Shown: positions 1 through 43,202 of the stretch, piece after piece
How positions within the stretch are numbered: the stretch's first letter is position 1
Layout: each line of letters begins with the position of its first letter
Assembly: GCA_936920195.1 (NCBI GenBank)
Contig: CAKZHE010000085.1
Location: forward strand, 1 to 43,202
Length of the DNA stretch: 43,202 nucleotides
Direction of reading: 5' to 3'
Source: an uncultured cyanobacterium
GTDB lineage: Bacteria > Cyanobacteriota > Cyanobacteriia > Cyanobacteriales > FACHB-T130
The notes under the pieces: model-generated
Told to the model about the DNA's origin: nothing
Databases searched by the model: none
Seen by the model: the letters and a program-made list of their open reading frames with translations, nothing else
Made by a program: the position numbers and the translations under genes

Positions 1-324
1 GTCTAGCCCTTTATACCGTTTCTTGGTGTAGCCTTTAGCAATCGCATCAGCCGATTGTTTCACCTTAGTCCAGAGGGCTTTGTAGGTAGCAGATACTTGT
101 CTGGGAACATTGCAAGCCATTTGCGCTCCCAGCCCAAATCGCACCCGCAATTCCTGATAAACAGCCTTCTGCAACTTAGTTCCATTGCTGGTTTTCCCCG
201 CATCAAAAGCCACTTGTGATGTATAATTCAAAGCGTCACGATAGGCTAAAGTAGTCTGAGCCACCAAAGCTTTTTGCTCGGCAGTCAGATTGAGTTTTAG
301 CTTGGCGGTGATTACTTGGGGCAT
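1..324 (-). CDS. tnpB: TnpB (IS200/IS605 family OrfB), N-terminal part only
   Basis: The minus strand from the ATG at 322-324 reads open for 108 codons to the window edge, so this is the first quarter or so of a TnpB of usual length near 400 aa. The start reads MPQVITAKLKLNLTAEQKAL and continues with YRDALNYTSQVAF, LQKAVYQELR and QMACNVPRQV. These are typical of the N-terminal region of TnpB, the RNA-guided nuclease of IS200/IS605 and IS1341-type elements. The RuvC-like catalytic residues and zinc finger lie beyond the window and cannot be judged. No tnpA is seen on this side. The adjacent hairpins at 427-512 could belong to the left end of the element. Confidence 0.8.
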   Translation of the reverse strand, partial: MPQVITAKLKLNLTAEQKALVAQTTLAYRDALNYTSQVAFDAGKTSNGTKLQKAVYQELRVRFGLGAQMACNVPRQVSATYKALWTKVKQSADAIAKGYTKKRYKGLD

Positions 325-576
325 TACCTTCACGAACTCTGATGTTATTCTACGCCGTGAAGACAGGAAAAGCCAGGGGTCGAAGCCCGAAATTTGTTCG
401 TTCATCGACCACCCCCGTGTTTCGTCGAGATCTACGGTTGTCGGTTGGTTTGGGGGGTAGATCTCTTCACTCACTCGCATTCCTCCCGCCACTCACCTGG
501 GTACAGGTAGAGTGGGGTAATCCTGCTGGTCTAGTTGAATTGAACCGGACTGACGCAACTCTTCAGGAGTCGAACT
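325..576. other. Gap between tnpB and the Rpn-like gene, with two hairpins (possible element end)
   Basis: No convincing gene lies here. A perfect 9-bp inverted repeat, GAGATCTAC at 427-435 and GTAGATCTC at 457-465, encloses a 21-nt loop. A second small hairpin, ACCTG at 495-499 and CAGGT at 504-508, follows. IS200/IS605-type elements carry subterminal hairpins at their ends, so these are candidates for the left end of the tnpB element. I could not define the cleavage site. The ribosome binding site of the next gene (AGGAG, 565-569) lies at the end of this gap. Confidence 0.4.
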
Positions 577-1626
577 ATGCACTTCATCGATCCCAAAACA
601 GATTTTGCCTTCAAAAAAATCTTTGGTTCTCCAGAAAGCAAAGGCATCTTGATCAGTTTTTTGAATGCTCTCCTCTATGGAGGGCAACCAATTATCGAAG
701 ATCTAGAAATTATTGATCCTTATGTGGCGGCTCAAATATTTGGGATTAAAGATAGTTACCTTGATGTCAAAGCCAAGCTGAAAGACGGGACAATGGTCAT
801 CATTGAAATGCAAGTCTTGAATGTACCAGCTTTTGGCAAACGAGTTATATATAATGCGGCTAAAACTTATTCGCTGCAACTCAAAAAGGGAGACTTATAC
901 CAAAGATTAAAACGAGTAATTGCTCTCAGCATCACTGACTTTGAAATGTTTAAAGATCAACCAGACGAGGTAATTTCTAGGTTCGTCTTTAAGGAAAGAA
1001 CTCGATTATTTGATTATCCGAATAATGAAATTGAATTGGTATTTATCGAGTTACCAAAACTCAAAAAAAAATTAACTGAAATCGAAACGATCACAGACAA
1101 GTGGATTTATTTCATCAAAAATACTGGCAGCCTAGAATCAGTTCCCGAAACAATGGGAACCATCCCCGAAATCCTCATGGCGTTTGAAATTGCCAATGAA
1201 TCCAATCTGAGTATTGAAGAATTTGATGCGTTGCAAAATGAACTGTTTTTTATCGAAGATCATCAAGGAATGATTGCTATGGCAGTAAATCAAGGTATGC
1301 AACAAGGTATGCAACAAGGGATTCAAGAAGGTATGCAACAAGGGATTCAAGAAGGTATGCAACAAGGGATTCAAGAAGGTATGCAACAGGGGATTCAACA
1401 GGGGATTCAACAGGGGATTCAACAGGGGATTCAACAGGGGATTCAACAAGGTGAATTAGTATTGATAATGCGTTTATTGACTCGTCGGATTGGGGCAGTA
1501 GGAACTGAGATTGAGAGCCGGATTCAGCAATTATCAACCGATCAATTGGCGCAGCTTGGAGAGGATTTGTTAGAGTTCACCAATGCTAACGATTTGATGG
1601 CTTGGTTACAGATTCATCAAGATTAG
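577..1626 (+). CDS. Rpn family recombination-promoting nuclease / PD-(D/E)XK transposase-like protein with DUF4351
   Basis: A 349-aa protein starting at ATG 577 behind a good AGGAG at 565-569. The N-terminal part (FIDPKTDFAFKKIFG, then LDVKAKLKDG and VIIEMQV) matches the PD-(D/E)XK nuclease family of Rpn proteins. Likely catalytic residues are D63, E77 and Q79. The C-terminal 55 residues (LIMRLLTRRIGAV to DLMAWL) look like DUF4351. Between them, about residues 239-292 are an almost pure run of GMQQ, GIQE and GIQQ units. Rpn proteins are DNA endonucleases linked to RecA-independent recombination and, in some work, phage defence; the role here is inferred from family only. No HIP1 site occurs in this gene or in tnpB, which may indicate recent arrival. 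Confidence 0.88.
   Translation: MHFIDPKTDFAFKKIFGSPESKGILISFLNALLYGGQPIIEDLEIIDPYVAAQIFGIKDSYLDVKAKLKDGTMVIIEMQVLNVPAFGKRVIYNAAKTYSLQLKKGDLYQRLKRVIALSITDFEMFKDQPDEVISRFVFKERTRLFDYPNNEIELVFIELPKLKKKLTEIETITDKWIYFIKNTGSLESVPETMGTIPEILMAFEIANESNLSIEEFDALQNELFFIEDHQGMIAMAVNQGMQQGMQQGIQEGMQQGIQEGMQQGIQEGMQQGIQQGIQQGIQQGIQQGIQQGELVLIMRLLTRRIGAVGTEIESRIQQLSTDQLAQLGEDLLEFTNANDLMAWLQIHQD
1291..1449 (+). repeat. In-frame tandem codon repeat inside the Rpn gene
   Basis: The coding repeat begins with two 12-nt units (CAAGGTATGCAA). Three near-identical 24-nt units follow (CAAGGGATTCAA then GAAGGTATGCAA), and then five exact 12-nt units (CAGGGGATTCAA) at 1387-1446. All units are multiples of three, so the frame is kept whatever the copy number. 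The exact DNA identity of the last five units points to recent slippage. It encodes the QQG/QEG linker between the nuclease and DUF4351 parts. Confidence 0.95.
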
Positions 1627-1757
1627 ACAGGACTTACGCAAGGACTTATTGTCATCCTGAGCGAAACGCAGTGGAGCGTTCGCGGAGCAATAGGGGCAAC
1701 CACGGGGGGATTGCCCCTACAAAACGCTATATATAGAGGCTCTGCGTAAGTCCTGTC
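1626..1757. repeat. MITE-like element with 15-bp inverted ends (GACAGGACTTACGCA)
   Basis: GACAGGACTTACGCA at 1626-1640 is repeated as its exact reverse complement at 1743-1757, enclosing 102 bp. Inside is a second palindrome, TAGGGGCAA at 1691-1699 and TTGCCCCTA at 1711-1719. The left arm overlaps the last base of the Rpn stop codon. Another arm end (TGCGTAAGTCCTG) lies at 1812-1824. The same 15-mer recurs at 43125-43139. It has no coding capacity, so it is probably a non-autonomous mobile repeat. Confidence 0.7.
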
Positions 1758-1851
1758 GGAGATTCTTCACTTCGCTGTCGCTCCATTCAGAATGACAGAA
1801 TCTCGTTAAAGTGCGTAAGTCCTGATTAGAGGTTTGGTGTAGGCGATCGCA

Positions 1852-3873
1852 TCAGTACCATTTTTCCCAAGATTCATTAAAAATCGAAGTATCGGGGAAA
1901 GCTGTCGGATTGCCATTGTCTTCCAGGCGACGGCGCAAAACTTCTAACTGAGGTGAGGGATAAGGGACATTTTCCACTAATTGATAGGGCATAATTCCCT
2001 GCTCTAGGGCAAAAGCGGCTGTTATTCCCGCTGCTGCTCCAGAAGACCATTCAAAGGAATGGACTCGATAGGCAGCGGCGGCAATATGACTGGTGGCAAT
2101 ACTTTTACCTGCTACCAACATATTATCGATTTTTTGGGGAATCATGGCTCGGAGGGGAATTTGGAAGGGATAGGCATTACCAGCACCTTGTCTTTCTCCC
2201 TCCCGCTCCGTATTGCCGGGAAGTTCCGAAGGACTTTTGGTCATACAAGGATGAAAATCAATGGCATAGTGACCAATGCCCACAGAATCAGGATAGATGC
2301 TAGAGCGCGATCGCCGTTTAACTTGTTCTACAGGGGTTTCTCCGCTCAAAACTGCCGGAATTTCTAATCCAGACAGAGCAGTTAATAAGCTCCGATACAT
2401 TTCTGGGGGCAAATTCTGGCGGTAATAGTCATCCTGATAATTGCGGCGAGAAATATCAATTTCCGAAACTTGAAATCCTTGGGGATAGCCAAAACTTGGT
2501 CTGCCAATAATTCGCCTTCCCTCGCGCATATAAGGATATTTGGACAAACCGCTGACTGTTCCCATTGGCGAATCCAATCCCCTTAATAAGCGATGGTTGG
2601 GGTCAGGTTTTTTGACCCCATTGCCTAACTGAGAGTCCGTAGTCCCAGCTACTAACCAATAGAAATAACCTAAAGCCAATTCTTCGCCTTTTCGCAAAGT
2701 TTCAGTTCGCAGTCCTCCCAACCAACCACCGGGTTGTAACTGTCCAGTCGCCTGTAATTGCTCCCGTGCATAGACTAAATTATCGGCGGCTGTTCCCGGA
2801 CGGTAGTCATTGCCCCACAACCAGTTTTGCATAGAAATATCCCCAGGGGTGGGGGTAGTAAATCTAATCCCGCTAAAGGATGTGGGTTCGCCACTTTGGG
2901 ACTTCCAAATTCGGCGATAGGTAAAAATCAGATCGAAATTGGCAAATTTCGCGGCTTCGTAACTATAGTAAGGGGTGTATTGTTCATAAAACGGCGGCAT
3001 CACATTGGTTTGGGGTTCTGCCGTCGCCTCCATCGCAAAGGTATAGGTAAAACCTTGGGTGCAATAAGGATCTCCGGTAACACTAGAGGCCGAAGGTTCC
3101 AAATGGGAACGGGGGTCAATTCCTAGTTGATAGGGAACGTCTGTCAAACCAATCAATTCCCCGGTTTCCGTGGCATCAACGATATACCAATGGGCTGATT
3201 TAGTGGTAGAAGTTGGGGATGGTGGGGGAACAAAGCGAAAAATACTCTTTTCAAAGCGCTGGGAATTGGAGTATTGATAAGAATCTTCTATGGTTTGCGA
3301 TAAGGTTTCGGTATTTAAAGGTGGCGCTCCGGGGGCAGGACGGTGTTGAATGGCGATCGCACTCTGAATTTGTTGCCCGGATTGATTCATCTCCACTTCT
3401 TTGATTACTGTGGCAGGAAACCATTTTAGTTGTCCTCCCCCCCGTTGAGCGGCATCCTGCAAAATTCCATATAACAGTTGGTGTGCGTCCTTGGGCAAAA
3501 AGCAAGATTCGCTCACCCAACATTCTCCTGGATTGCGCCGCCCATAATAGTTTTCAATCTGCTGGCGCAGTTCTAGATAGCCGCGTGGATAAAACAATCG
3601 TTGTCGCTGGGTAGCTCTTTCATCTAAGGCGGAAGTACCTTGAGCTGAAATTTGTCCCCCTACCCAATCGGTAATTTCCGTCAGGCAGACAGTTCGCCCT
3701 GCCAGCAAGCCTTCATAGGCAGTTGCTGCCCCCGCCAATCCCCCACCAACCACTAAAATTTCGCAATCGATAGTTTGTTCTGGAGGTCTGGCAGGAGCCG
3801 CCCAAGCCATAGGGATAAGGCATTCCAGCCACGTTAAACAGAGAGTAAAGAGAGTTAGCGATCGCTTCTTCAT
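1852..3873 (-). CDS. Secreted FAD-dependent oxidoreductase (FAD_oxidored-type), substrate unknown
   Basis: The protein is 673 aa if it starts at the ATG at 3873, which begins a good signal peptide (MKKRSLTLFTLCLTWLECL then PMAWAAPA). After it comes an FAD-binding Rossmann motif, EILVVGGGLAGAATAYE, and a second FAD-associated segment, IVDATETGELIGLTD. The layout fits the large FAD_oxidored family (Pfam PF12831). Substrate cannot be deduced. The frame stays open upstream to an ATG at 3996 with AGGAG 12 nt before it, giving 714 aa. Those extra 41 residues are largely encoded by an interspersed repeat (3914-3957), so I prefer the signal-peptide start. The ATG at 3873 has no clear Shine-Dalgarno sequence, so the start is uncertain. 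The gene is divergent from the porin. Confidence 0.85.
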   Translation of the reverse strand: MKKRSLTLFTLCLTWLECLIPMAWAAPARPPEQTIDCEILVVGGGLAGAATAYEGLLAGRTVCLTEITDWVGGQISAQGTSALDERATQRQRLFYPRGYLELRQQIENYYGRRNPGECWVSESCFLPKDAHQLLYGILQDAAQRGGGQLKWFPATVIKEVEMNQSGQQIQSAIAIQHRPAPGAPPLNTETLSQTIEDSYQYSNSQRFEKSIFRFVPPPSPTSTTKSAHWYIVDATETGELIGLTDVPYQLGIDPRSHLEPSASSVTGDPYCTQGFTYTFAMEATAEPQTNVMPPFYEQYTPYYSYEAAKFANFDLIFTYRRIWKSQSGEPTSFSGIRFTTPTPGDISMQNWLWGNDYRPGTAADNLVYAREQLQATGQLQPGGWLGGLRTETLRKGEELALGYFYWLVAGTTDSQLGNGVKKPDPNHRLLRGLDSPMGTVSGLSKYPYMREGRRIIGRPSFGYPQGFQVSEIDISRRNYQDDYYRQNLPPEMYRSLLTALSGLEIPAVLSGETPVEQVKRRSRSSIYPDSVGIGHYAIDFHPCMTKSPSELPGNTEREGERQGAGNAYPFQIPLRAMIPQKIDNMLVAGKSIATSHIAAAAYRVHSFEWSSGAAAGITAAFALEQGIMPYQLVENVPYPSPQLEVLRRRLEDNGNPTAFPDTSIFNESWEKWY

Positions 3874-3913
3874 AGAATTTTTTTTTGAACTCTTTGAACT
3901 GGTTTTGAACTGG

Positions 3914-3957
3914 TTCCCAGGCTCTGCCTGGGAAGCGATATTGAGAGGCTCTGCCTC
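3914..3957. repeat. REP-like repeat copy (TTCCCAGGC / GAGGCTCTGCCTC family)
   Basis: This contains a palindrome TTCCCAGGCTCTGCCTGGGAA-type hairpin at 3914-3934 and GAGGCTCTGCCTC at 3945-3957. The same two-hairpin unit occurs at 4157-4205, 27603-27715 and 32558-32667, with a fragment near 21143. On the minus strand this copy reads in frame with the FAD oxidoreductase as AEAEPLNIASQAEPGN. Confidence 0.85.
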
Positions 3958-3996
3958 GGCTGTTGACTCTGCGAGGTTTTGGGAGATTTTATTCAT

Positions 3997-4445
3997 ACAA
4001 TAACGCGGCTCCTAAATCCCCCAATGCTGGGGGACTTTGAACCTTGGGTATCCTGTTCCCCCCAAAGTTGGGGGGTTAGGGGGGCGATTATCATGCCGAA
4101 AATCAGTTCAGAAACTGCATGAACAAAAACTCCATAAAAAGGCCCAAAGTCAACAGCCTAGGCAGAGCCTCTCAATGGGCATTCCCAGGCAGAGCCTGGG
4201 AACGAGTAATCAACTCCCCATCACCCCATCACCCCACCTCCCCAACCCTGTGACACTTAATTTTCTGGCAGGGCGGCGATCGCGAGCGACAAAGCCGCAA
4301 CTAATATTAAGCAAGGTCGCCGAGCTATAACAATTCATAATCGAATTTCAGCCCGCATTGCGATTCCTGTGCTAAACTGCTAGTTGAAGTAGGCATTCAT
4401 TTGTTAACTTAGTCTTGGTAATTGCTATAGAATCTAAGTGTAACA
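3997..4445. repeat. Repeat-filled divergent intergenic region between the FAD oxidoreductase and the porin
   Basis: I see no gene here. It holds a C-tract/G-tract hairpin (CCCCCCAAAGTTGGGGGG, about 4058-4076) and a short interspersed repeat at 4095-4162, whose inverted copy is at 8254-8319. A copy of the CCAGGCAGAGCCTGG family follows at 4157-4205, then a short CCCCATCA-type tract around 4210-4240. Promoters for the divergent genes must lie here, but none is clear enough to mark. Confidence 0.65.
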
Positions 4446-4496
4446 GTGAGAATGAGAATGCCACTCTTTCTTGAAAGGTGTGAGGAAAAGAGAAAG

Positions 4497-6413
4497 ATGT
4501 CTAAGATTTTGTGGAAATCGTTGCTTTTTAGCCCAGCTATCCTGGGTGCTACTCTGCTTGCTTCTACAGGAGCGATCGCTGCTGAAAAACAAGCCCCTTC
4601 GTTAGAACCAGCCCAATTCTCCCTCTCCACTGGCAAAACTCAGCCAGCCAACAGCGAGATCAAGCTGCCTACCCAAGTCGCCGCTGCTCCTAGTGCGCCC
4701 GCAGTAGTAGTTAAGCCAATGGAAGCTACCACCCCTTCAGTTGTGGTACCTCCAGCCAATTTAAAAGTTGCTCAAAACGCCCCAGCTTCTGAAAACGGTG
4801 GTGTTTTAGAACAGTTGAACCGCTACAGCAATGAAGGTAACGGCGGCAACTCTCTGAACCAAATCACCAACGTTTCGCAATTCTCCGATGTGAAGCCGAC
4901 AGATTGGGCTTACGGTGCATTGCGCGACCTAGTAGAACGTTATGGTTGTATTGCTGGTTATCCCGATGGCTTCTTCCGGGGCAACCGCGCCATGACCCGC
5001 TACGAATTTGCCGCTGGCTTGAATTCTTGCTTGAAGCAAGTAGAAAAGCTGATTGCCTCCGTGGGTGGTGATTGGGCAACCAAGGAAGATTTAGAAAAAC
5101 TGCGTCGCCTGGTATCAGAGTTCCAAGCAGAATTGGCAACCCTGGGAACCAGAGTTGACAAGCTGGAAGGTCGGGTACAATTCCTGGAAGATCACCAGTT
5201 TTCTACCACCACCAAGCTAGTCGGCGAAGCAATTTTCGCCCTCACCAGCCCCTTAAGCACAGTCAGCAACAGCAACACTGTTCTGGCAGACCGCGTGCGT
5301 TTGGACTTGCAAACCAGCTTTACCGGGAAAGATGTCCTGCACACCCGTTTAGCGGCTGGCAGTACCTCGGCACTGATCAACAACACCAATATTAAAAATA
5401 ATTGGGCTGATAATGGCAGTGCCTTCCAGACGCATGAAGGAACCCAAACCTTTGACCTTTCTGCTGGTGGTAACAACGTCGTTCTAGACTGGTTAGCCTA
5501 CGAGTTCCCCTTCCAAAACTCCAAAGTCTACCTTGCTGCCGTAGGTGGTCTTCACAGCGACTACGCTCCTACTCTTAGCCCCTACTTTGATGACGGCGAT
5601 GGTGGTCGTGGTGCGCTTTCTACCTTCGCTCAATACAGCCCCATTTACCGGATTGGTGGTGGCGCTGGGGCTGGGGTCAGATTTAGCTTAGGTGGTCCAA
5701 GCAAGAGCGTATTGTTGCCATCCTCGCTAACCTTTGGTTACTTGGCAGAAAATGGTAACAACCCCCTTAACAATGGTAGTAACCCTGGTAATGGCTTGTT
5801 GAGCGGTAATTATAGCGCCCTGGCTCAGGTGAACTTCACCATCAGCGATCGCTTCTCCCTAGCCGCTACCTATGTCAACGGCTATCATGCTGATACAACA
5901 AAGGGCATCTTTGACAGCAGCAACCCTGGTGCTTCAGCGGCAACAGTTGGTTCCGCCATTGCTAACATCCGCAACGATGCTAGACTGGGTGCTGCGGTGA
6001 ATAATTCCCGTGCCATCACCAACTCCTATGGTCTAGAAGCAGCCTTACGGATCAGCGATGGTTTGTCCATTAGCGGCTTCGCAGCCCAAACCAACGTCAG
6101 ATATATTGGCTTAGGTGATGGTGAAATCTGGACATTTGGTGGCGGTATTGCTCTGCCAGACTTCGGTAAGAAAGGCAACTTGCTAGGCTTGTTCGTTGGT
6201 GCTGAACCTACCCTCCGAGGTGCTACCATTAACAATAATGTTGCAGGTGCTTTTGAACGGGACTTTTCATTCCACTACGAAGCCTTCTACAAGTACCAAC
6301 TCACCGACAATATCTCCATTACTCCCGGCGTAATCTGGTTGACTGCTCCTGCCCAACGGGATCGTAACGCCGATGCTTGGATTGGTACTCTGAGAACTAC
6401 CTTCAGCTTCTAG
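4497..6413 (+). CDS. Iron-uptake porin: SLH domain plus OprB-type outer-membrane barrel
   Basis: A 638-aa outer-membrane protein. I place the start at ATG 4497 because AGGA at about 4483 sits 10 nt upstream and the N-terminus is a clear signal peptide (MSKILWKSLLFSPAIL... ending GAIAA). An in-frame ATG at 4446 gives 17 more, unlikely residues. After a Pro/Ala-rich spacer comes an S-layer homology domain (FSDVKPTDWAYGALRDLVER, GYPDGFFRGNRAMTRYEFA). A coiled coil follows (LATLGTRVDKLEGRVQFLED), then a long Gly/Asn/Ser-rich barrel ending in aromatic TTFSF, as outer-membrane proteins do. The family links the outer membrane to peptidoglycan through SLH and passes small solutes; several members are tied to inorganic iron uptake in cyanobacteria. 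A strong terminator follows. Confidence 0.92.
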   Translation: MSKILWKSLLFSPAILGATLLASTGAIAAEKQAPSLEPAQFSLSTGKTQPANSEIKLPTQVAAAPSAPAVVVKPMEATTPSVVVPPANLKVAQNAPASENGGVLEQLNRYSNEGNGGNSLNQITNVSQFSDVKPTDWAYGALRDLVERYGCIAGYPDGFFRGNRAMTRYEFAAGLNSCLKQVEKLIASVGGDWATKEDLEKLRRLVSEFQAELATLGTRVDKLEGRVQFLEDHQFSTTTKLVGEAIFALTSPLSTVSNSNTVLADRVRLDLQTSFTGKDVLHTRLAAGSTSALINNTNIKNNWADNGSAFQTHEGTQTFDLSAGGNNVVLDWLAYEFPFQNSKVYLAAVGGLHSDYAPTLSPYFDDGDGGRGALSTFAQYSPIYRIGGGAGAGVRFSLGGPSKSVLLPSSLTFGYLAENGNNPLNNGSNPGNGLLSGNYSALAQVNFTISDRFSLAATYVNGYHADTTKGIFDSSNPGASAATVGSAIANIRNDARLGAAVNNSRAITNSYGLEAALRISDGLSISGFAAQTNVRYIGLGDGEIWTFGGGIALPDFGKKGNLLGLFVGAEPTLRGATINNNVAGAFERDFSFHYEAFYKYQLTDNISITPGVIWLTAPAQRDRNADAWIGTLRTTFSF

Positions 6414-6439
6414 TAGTATCACCCTCATTGATTAATTTT

Positions 6440-6466
6440 AGCCCTGCCCTCCGCAGGGCTTTTTCT
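6440..6466 (+). terminator. Rho-independent terminator of the porin gene
   Basis: AGCCCTGC at 6440-6447 pairs perfectly with GCAGGGCT at 6453-6460 across a 5-nt loop, followed by TTTTTC. It lies 27 nt after the porin stop codon. Confidence 0.9.
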
Positions 6467-6478
6467 TTACAAGCAAAA

Positions 6479-6700
6479 GTTCGTAGTTGGGCTTTAGCCC
6501 TAATCCGGAGGGGCGGGTTTATTGAGATTATTGGTGAAGATTAAAATTCCTGCCCAAACCCGCCGCTACATCAATATTGGGTTATCCCAATTCGTAGAGA
6601 CGTTCCGCTGGAACGTCTCCTGGCTGAAACGTCTCCTGGCTGGAACGTCTCCTATGGTTGGCGTGGCTGTATAAGACAGGGCTAAAGCCCAACTACGAAC
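6479..6700. repeat. MITE-like element with 23-bp perfect inverted ends (GTTCGTAGTTGGGC family)
   Basis: The left end at 6479-6501 (GTTCGTAGTTGGGCTTTAGC...) is exactly complementary to the right end at 6678-6700. Inside are a G+C-rich segment shared in inverse orientation with the element at 8216-8415, and hairpins of the GAGACGTTCC/GGAACGTCTC type (6597-6619), followed by partial copies. No open frame of note is present. No target duplication is obvious. This fills most of the gap between the porin and the Rrf2 gene. Confidence 0.8.
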
Positions 6701-6707
6701 CTATGTA

Positions 6708-6750
6708 TTAAACTACGGCAGACAACCGGGGTATAATAGGGTGATACCCT
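6708..6750 (+). promoter_or_regulatory. Candidate rrf2-cysK promoter with overlapping operator
   Basis: A perfect -10 box TATAAT lies at 6732-6737, with a weak -35 (TTAAAC, 6708-6713) 18 nt upstream. Two overlapping palindromes cover the -10 and probable start: GGGTAT at 6729-6734 with ATACCC at 6744-6749, and AGGGT at 6738-6742 with ACCCT at 6746-6750. A site placed like this would suit repression by the Rrf2 protein encoded 19 nt downstream. The match to any known Rrf2 operator was not tested. Confidence 0.55.
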
Positions 6751-6768
6751 CTTACTAAAAATAAATCT

Positions 6769-7206
6769 GTGGAACTTTCCTGTAAAACTGAATATGCGTT
6801 GCTCGCCCTCCTAGAGCTAGCCATCCGCTATAACGAAGGAGAACCGCTGCAAATTCGGCAGATTGCGGCGCAACAAAATATTCCTGACCGCTACCTAGAA
6901 CAATTATTAGCCACATTGCGGCGCAGCGGCTTGGTACGCAGCCAACGGGGAGCCAAAGGAGGCTATCTACTCGCACGGGAACCCCGAAAAATTACCCTTT
7001 TTGATATAGTGAGTTGTTTGGATGGTTTAGACGCGCAGGAATCGGAACAAGAAACTGCCAGAGCTACCCTAGAAAATGCCGTGATTGGAGACATTTGGCG
7101 AGAAGTCCGTCAGGCGGTAAACTTAGTTCTACAACAACATACGCTCCAGGATCTTTGCGACAAGCGAGATGCTAGACGGCAGTTGGACATCATGTATTAC
7201 ATTTAG
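6769..7206 (+). CDS. Rrf2-family transcriptional regulator, CymR-like by context
   Basis: A 145-aa winged-helix protein starting at GTG 6769. The N-terminus (MELSCKTEYALLALLELA), the helix-turn-helix stretch (LQIRQIAAQQNIPDRYLEQL, LRRSGLVRSQRGAKGGYLLA) and ITLFDIVSCLDGL are diagnostic of Rrf2. Cysteines are at 5, 84 and 129 only, so the three-Cys cluster of IscR-type Fe-S sensors is missing. cysK starts 30 nt downstream on the same strand. In Bacillus the Rrf2 protein CymR binds CysK to control cysteine metabolism. That parallel makes sulfur control the best guess here, by inference from context. Confidence 0.9.
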   Translation: MELSCKTEYALLALLELAIRYNEGEPLQIRQIAAQQNIPDRYLEQLLATLRRSGLVRSQRGAKGGYLLAREPRKITLFDIVSCLDGLDAQESEQETARATLENAVIGDIWREVRQAVNLVLQQHTLQDLCDKRDARRQLDIMYYI

Positions 7207-7236
7207 CCAAGTTAAAACTCAGAATTGAAAGTAATT

Positions 7237-8199
7237 ATGCGTATTGCGAACAATATTACCGAACTGGTAGGCCGGACTCCTTTAGTACAGCTAAATCGGA
7301 TTCCTCAAGCCGAGGGTTGTGTAGCTCAGATTGTGGTCAAATTAGAGGGGATGAATCCCGCCGCTTCGGTAAAAGACCGAATTGGTGCCAGCATGATTAG
7401 TGTGGCAGAAGCACAGGGTTTAATTGCGCCTGGTAAAACAGTCTTAGTAGAACCAACTTCGGGCAATACGGGGATTGCCTTGGCAATGGTAGCGGCAGCT
7501 AAGGGTTATCGACTAATTTTAACCATGCCGGAAACTATGAGCCTAGAGCGACGAGCCATGCTGCGAGCCTATGGAGCCGAATTGGTACTAACTCCGGGAA
7601 TTGAAGGGATGAGCGGTTGTATTCGCCGCGCCCAAGAAATTGTGGACAATACGCCAGATGCCTATATGCTCCAACAGTTTAGCAATCCGGCAAATCCGAA
7701 AATTCACCGGGAAACCACGGCGGAGGAAATTTGGCAAGATACCGATGGACAAGTAGATATTCTGATTTCGGGAGTGGGAACTGGGGGAACAATTACCGGG
7801 GTAGCAGAGGTACTGAAAGCCAGGAAAGACAGTTTTAAAGCGATCGCAGTCGAACCAGCCAATAGTCCAGTATTATCAGGAGGTCGCCCCGCACCGCATA
7901 AAATTCAAGGGATTGGGGCGGGATTTGTCCCAGAAGTGCTAAAAGTGGCATTGATTGATGAAATTATCCAAGTAACAGATGATGATGCGATCGCTTATGC
8001 TCGTCGTTTAGCGCGAGAAGAAGGCTTACTATCTGGTATTTCCAGCGGTGCGGCTCTCGCTGCCGCCATTCGCGTTGCCCAACGTCCGGCAAATCAAGGC
8101 AAGTTAATTGTCATGATTCAGCCTAGTTTTGGCGAACGCTACTTAAGCACGGTGCTATTCCAAGAACCAGAACCCCGCCCCGTTTCTGCTACCAACTAA
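7237..8199 (+). CDS. cysK: Cysteine synthase A (O-acetylserine sulfhydrylase)
   Basis: A 320-aa PLP enzyme that makes cysteine from O-acetylserine and sulfide in the cytosol. The start ATG 7237 gives the usual N-terminus ([20 protein letters not shown]); a TTG 12 nt earlier is possible but less likely. The PLP lysine is K46 in [11 protein letters not shown]. The substrate loop [12 protein letters not shown], the phosphate-binding [11 protein letters not shown] and the C-terminal GISSGAA are all intact. Length and motifs are normal for CysK; the CysM alternative is less likely given these motifs but not excluded. It probably forms an operon with the upstream Rrf2 gene. Confidence 0.93.
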
Positions 8200-8215
8200 T
8201 TGCTACGATCAAGAC

Positions 8216-8415
8216 GTTCGTAGTTGGGCTTGGGCCCTCCTGATAGTGGCTCAAGCTAGGCTGTTGACTTTGTGCCTTTTTATAGGGTTTCTGGCAGTTT
8301 CTGAGTAATCGATTTCGGGATTGATGTAGGGGCGGGTTTGGGCAGGAATTTTAATCTTTACCATAATCTCCATAAACCCGCCCCTCCGGATTAGGGCTAA
8401 AGCCCAACTACGAAC
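8216..8415. repeat. Second MITE-like element of the GTTCGTAGTTGGGC family
   Basis: The ends at 8216-8238 and 8393-8415 are complementary with about two mismatches. The stretch 8322-8415 is nearly the reverse complement of 6479-6578 in the first element. The left part (8254-8319) instead matches the inverse of 4095-4162, so the element is a composite. It fills the whole space between cysK and lgt. Confidence 0.75.
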
Positions 8416-8445
8416 TTTTTTTACGATCGCCTATTTATATTCCCT

Positions 8446-9393
8446 ATGTTGTTCAACCTGCCAATTTTAGCATTTGAATTTACTTCTCCGGGTTCCACCT
8501 TGGTGAATCTCGGTTCTCTACAAATTCGCTGGTATGGTACGCTAATTGCCTCAGCGGTAATTATTGGCCTAACTCTGGCGATGTATTTGGCAAAACGTCG
8601 CCAAGTGAATCCAGATTTACTCAGCGATCTTGCCCTGTGGCTAATCGTGGCGGCAATTCCCTCGGCTCGCCTGTACTATGTGATATTTGAGTGGCATCGA
8701 TTTGCAGATAGTCCCCCAGAAATAGTTAATATTGGATCTTGGGCGATCGCTCTCCCAGCAGCTGTAGCGATTTGGAAGGGAGGAATTGCCATTCACGGGG
8801 CAATTTTGGGGGGAACTCTTGCCACCTTAATTTTTGCGAGATTACACAAAATTCCCTTTTGGCAACTAGCAGATATTGTCGCTCCCTGTTTGATTCTAGG
8901 GCAAGCGATTGGGCGGTGGGGAAATTTCTTTAATTCCGAAGCCTTTGGCGATCCCACTAATTTGCCGTGGAAACTATTTATTCCCCCAGATCGTCGTCCT
9001 ACAATCTTTGCCAATTTTGAATATTTTCATCCCACTTTTTTGTACGAATCCCTCTGGAATTTGATGCTTTTTGGGATATTGCTGTGGTTATTTTTTCGAG
9101 ATGTCAATGGCAAACAACGCCTAAAAACTGGAACTTTGTTTTTAGTTTATATGGCAGTTTATAGTGCGGGGAGATTTTGGATTGAGGGATTGCGGACAGA
9201 TAGTTTAATGCTGGGTTCCCTGCGAATGGCGCAGGTAGTTAGTTTAACGGGAATTATTTTGGGAGTAGCGGGATTAGTCTGGCTGTATCTCTTTCACCGC
9301 CCACTACCAGATATAGTCACAGAGGAAGAATATCAGCAGGCAGAAATTAATCGCCAAAATGCTGAGACTAGCATCCAAAATGGGGATGAATAG
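8446..9393 (+). CDS. lgt: Prolipoprotein diacylglyceryl transferase
   Basis: A 315-aa inner-membrane enzyme that moves a diacylglyceryl group from phosphatidylglycerol to the lipobox cysteine of prolipoproteins. Hydrophobic segments run throughout. Hallmarks are [11 protein letters not shown] near the N-terminus, [13 protein letters not shown], the signature [28 protein letters not shown] and [14 protein letters not shown]. Length is slightly above the usual 270-300 aa because of a polar C-terminal tail after [10 protein letters not shown]. No clear Shine-Dalgarno precedes the ATG. The gene stands alone between repeat elements. Confidence 0.95.
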
Positions 9394-9403
9394 GGATTAA
9401 AAA

Positions 9404-9428
9404 AGCCCTAGAGGTTGTCTCTAGGGCT
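9404..9428 (-). terminator. Hairpin with a U-tract on the minus strand, just after lgt
   Basis: AGCCCTAGAG at 9404-9413 pairs perfectly with CTCTAGGGCT at 9419-9428. On the plus strand AAACC follows, so there is no U-tract for lgt. On the minus strand the hairpin runs into TTTTTTAAT, a proper intrinsic terminator. The nearest minus-strand gene upstream of it is more than 2.6 kb away, so it may end an unannotated minus-strand RNA or block antisense transcription of lgt. Confidence 0.6.
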
Positions 9429-9728
9429 AAACCAGGGTGCATCTACCAATAATTGATTTCCAAACAGATTAGGGTCGATCCGGAAAATATGGTAATTTCG
9501 ATTGAGCTTGATATTCTTTTGTTAGCAAAATTAGGAAAAAGTTTGTAGTTGGGCTTCAGCAGTGGTAGTGGTAGTGGTAGGGTGCGTTAGCGATAGCGTA
9601 ACGCACCGTTAACTGGTATGCGGTGCGTTACGCTGCCGCTAACGCACCCTACTAGATACTGCCGAGGAACCAGTTCAAAACTCTCTTCTATTTTTGGTTA
9701 GTACAGCTTTTTGATCCCGATTTAATCT
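9429..9728. other. Gap between lgt and cobM, with a 76-bp palindromic repeat
   Basis: No coding region is supported. At 9577-9652 there is a long near-palindrome: GTAGGGTGCGTTAGCG at 9577-9592 is the exact complement of 9637-9652. An inner pair, AGCGTAACGCACCG and CGGTGCGTTACGCT, also matches. Related copies lie at 27541-27592 and in the last 130 bases of the window. A one-arm fragment of the TAGTTGGGCTTCAG family lies near 9540. I see no cobalamin riboswitch features before cobM. Confidence 0.7.
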
Positions 9729-10571
9729 ATGTTGCAATCAGTGGCAGAATCTAACTCAATCAAATCAACTTTGGCACTCGCCCCAGCAGTTTATATTGTG
9801 GGTGCGGGTCCTGGCGATCCAGAATTATTAACAGTTAAGGCGCAAAGAATATTGTCTCAAGCAGATGTAATTTTATTTGCTGATTCTTTAGTTCCCGAAC
9901 AATTATTAGGAATGGTTCGCCCAGAGGCAGAAATTGTTGCGACGGCGAATCAAACTTTAGAAGAGATTTTACCGATTGCGATTGAAAGAGTGCGATCGCA
10001 TAAATCTGTAGTTCGGCTCCATTCTGGCGATCCTAGTCTATACAGTGCCATTGGGGAACAAATGCGCCTGCTTTCGGAAGCAAATATTCCCTTTGAAGTC
10101 ATTCCCGGCATCAGTGCCTTCCAAGCCGCCGCTGCCAAGTTAAAAGTGGAATTAACTGTCCCCGGATTAGTGCAAACTATTATTCTCACCCGCATCAGTG
10201 GCAGAACCGCCGTACCACCCCAGGAGGAATTAGCCTCCTTAGCCGCCCATCAAGCGAGTTTGTGCCTCTATCTCAGCGCTCGCCACGTCACATCTGCTCA
10301 AGAAAAACTGCTGCAACATTATCCTGCCCAAACCCCCGTCGCCATCTGCTATCGTTTGGGTTGGCCTGATGAGGAAATCTTGATTGTTCCCTTGGCGGAA
10401 ATGGCAGCAACCACCCAAGCCACCAAGTTGATTAGAACCACTTTATATGTAATTAGTCCAGCCTTAGCTGCCGAAGCTGCGCGATCGCGCCTTTATCATC
10501 CCGAACACGCCCATTTATTTCGTCCTGCTCGCCAGACAACTGAAACAAAGCAAAAGGACAATCTCGCATAA
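9729..10571 (+). CDS. cobM: Precorrin-4 C11-methyltransferase
   Basis: A 280-aa SAM-dependent tetrapyrrole methylase that methylates C11 of precorrin-4 (or the cobalt form, as CbiF) in corrin ring synthesis. It carries the family glycine motif VYIVGAGPGDPELLTVKA, VVRLHSGDPSLYSAIGEQ, the second signature VIPGISAFQAAAAKLKVELT and a C-terminal TTLYVISPAL. The short leader before residue 20 is not conserved in type. Other cobalamin genes are not adjacent. Assignment to CobM rather than another corrin methylase rests on DSLVPEQLL and on overall similarity. Confidence 0.92.
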   Translation: MLQSVAESNSIKSTLALAPAVYIVGAGPGDPELLTVKAQRILSQADVILFADSLVPEQLLGMVRPEAEIVATANQTLEEILPIAIERVRSHKSVVRLHSGDPSLYSAIGEQMRLLSEANIPFEVIPGISAFQAAAAKLKVELTVPGLVQTIILTRISGRTAVPPQEELASLAAHQASLCLYLSARHVTSAQEKLLQHYPAQTPVAICYRLGWPDEEILIVPLAEMAATTQATKLIRTTLYVISPALAAEAARSRLYHPEHAHLFRPARQTTETKQKDNLA

Positions 10572-10607
10572 AATAAAGTGTGAACCAAAATTCAGGCAGG
10601 TAAAGAC

Positions 10608-11090
10608 TTGTTAGACGAACAAGCGAAAAAAACTCTTCTCCGCAAAATTCCCCACGGACTCTATATTTGCGGCGTTAAGGATGGCGAAGAAGTCAACGGT
10701 TTCACTGCAAGTTGGGTGATGCAGGCTTCTTTCAAACCACCTTTGGTAGTCAATTGCGTGCGGCAAGATTCTCGCTCCCATGCGATGGTGAAAGCTAGCG
10801 GTGTTTTTGCTCTCAGCTTTTTGGAAGCTGGACAAAAAGAGTTAGCGCAGCAGTTCTTTAAGCCCCAACGCCGGATTGGGGATAAATTTGAAGATGTGCC
10901 ATTTTATTTAGGTGCGGAAACAGGTTGCCCAATTATTACTGAGTCTCTCGGTTATGTCGAGTGCCGGGTAGTGGGTTCTGTAGAACAGGGCGATCATACC
11001 GTTTTTGTCGGTGAAGTAATTGGCGCTGGCATTCACCGCGAAGGCGAACCTTTATTGCTAGAAAGTACCGGATGGCAATACGGCGGGTAG
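10608..11090 (+). CDS. Flavin reductase-like FMN-binding split-barrel protein
   Basis: A 160-aa protein of the flavin reductase domain family. Start TTG 10608 follows an AGG-containing site (GGCAGG) by 7 nt and has no better ATG nearby. Characteristic are IPHGLYICGVKDGEEVNGFT, WVMQASFKPPLVV and SHAMVKASGVFALSFL. It resembles the C-terminal flavin reductase module of cyanobacterial flavodiiron proteins but stands alone, without the diiron and flavodoxin domains. It probably binds FMN and reduces it with NAD(P)H, or acts as an electron-transfer partner; the substrate is not deducible. The Rpn-like gene begins 5 nt after its stop codon. Confidence 0.85.
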   Translation: MLDEQAKKTLLRKIPHGLYICGVKDGEEVNGFTASWVMQASFKPPLVVNCVRQDSRSHAMVKASGVFALSFLEAGQKELAQQFFKPQRRIGDKFEDVPFYLGAETGCPIITESLGYVECRVVGSVEQGDHTVFVGEVIGAGIHREGEPLLLESTGWQYGG

Positions 11091-11095
11091 TCATC

Positions 11096-12061
11096 ATGAC
11101 CAACCAAGAATACGATAGCCCTTGGAAAGAAGCGATTGAAAACTACTTTCAGGAGTTTCTAGAATTTTTCTTTCCCCTCGCCGCTCAAGGCATTAACTGG
11201 CAACGAGGCTACAATTTCCTCGACAAAGAATTGCAGCAAATTGCCCCTGATGCCGAAATTGGGCGGAGATATGTTGATAAACTGGTACAAGTTTGGCAGA
11301 ACGACGGCAGCGAAAAATGGGTATTAATTCACATAGAAGTCCAAAGTTATGAAGAAAGTAACTTTGCTGAAAGGATGTTTATTTACCATTATCGCCTATT
11401 TGACCGTTACAATCGGTCTATAGCCAGTTTTGCCATTTTAGGAGATGAGCGGTTAAACTGGAAACCAAACACCTACAGCCATGAATTATGGGGATGTAAA
11501 CTCACTTTTGAGTTTCCCATTGTCAAGTTGCTAGAATTCCAGCAACGATGGGCAGAATTAGAAGCCAGCAACAACCCTTTTGCCACTGTTGTCATGGCAC
11601 ATCTCAAAGCCAAAGCTACCTACCAAAATGATCCAGAGCGCAAGCAGTGGAAACTTTACTTGACAAAACGCTTGTATGAAAGGGGGTATCGGAGACCAGA
11701 AATCATCAACCTGTTTCGCTTTATTGACTGGGTAATGCAGTTACCGCCAGAGTTAGAGATTGGGTTTAGAAAAGAAATTAGTCAATACGAGGAGGAAAAG
11801 ACCATGCGTTATGTGACTAGCATTGAAAGACTTGCAAAACAAGAAGCCATTGAAGAAGGTTTACAAGAAGGTTTGCAACAAGGTTTGCAACAAGGTTTGA
11901 TAGGCGCAATTGAACTTGGTTTAGAACTCAAATTTGGCAGCGAAGGATTGCAACTTTTATCGGAAATTTCTCAAATTCAGAATTTGGAAGTTTTAGAGGC
12001 AATTAAAACCAAAATTAAGACTGCCAATAATCCAGGAGAAATTCAACAAATCTATCAATAG
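11096..12061 (+). CDS. Rpn-like PD-(D/E)XK nuclease/transposase family protein
   Basis: A 321-aa protein. I use ATG 11096; an in-frame ATG at 11072 would overlap the previous gene. The likely nuclease residues are D61 (RRYVDKLVQV), E81 and Q83 (LIHIEVQS). The rest (FNLFRFIDWVMQLP-like region, then MRYVTSIERLAKQEA) is typical of cyanobacterial proteins annotated as cytosolic or Rpn family proteins. Near residue 255 a short EGLQQGLQQG run resembles the longer run in the Rpn gene at the left of the window. It lacks an obvious DUF4351 tail. Function is inferred from the family: DNA cleavage and recombination, or mobile-element origin. It converges on the histidine kinase with only 3 nt between stop codons. 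Confidence 0.82.
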   Translation: MTNQEYDSPWKEAIENYFQEFLEFFFPLAAQGINWQRGYNFLDKELQQIAPDAEIGRRYVDKLVQVWQNDGSEKWVLIHIEVQSYEESNFAERMFIYHYRLFDRYNRSIASFAILGDERLNWKPNTYSHELWGCKLTFEFPIVKLLEFQQRWAELEASNNPFATVVMAHLKAKATYQNDPERKQWKLYLTKRLYERGYRRPEIINLFRFIDWVMQLPPELEIGFRKEISQYEEEKTMRYVTSIERLAKQEAIEEGLQEGLQQGLQQGLIGAIELGLELKFGSEGLQLLSEISQIQNLEVLEAIKTKIKTANNPGEIQQIYQ

Positions 12062-12064
12062 TGC

Positions 12065-13498
12065 TTAGGAAGCCAGCTTAAAAAGGGCTGGCTCTGTATA
12101 GCATTGGCGAGTAGGAATCTCAATGATTAACTCAGTGCCTTCTCCTAGGGAAGAAACACACTTAATTTGACCTCTGTGCCTTTCTACTATACTCTGATAA
12201 CTGATGGATAGTCCTAAACCAGTACCTTTGCCTACGGCTTTGGTAGTGAAGAAGGGATTAAACAACTGACGCTGGACTTCTTCATTCATGCCGATGCCAT
12301 TGTCAAAGATATGAATCGCGATGCGATCGCGCTCTAAGACTTCAGTCCGAATCCCAATTGTGGGTTGCCAATTAAGATTTGACTTGCTGCCTCGCGCTAT
12401 TTGCAGGGCATCAATGGCATTATTAATCACCTCCATAAATACTTGATTGAGCGATCCTGAATAGCACTCAACTAAGGGCAAATTGCCGTATTGTTGATTA
12501 ACAATAATTTTCTGCTGATGGCTAGAAAATTTCAGCCGACTTTGCAAAATTAAAAGTGCGCTATCAATGCCTTCGTGAATATTAACTTGTTTAATTTCTG
12601 CTTCGTCTAGTCGAGAAAAATTCCTCAGCGATTGAATAATATTCCGAATCCGTTCGGCTCCAGATTGCATGGATGCCATAATTTTAGGCAAGTCAGCTTT
12701 CAGGAAATCAAGATCTAGTTCATTGGAGGCGGCAACAATCTCTGGTAGCGATTCAGGATAAGCTTGCTGGTAAAGGGATAGGAGCTTGAGCAATCCTTCG
12801 GTATATTCCCTAACTGGGGCTAAATTGCCATAAATAAAGCTGATGGGATTGTTAATTTCATGGGCAATACCTGCGACCATTTGTCCCAGACTGGACATTT
12901 TTTCAGTTTGAATTAGCTGGGCTTGGGTGTTTTGCAGTTTAGACAAGGTTTTTTCTAGGAGGTCAGCTTTTTTCTGCAATTTGCTTTCGGAAAGATGGAG
13001 TGCTGCGGTTGTTTGTTCGTGAAGTTGGACTTGGGCAAGTAATAGTTGATGGATTTCTAATAGTTGATAATTTCCAGATGGTTGTTGGACAACTATGGGT
13101 TCATAGATTTGGGCTGGGGGACGTTGCAATGCTTGCCGAACTGCTGTGACAATGGGGGTGTGGCTAGGGAGGATGAATATTTCTGTTTTCGCAAATTCAT
13201 AGAATGTGACCAAAGATCTTCGGGAAAAGAGTTCTAAGCTATAGGGACGACTCATATATTCAAAAAACCGCTGCCGCGAAATTACCCCAACTAGCTTTCC
13301 AGCTTTGGTGAGGATAATTCCTGGCAGGTGGGGATTGGTTTCAAATAGCTTGACGGCTTCTTCGCCAGTGTGATGGGATTCAATCTCAGCCGTGTAGAGG
13401 GTTAATTTTTGCAGGGTAAAATTAGGATCGTCAAGGTAGAGGTTTTCTGGGGTGGCGGGTGGCTCTGATGGCAGGAGACTTGAGGTAATTAAGTTCAT
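12065..13498 (-). CDS. Sensor histidine kinase with N-terminal CBS-like region
   Basis: A 477-aa soluble kinase. Residues about 40-155 resemble a pair of CBS motifs (GEEAVKLFETNPHLPGIILT, KLVGVISRQRFFEYM, then PIVTAVRQALQ). A coiled coil at 155-200 precedes the phosphoacceptor region LGQMVAGIAHEINNPISF, with H213 the probable phosphorylated histidine. The ATPase part has the N-box (VFMEVINNAIDAL), G1 (IHIFDNGIGM) and G2 (GKGTGLGLSISYQ), so it looks active. No membrane segment is present. The kinase half closely resembles that of the REC-kinase at 19832-21130, suggesting duplication. No response regulator is adjacent on its strand. Confidence 0.9.
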   Translation of the reverse strand: MNLITSSLLPSEPPATPENLYLDDPNFTLQKLTLYTAEIESHHTGEEAVKLFETNPHLPGIILTKAGKLVGVISRQRFFEYMSRPYSLELFSRRSLVTFYEFAKTEIFILPSHTPIVTAVRQALQRPPAQIYEPIVVQQPSGNYQLLEIHQLLLAQVQLHEQTTAALHLSESKLQKKADLLEKTLSKLQNTQAQLIQTEKMSSLGQMVAGIAHEINNPISFIYGNLAPVREYTEGLLKLLSLYQQAYPESLPEIVAASNELDLDFLKADLPKIMASMQSGAERIRNIIQSLRNFSRLDEAEIKQVNIHEGIDSALLILQSRLKFSSHQQKIIVNQQYGNLPLVECYSGSLNQVFMEVINNAIDALQIARGSKSNLNWQPTIGIRTEVLERDRIAIHIFDNGIGMNEEVQRQLFNPFFTTKAVGKGTGLGLSISYQSIVERHRGQIKCVSSLGEGTELIIEIPTRQCYTEPALFKLAS

Positions 13499-13937
13499 AT
13501 ATCAATACCAAATTTTATATCGGTGGAATTGACTGCCATTTTATCCGGGTTTTTACTGGTAAGGTAGTGACGTTAATTTCACTGAGTTAGAGATCAAATT
13601 ACCCATAAAAAGCGATCGCGATCGCTCTTTCCCCTGTTATTCTCGTACTTGCTCCCCTATATCTGATAGTGAACGGTAGAATCTGCGTCCTATGTGAGTT
13701 GCTGTCTTAATCTATCAACTATGCGAGGTTTCTGTCCTACGCACAAAGTATTATTGTTCGCGCCCCGGCTCTACTACAGGGCTGTTTCATTCTGAGTTAA
13801 AAAATTTGGCAGGTGGGGAGATCGGTATTTTTAGGGACGTGCGGAGAAATGCCCTTGACAATTTGGGCGCTAGGGCGGATCGGTTAAAATGTTAATTATC
13901 CTAAACTAATTCATTTTTCAAGTCTGAGTGCCAACAA
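13499..13937. other. Divergent intergenic region between two histidine kinase genes
   Basis: This 439-bp gap holds no gene I can support. It contains two overlapping HIP1 octamers forming the palindrome AGCGATCGCGATCGCT at 13611-13626. A TTGACA lies at 13855-13860 and a TAAAAT at 13885-13890, but the 24-nt spacing is too wide for a normal promoter. Promoters of both neighbours must be here. Confidence 0.5.
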
Positions 13938-16900
13938 ATGCTGCAATTATTCAAAGATTTATTTTCGCCCAGTCAGTTTATTCCTCACGGACATTGCTAT
14001 CTGTGGCGATCGCCTTTGGTGACGTTGCACGTTGTTAGCGATTTATTAATTGCGATCGCCTATTTTTCCATTCCCGTCCTGCTGCTGTACTTTGTTTACA
14101 AGCGCAAAGATGTACCATTTTTAGGGATATTTACTTTATTTGGCGCATTTATTGTTCTCTGCGGCGCGGGACATTTGATTGAAATTTGGACGCTGTGGCA
14201 TCCGGATTACTGGCTGTCAGGAATTGAAAAAGCGATGACAGCGTTAGTTTCCTGCTATACCGCCCTGCAAATGGTGACGCTGTTACCGCAATTTCTCTCC
14301 CTGCGAACGCCGGAACAATTAGAAGTCATTAACCGCGACTTGCAACGGGAGATTGGGGAGCGGCAAAAAGCCGAGCAAATCCTCAAAAGTATTGTGGCAG
14401 GAACGGCGGGGGCAACGGGAGAGAAATTTTTTTCTGTCCTCGTCGAGCATTTAGCCCAAACCCTAGAAGTTGATTATGCGATCGCCTCCCAAACCCTAGG
14501 TGAGCCGCCCCAGAAAATGCAAACCCTGGCATTGTGGGCAGGCGATCGCTTGGGAGAAAATTTTGAGTACAACCTCTCTGGTACGCCTTGCCAAATTGTG
14601 TTGGGAACAGGCCAACCCTGCCACTATCAGGATAACTTGCAATCCCTATTCCCGGAAATGTCTTTGCTGAAAGACATTGATGCAGTCAGTTATTTGGGAT
14701 TGCCCCTACTAGATGAATCCCAGCGCCTGATTGGGAATATTTGCATTCTCCACACCAAACCCTTCTTAGAAAACCAGAACGCGATCGCCATTATGCAAGT
14801 ATTTGCCGCTCGCGCCGCCGCTGAATTACAGCGCAAGTGGGCGGAGGATGCCAGAAAGCGCGCTTATGAAGAATTAGAACGGCGCGTCACACAGCGAACA
14901 GCCGACCTCTTGGAAGCAAATGTTGCCCTAGCCACAGAAATTCAAGAACGGATTGCGGCTGAATGTGCTATGCAGATTCGAGAAGCGCGATTGAAACAGC
15001 AGCAAGCAGGACTGTTGGAATTAGCTAGCAGTCAGAATATCTATGCTGGTAATTTTAAAGTAGCCTTGCAAGAAATTTGTCATCTGGCAGCGGCAACCCT
15101 CGATGTAGAGCGGGCGAGTATTTGGTTTTATAACCAGGATAAATCTGAACTTTTTTGTGCGAATTTATACAAATTTTCGGCCAACCAACATTCCCAGGGA
15201 TTCAAAATCTCAGTGGCAACATTTCCTAACTATTTTCATGCCTTAGAAAATCGCCAATCGATTGTAGCGGATCAGGCGGATGCCGATCCGCGCACTCAAG
15301 AATTTAAAGACTCTTATTTAATTCCCTTGGGCATTACTTCCATGCTGGATGTGCCAATTTATTTTCAAGGCGGGACTGTGGGGGTAATTTGTTTAGAGCA
15401 TATTGGCAAGCCCAGAGATTGGGTAATTGAAGAACAAAATTTTGCCAGTTATTTAGCCTATATTACTGCCTTGGCAATGGAATCCCGCGATCGCCACCAG
15501 GCCGAACTGGAGCGCAAAAAAGCAGAATTGGCGCTGCGACAGCAGTCAGCGGCGATCGCAGCGGCTAGCGATGGCATTGGGATTTTAACTCCGGATGGCA
15601 ACTACGCCTATGTTAACGAAGCTCACATTCAAATCTATGGCTACGACAGTCCAGAGGCACTGCTAGGAAAAAGTTGGCAAGTGCTTTATGATGCCAGCGA
15701 AGTAGCGCGATTTCAACAAGTATTAACTACCACCTTGGCAGAAACGGGTTCTTGTCGGATGGAAGCCATTGGTAAGCGACAAGATGGCAGCACCTTTCCC
15801 CAAGAAGTCGCCCTAACCAACATTGAAGGGGGAGGATTAGTTTGTATTGTCCGGGATATTAGCGATCGCCAGGAAGCGGAAATTGCCCTGCGAGAAACCG
15901 CCGAACGGGAAAAAGCGATCGCCAAAGTGATCCAAAAAGTCCGCCAAACCCTAGAAATTGACACCATTTTTAGTACCGCCACCACCGAACTACGGCAGGT
16001 ACTAAATTGCGATCGCGCCATCATCTATCGCTTCCATCCCGATTGGAGCGGTGAATTTGCCTCCGAGTCAGTAGCACCCGGTTGGCAAGCATTAATGCAA
16101 CGACAAATCGAACAGCCAGAATTTGCTCAGGAAACAATCAATCAAGACAAGTGTACAGTCAAAACTTTGTACATTGCCGACTACCTGATTGAAGATACTT
16201 ACCTGAAAGATACCCAAGGCGGCATTTATCAGCAACCCCACACTTACCGCAGCATTCCCGATATCTACACCGCTGGATTTGACGCTTGTTATCTAGAACT
16301 CCTGGAACAATTCCAAGCCCGTGCCTATATCATTGTCCCCATCTTTTGCAACCATCAACTTTGGGGATTGCTCGCCATTTATCAAAATTCCAGTCCCCGC
16401 CAGTGGACAAAAGCCGAGATCAAAATGGTGGGACAAATTGGCGTGCAATTAGGAGTTGCCATTCAACAGGCAGAATTATTAGTCCAAACCCAAAGGCAAT
16501 CCTTAGAACTGTTGAAAGCCAAGGAAACTGCTGACAATGCTAACCGAGCTAAAAGTGAATTTTTAGCCAATATGAGTCACGAATTGCGAACCCCCCTCAA
16601 TGCAATCCTCGGCTTTACTCAGTTAATGACTCGCGACCAAACTTTATCCCCCGAAAATCAGCAATCCTTAACAATTATTAACCGCAGCGGCGAACATTTA
16701 CTAGAATTAATCAATGATATTCTGGAAATGACCAAAATCGAGTCCGGAAGAGTCACCGTAGCTGCTAAAAACTTTGACCTTTATCGCTTGCTCAAAAATC
16801 TGGAACAACTCTTGCAACTAAGGGCGCACTCCAAAGGATTAAACCTAATTTTTGATTGCGCCTCCCAAGTCCCACAATATATTACTACTGACGAAGGTAA

Positions 16901-17966
16901 ACTGCGTCAAGTATTAATTAACTTACTGGGTAATGCCATTAAGTTTACTGAGAAAGGTCAGGTGATTCTCCGCGTCAAGTTAAATCCGCAACTACCAGTT
17001 AATCTTGCTCAAGAATGCTCTCTCATTTTTGAAGTCGAAGATACTGGCCCTGGAATTGCTGCTGAAGAATTTGATAAATTATTTGCCGCCTTTGGACAAA
17101 CATCTACTGGAGTCAAATCCGGTCAAGGTACAGGTTTAGGTTTGCCCATCAGTCAAAAATTTGTCCAATTAATGGGGGGAGAAATTACCGCTCGCAGTAT
17201 CATTAATGTAGGGACTGTATTTAGCTTCAATATTCAGGTGGGTTTGTCAGCAGCCGATAAAATTGAAAAAAATCCCCAAGCTGATTTGCCCAAAATTATT
17301 GGCTTAGAACCCAATCAGCCTGTTTATCGAATTTTAATTGCTGAAGATAAGCCCAACAATCGCTTATTACTGATCAAGTTTTTGAGTAGCTTTGGATTTG
17401 ACGTGCAAGCAGCAGAAAATGGTCAAGAAGCCATTAATATCTGGCAAACTTGGGAACCACATTTAATCTGGATGGATATGCAGATGCCAGTGATGAATGG
17501 TTATGAAGCCACCAAAAAGATTAAAGCCAATTTGCAGGGGCAAGCGACAGTAATTATTGCTTTAACAGCGAGCGCCTTTGAAGAAGATCGCAAATCTATT
17601 TTGGCGGCTGGGTGCGATGATTTTGTTCGCAAGCCTTTTCAAACTGACGAGGTGTTAGCCAAAATGAGTCAACATTTAGGGGTGAAATATCTCTATGCTG
17701 ATGAAACAGACAGAGAAGCTAGTACCAATAGCAGTCAAGAGGCAGAAAATTCATCTTTTGAGCTTAATTCTTCGGCTTTGGAAATCATGTCTGTTGAGTG
17801 GAGAACTCAACTATTTAACGCCGCTTCTCAATGCAGCGATTTATTGGTAATGGAATTAATTGAGCAAATTCCTCTCGAACAGGCAAATTTGGCAGCGGCG
17901 CTCCAAAATTTAGTGGATAATTTTCGGTTCGATCAAATTGTAGAATTAGTGCCACCCAATAATTAG
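13938..17966 (+). CDS. Ethylene-receptor-like hybrid histidine kinase with GAF, PAS and cyanobacteriochrome-like domains
   Basis: A 1342-aa membrane sensor. The N-terminus has three hydrophobic segments matching the ethylene-binding domain of plant ETR1: [33 protein letters not shown] and [12 protein letters not shown]. The copper/ethylene residues of ETR1 (Cys65, His69) correspond to C75 and H79; D35 and Y42 are also kept. Then come a coiled coil, GAF (about 150-300), GAF (355-520), PAS (535-648), and a third GAF (657-848) with [18 protein letters not shown]. There C784 is at the bilin-attachment position, with a further C739. The kinase follows, with HisKA H881 in [12 protein letters not shown] and HATPase G2 ([14 protein letters not shown]). 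A receiver comes last, with D1180 in [14 protein letters not shown]. Synechocystis Slr1212 (SynEtr1/UirS) is the nearest known layout. The next gene begins 4 or 25 nt on. Confidence 0.93.
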
Positions 17967-17991
17967 ATCAATGTTACAGGTAAAAGCCAGC

Positions 17992-19824
17992 ATGAGTAGC
18001 GATTTAGCAAGTTTAAATTCAGCCGATATTTTGATTGTGGATGATGTGCCAGAAAACTTGCGCCTGCTCTCTAATATATTGCTGAGTAAAGGTTACAATG
18101 CCCGCAAAGCATTAAATGGACAAATGGCGCTAAAAGCGGTGGCGGGAGCGCTTCCGGATCTGATCTTGCTGGATATTATGATGCCTAATATGAACGGCTA
18201 TCAAGTTTGTGAATGTTTGAAAACTGACCCCAGAACTGCGGATATTCCCGTGATTTTTTTGAGTGCTTTGAGTGAAGCTTTTGATAAAGTCAAAGCTTTT
18301 GCGGCTGGAGGAGCAGACTATATTACTAAACCTTTTCAGGTGGAAGAGGTGCTGGCAAGGGTAGAAAATCAACTGTCGTTAAGAGCCGCAATTAAGCTAA
18401 ATCAACAATTAAATCTGCAATTGGAAGCGCGAGTCAAAGCACGTACCTTGGAGCTAGAAACGGCGAATCAGAAGTTGCAACAGGAAATTAATGAGCGCCA
18501 GTTGCTAGAAGAACAGTTGCGCCAAATGGCGAATAGTGACTCTTTGACTAAATTGGCAAATCGGGCTTTATTTATGGAAAGCTTAGAACAGGCTTGTCAG
18601 TGCGCCCAAGCACAGGCAGATTACCAGTTTGCAGTGTTGTTTTTGGACTGCGATCGCTTTAAAATTGTCAACGATTCCCTCGGTCATTCCGTCGGCGATG
18701 AATTGCTGATTGCGATCGCTCGTCGCTTAGAAGCATTATTGCATCCCAAGTATTTACTGGCAAGGTTGGGAGGGGATGAATTTGCCGTCTTACTTACCAA
18801 CTGCGATCTCAATCAAGCCTCCGAGATTGCCGAAAAAGTCTTGCAGGAGTTTACTGTTTGCTTCGACCTGCAAAGATACGAGGTCTTTATTAATGCTAGT
18901 ATTGGCATTGCCATGGGAAATACTGAGTACCAGCGTCCCGAACATTTGCTGCGGGATGCTGACACAGCCATGTATCGTGCCAAAAGTCTTGGTAAAGGTC
19001 AATATAGTGTTTTTACCCCAGCCATGCACGATGATGCCTTGCAAGTGCTTCAGCTAGAAATTGAGTTGCGAAAAGCGATCGAACGACAAGAATTATTTGT
19101 GCATTACCAGCCAATTATCTCGCTACCAACCGGAAAAATTACTGGTTTTGAAGCCCTAGTTCGCTGGCAGCATCCCCAACTAGGTTTGATTCCCCCAGTA
19201 AAATTTATTCCCGTGGCGGAGGAAACTGGTTTAATTAATCAAATTGGCGAATTTGTGCTGCGGACAGCTTGCGAACAACTGCATCTCTGGCAGTCAGAAA
19301 AACTGGTAAATTATCCTTTAATTGCCAGCGTCAATTTGTCGGCGCGGCAGTTTGCCCAAACCAACTTAATTGAGCAAATTGAAAAAATCATTACTGAAAC
19401 CAGAATTGCCCCGGAAAATCTCAAGTTAGAGATTACCGAAAGCGCGATTATGAATAATCCCCAAGCTGCTAAAATTATCTTACAACAACTGCGCGATCGC
19501 CACATTCAGTTGTGCATTGATGATTTTGGTACGGGTTATTCTTCCCTCAGCTACTTGCACCAATTCCCCGTAGATATACTGAAGGTTGATCGTTCTTTCG
19601 TGAATTGCTTAGATCGGGATGGCGAAGATGTGGGGTTAGTAACCGCAATTATCCATATTGCCGAAACTATGAATATGAAGGCGATCGCCGAAGGTATCGA
19701 AACTCCCAACCAATTAGTTAGACTGAGGGAACTGAATTGCGACTTTGGACAAGGATATTTATTTTCTAAGCCTTTGTCTGTGCAAGACGCTACAGATTTA
19801 TTGCTGTCAGCCCCAAAATGGTAA
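17992..19824 (+). CDS. Response regulator with GGDEF and EAL domains (cyclic-di-GMP turnover)
   Basis: A 610-aa protein from ATG 17992; an ATG at 17971 adds 7 residues. I prefer 17992 because the next gene starts in the same way (MDSDL before ADILIVDD). Receiver domain: [16 protein letters not shown] with phosphoacceptor D61 in [12 protein letters not shown]. Coiled coil 135-180. Diguanylate cyclase: intact GGDEF at 260-264 ([13 protein letters not shown]); no RxxD inhibitory site at the usual spot. Phosphodiesterase: EALVRW at 387-392, plus [17 protein letters not shown] and VDRSFV. Both catalytic signatures look intact, so the net activity cannot be told. It probably receives phosphate from the upstream hybrid kinase or from the REC-kinase encoded 8 nt downstream. 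Confidence 0.94.
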
Positions 19825-19831
19825 AATTATC

Positions 19832-21130
19832 ATGGATTCTGATTTAAATAGCGATTTTAAGGCCGACATTCTGATAGTTGATGATACATTAGATAATATT
19901 CGGTTTTTATCCTCCTTACTCTCCGAGCAGGGATATAAAGTTCGCAAAGCTATCAATGGTCAAATGGCTTTAACTGCCGTTAATAAACTTTCGCCAGATT
20001 TAATTTTATTAGATATTAATATGCCGGATATGAACGGCTATGAAGTTTGCCAAGAACTTAAAAAAAACCCGCAATCCTTTTTCATCCCAGTAATTTTTTT
20101 AAGCGCCCTAGATGACGTAGTTGATAAAGTTAAAGCCTTTCGGGTTGGCGGTTCCGATTACGTGACTAAACCTTTTCAAATTGAAGAAGTTTTATCCAGA
20201 ATTGAAAATCAATTAACGATTAGAAAATTGCAAGCCCAGATGCAAGCTCAAAATCAACAATTGCAGCAAGCCTTGAACGAACTGCAAAAAACCCAAGCTC
20301 AACTAATCCAAAAAGAAAAAATGATTGGATTAGCCCAGTTAGTTGCCGGGGTTGCCCACGAAATTAATAATCCGGTAGGATTTATTTCTAGCAATTTAGC
20401 TCCGGCGCGGGAATATATTCAAGAACTACTAGATTTGATTAGCTTGTATCAGCGAGAATATCCTAATTCAACTATTCCTATTCAAGAAGCAATTAAAAAA
20501 ATTGATTTAAACTTTCTGATTTCCGATTTGCAACAGCTAATGAATTCGATGCAAACCGGGGTAGAAAGAATTAATAATATTGTTCTCGCCTTGCGGATTT
20601 TTTCCCGATTGAACGAATCTGATATTAAACCCGTAGATATCCACGAAGGAATTGATAGCGTTTTATTGTTATTAGATCGCCGCTTGCAGCCAGAAGAAGC
20701 CCGCCCAGTCATTAAAGTAATTAAAGATTATGGCAGTTTGCCGATGATTACCTGCTATGCCAGTCAGCTAAATCAAGTATTTTTAAATATATTAAATAAT
20801 GCCATTGATGCCCTAGCCTTGGGCATTGGTAAGCATTTTCCTGCCGGAACTGTCCCGACAATTTGGATTAAAACCCAGTTAGTCGGCACCGAAAAGATTG
20901 AAATCCGCATTAAAGATAATGGGGAAGGCATTCCCGAAAATATTCAATCTCGCCTATTCGATCCTTTTTTTACCACTAGATCGGTTGGTAAAGGTAGTGG
21001 TTTGGGGTTGTTAACCAGCTATCAAATTATTAATGAGAAACATCGAGGACAACTAACTTATTGTTCTTTGCCGGGACATGGGGCAGAGTTTGCGATCGCC
21101 ATTCCCATAAAAATTCAACAAAATAGTTGA
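19832..21130 (+). CDS. Receiver-histidine kinase (REC-HisKA-HATPase)
   Basis: A 432-aa soluble protein from ATG 19832, 8 nt after the preceding stop codon, so co-transcription is likely. The receiver ([16 protein letters not shown]) has D61 in LLDINMPDMNGYEV and closely resembles the receiver of the preceding gene. A coiled coil (120-160) leads to LVAGVAHEINNPVGFISS with H176. The ATPase has VFLNILNNAIDAL, IRIKDNGEGIP and GKGSGLGLLTSYQ. Having input through a receiver rather than a sensor places it as a phosphorelay middle step or a feedback kinase. Its kinase core resembles the one at 12065-13498. Confidence 0.92.
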   Translation: MDSDLNSDFKADILIVDDTLDNIRFLSSLLSEQGYKVRKAINGQMALTAVNKLSPDLILLDINMPDMNGYEVCQELKKNPQSFFIPVIFLSALDDVVDKVKAFRVGGSDYVTKPFQIEEVLSRIENQLTIRKLQAQMQAQNQQLQQALNELQKTQAQLIQKEKMIGLAQLVAGVAHEINNPVGFISSNLAPAREYIQELLDLISLYQREYPNSTIPIQEAIKKIDLNFLISDLQQLMNSMQTGVERINNIVLALRIFSRLNESDIKPVDIHEGIDSVLLLLDRRLQPEEARPVIKVIKDYGSLPMITCYASQLNQVFLNILNNAIDALALGIGKHFPAGTVPTIWIKTQLVGTEKIEIRIKDNGEGIPENIQSRLFDPFFTTRSVGKGSGLGLLTSYQIINEKHRGQLTYCSLPGHGAEFAIAIPIKIQQNS

Positions 21131-21170
21131 GTAGTTTAAACTGGTTCCTAGGCTCTGCGTCGCTTTATCA

Positions 21171-21275
21171 TCCGAATATCAGTAAGATCAGCCATAGCGG
21201 GTACTTTTGTCCCGGCTTTCGGCGAAAGTCCTTGACTTCTTTGAGAGATTGAATTAAACTGTTCGTATTATGAAT
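21171..21275 (-). pseudogene. Remnant of an ISAs1-family (H-repeat type) transposase N-terminus
   Basis: Reading the minus strand gives a short open stretch, NSLIQSLKEVKDFRRKPGQK then YPLWLILLIFG, before two stops. This resembles the N-terminus of ISAs1-type transposases (a VKDFR.. motif followed by a PLW-LILL hydrophobic run). Only about 35 codons remain, with nothing recognisable on either side. It lies between the signalling operon and the AAA ATPase and marks past insertion activity. Confidence 0.5.
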
Positions 21276-21288
21276 CAAGCAATCTGAC

Positions 21289-21312
21289 GGGGCAACCACG
21301 GGGGATTGCCCC
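21289..21312. repeat. GGGGCAA / TTGCCCC palindromic repeat
   Basis: GGGGCAA at 21289-21295 pairs with TTGCCCC at 21306-21312. It is a copy of the family also found at 1691-1719, 27491-27515 and, in expanded form, 30831-30921. It lies 21 nt before the AAA ATPase start codon. Confidence 0.8.
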
Positions 21313-21333
21313 TACGAATATTAGGTTTTAATT

Positions 21334-22557
21334 ATGTTTAAGCGAATCATCTTAAAAAATTGGAAAAGCTTTCGTCATGCGGTGTTACCACTTGACCCAC
21401 TTACAGTTGTTATCGGGATCAACTCTAGTGGTAAATCTAATGCCGTTGAAGCATTGGAGTTTTTGCGATTGATAACATTAAGCAACGAAATAAAAACAGA
21501 TTTAATCTCATCTTCCTCTACCATTCGAGGTGGAGTAAATGGGATCGCATTCAAACCAGAAACTAGATTTACAATTGAAACTTTAATCGAAGCAGATCGA
21601 GAAAGTAGCGTTGATTTTTTATATACTATTTCTTTAGAAATAGAACCAAATTTTAAAAACATTCAAATATACCATGAATCATTAATAATGACAATCGATG
21701 GCGAGAAAAAAATATTTTTTGAAACATTGCCAGCTAATTCTGAATCGCTAGAAATTAAAGCATTAGTTCGCGATTATCTTTCCGGCTCAGAAGAAACAGA
21801 AAAACTATTATCAAGGCAACAGTCAATATTGAGCCAAGTAAAAACATCTGCTATCAACATTCAGATGAACTTTGTATTTCAAAAATTGAGAAATATATTT
21901 ATATTTAATCCCGAACCATCCAAAATGCGAAATTATTCTGCTCGTTCTGATACTTTGCAAAGTGATGGCTCTAATATAGCTGGGGTATTGGCAGATTTGC
22001 CAGATAGTCAGAAAACCGATGTTGAAAATACTTTATTAAAGTATATTCAACATTTGCCAGAAAAAGATATTAAAAAAGTTTGGGGAGAAGTGGTAGGGAG
22101 ACTAGGAAAAGATGCCATGCTTTACTGTACAGAAGAATGGCAGCCTGGTAAAACGACAGAAATTGATGCCACTACTATGTCAGACGGAACTTTACGTTTT
22201 ATTGCCATCATCACTGCACTTTTAACCCGACCAGAAAAAAGCCAAATAGTCATTGAGGATGTAGATAATGGCTTGCATCCATCTCGGATCAAGTTATTAT
22301 TAAGAATGTTAAAAGAAATTGGCGAACAACGAGAGATTGATATATTAGTGACTACCCATAATCCAGCTTTGCTAGATGCTTTAGAACCAGAAATGATGCC
22401 GTTTGTAATTGTGGCATATCGAGATCCAGAAACAGGAGAGAGTAAATTAACACCCTTAGAAGAGATTGTTAATTTTCCTAAATTATATGCCTCTAATTCT
22501 ATTGGTGAAATGGTAACTAAAGGTGCAGTTGAAAGAAGTCTTTCTCGAAAAAGTTAG
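21334..22557 (+). CDS. AAA/ABC-type ATPase (AAA_21, OLD-like)
   Basis: A 407-aa ATPase starting at ATG 21334. Walker A is GINSSGKS (residues 28-35). An ABC-like signature is SDGTLRFIAIITALL, Walker B is IVIEDVDNGLHPSR, and an H-loop-like VTTHNPALLDAL follows. Such RecF/SMC-like ATPases with N- and C-terminal halves around a variable insert are common in defence and toxin operons with a nuclease partner. The next gene starts 9 nt downstream and encodes a PIN-like protein, which fits. Codon use looks more A+T-rich than the surrounding genes and there is no HIP1 site, so transfer is likely. The catalytic motifs look intact; the biological role is inferred. Confidence 0.88.
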   Translation: MFKRIILKNWKSFRHAVLPLDPLTVVIGINSSGKSNAVEALEFLRLITLSNEIKTDLISSSSTIRGGVNGIAFKPETRFTIETLIEADRESSVDFLYTISLEIEPNFKNIQIYHESLIMTIDGEKKIFFETLPANSESLEIKALVRDYLSGSEETEKLLSRQQSILSQVKTSAINIQMNFVFQKLRNIFIFNPEPSKMRNYSARSDTLQSDGSNIAGVLADLPDSQKTDVENTLLKYIQHLPEKDIKKVWGEVVGRLGKDAMLYCTEEWQPGKTTEIDATTMSDGTLRFIAIITALLTRPEKSQIVIEDVDNGLHPSRIKLLLRMLKEIGEQREIDILVTTHNPALLDALEPEMMPFVIVAYRDPETGESKLTPLEEIVNFPKLYASNSIGEMVTKGAVERSLSRKS

Positions 22558-22566
22558 TTTAAACAA

Positions 22567-22845
22567 ATGAGGAAAGTATTAATTATCGATACTTCAGTTC
22601 TCTGTTGGGAAGGTGATGGCCTGAAAAAACTAGGCTCTGAATGGGAATCAGTAGTATCACAAAGAATATCTTTAGGCGATACTACTATTAAAATTCTAGC
22701 TGACTATTATTGTGATGAGAAAGGTTTTCAAGTAGAAATTATGACTGGTGACGACCAGCTAAAGTCATACGAGAGAACGCCAAAAATTACTCAACGGAGG
22801 AGAAGTGGGTCAACTGCCCCACCCACAAGGGGATGGGGCAGTTGA
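22567..22845 (+). CDS. Short PIN-like partner of the AAA ATPase, apparently internally deleted
   Basis: A 92-aa protein. It opens MRKVLIIDTSVLC, as PIN-like proteins paired with AAA_21 ATPases do. It then passes directly to SLGDTTIKILADYYC and VEIMTGDDQLKSYE, which in the full-length relatives I remember come near the C-terminus, after a central region of roughly 80-100 residues. Acidic residues D8, D54 and D77 remain, but the middle is missing. The last 12 or so residues (GSTAPPTRGWGS) are encoded by a hairpin repeat, and the stop codon lies inside that hairpin. It could be a decayed gene or a small working derivative; I favour a decayed one. Confidence 0.6.
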   Translation: MRKVLIIDTSVLCWEGDGLKKLGSEWESVVSQRISLGDTTIKILADYYCDEKGFQVEIMTGDDQLKSYERTPKITQRRRSGSTAPPTRGWGS

Positions 22846-22846
22846 C
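22809..22846 (+). terminator. Perfect 12-bp hairpin at the end of the PIN-like gene (possible terminator)
   Basis: GTCAACTGCCCC at 22809-22820 pairs exactly with GGGGCAGTTGAC at 22835-22846 around a 14-nt loop. A T-rich run (ATTTTTTTG) starts about 10 nt further on, so it may end the ATPase-PIN transcript. The hairpin contains the last codons and the stop codon, which suggests that a repeat moved into the gene end. Confidence 0.5.
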
Positions 22847-22941
22847 TGTTATCTAAATTTTTTTGTTTTTTTATTAAGTCCTGATTAAGCGATGCCTTAT
22901 GAGTGAATATTATTTATCAAGTTATTTTTTTGGAGATAATC

Positions 22942-25290
22942 GTGAGCCAATTAAACAATTCCCCAAAAATCTCGGACTTGATTGGCGATCCTTTTGCCGC
23001 AGGCGGTAGTCGTTCCGTAGAAGCTTGGTTCTTAGGCTCTAGAGCCGAAAATCTGGATGAATTTGAAAAGCTCATTGTTGAGGCCGTTAGGGATCACGGA
23101 TTTTGGCGGCGAAATTTCCATCCCGGCGACCCTAGTTATATTACCGAAGAAGTCAAGCGCAATCCCGATTTTTTGCAAGCAATAGAACACACCAGAGATA
23201 GTTTTAGGGAACTCTTAGCATGGCTGAAAAAATCAGTACCGTTTTTTAGCTTGCGTTATCAGGGTCACATGAACTGGGAAACAACAATCCCCTCAATGTT
23301 AGGGTATTTTGCCACCATGCTCTACAACCCCAATAACGTTGCTTTTGAAGCTTCCACCGTCACCACTCTACTAGAAATGATTGTTGGTGACGATCTGTGT
23401 AGAATGTTAGGCTACTATGTGCCAACGGAAGCAGAAAAAGCTGAGGGCATGATAGCTCCTTGGGGTCACATTACCTCTGGGGGGACAGTGGCTAATTTGG
23501 AAGGATTGTGGGCAGAGAGGAACCTGAAATTTTATCCTTTCACCTTAAGGGAAGCGATCGCCGAAGCCCCAGAACTAGCTGCCGGAAAACAAATTACCAT
23601 TCGTTTGGCCTATGGACAGCTCAAGGAATTGTTGGAATTAGATACCTGGGAACTGCTCAATCTCAAGGCTGATGATATTTTGGAAATTCCCGATCGTCTC
23701 ACGAAAGAGTTCGGAATTCCAGCCCAAGATGTCAAAAAAGCCATTGGTGAAACTCCCTATACCCTGCAAAAGATGGGTATGAGAGCTTTTGCCAACAAAT
23801 TCCTGTCCGATGTCCCGGAACAGCCAGTCTTTTTTGTTCCCGGTACGAAACACTATTCTTGGCCTAAATCAGCTGCCATCTTAGGAATTGGCTCCAATCA
23901 AATGCGGGATGTTGGCATTGATATTAATGCCAGGATGCGGATTGATGAACTGAACAGTAAATTGCAAGAATGTCTTGAAAAACGCATTCCAGTCCTAGGA
24001 GTAGTGATGGTGATGGGTAGCACGGAAGAAAGTTCCATCGATCCCTTAGCCGATCTTCTTGAGATACGGGAGGAATTTCGCCAGCAAGGTTTAGAGTTTA
24101 GCATCCATGCTGATGCCGCTTGGGGCGGTTATCATGCCTGCTTGCTAGATCGTTCCGAAACCGATGCTTTCAGCGCTACAGATGCCCCTAGTCCAGGAGT
24201 AGGATTAAGCGCTTATGCCGAAAAGCATATGAATGCTTTAGTTCATGCCGATACCATCACTGTCGATCCCCACAAATCGGGCTACATTCCTTACCCCGCT
24301 GGAGCGCTATGCTATCGTAATGGGGCTATGCGCGATTTGCTCACCTTTATTGCCCCCTACGTTAATCATGGCGATGAAGAACCAAATGTGGGCAGCTATG
24401 GGGTAGAAGGTTCTAAACCGGGAGCCGCTGTCGCGGCTGTTTACCTGAGCCATAAAGTAATCCGCCCGGATTTGACTGGCTATGGTCAAATTATTGGTCG
24501 GGCAATGTTTAGCTGTAAGAAGCTATATTCCCGGCTATTGTGCATGGCTCGCCCAGAAGATCAGTTTGTGGTGGTTCCAGTGCCTCATTTGGCAGCAGCG
24601 ATTCCAGGGGCAAACAATGAGGCCAAAATTCAGTTTGTCCGCGATCGCATTGACCAAAAAACCAATGCCGAAATTCAGCAAGATGCTGAAGTGATGCAAA
24701 TTTTGCGGGAAATGGGGCCGGATCAAAATATTCTCACCTATGCATTCAATTTCAGAAATCCTGATGGCGACCTCAATACCGATCTTGACAAAGCCAATGC
24801 ACTGAATCAAGCCTTATACAAGATTCTGAGTATCAAAGCCGGATCTGATATCTATGGGTACAATTTGATTGTGAGTACCACTAGCTTTGAAGAAGAACAT
24901 TATGGAACCCTGTTTATGAACGATTATAAGCAGCGGTTGGGGGTGAGCGATCGCTCTAACAAACCCATTACAATCTTGCGTTCCACAGTCATGGACCCTT
25001 GGATTACAGAAGCCAAAGGTCGCCCATTTATTGACATCATTGAAGAAGAATTTCGCAATGCTGTCTCCCAAGCTTTGTTACAAACTTCCATCTTGCAAGT
25101 ATTTCAAAATATTGATAGTAACCAAAATGGTTATGTCAGTAAATCTGAAGTTACTACCCAATTGCGAACTTTGGGCTACACCGATCTGGAAATCGACAAC
25201 ATTTGGAATATTTCGGACTCCAACCAAGATGCCATTCTCTCCTATAATGAATTTCTGACTAATTTTGCGACCTTCCTGATTCTCAAATAG
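22942..25290 (+). CDS. PLP-dependent decarboxylase (group II) with two C-terminal EF-hands
   Basis: A 782-aa protein. The start is GTG 22942, preceded by TTTGGAG with 6-nt spacing; a GTG at 22903 is less likely. Residues 1-700 are a pyridoxal-dependent decarboxylase of the glutamate/tyrosine/aromatic amino-acid class, with GHMNWETTIPSMLGY, HITSGGTVANLEGLW, HADAAWGGYHACLL and the PLP lysine K445 in DPHKSGYIPYPAG. The substrate cannot be assigned. The end carries two Ca2+-binding EF-hand loops. One is DSNQNGYVSKSE at 725-736, a perfect 12-residue loop. The other is DSNQDAILSYNE at 759-770, with Ala in place of the usual Gly. Catalysis may thus be Ca2+-controlled, which is inference. A 15-bp hairpin follows. 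Confidence 0.9.
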   Translation: MSQLNNSPKISDLIGDPFAAGGSRSVEAWFLGSRAENLDEFEKLIVEAVRDHGFWRRNFHPGDPSYITEEVKRNPDFLQAIEHTRDSFRELLAWLKKSVPFFSLRYQGHMNWETTIPSMLGYFATMLYNPNNVAFEASTVTTLLEMIVGDDLCRMLGYYVPTEAEKAEGMIAPWGHITSGGTVANLEGLWAERNLKFYPFTLREAIAEAPELAAGKQITIRLAYGQLKELLELDTWELLNLKADDILEIPDRLTKEFGIPAQDVKKAIGETPYTLQKMGMRAFANKFLSDVPEQPVFFVPGTKHYSWPKSAAILGIGSNQMRDVGIDINARMRIDELNSKLQECLEKRIPVLGVVMVMGSTEESSIDPLADLLEIREEFRQQGLEFSIHADAAWGGYHACLLDRSETDAFSATDAPSPGVGLSAYAEKHMNALVHADTITVDPHKSGYIPYPAGALCYRNGAMRDLLTFIAPYVNHGDEEPNVGSYGVEGSKPGAAVAAVYLSHKVIRPDLTGYGQIIGRAMFSCKKLYSRLLCMARPEDQFVVVPVPHLAAAIPGANNEAKIQFVRDRIDQKTNAEIQQDAEVMQILREMGPDQNILTYAFNFRNPDGDLNTDLDKANALNQALYKILSIKAGSDIYGYNLIVSTTSFEEEHYGTLFMNDYKQRLGVSDRSNKPITILRSTVMDPWITEAKGRPFIDIIEEEFRNAVSQALLQTSILQVFQNIDSNQNGYVSKSEVTTQLRTLGYTDLEIDNIWNISDSNQDAILSYNEFLTNFATFLILK

Positions 25291-25308
25291 GCTGTAGTTG
25301 CGCGATCG

Positions 25309-25352
25309 ATCGCCACCATAAATCAACTGATTAGTAGATTTATGGTGGCGAT
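25309..25352. terminator. 15-bp hairpin after the decarboxylase (bidirectional stop candidate)
   Basis: ATCGCCACCATAAAT at 25309-25323 pairs perfectly with 25338-25352, with a 14-nt loop. No U-tract follows on either strand. It sits 18 nt after the decarboxylase stop, facing the minus-strand VWA fragment. Confidence 0.5.
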
Positions 25353-25366
25353 TGGCCTACTTCAGA

Positions 25367-25611
25367 CTAGGGACTACCAAAACCTCCCAACGCAGTTTTA
25401 CTAAAACTAGCTGCCCCTTGACTGGCTCGCACCGCTGACTGGGAGAACACCTGAAAGGCTTTGCGAATGTCATTTTTGCTATTTTTGGGGGTAATTACCC
25501 ACTCATCGCGAATACCCATCTCGCGGAAAAAATCTTGGACATTAGTGCTACCGTTATCAATTCCCATTGCCGCAATAATGTGATTTTCTGCCATTAACAT
25601 ATCTTTATGTT
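25367..25611 (-). pseudogene. Duplicated 3' end of the VWA gene
   Basis: About 245 bp are nearly identical (roughly nine differences by my count) to the 3' end of the VWA gene at 26659-27450, from the stop codon back to codons near MLMAENHIIA. It encodes only the last 77 residues, with most changes silent, and has no MIDAS motif. On the far side the similarity stops abruptly after CATATCTTT (25603-25611). It is therefore a truncated copy with no likely product of its own. Together with the full gene it brackets the amidase gene. Confidence 0.85.
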
Positions 25612-25851
25612 AGCTACAGGTGGTTTCTGCTCCATAAAAATGTATAGTTTCGTTATCTGTAGTCAACTTAAAGAGAATTGATATTACGCAAATATTCAAT
25701 CTATATGCTATATATGGTAGACGAATGCCATATAGCCCTAGCGGGCATGGCTGCGCTAACGCCCTTACTAAATCTAGAGGCACTGTTGATGCTATGGGTA
25801 TGTTTACATACTCAATTGCCTGTAGACCATTTGTAAAATGAGGAAAAAAGC
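25612..25851. other. Region upstream of the amidase
   Basis: There is no gene here. It is A+T-rich with a small GGGC...GCCC stem around 25743-25765. A good ribosome binding site (GAGGAAAA) sits just before the amidase ATG. No promoter is clear enough to mark. Confidence 0.5.
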
Positions 25852-26598
25852 ATGAAGTTTGGTATTGATATGGGTCATAATTGTCCTCCACACGATACTG
25901 GTGCTAGCGGTTGGGCACAAGAAGATAATCTGACAAGATCTGTTGGCACTAGCTTGATTAGCAAACTGCAAGCATTAGGGCATCAGGTAGTTGATTGTAC
26001 TGCCACTCGTGCTAGCAGTGTTAATGATTCTTTGCGACAAAGAGTTCAGAAAGCTAATAGTCAGAACGTAGATTTTTTTGTTTCCATTCACTTTAACGCC
26101 CATAATGGCAGCGCTCATGGCACTGAAATTTATGCCATTAGTAGTACAGCCAGAGAAGTAGCTCAAAATGTTCTGAAGCAAATAGTTCAATTAGGCTTTA
26201 AAGATCGCGGAGTTAAATCATCAGGATTTTATGTAATCAGAAATACTAAGATGCCAGCTATTCTGATAGAATGCTGCTTCTGTGACTCTGAAATAGATCG
26301 CAGTAAATTTGATGCCACGAAAATGGCAGCCGCGATCGCTACAGGTTTAACAGGCCAGCATCCTAGACCTAAAAACTATAAGCTACAGGTGACGCAAAAT
26401 ACTGTTTTAAAACCCTCCACCGAACAATCAACTAGCTTGCCTCCAGAAAGTTTAGTAGACATTCAGCTAGGGGAATACAAAATAGTTGATTTTAGCTTTG
26501 AAGAAGGCCATTATTCAGTGGTTTGGCCTGATGAGAGTAAAGGCCACCGCCGCGAACATTTTGTATTTGCAGGTCATGCAAAAGTAGTTGCTGTTTAA
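25852..26598 (+). CDS. N-acetylmuramoyl-L-alanine amidase (Amidase_3 type)
   Basis: A 248-aa zinc amidase that would cut the bond between muramic acid and the peptide stem of peptidoglycan. Zinc and catalytic residues are present: H9 (GIDMGHNC), E24 (WAQEDNL), H80 (FFVSIHFNAHNG) and E140 (MPAILIECCF). The catalytic domain covers about residues 1-170. The last 70 residues, after a linker, are unrecognised. No signal peptide is visible, unlike the septal AmiC enzymes, so it resembles endolysins or enzymes exported by another route. It lies between a partial and a full copy of the oppositely oriented VWA gene, and may have arrived with the duplication. Confidence 0.92.
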   Translation: MKFGIDMGHNCPPHDTGASGWAQEDNLTRSVGTSLISKLQALGHQVVDCTATRASSVNDSLRQRVQKANSQNVDFFVSIHFNAHNGSAHGTEIYAISSTAREVAQNVLKQIVQLGFKDRGVKSSGFYVIRNTKMPAILIECCFCDSEIDRSKFDATKMAAAIATGLTGQHPRPKNYKLQVTQNTVLKPSTEQSTSLPPESLVDIQLGEYKIVDFSFEEGHYSVVWPDESKGHRREHFVFAGHAKVVAV

Positions 26599-26610
26599 CT
26601 AGAAAAAAGA

Positions 26611-26650
26611 AGCGATCGCCTATATTAATTTTAGGGGCGATCGCTTTTTA
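26611..26650. terminator. Bidirectional terminator between amidase and VWA genes
   Basis: AGCGATCGCC at 26611-26620 pairs perfectly with GGCGATCGCT at 26636-26645, followed by TTTTTA on the plus strand and by a T-rich run on the minus strand. Each arm contains a HIP1 octamer. It serves the two convergent genes. Confidence 0.85.
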
Positions 26651-26658
26651 AAAACCAA

Positions 26659-27450
26659 TTAGGGACTACCAAAACCTCCCAAGGCAGTTTTACTAAAACT
26701 AGCTGCCCCTTGACTGGCTCGCACCGCTGACTGAGAAAACACCTGAAAGGCTTTGCGAATGTCATTTTTGCTATTTTTGGGGGTAATTACCCACTCATCG
26801 CGAATGCCCATCTCGCGGAAAACATCTTGGAAATTAGTGCTGCCATTATCAATTCCCATTGCCGCAATAATGTGATTTTCTGCCATCAACATATCTTTGA
26901 CAATGGAAGCTACTGTTTTGGCATTTGCCCTGGCAGAATGTTCGTCAGCCCCATCAGTAATAATTAGGGTAATAGTTCGCACAGGAACACCATTATCCGC
27001 AAATTCTTGCGACTTGGCTAACACTGTGCCTAATAATACCACAGTTTGATCGTATAGGGGCGTACCTTCATTGGGTTGGTAGTTCCCCGCATCCATTCGT
27101 ACTGCTTGTTCAATAGCACAATAGGGATAGAGAACATATCCATTGAGATAGCGATTGTGGGCGAGAATATTGTCTTTTTGTTTGGAAGAAATTAAAGCAT
27201 CTAGGACAGCATTGTGTCCATCTCGAACTGCTTGGGTATTCCCAGAATAGGCAATTGAACCGGAATCATCGGGCATGATAGTTAGAAGTACCACTTCGCT
27301 CGCCATCACATCATCGACACTTACGCCTAATCCAGCTTGAATTTGTGCGCCAATATCGACCACATTTAAAGCTTGGAAGGAAGCAGTAGAAAGTAAGCCT
27401 TCTTCTTGGGCAGATTGAAACAGATTATTGAGGTTAGGTGTTTGGCTCAT
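26659..27450 (-). CDS. VWA-domain protein, YegL-like in context
   Basis: A 263-aa cytosolic protein with a von Willebrand factor A fold. The metal-ion-dependent adhesion site is complete: D61-x-S63-x-S65 in PDDSGSI, the threonine in NEGTPLYDQ and the aspartate in LIITDGADEHS. No signal peptide or membrane segment is present. The C-terminal tail (QGAASFSKTALGGFGSP) is Ser/Gly-rich. It is the most downstream of four minus-strand genes that include a kinase and a PP2C phosphatase, the same trio as E. coli YegL/YegI/YegK. Its job there is unknown; VWA proteins commonly act as scaffolds. Its 3' third is duplicated at 25367-25611. Confidence 0.9.
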   Translation of the reverse strand: MSQTPNLNNLFQSAQEEGLLSTASFQALNVVDIGAQIQAGLGVSVDDVMASEVVLLTIMPDDSGSIAYSGNTQAVRDGHNAVLDALISSKQKDNILAHNRYLNGYVLYPYCAIEQAVRMDAGNYQPNEGTPLYDQTVVLLGTVLAKSQEFADNGVPVRTITLIITDGADEHSARANAKTVASIVKDMLMAENHIIAAMGIDNGSTNFQDVFREMGIRDEWVITPKNSKNDIRKAFQVFSQSAVRASQGAASFSKTALGGFGSP

Positions 27451-27734
27451 GATCGTTTTTAAGGTTGATAATGAATGGTGAAATTTCGTAGGGGCAATCC
27501 CCCCGTGGTTGCCCCGTTAAATTGCAGTCAGTAGTAGTCAGTAACGCACCGTTAACGTAGGCGGTGCGTTACGCTATCGCTAACGCACCCTACGTTTAAT
27601 TACTCGTTCCCAGGCTCTGCCTGGGAATGCCCATTGAGAGGCTCTGCCTCGTATGAGCGCCAAGCGAGGCAGAGCCTCTGGATATCGGTTCCCAGGCAGA
27701 GCCTAGGAACCAGTTCAATCAGTTCAAATGAGAT
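27451..27734. repeat. Three stacked palindromic repeat families between VWA and hydrolase genes
   Basis: In order come a GGGGCAA/TTGCCCC palindrome (27491-27515), a GGTGCGTTACGCT-type palindrome (about 27541-27592) and a long copy of the CCAGGC-TCTGCCTGG / GAGGCAGAGCCTC family (27603-27715). No gene is present. Confidence 0.85.
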
Positions 27735-28781
27735 TTAGAAAGAAATATCAGGCCATTGATTGATGGCAGTGGTAGATTTAACTAGGTGCATTCCAGCTTT
27801 GGCAAAGCGGCGAAAAGCCTCTTCTCCTTGGTCGGTAAAATCTACTATCCCAGGAACAACAACGGGAGAAGTACAATCTTCTAGTAGATACACTTTTTTG
27901 GCTAAATTGGGGTCTTGGACTTGAATTTCAGTTAACAAATCATCAATTGTCCAAGCCACACAATGACTCTTAGCTTGCCCCGCAATAATTACTGCATCAT
28001 ATTCCAATAGTTTCTGAATAAATCGGGCATTCTTTTGGGCAATTGGTCGTCCATCCGCACCGTCTAAAACTTCCGGACGAAGGACGGAATAATTCTCAGT
28101 TAATGGATTGCCACCTTTGATTTCAAACCCTGTTTGACTATGGCGAGCAATGCAGTGGAAAAATAGCGCTTCTTCCACTGAGGAAACTAAGGCATGACCA
28201 ATCCCGCCCAGAATAGAATGATAAGGCCAAATAATTAGGGGATATTTGCCGCCATCGCTGAGTTTTTGGACGTAATGTAGGGCATGACGTTGTAAAGCTA
28301 AGTAGTTTCCTTGGGCAACGCTCCAGGCAATAGCCGGGTTAACTTTCCATTTGCCACTATTCACATCCGCGAGGGGAATTACTGTCATGGGTGCGGGATG
28401 TTCGCCAGCATCATTAATCCAAAATATCGGATGGAAAATCTGCATGGCGGTGTGAGTATCCATTGTCGGATAAATGGCGGTAATTGTCCCCAAATGACGA
28501 TAAATAAATTCGCACAGGCGGACGTTATCATCAATGGCTCCCGTGCCAGAACGTCCAGATACAAATAATTCAAATTTAGGGATACAAAAGGTATTTTGGG
28601 CATCAATAATCATCAAGCAAATGCGAGTTTTATCTTTTGCGGCTGGTTGAATATTTTGTTGTTTTGCCCAGGCTGCGGCTTCGGGAGCGCGTTCTTGGTA
28701 AAGGACTCGCCAGACTTCGCCAACTTTCTTGGCATCGAAGTGGGTAGGAATTGGTAAAGGATTAATGGTTTTGGTAGTCAT
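27735..28781 (-). CDS. Isochorismatase-fold hydrolase, nicotinamidase-like
   Basis: A 348-aa cysteine hydrolase behind an excellent AGGAG site (6-nt spacing). The catalytic triad of the nicotinamidase family is visible: D60 (MIIDAQNTFC), K222 (GFEIKGGNPLTENYS) and C274 (IIAGQAKSHCVAW). Metal-type residues D108, H110 and H117 (TMDTHTAMQIFHPIFW) favour nicotinamidase over isochorismatase. It is longer than a typical nicotinamidase (about 200 aa), with about 50 extra residues at the N-terminus and a broad insert. It probably hydrolyses nicotinamide or a related amide; this is inference. Neighbours are a kinase, a phosphatase and an NrtR-like regulator. Confidence 0.88.
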   Translation of the reverse strand: MTTKTINPLPIPTHFDAKKVGEVWRVLYQERAPEAAAWAKQQNIQPAAKDKTRICLMIIDAQNTFCIPKFELFVSGRSGTGAIDDNVRLCEFIYRHLGTITAIYPTMDTHTAMQIFHPIFWINDAGEHPAPMTVIPLADVNSGKWKVNPAIAWSVAQGNYLALQRHALHYVQKLSDGGKYPLIIWPYHSILGGIGHALVSSVEEALFFHCIARHSQTGFEIKGGNPLTENYSVLRPEVLDGADGRPIAQKNARFIQKLLEYDAVIIAGQAKSHCVAWTIDDLLTEIQVQDPNLAKKVYLLEDCTSPVVVPGIVDFTDQGEEAFRRFAKAGMHLVKSTTAINQWPDISF

Positions 28782-28822
28782 ATTTTCTCCTAAAATTTCT
28801 AAACTTTTACTACATTGATTTG

Positions 28823-28845
28823 GAGACGTTCCACCGGAACGTCTC
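28823..28845. repeat. GAGACGTTCC / GGAACGTCTC hairpin repeat
   Basis: A 10-bp perfect inverted repeat with a 3-nt loop, followed by CTACGAACTGGGATAACCCAA. It is the inverse of the same motif inside the element at 6479-6700 (6583-6619). Confidence 0.8.
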
Positions 28846-28909
28846 TACGAACTGGGATAACCCAACATTTTTGAAATGGTTAATAAATTTCATGGCTGCT
28901 CCTAAATTT

Positions 28910-30772
28910 TCAAGCGATTTTTAGCAAGTTGATTTGCCGCTGATTGATAACATATAAACCTTGTTCGCTGGCTAATAATTGACTGCTGGCATTGACAAAA
29001 GGTTCGGTATCGGGAAATTCTTTGGTTTTAACTATTTGTCCATTTTGCAGTTCTACTCGCACTACACCATCATCGGTAGCGGCAAGAAGAAATTTACCTG
29101 CGGCACATTTTCCTCCTAAAGATGCTAGCCAAGAATTATCGCCTCGTTCTGCTTCGGCTGTGGCTTCAATTGTGCCATTGCTGCGAATAATGGTGCAGCG
29201 ATTAATGATTCTACCTGCTTCTTGAGTTGCCCAGAAAAACCAGCATCTCTCATCGGCAAATGTGCAGGTGGCATCAATTAATTGTCCTGGTGAAAAGGGA
29301 ATTTTTACGGTATCATTAATTCCTCTCCTGTTAGTATCAAATACAAAGGCGACATTCAGGTTTCCGGCTCGATAGAAACCAAAACCAAAATTATTTCCTA
29401 CCCAAAAATGAGTTTGTCCGGCTAATACATCGCCAATATATTCAGCGCCTAAATTGCCGTCTCGCAATAATTGTCCGCTATAAGTCCAATAACGTCCATA
29501 TTCGTTGACATCAAAGCTGTCAATGGCTAATCGTTCGGAATTTTGGTAGGGAATTAAGGAAATTAATTGTCCTTGTTTAGCAATCAAGGTGGTTTTGCCT
29601 TTGATTCTAAATTGTAATTCTGGATCTAGGTTGCCGCTGAGAACCACAAAGTTATCTTCGCGCCGAAATTCACCACTTTGATGATATAACCATTGAATTT
29701 TCTGGTTTTGTAAGCTGGCAAATAAAATAATTCCTTCGGTGGCAAAGATGCGGTTGGCGGTGACTGTTCCCCGAACTATGACAGTTAAAGTTGCGGAAAG
29801 TTGCGGTAAGGTGGTAGTAATGGTGGTACAGTTGGGACAAGTGTTTCTAGCATATTCAATCCCACAGGTTTGACAGGTTTGCCATTGCAGGTTGTCGAGG
29901 AGCGATCGCTCAAATTTCCCCCTTCGATCTTGCTCAAAGATTTGATGAAAGTAGTGCAATAAATTGTCAGGTAACACTTGATAAGGAACGGCGGGTTTAG
30001 GATATTTAACTTCGGGATGAAAAACAGTAATTCGATGCAATGGTCTGGCATCATGGGCAATCCTTTTCGTGGGATCTTTCGGTCGATAAACTCCACCGTA
30101 GGGATCTACAAATAAAAGAGATTGCATTAACATCACTGTAAAAGCATACCAATCAGAGTTAACTGAATGGGGTTGGTTTAACAAAGGGCGATCGCCATCA
30201 GGATCGCACAATAGGGGATCGACAAATCTGGCGGTAAAGACTTTGCTGAGAAATCCCCCGTATTGGAAGGAATCGGCATCAATTAAATAGGGTTGATTAG
30301 ATTTAATTAAGACGTTTAAATCGTTGAAGTCTCCTAATACGACTTGAGCTTGATGAATCTGCTCTACAATATTGTGTAATTGTTGAAATATTGCCACTAC
30401 AGATTGGTTGGTAATACCTGCTTGTCGAAAGGCGCGATCGCTATATTTCATTAAAGTAGCGGCTCCCTGAATTAAGGGCATGGTATAACCTAATATAGTT
30501 TGCCTTTTTTTATCAGTAGCTAAACTTTCGGGGCGAATTACATAGCTAGGTAAATTTTGGGGGAATTGGGGTAATTTCCGTTGGCGTTCGGCAAGGCGAT
30601 CGCGTGCCGCCTGTTGTTCCATTAAGTTACCTTGATAGTCGGGATGATTGGGTGGCTTAAAAAGTTTTAAAGCTTTACCATTGCCAAGATCGTAAACGTC
30701 TGCTTCGCCACCTTTGCCGATGGCTTTGCTAGGATGGAGAGGGATTTTTTTGCCGTTGAGATAAACATCCAT
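28910..30772 (-). CDS. Protein kinase with zinc ribbon and C-terminal beta-rich domain (YegI-like)
   Basis: A 620-aa soluble protein from the ATG at 30772; a TTG at 30790 adds 6 residues. The kinase domain spans about residues 1-280, with a glycine loop IGKGGEADVY (18-27), K36 in ALKLF, the catalytic loop VVLGDFNDLNVL (D148, N153) and a metal-binding D165 in YLIDADSF. The HRD and DFG motifs have thus changed to LGD and DAD, as in YegI-type kinases. A four-cysteine zinc ribbon follows (C300, C303, C312, C315). The last 300 residues are beta-strand rich and could form a propeller-like sensor. It lies between a PP2C gene and a nicotinamidase-like gene, so phosphatase and kinase probably act on shared targets. 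Confidence 0.88.
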   Translation of the reverse strand: MDVYLNGKKIPLHPSKAIGKGGEADVYDLGNGKALKLFKPPNHPDYQGNLMEQQAARDRLAERQRKLPQFPQNLPSYVIRPESLATDKKRQTILGYTMPLIQGAATLMKYSDRAFRQAGITNQSVVAIFQQLHNIVEQIHQAQVVLGDFNDLNVLIKSNQPYLIDADSFQYGGFLSKVFTARFVDPLLCDPDGDRPLLNQPHSVNSDWYAFTVMLMQSLLFVDPYGGVYRPKDPTKRIAHDARPLHRITVFHPEVKYPKPAVPYQVLPDNLLHYFHQIFEQDRRGKFERSLLDNLQWQTCQTCGIEYARNTCPNCTTITTTLPQLSATLTVIVRGTVTANRIFATEGIILFASLQNQKIQWLYHQSGEFRREDNFVVLSGNLDPELQFRIKGKTTLIAKQGQLISLIPYQNSERLAIDSFDVNEYGRYWTYSGQLLRDGNLGAEYIGDVLAGQTHFWVGNNFGFGFYRAGNLNVAFVFDTNRRGINDTVKIPFSPGQLIDATCTFADERCWFFWATQEAGRIINRCTIIRSNGTIEATAEAERGDNSWLASLGGKCAAGKFLLAATDDGVVRVELQNGQIVKTKEFPDTEPFVNASSQLLASEQGLYVINQRQINLLKIA

Positions 30773-30830
30773 GATTTTTTTGACAGCCAATAGAATTCTT
30801 CGTATTCAGGATTTATGCACCTATCCTAAA

Positions 30831-30921
30831 AATAGGGGCAACCACGGGAGAATAGGGGCAACCACGGGAGAATAGGGGCAACCACGGGAGAATAGGGGCA
30901 ACCACGGGGGGATTGCCCCTA
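30831..30921. repeat. Four tandem 20-bp half-palindromes of the GGGGCAA family
   Basis: AATAGGGGCAACCACGGGAG occurs exactly at 30831, 30851 and 30871. A fourth unit at 30891 runs on into GGGGGATTGCCCCTAC, the missing right arm. Only the last unit can form the full palindrome, while the left arm has been amplified. It fills the gap between the kinase and PP2C genes. Confidence 0.9.
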
Positions 30922-30924
30922 CAG

Positions 30925-31719
30925 CTAACGCTTTCTAATCGCAATTAAAGTAGTATCATCTGACAGCAACCCTAAAGATTTGGTAATTTGGTGATTTTGC
31001 CAGTCTGGTTTAATGACTTCGTTGTTAATTAAAGCTAGACGGCGACGTACCATATCTGAATTAATAAAATAGCGATCTTCTTGCCAAAATTGACTAATTG
31101 TGCCAACTGTTTCTGGCTTTCCTGGTAAGTTCTTTTCTGCCCCTTGGATTAAATCAATTACTCCATCCGTCCCAATTAAAATTGAGGAAACTTCCGCAAT
31201 GGGCAATTGATGATGAATCTGAAATTGCCACTCCGAAGCCGATCTTTCTAGCAATCCATAGGCTAAATAGGGCGGGGCATTGTCGGCAAAGGGACCTAAT
31301 GATAAAATTTCCCCATTGAGTGCGATCGCACCATCTCCTAATGAAAAAGTTGTCACTCCACTTGGTAAAATCAGCGCTCCCACAATGGTAAATAAAAAGT
31401 AGTCGTTGACGGTTTCCGATAAGTTCCCTCCCATCCCCCGCACCAAAGTTTCCAATTGATCTAAAACCTCTTGTCGCACCTCTTCCCAAAAGTTATTTGA
31501 CTGACTAACTAGATGGCGCTGAATAGCTGCCGCAATTAGCCGTACACCAATTTTTGCCCCTACTTCGCTATGTTTACCGCTACCACAACCATCGCTGACG
31601 ATCGCGATCGCCATTTCTTCGGTAACATAACTGTAATAGGCATCTTGATTATTTTTCCCAGTTCTCAGATGGTTAGTTCCGGCAATCGAACCCGCCGCCA
31701 GTTCAAATAGTCTTTTCAT
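30925..31719 (-). CDS. PP2C-family protein Ser/Thr phosphatase (YegK-like)
   Basis: A 264-aa phosphatase from the ATG at 31719; a GTG at 31743 adds 8 residues and neither has a clear ribosome binding site. The metal-binding aspartates of the PP2C (PPM) family are present: D26 in GKNNQDAYYS, D43 in IVSDGCGSGKHSE, LGDGAIAL, IGTDGVIDLI and LLSDDTTLIAI. It would remove phosphate from Ser/Thr in the cytosol. It is transcribed towards the kinase gene from a promoter region shared with the divergent Nudix regulator. In E. coli yegK codes for the phosphatase of the matching trio. Confidence 0.9.
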   Translation of the reverse strand: MKRLFELAAGSIAGTNHLRTGKNNQDAYYSYVTEEMAIAIVSDGCGSGKHSEVGAKIGVRLIAAAIQRHLVSQSNNFWEEVRQEVLDQLETLVRGMGGNLSETVNDYFLFTIVGALILPSGVTTFSLGDGAIALNGEILSLGPFADNAPPYLAYGLLERSASEWQFQIHHQLPIAEVSSILIGTDGVIDLIQGAEKNLPGKPETVGTISQFWQEDRYFINSDMVRRRLALINNEVIKPDWQNHQITKSLGLLSDDTTLIAIRKR

Positions 31720-31749
31720 AGGTGCTTGGTGTTGCTCATACACTTATGA

Positions 31750-31768
31750 TAGTGTGGATAAAACACAA
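31750..31768. promoter_or_regulatory. Candidate operator in the PP2C/NrtR divergent region
   Basis: TAGTGT at 31750-31755 and ACACAA at 31763-31768 form an imperfect palindrome with a 7-nt centre, in the only short non-coding gap between the two divergent genes. NrtR proteins bind palindromes near their target genes, but I could not compare this with a known cyanobacterial NrtR box. Confidence 0.25.
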
Positions 31769-31797
31769 CGTCAATAGTTTTGGCAAAAATTCCCATT

Positions 31798-32490
31798 ATG
31801 CCCCACACCTACGAGTTTCCCAGACCTGCTCTGACAGTCGATTGCGTCGTCTTTGGCCTAGACGAACAAAACTTATTGAAGGTAATGTTGATTAAAAGGA
31901 ATTTGACCCCTTTTCGGGACGAGTGGGCGCTTCCTGGTGGCTTTGTCCGCATTAGCGAATCCCTGGAATCAGCCGCCATGCGGGAATTGCACGAAGAAAC
32001 CGGGATTGAAAAAGTCTTTTTGGAACAACTTTATACCTTTGGCGACTTGAATCGAGATCCCCGCGATCGCGTTGTCACCGTGGCGTATTATGCTTTAGTA
32101 AATCTCGCTGAACAGAAAATTCGTCCTCAAACCGATGCCAGTGCCGCTGCTTGGTTTCCCATCTCAGATCTGCCGCCCCTAGCCTTCGATCATGACCGAA
32201 TTTTAGCCACAGCGATCGCCCGATTAAAAGGCAAAGTTCGTTATGAGCCGATTGGTTTTGAATTGCTGCCGAAAAAATTTACCCTTTCTCAGTTGCAAAA
32301 GTTATATGAAACTGTTTTAAATACCAAACTAGACAAGCGAAATTTCCGCAAAAAAATCCTCAGTATGGATCTTTTAATTGATTTAAATGAAATGCAAAAA
32401 GATGTTGCCCACCGTGCTGCCAAGCTTTATCGGTTTGATGAACAAAAATATCGCAAGCTCAAGCAAAGAGGATTTAACTTTGAAATTTAA
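31798..32490 (+). CDS. nrtR: Nudix-domain regulator of NAD metabolism, NrtR-like
   Basis: A 230-aa protein from ATG 31798; a TTG at 31780 is the alternative. The N-terminal Nudix domain has an intact box, G48-x5-E54-x7-R62-E63-L64-x-E66-E67-x-G69 ([15 protein letters not shown] then RELHEETGI). The C-terminal part ([36 protein letters not shown]) matches the winged-helix domain of NrtR. NrtR represses NAD(+) biosynthesis and salvage genes and responds to ADP-ribose. Because the Nudix box is complete, it may also be a hydrolase. The divergent phosphatase-kinase-nicotinamidase-VWA cluster is the obvious target candidate. Confidence 0.88.
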
Positions 32491-32500
32491 CTGGACTGTG

Positions 32501-32556
32501 GGGTGGTGGGGTGATGGGGTGATGGGGTGATGGGGTGATGGGGTGATGGGGTGATG
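32501..32556. repeat. Short tandem repeat, GGGGTGAT 8-mers
   Basis: One GGGGTGGT followed by six exact GGGGTGAT units. Its complement, ATCACCCC, also makes up tracts at 36020-36093 (variant) and 38455-38490. Confidence 0.95.
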
Positions 32557-32557
32557 C

Positions 32558-32667
32558 TCGTTCCCAGGCTCTGCCTGGGAATGCCTATTGAGAGGCTCTG
32601 CCTCGGATGACAAAGCGAGGCAGAGCCTCGCGATTCGGTTCCCAGGCCGAGCCTAGGAACCAGTTCA
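32558..32667. repeat. Copy of the CCAGGC...GCCTGG / GAGGCAGAGCCTC repeat family
   Basis: It has the same order of two hairpins as at 27603-27715, and both end in AGGAACCAGTTCAA. It lies between the NrtR-like gene and mgtC, which converge here. Confidence 0.85.
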
Positions 32668-32745
32668 AGGGAAGTTAGAATATCGAAAAACTCAGTTTGG
32701 TCACCCATTCTCGAAATTTCGCTTTCTCCTATCCCAAATCAAATT

Positions 32746-33201
32746 TTAATTGTGAGGTTCAACTTTCTTTAAAATTCGCAGTATTGCCACGCACAACACC
32801 GCGCCAATGATTGCTAAATACCACAAACCACACCCAGCGGCAATTCCTAAAGCTGCCGATACCCAAATCGCTGCGGCTGATGTCAATCCATGAACTTCTT
32901 CTTGTGCCATTCCGGGCGGCGTAGCTCGCAAAATTTCCCCCGCGCCTAAAAAACCTACCCCAGTGGCGATACCTTGGATAGTGCGACTGATACCATCGGG
33001 ATTGTGTTGAGGACTAACAGCAATAGGAATTAAAATAAATAGCGCTGCGCCTAAACTGACAAGCATATGGGTTCTTAAACCAGCGGGTTTGTGCTTTAGT
33101 TGGCGCTCAACTCCCACAATTGCCCCTACCAGCAAGGCAATCCCTAGGCGAAAGAGGATATCTAGGAAGTCTGAAAGAGAAATCTGGGCAGTAGCTAACA
33201 C
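32746..33201 (-). CDS. MgtC/SapB family membrane protein
   Basis: A 151-aa protein starting at GTG 33201, with about four hydrophobic segments. Family features are FRLGIALLVGAIVGVERQ, KPAGLRTHMLVSLGAALF, IATGVGFLGAGEIL and GLTSAAAIWVSAALGIAAG. MgtC-type proteins sit in the inner membrane and influence F-type ATPase and growth in low magnesium. Many cyanobacterial members lack the C-terminal soluble domain, as here. It is divergent from ilvC with a 141-bp gap. Confidence 0.9.
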   Translation of the reverse strand: MLATAQISLSDFLDILFRLGIALLVGAIVGVERQLKHKPAGLRTHMLVSLGAALFILIPIAVSPQHNPDGISRTIQGIATGVGFLGAGEILRATPPGMAQEEVHGLTSAAAIWVSAALGIAAGCGLWYLAIIGAVLCVAILRILKKVEPHN

Positions 33202-33342
33202 AGTTGGAAAAAATTAACTCTCACCCCAGTTTAGTTGTTCTTCAAAGAGAGCGCTCGGTTTGCCGCTCCAATGAAAGTGGGAATACTTTGATATAATTTG
33301 GAGTTTGCGGTATTACAAAGCTTGCTTGCAGGAGACGCTCTT

Positions 33343-34338
33343 ATGGCCCGGATGTATTATGACACAGATGCTAATTTAGACTTATTAGCCGGGAAAACCA
33401 TTGCTATTATCGGTTACGGTTCCCAAGGTCACGCTCACGCCCTCAATCTGAAAGATAGTGGCATTAATGTGATTGTGGGGTTGTATCCCGGCAGCAAGTC
33501 GGCGGAAAAGGCTCAGGGAGCAGGATTAACGGTGAAGCCAGTCAATGAGGCGGCTGCGGCTGCGGATTTGATTATGATTTTGCTGCCGGATGAAGTCCAA
33601 AAAACTGTCTATAAAAATGAAATTGAACCCCACCTGAAGGAAGGGAAAACTTTAGCTTTTGCCCACGGCTTTAATATTCACTTTGCCCAAGTTGTGCCGC
33701 CTGCCAATGTGGATGTGATTATGGTAGCGCCCAAGGGACCGGGGCATTTGGTACGTCGGACTTACGAACAAGGGGAGGGAGTTCCTTGTTTGTTTGCAGT
33801 TTATCAAAATGCTTCGGGACAAGCTCGCGATCGCGCTTTGGCTTACGCTAAGGGGATTGGGGGAACTCGCGCTGGTATCTTGGAAACTAGCTTCCGGGAA
33901 GAAACGGAAACTGATTTATTTGGGGAACAGGTGGTATTGTGCGGTGGTTTAAGCGCCCTAATCAAAGCTGGTTTTGAGACTTTGGTGGCAGCAGGATATC
34001 AGCCAGAGTTAGCCTATTTTGAATGCTTGCACGAAGTTAAACTGATTGTTGACTTGGTGGTGGAAGGCGGTTTAGCCAAGATGCGCGACAGTATTTCTAA
34101 TACGGCGGAGTATGGCGATTATACTCGCGGACCCAGAATTGTCACTGATGCAACTCGCGCGGAAATGCGGAAGATTTTGCAGGAAATTCAATCCGGGCAG
34201 TTTGCACGGGAATTTGTGTTAGAAAATCAAGCTGGTAAACCGGGGTTTACTGCTATGCGTCGTCAGGAAGCCGAACACCCGATTGAAGAGGTGGGTAAGG
34301 ATTTGCGAGCAATGTTTAGCTGGTTGAAGAAGGTTTAG
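33343..34338 (+). CDS. ilvC: Ketol-acid reductoisomerase
   Basis: A 331-aa enzyme that converts 2-acetolactate to 2,3-dihydroxy-isovalerate with NADPH and Mg2+ in branched-chain amino-acid synthesis. The start ATG 33343 has AGGAG 8 nt upstream and gives the usual class I length; an upstream in-frame TTG at 33298 would add 15 residues. Signatures are [52 protein letters not shown] and [14 protein letters not shown]. Everything looks intact. Confidence 0.96.
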
Positions 34339-34362
34339 GTTGACATACTCCCCAGCCAATCC

Positions 34363-34458
34363 GGAAGGGCTGAAGCCCAACTACAAACCGAGTAGAACTT
34401 AAAAGTTTGTAGTTGGGCTTCAGCCACTATCCGGAAGGGCTGAAGCCCAACTACAAAC
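34363..34458. repeat. Three arms of the TAGTTGGGCTTCAGCC repeat; bidirectional stop between ilvC and prx
   Basis: GTTTGTAGTTGGGCTTCAGC at 34405 onward pairs perfectly over 21 bp with the arm at 34438-34458. A third, parallel arm lies at 34363-34388. The large hairpin separates two convergent genes and could stop transcription from both sides. It is a variant of the element ends at 6479 and 8216. Confidence 0.75.
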
Positions 34459-34556
34459 TTCCTGTGGTTTTTTACTTGAACTGCGATCGCATCATCCCGC
34501 AAATCAGTTCTAAATTTAAATCCCCCTAAATCCTCCTTTTTGAAGGTGGACTTAGA

Positions 34557-35195
34557 TTACTTGTTCGGCTGAGGAGTTAAGCGCAGATAAGGCTTAACAG
34601 CAGTATAACCTTTGGGAAACTTCTGTTTTAACTCTTCGGGATCTTGAATTGAGGGGACAATCACGCAATCACCGCCATCTTGCCAGTTAGCTGGAGTAGC
34701 TACGCTGTAGTTGTCGGTGAGTTGTAAGGAATCAATCACTCGCAACAGTTCGTCAAAATTCCGCCCGGTACTGGCGGGATAAGTGAACGTCAACCGGAGT
34801 TTTTTGTTGGGGTCAATGATAAATACCGACCGCACTGTTAAAGTGTTGTTGGCATTGGGGTGGATCATATCGTAAAGGTCAGATACTTTCCGATCCGGAT
34901 CTGCCAGAATGGGATAGTTGAGTTGGACGCTTTGAGTTTCTTCAATATCGCCTACCCAACCTTGGTGAGAATTCACATCGTCTACGCTCAGTGCCAGCAC
35001 TTTGGTATTGCGCTTGTCAAATTCTGGCTTCAGACGGGCAACTTCGCCTAATTCGGTGGTGCAAACCGGAGTAAAGTCCTTGGGATGGGAGAATAGCACT
35101 ACCCAGCTATCCCCTGCCCAGTCATAAAAATTAATTTCGCCTGCTGTCGAGGCTTGGGTAAAATTGGGAACTTGATCGCCTAATCGAAGGGTCAT
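34557..35195 (-). CDS. 1-Cys peroxiredoxin (Prx6 type)
   Basis: A 212-aa cytosolic peroxidase that reduces H2O2 and alkyl hydroperoxides. The ATG at 35195 has AGGAAG at good spacing and gives the normal N-terminus (MTLRLGDQVPNFTQAS). The frame remains open to 35246, which is unlikely to be used. The peroxidatic cysteine is C45 in PKDFTPVCTTELG. The long C-terminal arm (SVFIIDPNKKLRLTFTYP, NYSVATPANWQDGGDCVIVP) is typical of the Prx6 subgroup. It converges on ilvC. Confidence 0.95.
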   Translation of the reverse strand: MTLRLGDQVPNFTQASTAGEINFYDWAGDSWVVLFSHPKDFTPVCTTELGEVARLKPEFDKRNTKVLALSVDDVNSHQGWVGDIEETQSVQLNYPILADPDRKVSDLYDMIHPNANNTLTVRSVFIIDPNKKLRLTFTYPASTGRNFDELLRVIDSLQLTDNYSVATPANWQDGGDCVIVPSIQDPEELKQKFPKGYTAVKPYLRLTPQPNK

Positions 35196-35486
35196 AACTG
35201 AACTTCCTGTGAACTTAGAGAGGGAGATATTTGTCGATCGTGCCACAAAAGTCCACTTTTCCGATCGGAATTCAGATATTTTTAGGATTTGTGGCAGATG
35301 TTGATTTGTACCAGGTCAGGGGTTTTTGTCTAGGGGCGTTACCCGGCCTGTAGGATCTCAGGATATCATTATTGGGAATTCTGGTTTGCTCGATCGCGGC
35401 ACTAGATGAGAGGATAGAAAGCAAAAGTTAAAGTCTTAGCCACGATGTTTGCTGTCATCTGGCTTTTTTAAGGAGGAAGGAAATTA

Positions 35487-35912
35487 ATGAAACGATTGGT
35501 TAGTCTACTGGCGTTTTTGGTGCTATTGGTGGGATGCTTGAGTTGGGTAAGCTGGCCTCAACAGGCGATCGCTGCTGATTTGACAAGTTTGGCACTCCGC
35601 CCTACTTTGGTGGCAGAATTGAATTTGCGGAATGCGGCTGATGCCAAGCTGGGTACGGAGTTTGGCAAGAAAATCGATCTTAACAATACCAATGTGAGAG
35701 CTTTTCGCAAGTATCCAGGGTTTTACCCCACAATTGCCTACAAAGTGGTGAGTCATGCGCCCTATGAGAAGGTGGAAGATGTCCTGAAAATTTCTGGACT
35801 GACTGACGACGAAAAGAAACTCCTGGAAGCTAATTTGGACAAGTTTGCCATTACTGCTGTTGACGATACTTTCGTTGAGGGTGGCGATCGCTATAACAAC
35901 GGCTACTACTAA
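35487..35912 (+). CDS. psbU: Photosystem II extrinsic 12 kDa protein PsbU
   Basis: A 141-aa lumenal protein that stabilises the oxygen-evolving complex. A strong Shine-Dalgarno region (AAGGAGGAAGG) precedes ATG 35487. The N-terminus is an export signal ending in QQAIAADL, and the mature part has ELNLRNAADAKLGTEFGKKI, DLNNTNVRAFRKYPGFYPTI and the C-terminal GGDRYNNGYY, all PsbU features. An LVGC sequence at residues 14-17 looks like a lipobox inside the signal peptide. PsbU is not normally a lipoprotein, and the downstream AIA-A site looks like the real cleavage site. It has its own terminator. Confidence 0.95.
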   Translation: MKRLVSLLAFLVLLVGCLSWVSWPQQAIAADLTSLALRPTLVAELNLRNAADAKLGTEFGKKIDLNNTNVRAFRKYPGFYPTIAYKVVSHAPYEKVEDVLKISGLTDDEKKLLEANLDKFAITAVDDTFVEGGDRYNNGYY

Positions 35913-35945
35913 ACTGGTCTAGTAGCAGCTTTTTTCCCAACTGGT

Positions 35946-35987
35946 AGCTAAACCCACTCCTAAAATTAGGGGTGGGTTTAGCTTTAA
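35946..35987 (+). terminator. Terminator of psbU
   Basis: AGCTAAACCCAC at 35946-35957 pairs perfectly with GTGGGTTTAGCT at 35972-35983, followed by TTAAAA. It starts 33 nt after the psbU stop codon. Confidence 0.8.
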
Positions 35988-36019
35988 AACCCTATATTTA
36001 GTTAAGACCAACAACAATT

Positions 36020-36093
36020 CACCCCATCACCCCATCCCCCCACCTCCCCATCTCCCCATCTCCCCATCTCCCTACCTCCCCATCTCCCCATCA
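36020..36093. repeat. CCCCATCTC / CCCCATCAC tandem repeat up to the nadB start codon
   Basis: A C-rich tract of CACCCCAT, CTCCCCAT and similar units ends directly at the nadB ATG. As a result the leader has no purine-rich ribosome binding site. Confidence 0.9.
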
Positions 36094-37749
36094 ATGAACA
36101 TCCCCCCCCAATTTGATGTCTTAGTAGTAGGCGCTGGTGCGGCTGGACTTTATGCGGCGCTGTGCTTGCCCGATAATTTACAAGTTGGTTTAATTGCCAA
36201 AGATACTCTGTCTACTGGGGCGAGCGATTGGGCGCAAGGAGGAATTGCCGCTCCCATCGATCCGGCTGATTCTCCGGAACTACACATAGCAGATACCATG
36301 AGGGCAGGGGCAGGATTGTGCGAATTGACGGCAGTAAGGTTTTTAGTCGAAAATGCCCCCCAATGTATCCAATCTTTGGTAGGAATGGGGGTGGCTTTCG
36401 ATCGCAAAGGCGAAAATTTGGCTTTGACTTTGGAGGCTGCTCACTCTCGCCCTCGCGTCTTACACGCCGCTGATACGACTGGCAGGGCAATGGTGAGTAC
36501 CCTAGTAGCTCAAGTTTTACAACGTCGAAATATTCAAGTTATTTCCCCTGCCTTAGCTCTGGGTTTGTGGCTCCATCCCCAAAGTCAATGCTGTCAAGGG
36601 ATTAGTTTGGCAGTGGAGGGGAAAATTATCTGGGTAAAGGCAGGAGCAGTAGTATTGGCAACGGGAGGGGGAGGACAAGTATTTGCCCAAACTACTAATC
36701 CGGCAGTGAGTACGGGGGATGGGGTGGCGATCGCATGGCGTTCTGGGGCAGTATTAAGGGACTTAGAATTTTGCCAGTTTCATCCCACGGCTCTAACTAA
36801 AGTTGGTGCGCCACGCTTTTTAATTAGTGAGGCGGTGCGGGGGGAAGGGGCGCATTTGGTAGATGATAAGGGGGCAAGATTTGCTTTTGACTATCATCCG
36901 GATGGCGAGCTTGCGCCGAGAGATGTTGTCAGTCGCGCAATTTTTAGTCATTTACAGCGTACTGCTATCGATCCGGCAACGGCTCATGTCTGGTTGGATT
37001 TACGCCCGATTCCGGAAGAGAAAATTCGTCGGCGCTTTCCAAATATTATCCAAGTTTGTCAGCATTGGGGCATCGATCTATTTCGAGAACCCATTCCAGT
37101 CGCTCCGGCGGCTCATTACTGGATGGGGGGGATTGCGACGGATATTCAAAATCGCACTTCTATCCCTGGTTTATATGCTTTGGGCGAAACTGCTAGTACG
37201 GGGGTTCACGGCGCAAATCGGTTGGCGAGCAATTCGTTGTTGGAATGCGTGGTGTTTGGGGCGGAAATGAATGCCATTGCTTTGAGTTGGCAGGAATGCC
37301 CGTTGGTGAAGTTGCCGCCAATTAGTTGCCGTTTGTCGCCGGAGGAAGTTACCCAAATTCATGGGTGGCGGCAGGAGTTACCCCGGTTGGTTTGGCAAAG
37401 TGCTGGAATTTGTCGGGAACAAGGGGTTTTGGAGGGGGCGATCGCGCAAGTAGATCTTTGGCGGCAGGAGTTTGCTAATCTGAGGCTGAGTCAATCTCTG
37501 CTGAATTTAGTTCCGCAGCAAGTGGTTAATTTGGACTTTGCCGATGCCAGTGGGCAATTGAAGGTTTGGGCAGAAACCCGCAATTTACTCGATATTGCCT
37601 CTCTGATCTTGAAAAGTTCGGCTTTTCGGACGGAAAGCCGGGGAGGGCATTATCGTTTGGATTATCCTCAACCAGATCTGAGTTGGCAAGTTCATACTTT
37701 GGTGCAGAGCGAGCGGTTATGGAAATCTCCGCCGCTGGCAGGGGAATGA
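36094..37749 (+). CDS. nadB: L-aspartate oxidase
   Basis: A 551-aa flavoprotein that oxidises L-aspartate to iminoaspartate, the first step of de novo NAD(+) synthesis. It has an FAD-binding motif (DVLVVGAGAAGLYAAL), the SDWAQGGIAAP segment, HSRPRVLHAADTTGRAM and the catalytic region LEFCQFHPTAL. Further features are APRDVVSRAIF and HYWMGGIATDIQNRTSIPGL, then GETASTGVHGANRLASNSLL. The ATG follows a C-rich tandem repeat and lacks a Shine-Dalgarno sequence. NadA and NadC are not in the window. The NrtR-like gene 3.6 kb upstream may regulate it. Confidence 0.95.
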   Translation: MNIPPQFDVLVVGAGAAGLYAALCLPDNLQVGLIAKDTLSTGASDWAQGGIAAPIDPADSPELHIADTMRAGAGLCELTAVRFLVENAPQCIQSLVGMGVAFDRKGENLALTLEAAHSRPRVLHAADTTGRAMVSTLVAQVLQRRNIQVISPALALGLWLHPQSQCCQGISLAVEGKIIWVKAGAVVLATGGGGQVFAQTTNPAVSTGDGVAIAWRSGAVLRDLEFCQFHPTALTKVGAPRFLISEAVRGEGAHLVDDKGARFAFDYHPDGELAPRDVVSRAIFSHLQRTAIDPATAHVWLDLRPIPEEKIRRRFPNIIQVCQHWGIDLFREPIPVAPAAHYWMGGIATDIQNRTSIPGLYALGETASTGVHGANRLASNSLLECVVFGAEMNAIALSWQECPLVKLPPISCRLSPEEVTQIHGWRQELPRLVWQSAGICREQGVLEGAIAQVDLWRQEFANLRLSQSLLNLVPQQVVNLDFADASGQLKVWAETRNLLDIASLILKSSAFRTESRGGHYRLDYPQPDLSWQVHTLVQSERLWKSPPLAGE

Positions 37750-37751
37750 AA

Positions 37752-38284
37752 AAAGTCACGAAGCGGTTTTAGGAAGGGTTGGCAGAAGGAAAGATTTAGG
37801 GGGGAATTGGCTGGAAAGCTTTGAAAATCAGCTTAGGCGGCAGGATTATTCAGATATATGGGCGCACCTTTTCCATTATGAGAACAGCATACCAAATCGG
37901 TCAAAAATTAGCAAGGGGGTAAAATCGCTTTTTTTAAACCAATTTTTTTGCTGCTCATTTGGGGCGATCGCTCATCAACAAGGAGACTTTGGATATCACC
38001 AAAAGGCTAGTGGAAGGTTTCCCCTCTGTTACCCAAAATGTAACTATCGCCCAGAGCGATCGCTGTTGTGAAATTTTGGGAGTTCTTCCGAAAGTCACGA
38101 AGCGGCTTTTAGGAAGGGTTGGCAGAAGGAAAGATTTGGGGGGAATTGGCTGGAAAGCTTTGAAAATCAGCTTAGGCGGCAAAATTATTCAGATATATGG
38201 GCGCACCTTTTCCATTATGAGAACAGCATACCAAATTGCTCAAAAATTAACAAGGGGGTGCGATCGCTTTTTTTAAACCAATTT
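37752..38284. repeat. Direct duplication of about 194 bp with a 145-bp spacer
   Basis: The copies at 37752-37945 and 38091-38284 are about 90% or more identical. Both run from AAAGTCACGAAGCGG to TTTTTTTAAACCAATTT and share TATATGGGCGCACC and TATGAGAACAGCATACC. The first copy starts two nt after the nadB stop codon. The spacer (37946-38090) holds two HIP1 sites. The spacer plus the second copy can be read as a 105-codon frame, but it has no recognisable motif and the first copy does not preserve it, so I do not call a gene. Confidence 0.88.
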
Positions 38285-38425
38285 AGGGAATAGGGAACAG
38301 GGAATAGGGAATAGGGAATAGGGAACAGGGAACAGGGAATAGGGAATAGGGAATAGGGAATAGGGAATAGGAAATAAAGGGAATAGGGAATAAAGGGAAT
38401 AGGAAATAGGAAATAAAGGGAATAA
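38285..38425. repeat. Tandem 7-mer tract (AGGGAATA family)
   Basis: Close to twenty units of GGGAATA and variants (GGGAACA, GGAAATA, AAAGGGAATA) follow directly after the second copy of the 194-bp repeat. It matches the short tandemly repeated sequences known from filamentous cyanobacteria. An ATCACCCC tract follows at 38455-38490. Confidence 0.92.
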
Positions 38426-38494
38426 AGAGCAAAAGTTCATAGTTGGGCTTCAGTATCACCCCATCACCCCATCACCCCATCACCCCACCTCCTA

Positions 38495-40066
38495 CTAATG
38501 TAGGGGCAAGAAAATAGTTAGCACTTCCCCTTCTTGAGGGCGCTGCCGAACAATTAATTTGCCTCCCAAGGCTTGAAAAAGGTTTTTAGTTGCGTTCAGA
38601 TTTAAACTAATATTGCCCGTTTCCGGCTGAAAAGCCAATAATTGCCCCAGGGATTTACCAGTGCCGCTGGCAGCAAATTTACTAAAGTCGCCGGGATGAG
38701 CTTGGGATAGTAATTGCAATTTGAGGCGATCGCCTGCTAATGTCACCTGAACTTGGACATGACTGCCTGAAGGTAAGTTACTGGTAAAATTTTCAATTAA
38801 ACCAGTTAAGACTTGATCTAACATAGCCGGATTGCTGGCAATATTCGGTAGCTTTTTCGGAAGTTCTACATCTAGGGTTAAATTGCGGCGACTGGCTTGT
38901 TTTTGCCAACGGGGAATACTATTCTTTAATAACGAATCCACAGGGGTAGCAGTGAGATTTACTAAGTCTTCTTTAACTTTGGTAGTTTCTAATTCCACCG
39001 CTCGGAAAATCAACTCCATCCGGTCGATTTGTTCGCTACATTCCCGATCGATTGTCTCTAATCTTTTGATGACATCTGGTGGTAAGTCGCTGCGCCTCAA
39101 TAACAACCGAATTAATGTCCGAATAGTAGTTAGAGGAGTTCGGACTTCATGGGCAAAGGCTTGCAGAAGTTCGATATCTCCATCTGGGGGAAAAACTGTT
39201 TCTGTGTTAACAGGAATTTCGTTTTCCCCCCGTTCATAGGAGAAGTTAAAACCAGTCGGTAATAATTTATAAGGTGGAGTTCTACCAATCGCATAAGGTT
39301 TGGTTTTTTGAAGTTCTAATCGCTTGTTTTGAACTGGTTTTTCAGTTTTAACTTCGGCGGGTAAATACTGTAATAATAGACGACTAAATTGAGTTACCGT
39401 CCGATAGTCTGGGGCAACCGGAAAAAATTGATCGACTAAGGCATCAAGTTGGGGGAGAATGGCACGGCGATCGCCAATTAAAATTCGATGGCGCAAGGCT
39501 TCCCAAGCTATTTGGACAACTTCCGGATCGAAAGAAAATAGAAAGGCAGGAAAATGGTGACGATCTGTTCCCAAAACTAAAACTAAACTAAACTTGGCGG
39601 TGAGGACTAAACAAAATTGTTCTGCCACTAAAGGATCGGCAAGCAGCAGCGGTAAGGTATAGGGATATTCGGTGGTTAATGCTGGGGGGAGATTCTCCTC
39701 TAAGGGCAGTTGAAAAGGCATTAATGCCAAACCGTGAAATTGTTCAGCACTAAAAATGGCAGTTTTGAGGCGATGATTTAGCTGGGAATTGCTTAAAACT
39801 GGCACAGGCGAAACTAAAACCAAACCTTTAACTGAGGATTCATCGGGGACTATTTCCGATAAAAGTAACTGTTCTAGGGCGGCGATCGCTCCGCACCATT
39901 CCCGCTCGGCTTTTAATTGCTGGCGCAATAACCGACTGCGATCTCCCGCATAGGCAACCGGGGGAAACTGCTCGAAATCGTCTGTTTCCGGTTGTTGGCT
40001 GCGAACTAAAATTTCGCTCAAAGTTGGCAATAACCACTTCTGCACAAATATCCACCCCTTCAACAC
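38495..40066 (-). CDS. Histidine kinase with DICT-like N-terminal domain
   Basis: A 523-aa soluble protein starting at a GTG at 40066. The N-terminal half has LVLVLGTDRHHFPAFLFSFD and PEVVQIAWEALRHRI, the look of a DICT-type sensory domain found in cyanobacterial kinases. The kinase half has the phosphoacceptor sequence LLQAFAHEVRTPLTTIRTL. The ATPase part is unusual. The N-box region reads VLTGLIENFTSNLP, and the G2 region SGTGKSLGQ lacks the normal GTGLGL. ATP binding may be weak or atypical. No partner response regulator is adjacent. It is divergent from the CHAT gene, with a 158-bp gap. Confidence 0.82.
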   Translation of the reverse strand: MLKGWIFVQKWLLPTLSEILVRSQQPETDDFEQFPPVAYAGDRSRLLRQQLKAEREWCGAIAALEQLLLSEIVPDESSVKGLVLVSPVPVLSNSQLNHRLKTAIFSAEQFHGLALMPFQLPLEENLPPALTTEYPYTLPLLLADPLVAEQFCLVLTAKFSLVLVLGTDRHHFPAFLFSFDPEVVQIAWEALRHRILIGDRRAILPQLDALVDQFFPVAPDYRTVTQFSRLLLQYLPAEVKTEKPVQNKRLELQKTKPYAIGRTPPYKLLPTGFNFSYERGENEIPVNTETVFPPDGDIELLQAFAHEVRTPLTTIRTLIRLLLRRSDLPPDVIKRLETIDRECSEQIDRMELIFRAVELETTKVKEDLVNLTATPVDSLLKNSIPRWQKQASRRNLTLDVELPKKLPNIASNPAMLDQVLTGLIENFTSNLPSGSHVQVQVTLAGDRLKLQLLSQAHPGDFSKFAASGTGKSLGQLLAFQPETGNISLNLNATKNLFQALGGKLIVRQRPQEGEVLTIFLPLH

Positions 40067-40224
40067 TAACCAAATGGAGGTTAATTATTTGCCGTCTATT
40101 CAAGAGCCTATCGGTATTGAACAAATATTTGAGGGTGTAGAACCGAACTAATAGGTGGCAATTTCCACCATCCTAGCTCGAAACTCAGCTATGATGGGAT
40201 TATAGGCTAAACCCAGGATCTGGG

Positions 40225-43044
40225 ATGATGAACTTTAAAATTGGTAATTATTGGCTTTTTCTCGCCACTACGCTACTGCTTTCTAGCGCTATCCCCGTAG
40301 TGGCTCAAATTGTACAATCTCCCAATGGTCAAGGAACAGTAATTAAAGATGGTAATAATCAGGTTGTAGAATCTAAGACTGAAATTGAAAAATTGTGGCA
40401 ATTAGGGGAAGAACAGTATCAAAATAGTCAATTTATCGAAGCGATCGCCACCTATGAACAAATTTTATCCCTTTATCTCCAAATAGGCGATCGCGCTGGG
40501 GAAGCAGAAGCGCTGGAAAGAATCGGCACTATGCACGACTTTTTGGGCGAATATTCCCAAGCGCTAGAAGTATATCAACAAGCTTTGGCGATTAAAAAAG
40601 AGTATGGCGATCGCGCGGGAGAAGGGAGCCTACTAAATAGTATTGGCAACATCTATTATCAACAAGGGGAATATTCCCAAGCTTTGAACTTTTATCAACA
40701 GGTTTTAGCAATTCGCAAGGAAGTTGGCGATTTAGTGGGAGAAGGGCGCACCCTGAATAATATTGGTTTAGTTTATAACAGTTGGGGACAATATCCCCAA
40801 GCCATTGAATATTTTGAGCAAGCTCTGAAGATTGTGCGGGTGGCTAGCAATTTCAAAGGGATTGGAGCATCTTTGAATAATTTAGGTTTAGTTTACAGTC
40901 AATTGGGGCAGTATGACCGAGCCTTTAAATTTTACCAACAAGCTTTAGTTGTCCGCCGCTTTATTGCGGATAATGTGGGAATTGGGACAACTCTGCATAA
41001 TATGGGGTTACTTTATGACCAACAAAAGCAATATAAACTAGCTTTGGAATTATATCAGCAAGCTTTAGCCGTGCGCCAGGGAGCCAACGATAAAGCAGGC
41101 GAAGGAATAACGATTAATAATATCGGTTTGGCTTACAACCAATTGGGCGATCGCGCTCAAGCTTTACAATCTCTTCAACAAGCTTTAAAAATCTTTCAGG
41201 AAATCGGCGATCGCTCTAGTGAAGGTAACACTTTTGATAGTTTAGGCACGGTTTACAAAAGCTTAGGCGATTACCAGCAATCTCTGAATTCCTATCAACA
41301 AGCTTTGACAATTGTCAAGGAATTGGGCAACCGGGATTTAGAAAGATTAGTTCTGAGCAATATTGCTCAACTGCTGGAAGTTGAACAGAAACCGGAATTA
41401 GCCGTCTTTTTTTACAAGCAATCAATTAACCTCACGGAAACTATTCGCCAAGACTTAAGGAAATTACCTCGCGAACAGCAGCAATCCTATACTGAAACTG
41501 TAGCAGATCCCTATCGAAAGTTAGCAAATTTATTATTGCAACAAGACCGAGTTTTAGAAGCCCAACAGGTGCTAGATTTATTAAAGATTCAGGAATTAGA
41601 TAATTATCTACATGACGTGCGGGGGAATGAAAAAACTTCTAAAGGGATAGATTTATTGCCCTCGGAAGAAAAGGTAGAAAAAGATTACAACGATTTACAG
41701 GAGAAAGCCATTAAATTTGGTAAAGAATTAACTAAAATCAGGAATATTCCGGAAGCTAGTCGAACTCCAGAACAACAAAAAAAGCTAGCAGAATTGCAAG
41801 CTTTTCAGCGGGAAATGCGCCAGGAATTCAATCAGTTTATTAACAGTCCGGCGGTGAAAGCGCTGATTAATCAATTGAATAAGACTACCAGTGGCGAAAA
41901 TATTAACTTAGAGATTTTAAATAAATTGCAAGCCCAATTAAAACGCTTGCAACAGAATGCTGTATTTCTTTATCCTTTGGTTTTAGAAGACCGAATTGAA
42001 TTAGTTTTAGTTACTGCCGATTCGCCGCCAACTCATCGCCCAGTTGTCATTAATCGCCAAGATCTGAATCAGGCGATCGCCACTTTCCGCACAGCTTTAC
42101 AAAACCCGCATAGCGATGCCAAAATTCCTGCCCAAAAATTGTACAATTTACTGATCAAACCAATCGCGGCTGACTTGGAGCAAGCTGGGGCGCAAACTAT
42201 TATTTATGCTCCCGATGGACAGTTGCGGTACATCCCCCTAGGAGCTTTACACGATGGCGAACAATGGCTCGCGCAACGTTTTCGGATCAATAATATTACG
42301 GCTTTAAGTTTAACTGATTTGGATACCAAACCTAGCCATAAACCCCACCTATTAGCAGCAGCATTTACGGAAGGACGCTATACTTTCAAAGTTAAAAATA
42401 ACGAGTTTACTTTTGCAGGTTTACCCTTTGCCGGACAAGAAGTGGAAAAATTGGCAACGATGGTTCCAGAAACTACTAAATTGCTAGATCGTAACTTCAG
42501 CCGTGCCGCTACCATTGACCGAATGAACGATTATAATATCGTTCATTTGGCAACTCACGCCGCCTTTGTGTTAGGACAACCAGAGGAATCATTTATCCTA
42601 TTTGGAGATGGCGATCGCGTCACTTTGCGCGATGTGGCCACTTGGTCTTTACCTGATGTCGATTTAATCGTCCTTAGTGCTTGCGAAACCGGGGTAGGCG
42701 GGCAACTAGGCAACGGGGAAGAAATTCTCGGTTTTGGGTATCAAATGCAGAAAACTGGAGTGCGAGCTGCTGTAGCCTCTTTGTGGGCGGTTTCTGATGG
42801 CGGTACTCAAGCCCTAATGAGTGCTTTTTATACTGCCTTAGCCGAGGGAAAATTCACCAAAGCCAATGCGTTACATCAAGCTCAAATTGCCTTAATTACT
42901 GGCAATTATCAAGCTTTAGGTTCGGCGCGGGGTGGGGTAGCAGTGGAAGCATTAATTAGCAGTAAACTACCAGATACAGTTGCCCAGCGTCTCAGCCATC
43001 CCTATTATTGGGCCCCATTTATTCTGATTGGCAATGGGTTGTGA
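40225..43044 (+). CDS. Secreted TPR-CHAT protein (caspase-like peptidase fold)
   Basis: A 939-aa protein with a signal peptide (MMNFKIGNYWLFLATTLLLS ending VVAQ), so it is probably periplasmic or outer-membrane linked. Residues about 55-410 form nine tetratricopeptide repeats of 40 residues (for example LLNSIGNIYYQQGEYSQALN). A helical linker (about 410-600) is followed by a CHAT domain at roughly 620-939. The His-Cys dyad of this caspase/separase-like fold is H778 in VHLATHAAF and C820 in VLSACETGVG; the GFGYQMQKTGVRAAVASLWAV region is also typical. Some CHAT proteins are proteases in defence or cell death, but exported cyanobacterial ones are uncharacterised. No gasdermin-like or effector partner is adjacent. 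Confidence 0.93.
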   Translation: MMNFKIGNYWLFLATTLLLSSAIPVVAQIVQSPNGQGTVIKDGNNQVVESKTEIEKLWQLGEEQYQNSQFIEAIATYEQILSLYLQIGDRAGEAEALERIGTMHDFLGEYSQALEVYQQALAIKKEYGDRAGEGSLLNSIGNIYYQQGEYSQALNFYQQVLAIRKEVGDLVGEGRTLNNIGLVYNSWGQYPQAIEYFEQALKIVRVASNFKGIGASLNNLGLVYSQLGQYDRAFKFYQQALVVRRFIADNVGIGTTLHNMGLLYDQQKQYKLALELYQQALAVRQGANDKAGEGITINNIGLAYNQLGDRAQALQSLQQALKIFQEIGDRSSEGNTFDSLGTVYKSLGDYQQSLNSYQQALTIVKELGNRDLERLVLSNIAQLLEVEQKPELAVFFYKQSINLTETIRQDLRKLPREQQQSYTETVADPYRKLANLLLQQDRVLEAQQVLDLLKIQELDNYLHDVRGNEKTSKGIDLLPSEEKVEKDYNDLQEKAIKFGKELTKIRNIPEASRTPEQQKKLAELQAFQREMRQEFNQFINSPAVKALINQLNKTTSGENINLEILNKLQAQLKRLQQNAVFLYPLVLEDRIELVLVTADSPPTHRPVVINRQDLNQAIATFRTALQNPHSDAKIPAQKLYNLLIKPIAADLEQAGAQTIIYAPDGQLRYIPLGALHDGEQWLAQRFRINNITALSLTDLDTKPSHKPHLLAAAFTEGRYTFKVKNNEFTFAGLPFAGQEVEKLATMVPETTKLLDRNFSRAATIDRMNDYNIVHLATHAAFVLGQPEESFILFGDGDRVTLRDVATWSLPDVDLIVLSACETGVGGQLGNGEEILGFGYQMQKTGVRAAVASLWAVSDGGTQALMSAFYTALAEGKFTKANALHQAQIALITGNYQALGSARGGVAVEALISSKLPDTVAQRLSHPYYWAPFILIGNGL

Positions 43045-43202
43045 AATCAGGACTTATGCAATGCCTCCATCCGTAGTAACGCACCATCAACTAATACTAT
43101 CGATTTAGGATACCATGTAAAGAAGACAGGACTTACGCAGTTGCTCCGCATATAGCGTTTATGGTGCGTTACGCTGCGCTAACACACCCTACTAATAGAG
43201 GT
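43045..43202. repeat. Interspersed repeats at the window end
   Basis: The stretch starts with TCAGGACTTATGCA, then TAACGCACC. The exact 15-mer GACAGGACTTACGCA (also at 1626-1640) lies at 43125-43139, followed by a fragment of the GGTGCGTTACGCT palindrome family. The element may continue past the edge. No gene is seen. Confidence 0.7.

Follow-up and report, generated by a model that had tools for sequence, protein, structure and literature searches.

In the DNA stretch analyzed here (the window, 43,202 nucleotides of cyanobacterial sequence), a gene of the forward strand was found to encode a PLP-dependent decarboxylase that ends in a pair of EF-hands. According to the reading that we prefer, with a probability of about 0.55, the protein would be an aromatic-type L-amino acid decarboxylase of the tyrosine decarboxylase/PcncAAAD group, whose EF-hand pair would bind Ca2+, raising the activity or locking the active form. 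This reading combines sequence comparison, structure models and analogy with PcncAAAD, the noncanonical aromatic amino acid decarboxylase of Psilocybe cubensis (PDB 6ebn; PMC13062060).

The decarboxylase and its predicted substrate

The open reading frame covers positions 22903-25290 (+), with 795 codons open from the first GTG (22903). Translation most likely starts at GTG 22942, leading to a protein of 782 aa, since a GGAG motif stands just upstream of this codon; residues are numbered on the 782-aa form unless the 795-aa form is named. The features of the gene are the following:

22942-25290, + strand: whole gene, PLP-dependent decarboxylase with C-terminal EF-hand pair, 782 aa
22932-22935, + strand: GGAG, Shine-Dalgarno-like, ahead of GTG 22942 (sequence)
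23338-23352, + strand: rim helix VAFEA, residues 133-137, identical to PcncAAAD 131-135
24274-24276, + strand: PLP lysine K445 in DPHKSG (sequence)
24358-24360, + strand: catalytic-loop Tyr Y473, aligned to PcncAAAD Tyr471
24667-25017, + strand: tyr_de_CO2_C domain, residues 576-692 (Pfam PF21391)
24826-24873, + strand: lid loop, residues ~629-644, aligned to PcncAAAD
24829-24831, + strand: lid-loop S630, aligned to site-A Ser632 of PcncAAAD
24847-24849, + strand: lid-loop D636, aligned to site-A Glu638 of PcncAAAD
25027-25113, + strand: long helix 696-724, the last catalytic-domain helix running into EF-hand 1 (AlphaFold2 model)
25087-25260, + strand: EF-hand pair (PF13499; Pfam and separate fold of the tail)
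25114-25149, + strand: EF loop 1, DSNQNGYVSKSE, residues 725-736 (sequence)
25216-25251, + strand: EF loop 2, DSNQDAILSYNE, residues 759-770 (sequence)

When the open reading frame was scanned with Pfam, Pyridoxal_deC (PF00282) reached 69.6 bits for a cut-off of 27, as expected of a group II PLP decarboxylase, and tyr_de_CO2_C (53.7 bits) also exceeded its cut-off. EF-hand_7 (34.4 bits, cut-off 30) and EF-hand_1 (26.1 bits, cut-off 25.4) were matched as well. Besides, K445 was invariant in the 27 family members aligned. The Pfam scores and the 782-aa numbering thus bear out an earlier note on this DNA, which had described a complete group II decarboxylase with K445 in DPHKSG followed by an EF-hand pair. 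The coordinates that it gave, 25078-25290, fit the EF tail alone and not the whole enzyme, the catalytic part of which extends over about 22942-25080.

The best solved relative of the protein was PcncAAAD (6ebn), both by phmmer (553 bits) and by profile search (754 bits). The same structure came first with Foldseek (E 5e-54) and with VIA-align (Z 38.5, rmsd 2.8, 667 residues), where residues 21-721 of the model were superposed on residues 18-718 of the chain; the bacterial tyrosine decarboxylase 5hsj came next (Z 37.3), and 6ebn together with bacterial tyrosine decarboxylases led both structural rankings. Among the NCBIfam models, the tyrosine decarboxylase model TIGR03811 ranked first with 367.5 bits, below its equivalog cut-off of 905. 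The enzyme is therefore a relative, and not a member, of the enterococcal-type tyrosine decarboxylase equivalog. It has the catalytic fold with tyr_de_CO2_C in common with the tyrosine decarboxylases of Lactobacillus brevis and Enterococcus faecalis (5hsi/5hsj, 7cwx; TIGR03811), whereas these are only 28-34% identical, ~150 residues shorter, and themselves devoid of a C-terminal appendage and of an acid in the lid loop. Two active-site residues of LbTDC, Y398 and S586, have identical counterparts here (Y451 and S681), and their mutation in LbTDC alters activity and substrate binding (PMC4904194). Because of the nearest solved relatives, the NCBIfam ranking, and the conservation of the PLP lysine and of the LbTDC Y398/S586 equivalents, the substrate is probably an aromatic amino acid, judging from sequence and models.

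The earlier note had instead linked the gene to glutamate decarboxylation and GABA, by analogy with plant glutamate decarboxylase (GAD). A glutamate (or aspartate) decarboxylase, with an output of GABA or beta-alanine controlled by Ca2+ as it is with calmodulin in plants, would share the group II fold, and G328, alone among the EF-bearing genomes examined, has an aldehyde dehydrogenase gene (PF00171, L036:10011-11390) immediately after the EF-hand decarboxylase gene, in the same orientation. We nevertheless consider this highly improbable: the GAD model TIGR01788 scored 26.8 bits for a cut-off of 380, on which ground GAD membership was dropped, PanP scored 120.7 bits for a cut-off of 606, the closest structures belong to aromatic amino acid decarboxylases, 6ebn and tyrosine decarboxylases foremost, and the active-site residues of tyrosine decarboxylase are kept. 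The plant enzyme does offer a parallel as a group II decarboxylase under C-terminal control by a calmodulin-type EF-hand module, as proposed here; however, in plants calmodulin is a protein of its own, which binds to a peptide at the C-terminus of the enzyme, and the low GAD score makes the enzyme itself only a distant relative. The neighborhood provided no clue to the substrate, as no gene family recurs beside the decarboxylase in EF-bearing genomes.

At the column of Y473, Val was observed in five relatives (L013, L014, L022, L017 and L024) distributed over three tree branches. In plant enzymes, altering the catalytic-loop Tyr leads to aldehyde synthases. By analogy, the Val-bearing relatives may yield aldehydes instead of amines.

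The EF-hand tail across relatives

The searches drew on overlapping sets, with 386 genomes from the phylum as a whole, 388 from the class, 389 from the order, and 60 relatives, and one scan of genome contigs was added. The decarboxylase family is sparse, being present in 24 of the 389 genomes of the order and absent from the five other genomes searched of the window's own family. The combination of decarboxylase and EF-hands, for which the earlier note had proposed a search, was retrieved from nine other cyanobacterial genomes. In total, the EF tail was found in ten distinct proteins, that of the window and L004, L005, L006, L017 (from Waterburya agarophytonicola, identical to L021), L018, L019, L020, L023 and L024. 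A frameshift or an assembly fusion was ruled out, as the same fusion occurs in the nine other genomes. The architecture was not found in a literature search, and this is weak evidence of novelty as most subscription papers lay outside the search.

Thirteen other close relatives have no EF tail. Twelve of them end soon after the catalytic domain, while L014 (L014:1402-3807, 60% identical) continues into a LysM domain standing where the EF-hand pair stands in the EF-bearing proteins. Modules thus seem to be exchanged at the C-terminus (EF-hand, LysM or none). In eight EF-less or LysM relatives, no EF-hand remnant was seen past the stop codon. The EF tail was not found either in plasmid-borne proteobacterial relatives, in which the match ends at about residue 725 of 795 (795-aa numbering). 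A tree of 28 rows built with a quick method grouped L001 with L005, a protein from outside the window's order, with 99% SH-aLRT, and required three changes of EF state. One gain followed by two losses may account for these changes, and repeated gain is possible.

The EF-bearing proteins share 55-62% identity with that of the window in their catalytic parts and 27-47% in their tails. EF-hand_7 was matched by all ten EF-bearing members scanned, and no more than three proteins of the entire 5.7-Mb genome exceed its cut-off; the Pfam scores and this conservation rule out a chance EF-like motif. Mean entropy over the ten proteins was 0.54 bits at positions 1, 3, 5 and 12 of both loops vs 1.42 bits for the whole tail, and eight tail columns chosen at random reached an equally low value in 0.04% of draws (p ~4e-4). 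In three pairs, dN/dS was 0.13-0.27 for the tail and 0.09-0.13 for the catalytic domain, i.e., slightly higher in the tail and far below 1. From these values, the tail is a domain under purifying selection in which the Ca2+-ligand positions matter most.

Folded alone, the tail was helical, with a mean pLDDT of 83 and a pTM of 0.64. The fold matched that of 3mse (Z 12.3), of calmodulin lobes and of troponin C (1tn4; Z 10.8, with 77 residues superposed at an rmsd of 1.6). These Z values alone would be modest for a helical model, though sequence and fold agree. The tail is thus made of two helix-loop-helix units with 12-residue loops, the ligand positions and the fold of a calmodulin lobe, as is typical of an EF-hand pair. 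As the earlier note had pointed out, loop 2 carries Ala at position 6, where Gly is expected. Across the EF-bearing relatives this position is A, S, G, N or E, yet ligand positions 1, 3, 5 and 12 are kept; Ala would therefore be a family trait, and loop 2 need not be dead. The EF-hand pair would very likely bind Ca2+.

Ca2+ precedent and possible mechanism

PcncAAAD offers a direct precedent for Ca2+ control. Its kcat increases 6.9-fold with Ca2+, the enzyme is inactive without its C-terminal domain, and the latter (residues 718-1013) is a non-homologous appendage of two beta-barrels (PMC13062060). The ligands of its main site A come partly from the lid loop on the catalytic-domain side (Ser632, Glu638 and the backbone of Gln629) and partly from the C-terminal domain (Asp971), and this site keeps the lid loop in position above rim helix 131-135 (PMC13062060). 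The catalytic domain of the cyanobacterial protein is homologous to that of PcncAAAD from end to end, with ~40% identity in the fold alignment. The PLP lysine, the catalytic-loop Tyr and the rim helix VAFEA are identical, and the Ser and the acid of the lid loop are kept, with Asp636 replacing Glu638. In both proteins, the catalytic part gives way at an equivalent position to a C-terminal domain with Ca2+ sites (predicted in the cyanobacterium), as residues 21-721 are paired with 18-718 and the fungal domain begins at 718. However, the fungal domain is a 296-residue double beta-barrel, which supplies Asp971-Asp973, whereas the cyanobacterial tail is a helical EF-hand pair of ~70 residues; no counterpart of Asp971 was identified in the cyanobacterial protein, and Ca2+ activation was measured in the fungus while it is predicted here. 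Hence, at one and the same junction, two enzymes of this family bear modules that are unrelated to each other, with Ca2+ sites that are known in one case and expected in the other. Ca2+ control, described in the earlier note as unusual, appears less isolated with such a precedent in the family, and control within a single chain, which it had also proposed, is plausible given a conserved fused EF-hand pair and a nearest solved relative activated by Ca2+ through its C-terminal domain.

The full-length AlphaFold2 model (monomer, without ions) had a pLDDT of 83.9 and a pTM of 0.84, with values of mostly 84-89 in the EF region. In this model, the last catalytic-domain helix runs on without a break into the helix entering EF loop 1, a continuity that would suit direct mechanical coupling between the EF module and the core. 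By analogy with PcncAAAD, regulation of the decarboxylase by Ca2+ is rather likely. According to the mechanism that we propose, Ca2+ would fill both loops and the EF module would become ordered. Through its first helix, which would prolong the last helix of the catalytic domain, the ordered module would stabilize the C-terminal part of this domain, including the lid loop capping the rim helix of the active site. In the Psilocybe enzyme, this stabilization is provided by the unrelated double-beta-barrel domain. We infer in this scheme the binding of Ca2+, the direction of control (activation), the contact of the EF module with the lid loop and the substrate. In the alignment, the rim helix and the lid-loop Ser/Asp are kept equally well in close EF-less relatives and do not track the EF domain, so that they should not be taken for a surface shaped to receive the EF module. 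Metal binding at the lid loop may predate the EF domain and be independent of it, and the EF-less relatives are presumably active without this domain.

The helix continuity in the model would also agree with a constitutive structural role, in which the loops would always be filled with Ca2+ or Mg2+ and would stabilize the C-terminus or the dimer without switching in the cell. Close relatives lacking the EF domain or carrying LysM instead, the frequent loss of Gly at position 6 of loop 2, and the Ca2+ effect in PcncAAAD, which is partly a structural stabilization (PMC13062060), point the same way. Nonetheless, such a role is rather unlikely, as all ligand positions of both loops are kept in ten proteins despite the low identity of their tails, which a prop would not strictly need, and the protein is akin to an enzyme with a Ca2+-dependent kcat. 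Calmodulin-like lobes often bind partners. In line with this and with the apparent module swapping at the C-terminus, the EF-hand pair could be a Ca2+-dependent adaptor recruiting a partner protein or a membrane, leaving catalysis unchanged. This we hold to be quite improbable, since no conserved neighbor gene that might encode a partner was found and the helix continuity in the model suggests coupling to the core.

If Ca2+ does control catalysis as in the preferred reading, this would be a Ca2+-gated enzyme in a group with almost no direct Ca2+ targets known. Ca2+ signals are documented in cyanobacteria while the proteins reading them are nearly unknown. CSE (Asr1131) of Anabaena sp. PCC 7120, a two-EF-hand Ca2+ protein, has been called the only Ca2+ sensor known in Anabaena; it is a free-standing small protein (234-bp gene), unfused to any enzyme (PMC7065334), in contrast to the protein studied here. 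With EF-hands built into the enzyme itself, the decarboxylase is a direct candidate Ca2+ target in cyanobacteria, and one that is easily purified. More tentatively, and at less than even odds, Ca2+ control may have been gained twice in one decarboxylase family, by the addition of EF-hands in cyanobacteria and of a double beta-barrel in fungi. Both modules would then share their attachment point and their target, the lid-rim structure, and the cyanobacterial enzyme would be a Ca2+-gated amine producer made of a single chain. With it, the PcncAAAD family would offer a second example of Ca2+ control, independent of the fungal one, and a different module would be available for testing the published lid-rim mechanism. 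The decarboxylase might also serve biocatalysis as a Ca2+-switchable enzyme.

Neighboring DNA

Upstream of the decarboxylase, a 92-codon open reading frame (22567-22842) comes after an AAA_21 ATPase gene (21334-22557) and is followed by the inverted repeat GTCAACTGCCCC ... GGGGCAGTTGAC. No Pfam match was obtained for this frame, which is perhaps a truncated partner gene. Downstream, a 239-bp direct repeat (25368-25606 and 26660-26898, 96% identical) flanks an N-acetylmuramoyl-L-alanine amidase gene (25852-26598). It consists of the 3' end of minus-strand gene 26659-27450 and of an incomplete duplicate of this end. Another direct repeat of ~194 bp was observed at 37752-37945 and 38091-38284, with 95% identity between its copies.

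Follow-up and report, generated by a model that had tools for sequence, protein, structure and literature searches.

A nicotinamidase-like cysteine amidohydrolase (HYD), a VWA protein, a PP2C-type phosphatase and a Ser/Thr-type kinase (KIN) form a recurring core of four genes, found in bacterial genomes as well as in phage records and viral contigs, to which a regulator, an ADP-ribosylglycohydrolase or NAD-salvage genes are added depending on the lineage. We propose, with a probability of about 0.6, that this tetrad rebuilds NAD+ via nicotinate and is switched on upon NAD+ breakdown to ADP-ribose and nicotinamide. The locus described here (nt 26659–32490) lies in the window, i.e., the whole analysed stretch of 43,202 nt from an uncultured cyanobacterium (GCA_936920195.1, contig CAKZHE010000085.1, positions 1–43,202, forward strand).

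The five ORFs described in a sequence-only reading of this DNA were confirmed at the same coordinates and strands by ORF, profile and alignment evidence (Table 1). Homology favours a start downstream of the ORF opening for the kinase (ATG 30772, the ORF opening at TTG 30790), for the phosphatase (ATG 31719, the ORF opening at GTG 31743, a start that overlaps the putative operator) and for the regulator (ATG 31798 within the ORF 31780–32490, plus strand). No PncB, NadE or glycohydrolase gene was recognised beside the operon within the window.

Table 1. Features of the locus, in window coordinates.
Feature	Position (nt)	Strand	Evidence
VWA (TerY-like) protein, 263 aa, MIDAS-like DDSGS...T...D	26659–27450	-	Alignment of 25
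HYD, nicotinamidase-like cysteine amidohydrolase, 348 aa	27735–28781	-	Predicted fold and invariant residues
HYD key residues: D60, K222, C274; D108, H110, H117; H188			
Kinase (KIN), Ser/Thr-type, CxxC/CxxC zinc ribbon, predicted C-terminal beta-propeller	28910–30772	-	Alignment of 26, AlphaFold2 and Foldseek
PP2C-type phosphatase	30925–31719	-	Pfam PP2C_2 (PF13672), E 1.3e-21, above cut-off
Putative operator palindrome 2, AAGTGT-N7-ACACCA (minus-strand reading)	31727–31745	.	Palindrome scan
Candidate -10 hexamer TATCAT, 17 bp past -35	31746–31751	-	Sequence
Putative operator palindrome 1, TTGTGT-N7-ACACTA (minus-strand reading), occupying the -35/-10 spacer	31750–31768	.	Palindrome scan
Candidate -35 hexamer TTGACG, presumed PP2C-KIN-HYD-VWA promoter	31769–31774	-	Sequence
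NrtR-type regulator, Nudix domain (intact Nudix box) and winged helix	31798–32490	+	Pfam, PDB relatives, Nudix box

By their sequences, the VWA, kinase and phosphatase genes make up a TerY-P triad, defined in the accessible part of PMC11090510 (citing Anantharaman et al. 2012) as a TerY-like VWA protein, a PP2C and a Ser/Thr kinase with a C-terminal zinc ribbon; neither a proven substrate nor a signal is assigned to such triads in that part of the text. The kinase scores under the Pfam cut-off (Pkinase, 21 vs 31.7 bits) and the VWA protein of the window has no Pfam match. Kinase residues G16, G17, E18, A19, K31, D143, D160 and D162 are nevertheless retained in the alignment of 26 proteins, in which the CxxC...CxxC cysteines of the zinc ribbon (C295, C298, C307 and C310) are invariant; the beta-rich tail noted earlier behind this ribbon is predicted to fold as a propeller. 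In the VWA alignment, D61, S63, S65, T130 and D166 are invariant and MIDAS-like, and DxSxS was found in 79 of 85 viral VWA matches. Partial matches of the kinase to PADLOC entries PD-T4-6 and MkoA covered about 50–150 residues of the kinase core only, and membership was not accepted. Among the PP2C genes elsewhere in the genome, the top-scoring one (C73) has no triad-profile match next to it.

With the kinase, PP2C and VWA profiles built here, E. coli YegI, PphC (YegK) and YegL scored 88, 32 and 23 bits, respectively; of the match to YegL/YegI/YegK claimed from sequence, the kinase part is thus clear, whereas that of the VWA protein is weak. The set resembles the TerY-P triad and E. coli YegL/PphC/YegI in its three activities, their architecture and the adjacency of the genes. 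It differs from the TerY-P triad in having a nicotinamidase-like hydrolase as fourth recurring gene, a predicted propeller past the zinc ribbon of the kinase and, in the cyanobacterial copies, an NrtR-type regulator.

The hydrolase was placed by fold search alone, all sequence searches being without placement: no match was found in Pfam (E up to 0.1), PADLOC, PHROGs or PDB sequences (phmmer and profile search), and NCBIfam gave a single row at chance level (E 0.051). In particular, PF00857 did not match the window HYD at E up to 0.1 and matched a Variovorax homologue below cut-off (E 0.0093). On the contrary, the first eight VIA-align rows for the predicted model (mean pLDDT 78.6) were nicotinamidases, led by 9u8m (Z 17.2, 217 residues aligned, rmsd 3.1) and including 3v8e (Z 16.7), 2wt9 (16.0) and 3r2j (15.8), differences in Z below 1 being counted as ties; the top three Foldseek rows were nicotinamidases too. 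Other amidohydrolases of this fold (biuret, triuret, maleamate, carbamoylsarcosine) reached Z 13.6–14.8, and isochorismatase-family proteins without assigned function up to 15.6.

Residues D60, D108, H110, H188, K222 and C274 are invariant in 101 of 101 HYD homologues compared and H117 is present in 92, these 101 proteins, like the 100 rows of the tree, being a chosen subset; the long branches of the tree (L101, L174, L102, L122 and L185) are of unsure placement. The Asp-Lys-Cys catalytic triad of nicotinamidases is found in HYD as D60, K222 and C274, and their Asp-His-His metal site has a probable counterpart, its metal-binding residues being a putative assignment. We take the Asp-Lys-Cys and Asp-x-His motifs to be the counterparts of the PncA residues. 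In predicted fold and in these motifs HYD is like the nicotinamidases (PncA/Pnc1; 9u8m, 3v8e, 2wt9, 3r2j, 3pl1), from which it differs in being only 15–23% identical in structural alignment, longer, provided with extra segments and unrecognised by PF00857. HYD looks like a nicotinamidase, predicted to recycle vitamin B3 (nicotinamide) toward NAD. Since several amide substrates occur within this fold, HYD may instead act on a non-nicotinamide, or nucleotide-linked, amide, the triad serving as a general TerY-P switch for the sensing of stress or metals and the regulator sensing a different Nudix ligand. Such a reading draws on the missing Pfam placement and on the aligned span, 157–217 of the 348 aa with the best eight structures; we consider it unlikely, the first eight fold rows all being nicotinamidases.

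The grouping is not confined to this genome; such confinement would have spoken against the earlier proposal. In a survey of 194 genomes (cut-offs E 1e-20, and 1e-30 for the regulator; PP2C left out), KIN and VWA were each found in 7 genomes, the same 7, and each time beside HYD. Where HYD occurs in the surveyed cyanobacteria, it is mostly without the triad, 48 of the 55 HYD-positive genomes lacking KIN and VWA at E 1e-20. Genome loci were also fetched, the best 80 of 408; as this sample is skewed to close relatives, the survey of 194 genomes gives fairer numbers. In the fetched loci the strand of HYD was shared by the triad genes in all 89 cases, and HYD stood without any other family in 41 of the 80 loci, some of them on short contigs. 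The five-gene set put forward earlier recurs, but its fixed core is of four genes, the regulator depending on the lineage. In Microcoleaceae, HYD has RNA ligase and polynucleotide kinase-like genes in its vicinity; these follow a fixed neighbour block and not the tetrad, and a link to RNA repair was dropped.

Among phage records and IMG/VR contigs, 88 loci collapsed at 90% identity into 67 clusters, 56 of which carry the full triad within 8 kb of HYD; 11 are without the complete triad and 3 of those without any triad gene. IMG/VR contigs may contain bacterial DNA; four loci (L104–L107) are GenBank phage records. The VWA, PP2C and KIN profiles were seeded from HYD neighbourhoods (the window, L086 and L022, and the viral L104, L105, L106, L107, L109, L111 and L114), so that as many as seven of the 67 clusters may be positive by construction. 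Another isochorismatase-family protein of the host genome and an RNA ligase served as viral controls but gave only 1 locus each, and background loci were therefore obtained with two short DNA patterns chosen arbitrarily: the triad profiles exceeded threshold in 0 of 121 such loci (987 kb, individually shorter than the 67 HYD loci with their 1,078 kb), and a subset of 81 likewise gave no match.

A neighbourhood due to chance or shared inheritance, with no joint function, could be argued from the HYD genes that stand without other families, and is very improbable in view of the linkage counts. Besides the empty background, the triad genes lie on the HYD strand in 240 of 240 cases in the 88 viral loci (near-duplicates included) and in 329 of 329 over genome and viral loci together; the same partner genes are kept even though window and phage HYD share only 32–37% identity, and the promoter palindromes described below are conserved. 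HYD and the triad are grouped far beyond chance.

In some distant members there are additional genes for nicotinate phosphoribosyltransferase, NAD synthetase, PRPP synthetase or an NrtR-like protein, neighbours which tie HYD to NAD salvage. On contig L086 of genome G035 the order on one strand is PP2C-KIN-HYD-VWA-NrtR-PncB-Prs-NadE (Pfam-supported), in L060 it is NrtR-HYD-PncB, and in Variovorax (L103) NrtR, HYD and PncB are consecutive by profile. By profile score, PncB or NadE lies within 8 kb in 15 of the 67 viral clusters (PncB in 11) and an NrtR-like protein in 5 further ones; two of these neighbours, PncB in L150 and NadE in L107, were checked with Pfam. The PncB neighbours argue against another amide as the substrate, a reading to which the 47 viral clusters with no PncB, NadE or NrtR-like match within 8 kb lend some weight. 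The link to NAD metabolism made in the sequence-only reading is strengthened by these neighbours, together with the predicted fold and active site of HYD and a putative NrtR-type operator.

The regulator matched NUDIX (PF00293, 4.6e-21) and NrtR_WHD (PF21906, 2e-30), both above cut-off, with 5bs6 (AraR) and 3gz5 as PDB relatives. Against the NCBIfam NtrR model it scored 176 bits for a cut-off of 400, and by sequence it is a diverged relative of the NrtR family, not an equivalog of that curated ADPR-responsive model. Two NrtR-type proteins were found in the host genome; the other, a paralogue at G000:C251, has NadE and a NadD-like gene (so named from its sequence) in its vicinity. As in the NrtR family (Shewanella 3gz5/3gz6, Synechocystis, Bacteroides AraR 5bs6), a Nudix domain is joined to a winged helix, the promoter has palindromes and distant members have NAD-salvage neighbours, whereas the window regulator is a diverged paralogue and the Nudix box is intact in the cyanobacterial module regulators (21 of 21 tested). 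A match to the Nudix-box pattern was obtained for 22 of 30 regulators; those without one are L060, L086, L102, 4 of 5 viral regulators and the other NrtR of the host genome. This limits any self-resetting regulator to cyanobacteria at most. The L086 regulator has an insertion inside the Nudix box.

GTGT-N7-ACAC palindromes occur in 27 of 30 cyanobacterial promoter regions faced by the regulator, against 0.2% of mononucleotide shuffles, many of the 30 regions being from related Pseudanabaena; they include four in which the regulator directly faces HYD (L012, L017, L037 and L089). In the host genome the tandem pattern has a single occurrence. Of 62 HYD-upstream regions tested, 53 have no palindrome. 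These palindromes are a putative dedicated operator of the NrtR-type regulator, at a sigma-70-like promoter. According to PMC4666351, Shewanella and Synechocystis NrtR proteins lose DNA binding with ADP-ribose, and AraR, of the same family, has arabinose as ligand; the effector of the window regulator could therefore be another ligand, a point that also favours the non-nicotinamide reading of HYD.

While the gene set, its recurrence, the active-site residues and the candidate operator palindromes are read from sequence, we infer operon transcription, substrate, effector, phosphorylation target and physiological trigger as follows. The four minus-strand genes would make up a single operon that the divergent regulator represses via the two promoter palindromes; upon NAD+ breakdown, ADP-ribose would bind the Nudix domain and release the operon. 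HYD would deamidate the leftover nicotinamide to nicotinate, which the PncB-NadD-NadE route would return to NAD+. The TerY-P triad, with VWA scaffold, zinc-ribbon kinase and PP2C, would act as a reversible phosphorylation switch on HYD, a salvage partner or an NAD+ consumer. Phosphorylation may control NAD salvage, the reverse of the direction proposed earlier, in which the level of NAD+, ADP-ribose or nicotinamide would control phosphorylation. For phages, the tetrad would be a means of restoring NAD+ during infection, and in some cyanobacteria ADP-ribosylglycohydrolase could be an extra source of free ADP-ribose. More tentatively, and with the odds rather against it, the set may be a mobile NAD+-recovery tetrad of large phages and bacteria in which the TerY-P switch directly gates the nicotinamidase and deamidating salvage, and in which cyanobacterial induction by ADP-ribose ends as the Nudix box of the regulator destroys its own ligand and the system resets.

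ADP-ribosylglycohydrolase sits between PP2C and KIN in 17 of the best 80 of 408 genome loci. Its presence would suit a host operon that counters, by defence or repair, ADP-ribosylation or NAD+ depletion caused by invaders, and in which HYD merely removes inhibitory nicotinamide. The glycohydrolase-centred host systems predicted in PMC9503650 (section 3.8) likewise combine a glycohydrolase, a Nudix-HTH regulator, a phosphatase and sometimes a vWA gene, and PMC10855318 and PMC11090510 list or cite TerY-P modules among antiphage systems. However, the phosphatases of PMC9503650 are of rhodanese, calcineurin, HD or HAD type, PP2C and nicotinamidase being absent from its text, and the glycohydrolase is optional in window-type loci: it is missing from the other 63 of those 80 and from the window operon, the two PF03747 matches of the host genome being on other contigs. 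A tetrad on phage records and IMG/VR contigs also fits counter-depletion better than host defence, a role we regard as quite unlikely.

The preferred reading, recovery of NAD+ via nicotinate, brings the tetrad close to other phage-borne NAD+ rebuilding, namely NARP1 (Adps, Namat; PMC12774641, PMC13232231) and the NAMPT/NMNAT sets of jumbo phages (PMC7824862). As described in the accessible parts of these sources, both start from ADP-ribose or nicotinamide with no deamidation, whereas the tetrad would use nicotinate and a phosphorylation triad, suggesting a phage route distinct from those we found described. Among the titles and abstract starts listed in literature searches, which did not extend to some key early papers, none describes HYD with the triad.

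NAD recycling and kinase-phosphatase-VWA signalling, usually treated apart, thus appear linked. The module regulator may hydrolyse its own inducer, and a HYD partner kept from cyanobacteria to huge phages offers a direct test of the TerY-P target and of ADP-ribose switching. If gating by TerY-P is true, it would give a concrete metabolic context to orphan triads, perhaps including E. coli YegI/PphC/YegL.

The PP2C phosphatase, the zinc-ribbon Ser/Thr-type kinase (KIN), the nicotinamidase-like hydrolase (HYD) and the VWA gene all lie on the minus strand of the window, with an NrtR-type regulator (NRTR; Nudix plus winged helix) divergent from PP2C, in a draft host genome of 5.7 Mb. The VWA, PP2C and zinc-ribbon kinase (triad; tetrad when HYD is included) match the description of TerY-P in the available part of PMC11090510. 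The profiles of this study also matched E. coli YegI, PphC (YegK) and YegL, at 88, 32 and 23 bits. The last ~290 residues of KIN were predicted with high confidence, and in the predicted model they resemble beta-propellers.

Coordinates of the features discussed
Feature	Sequence	Position (strand)	Remark
HYD	window	27735-28781 (-)	
VWA	window	26659-27450 (-)	
Operator palindromes	window	31727-31768	
Broken second copy of the C-terminal part of VWA	window	25373-25636 (-)	covers profile positions 175-262 at 135 bits and contains one stop
N-acetylmuramoyl-L-alanine amidase gene	window	25852-26598	lies between VWA and its broken copy
Repeat-like DNA in operon gaps	window	30820-30930, 28790-28905, 27460-27730	by eye
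Copies of ttgcccctattctcccgtgg	window	gap preceding KIN	by eye
Repeat-like inverted stretches	window	gap preceding VWA	by eye
Pyridoxal-dependent decarboxylase-like protein	window	22903-25290	C-terminal EF-hand-like repeats; name from sequence reading
HYD relative adjoining an RNA ligase gene	L101, Vibrio megaplasmid	7998-9570	TerD-family gene ~4 kb off; no triad profile match in L101
Further protein upstream of the tetrad	L106; L114 (gut-type viral contigs)	2255-3703; 5609-7102	

HYD was placed by none of the sequence libraries searched. Its AlphaFold2 model (49 sequences, mean pLDDT 78.6, pTM 0.80) retrieved the nicotinamidases 9u8m, 3pl1 and 3v8e as top Foldseek matches, and nicotinamidases filled rows 1-8 of VIA-align, with Z of 17.2 for 9u8m (217 residues), 16.7 for 3v8e, 16.0 for 2wt9 and 15.8 for 3r2j, ahead of the remaining proteins of the fold (Z ≤15.6), Z differences <1 being ties. 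D60, D108, H110, H188, K222 and C274 were invariant in a chosen set of 101 HYD proteins of cyanobacterial, other bacterial and phage-contig origin, in which H117 was conserved in 92; we take these seven to be counterparts of the PncA catalytic and metal residues. Four ordinary PF00857 proteins are also found in the host genome, thus HYD is not the sole member of its fold there.

A survey of 194 genomes of the phylum with HYD, VWA and KIN (E 1e-20) retrieved HYD in 55 and both VWA and KIN in the same seven, in all of which the three genes lie within ~1 kb of one another. Neighbours were scored within 8 kb in the best 80 of 408 HYD loci from GTDB genomes: the full set of NRTR, PP2C, KIN and VWA accompanied HYD in 21, some of these families or PncB in 18, and none of them in 41, some on short contigs. 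An ADP-ribosylglycohydrolase was present in 17 of the 80, 14 of these being full-set loci. Among these best 80 loci, the order was PP2C-KIN-HYD-VWA wherever the triad was present, and 89/89 triad genes shared the strand of HYD, whose window copy is 83% identical to that of the cyanobacterium Argonema antarcticum. Two or three tandem glycohydrolase copies lie between PP2C and KIN in the Pseudanabaena-type loci L021, L022, L028, L031-L033, L038 and L039.

A tree built from 100 chosen HYD proteins places the cyanobacterial clade among triad-bearing lineages, and the triad label requires 16 changes, against 25 in shuffles. The simplest interpretation is that the triad was lost within cyanobacteria; L035 (NRTR-PP2C-HYD) and L012 (NRTR-HYD), set in the same neighbour block where other Microcoleaceae have HYD alone, look like eroded versions of the module. 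In L051-L081, mostly Microcoleaceae, triad-less HYD often belongs to an extended conserved gene block that also contains RNA ligase, polynucleotide kinase-like, pyridine-nucleotide oxidoreductase-like and SNARE-associated-like genes, named from sequence reading.

Of 30 regions separating NRTR from the adjacent gene, 27 contain GTGT-N7-ACAC palindromes (24 of these have two), against 0.2% of shuffled regions; the three lacking them are one locus with an inserted gene and two genomes with NRTR away from HYD. They occur also where HYD directly faces NRTR, and upstream of HYD itself in 9/62 loci, some with no NRTR seen adjoining HYD. In the window, one palindrome occupies the 17-base spacer of TTGACG/TATCAT and the second comes after, a layout expected for repression; tandem palindromes with a -35 occur in the assembly only at this operon. 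The second NrtR-type protein of the host shares its contig with NadE and a NadD-like gene, and no such palindrome occurs in this 12 kb stretch. The Nudix box was complete in all 21 cyanobacterial module regulators examined, which may thus cleave their own ligand, and was not complete in the host's other NrtR, L060, L102 and 4/5 viral regulators; that of L086 bears an insertion. The related genomes L087 and L088 keep a module-type regulator far from HYD and without palindrome, adjoining in L087 DNA polymerase III-like and MlaE-like genes (names from sequence reading).

HYD relatives are present in four phage records, of which three span 462-595 kb. The order is HYD-VWA-PP2C-KIN in LR756500, where a NadE-like gene lies 3.3 kb upstream, and in MT837596, where the sequence end truncates KIN. 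An IMG/VR profile scan gave 178 HYD relatives; the 80 retained, with earlier loci, made 88 viral loci, which 90% identity clustering reduced to 67 clusters. VWA was present in 63 of these, PP2C in 61 and KIN in 57, the complete triad in 56 and no triad gene in three; all 240 triad genes of the 88 loci, near-duplicates counted, share the HYD strand. No profile reached its threshold in 121 control viral loci (987 kb, picked by two arbitrary short patterns). PncB occurred in 11 clusters, NadE in nine and NrtR-like genes in five, with no match to any of these in 47. The protein upstream of the tetrad in L106 and L114 was at first read as TROVE/Ro60; Pfam assigns the L106 copy to DUF2828/DUF7788, with a VWA_2 match.

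The nicotinate route runs from nicotinamide to nicotinate (nicotinamidase), NaMN (PncB), NaAD (NadD) and NAD+ (NadE), and the gene neighbourhoods described here match it. Most telling is L086, where PP2C-KIN-HYD-VWA-NrtR-PncB-Prs-NadE follow on a single strand, the last four supported by Pfam. Its HYD is 47% identical to that of the window and was found in no other genome among 18 of its class; the L086 genome, in the phylum, is 9% contaminated, so its host is unsure. NrtR-HYD-PncB is found in L060 (a MAG labelled Proteobacteria), and consecutive NrtR, HYD and PncB matches in L103 (Variovorax). In L102, another Variovorax plasmid, an NrtR-like gene diverges from HYD, which is followed by a VWA match (174 bits), with macro-domain and NAD kinase genes close by.

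Each component has been described before: TerY-P, NrtR, nicotinamidase and the rebuilding of NAD+ by phages. Section 3.8 of PMC9503650 predicts operons in which a glycohydrolase is accompanied by Nudix regulators, phosphatases and vWA genes; the text of PMC9503650 nowhere mentions PP2C, nicotinamidase or TerY; the available part of a jumbo-phage survey (PMC7824862) names NAMPT-type and NMNAT genes. Since the components are known and no account of the tetrad was found in a literature search whose coverage excluded the main TerY-P paper, we take the tetrad, that paper aside, as a new variation on known systems.

The gene set, its recurrence, the active-site residues and the palindromes rest on this analysis, whereas substrate, effector, phosphorylation target and trigger are inferred. 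We propose an NAD+-recovery operon with an internal phosphorylation switch. ADP-ribose released by NAD+ breakdown would lift repression by NRTR, HYD would convert nicotinamide to nicotinate, and KIN, PP2C and VWA would adjust the activity of HYD or of a partner. In phages, the tetrad would counter depletion of host NAD+; cyanobacteria may use it to the same end, against phages or stress.
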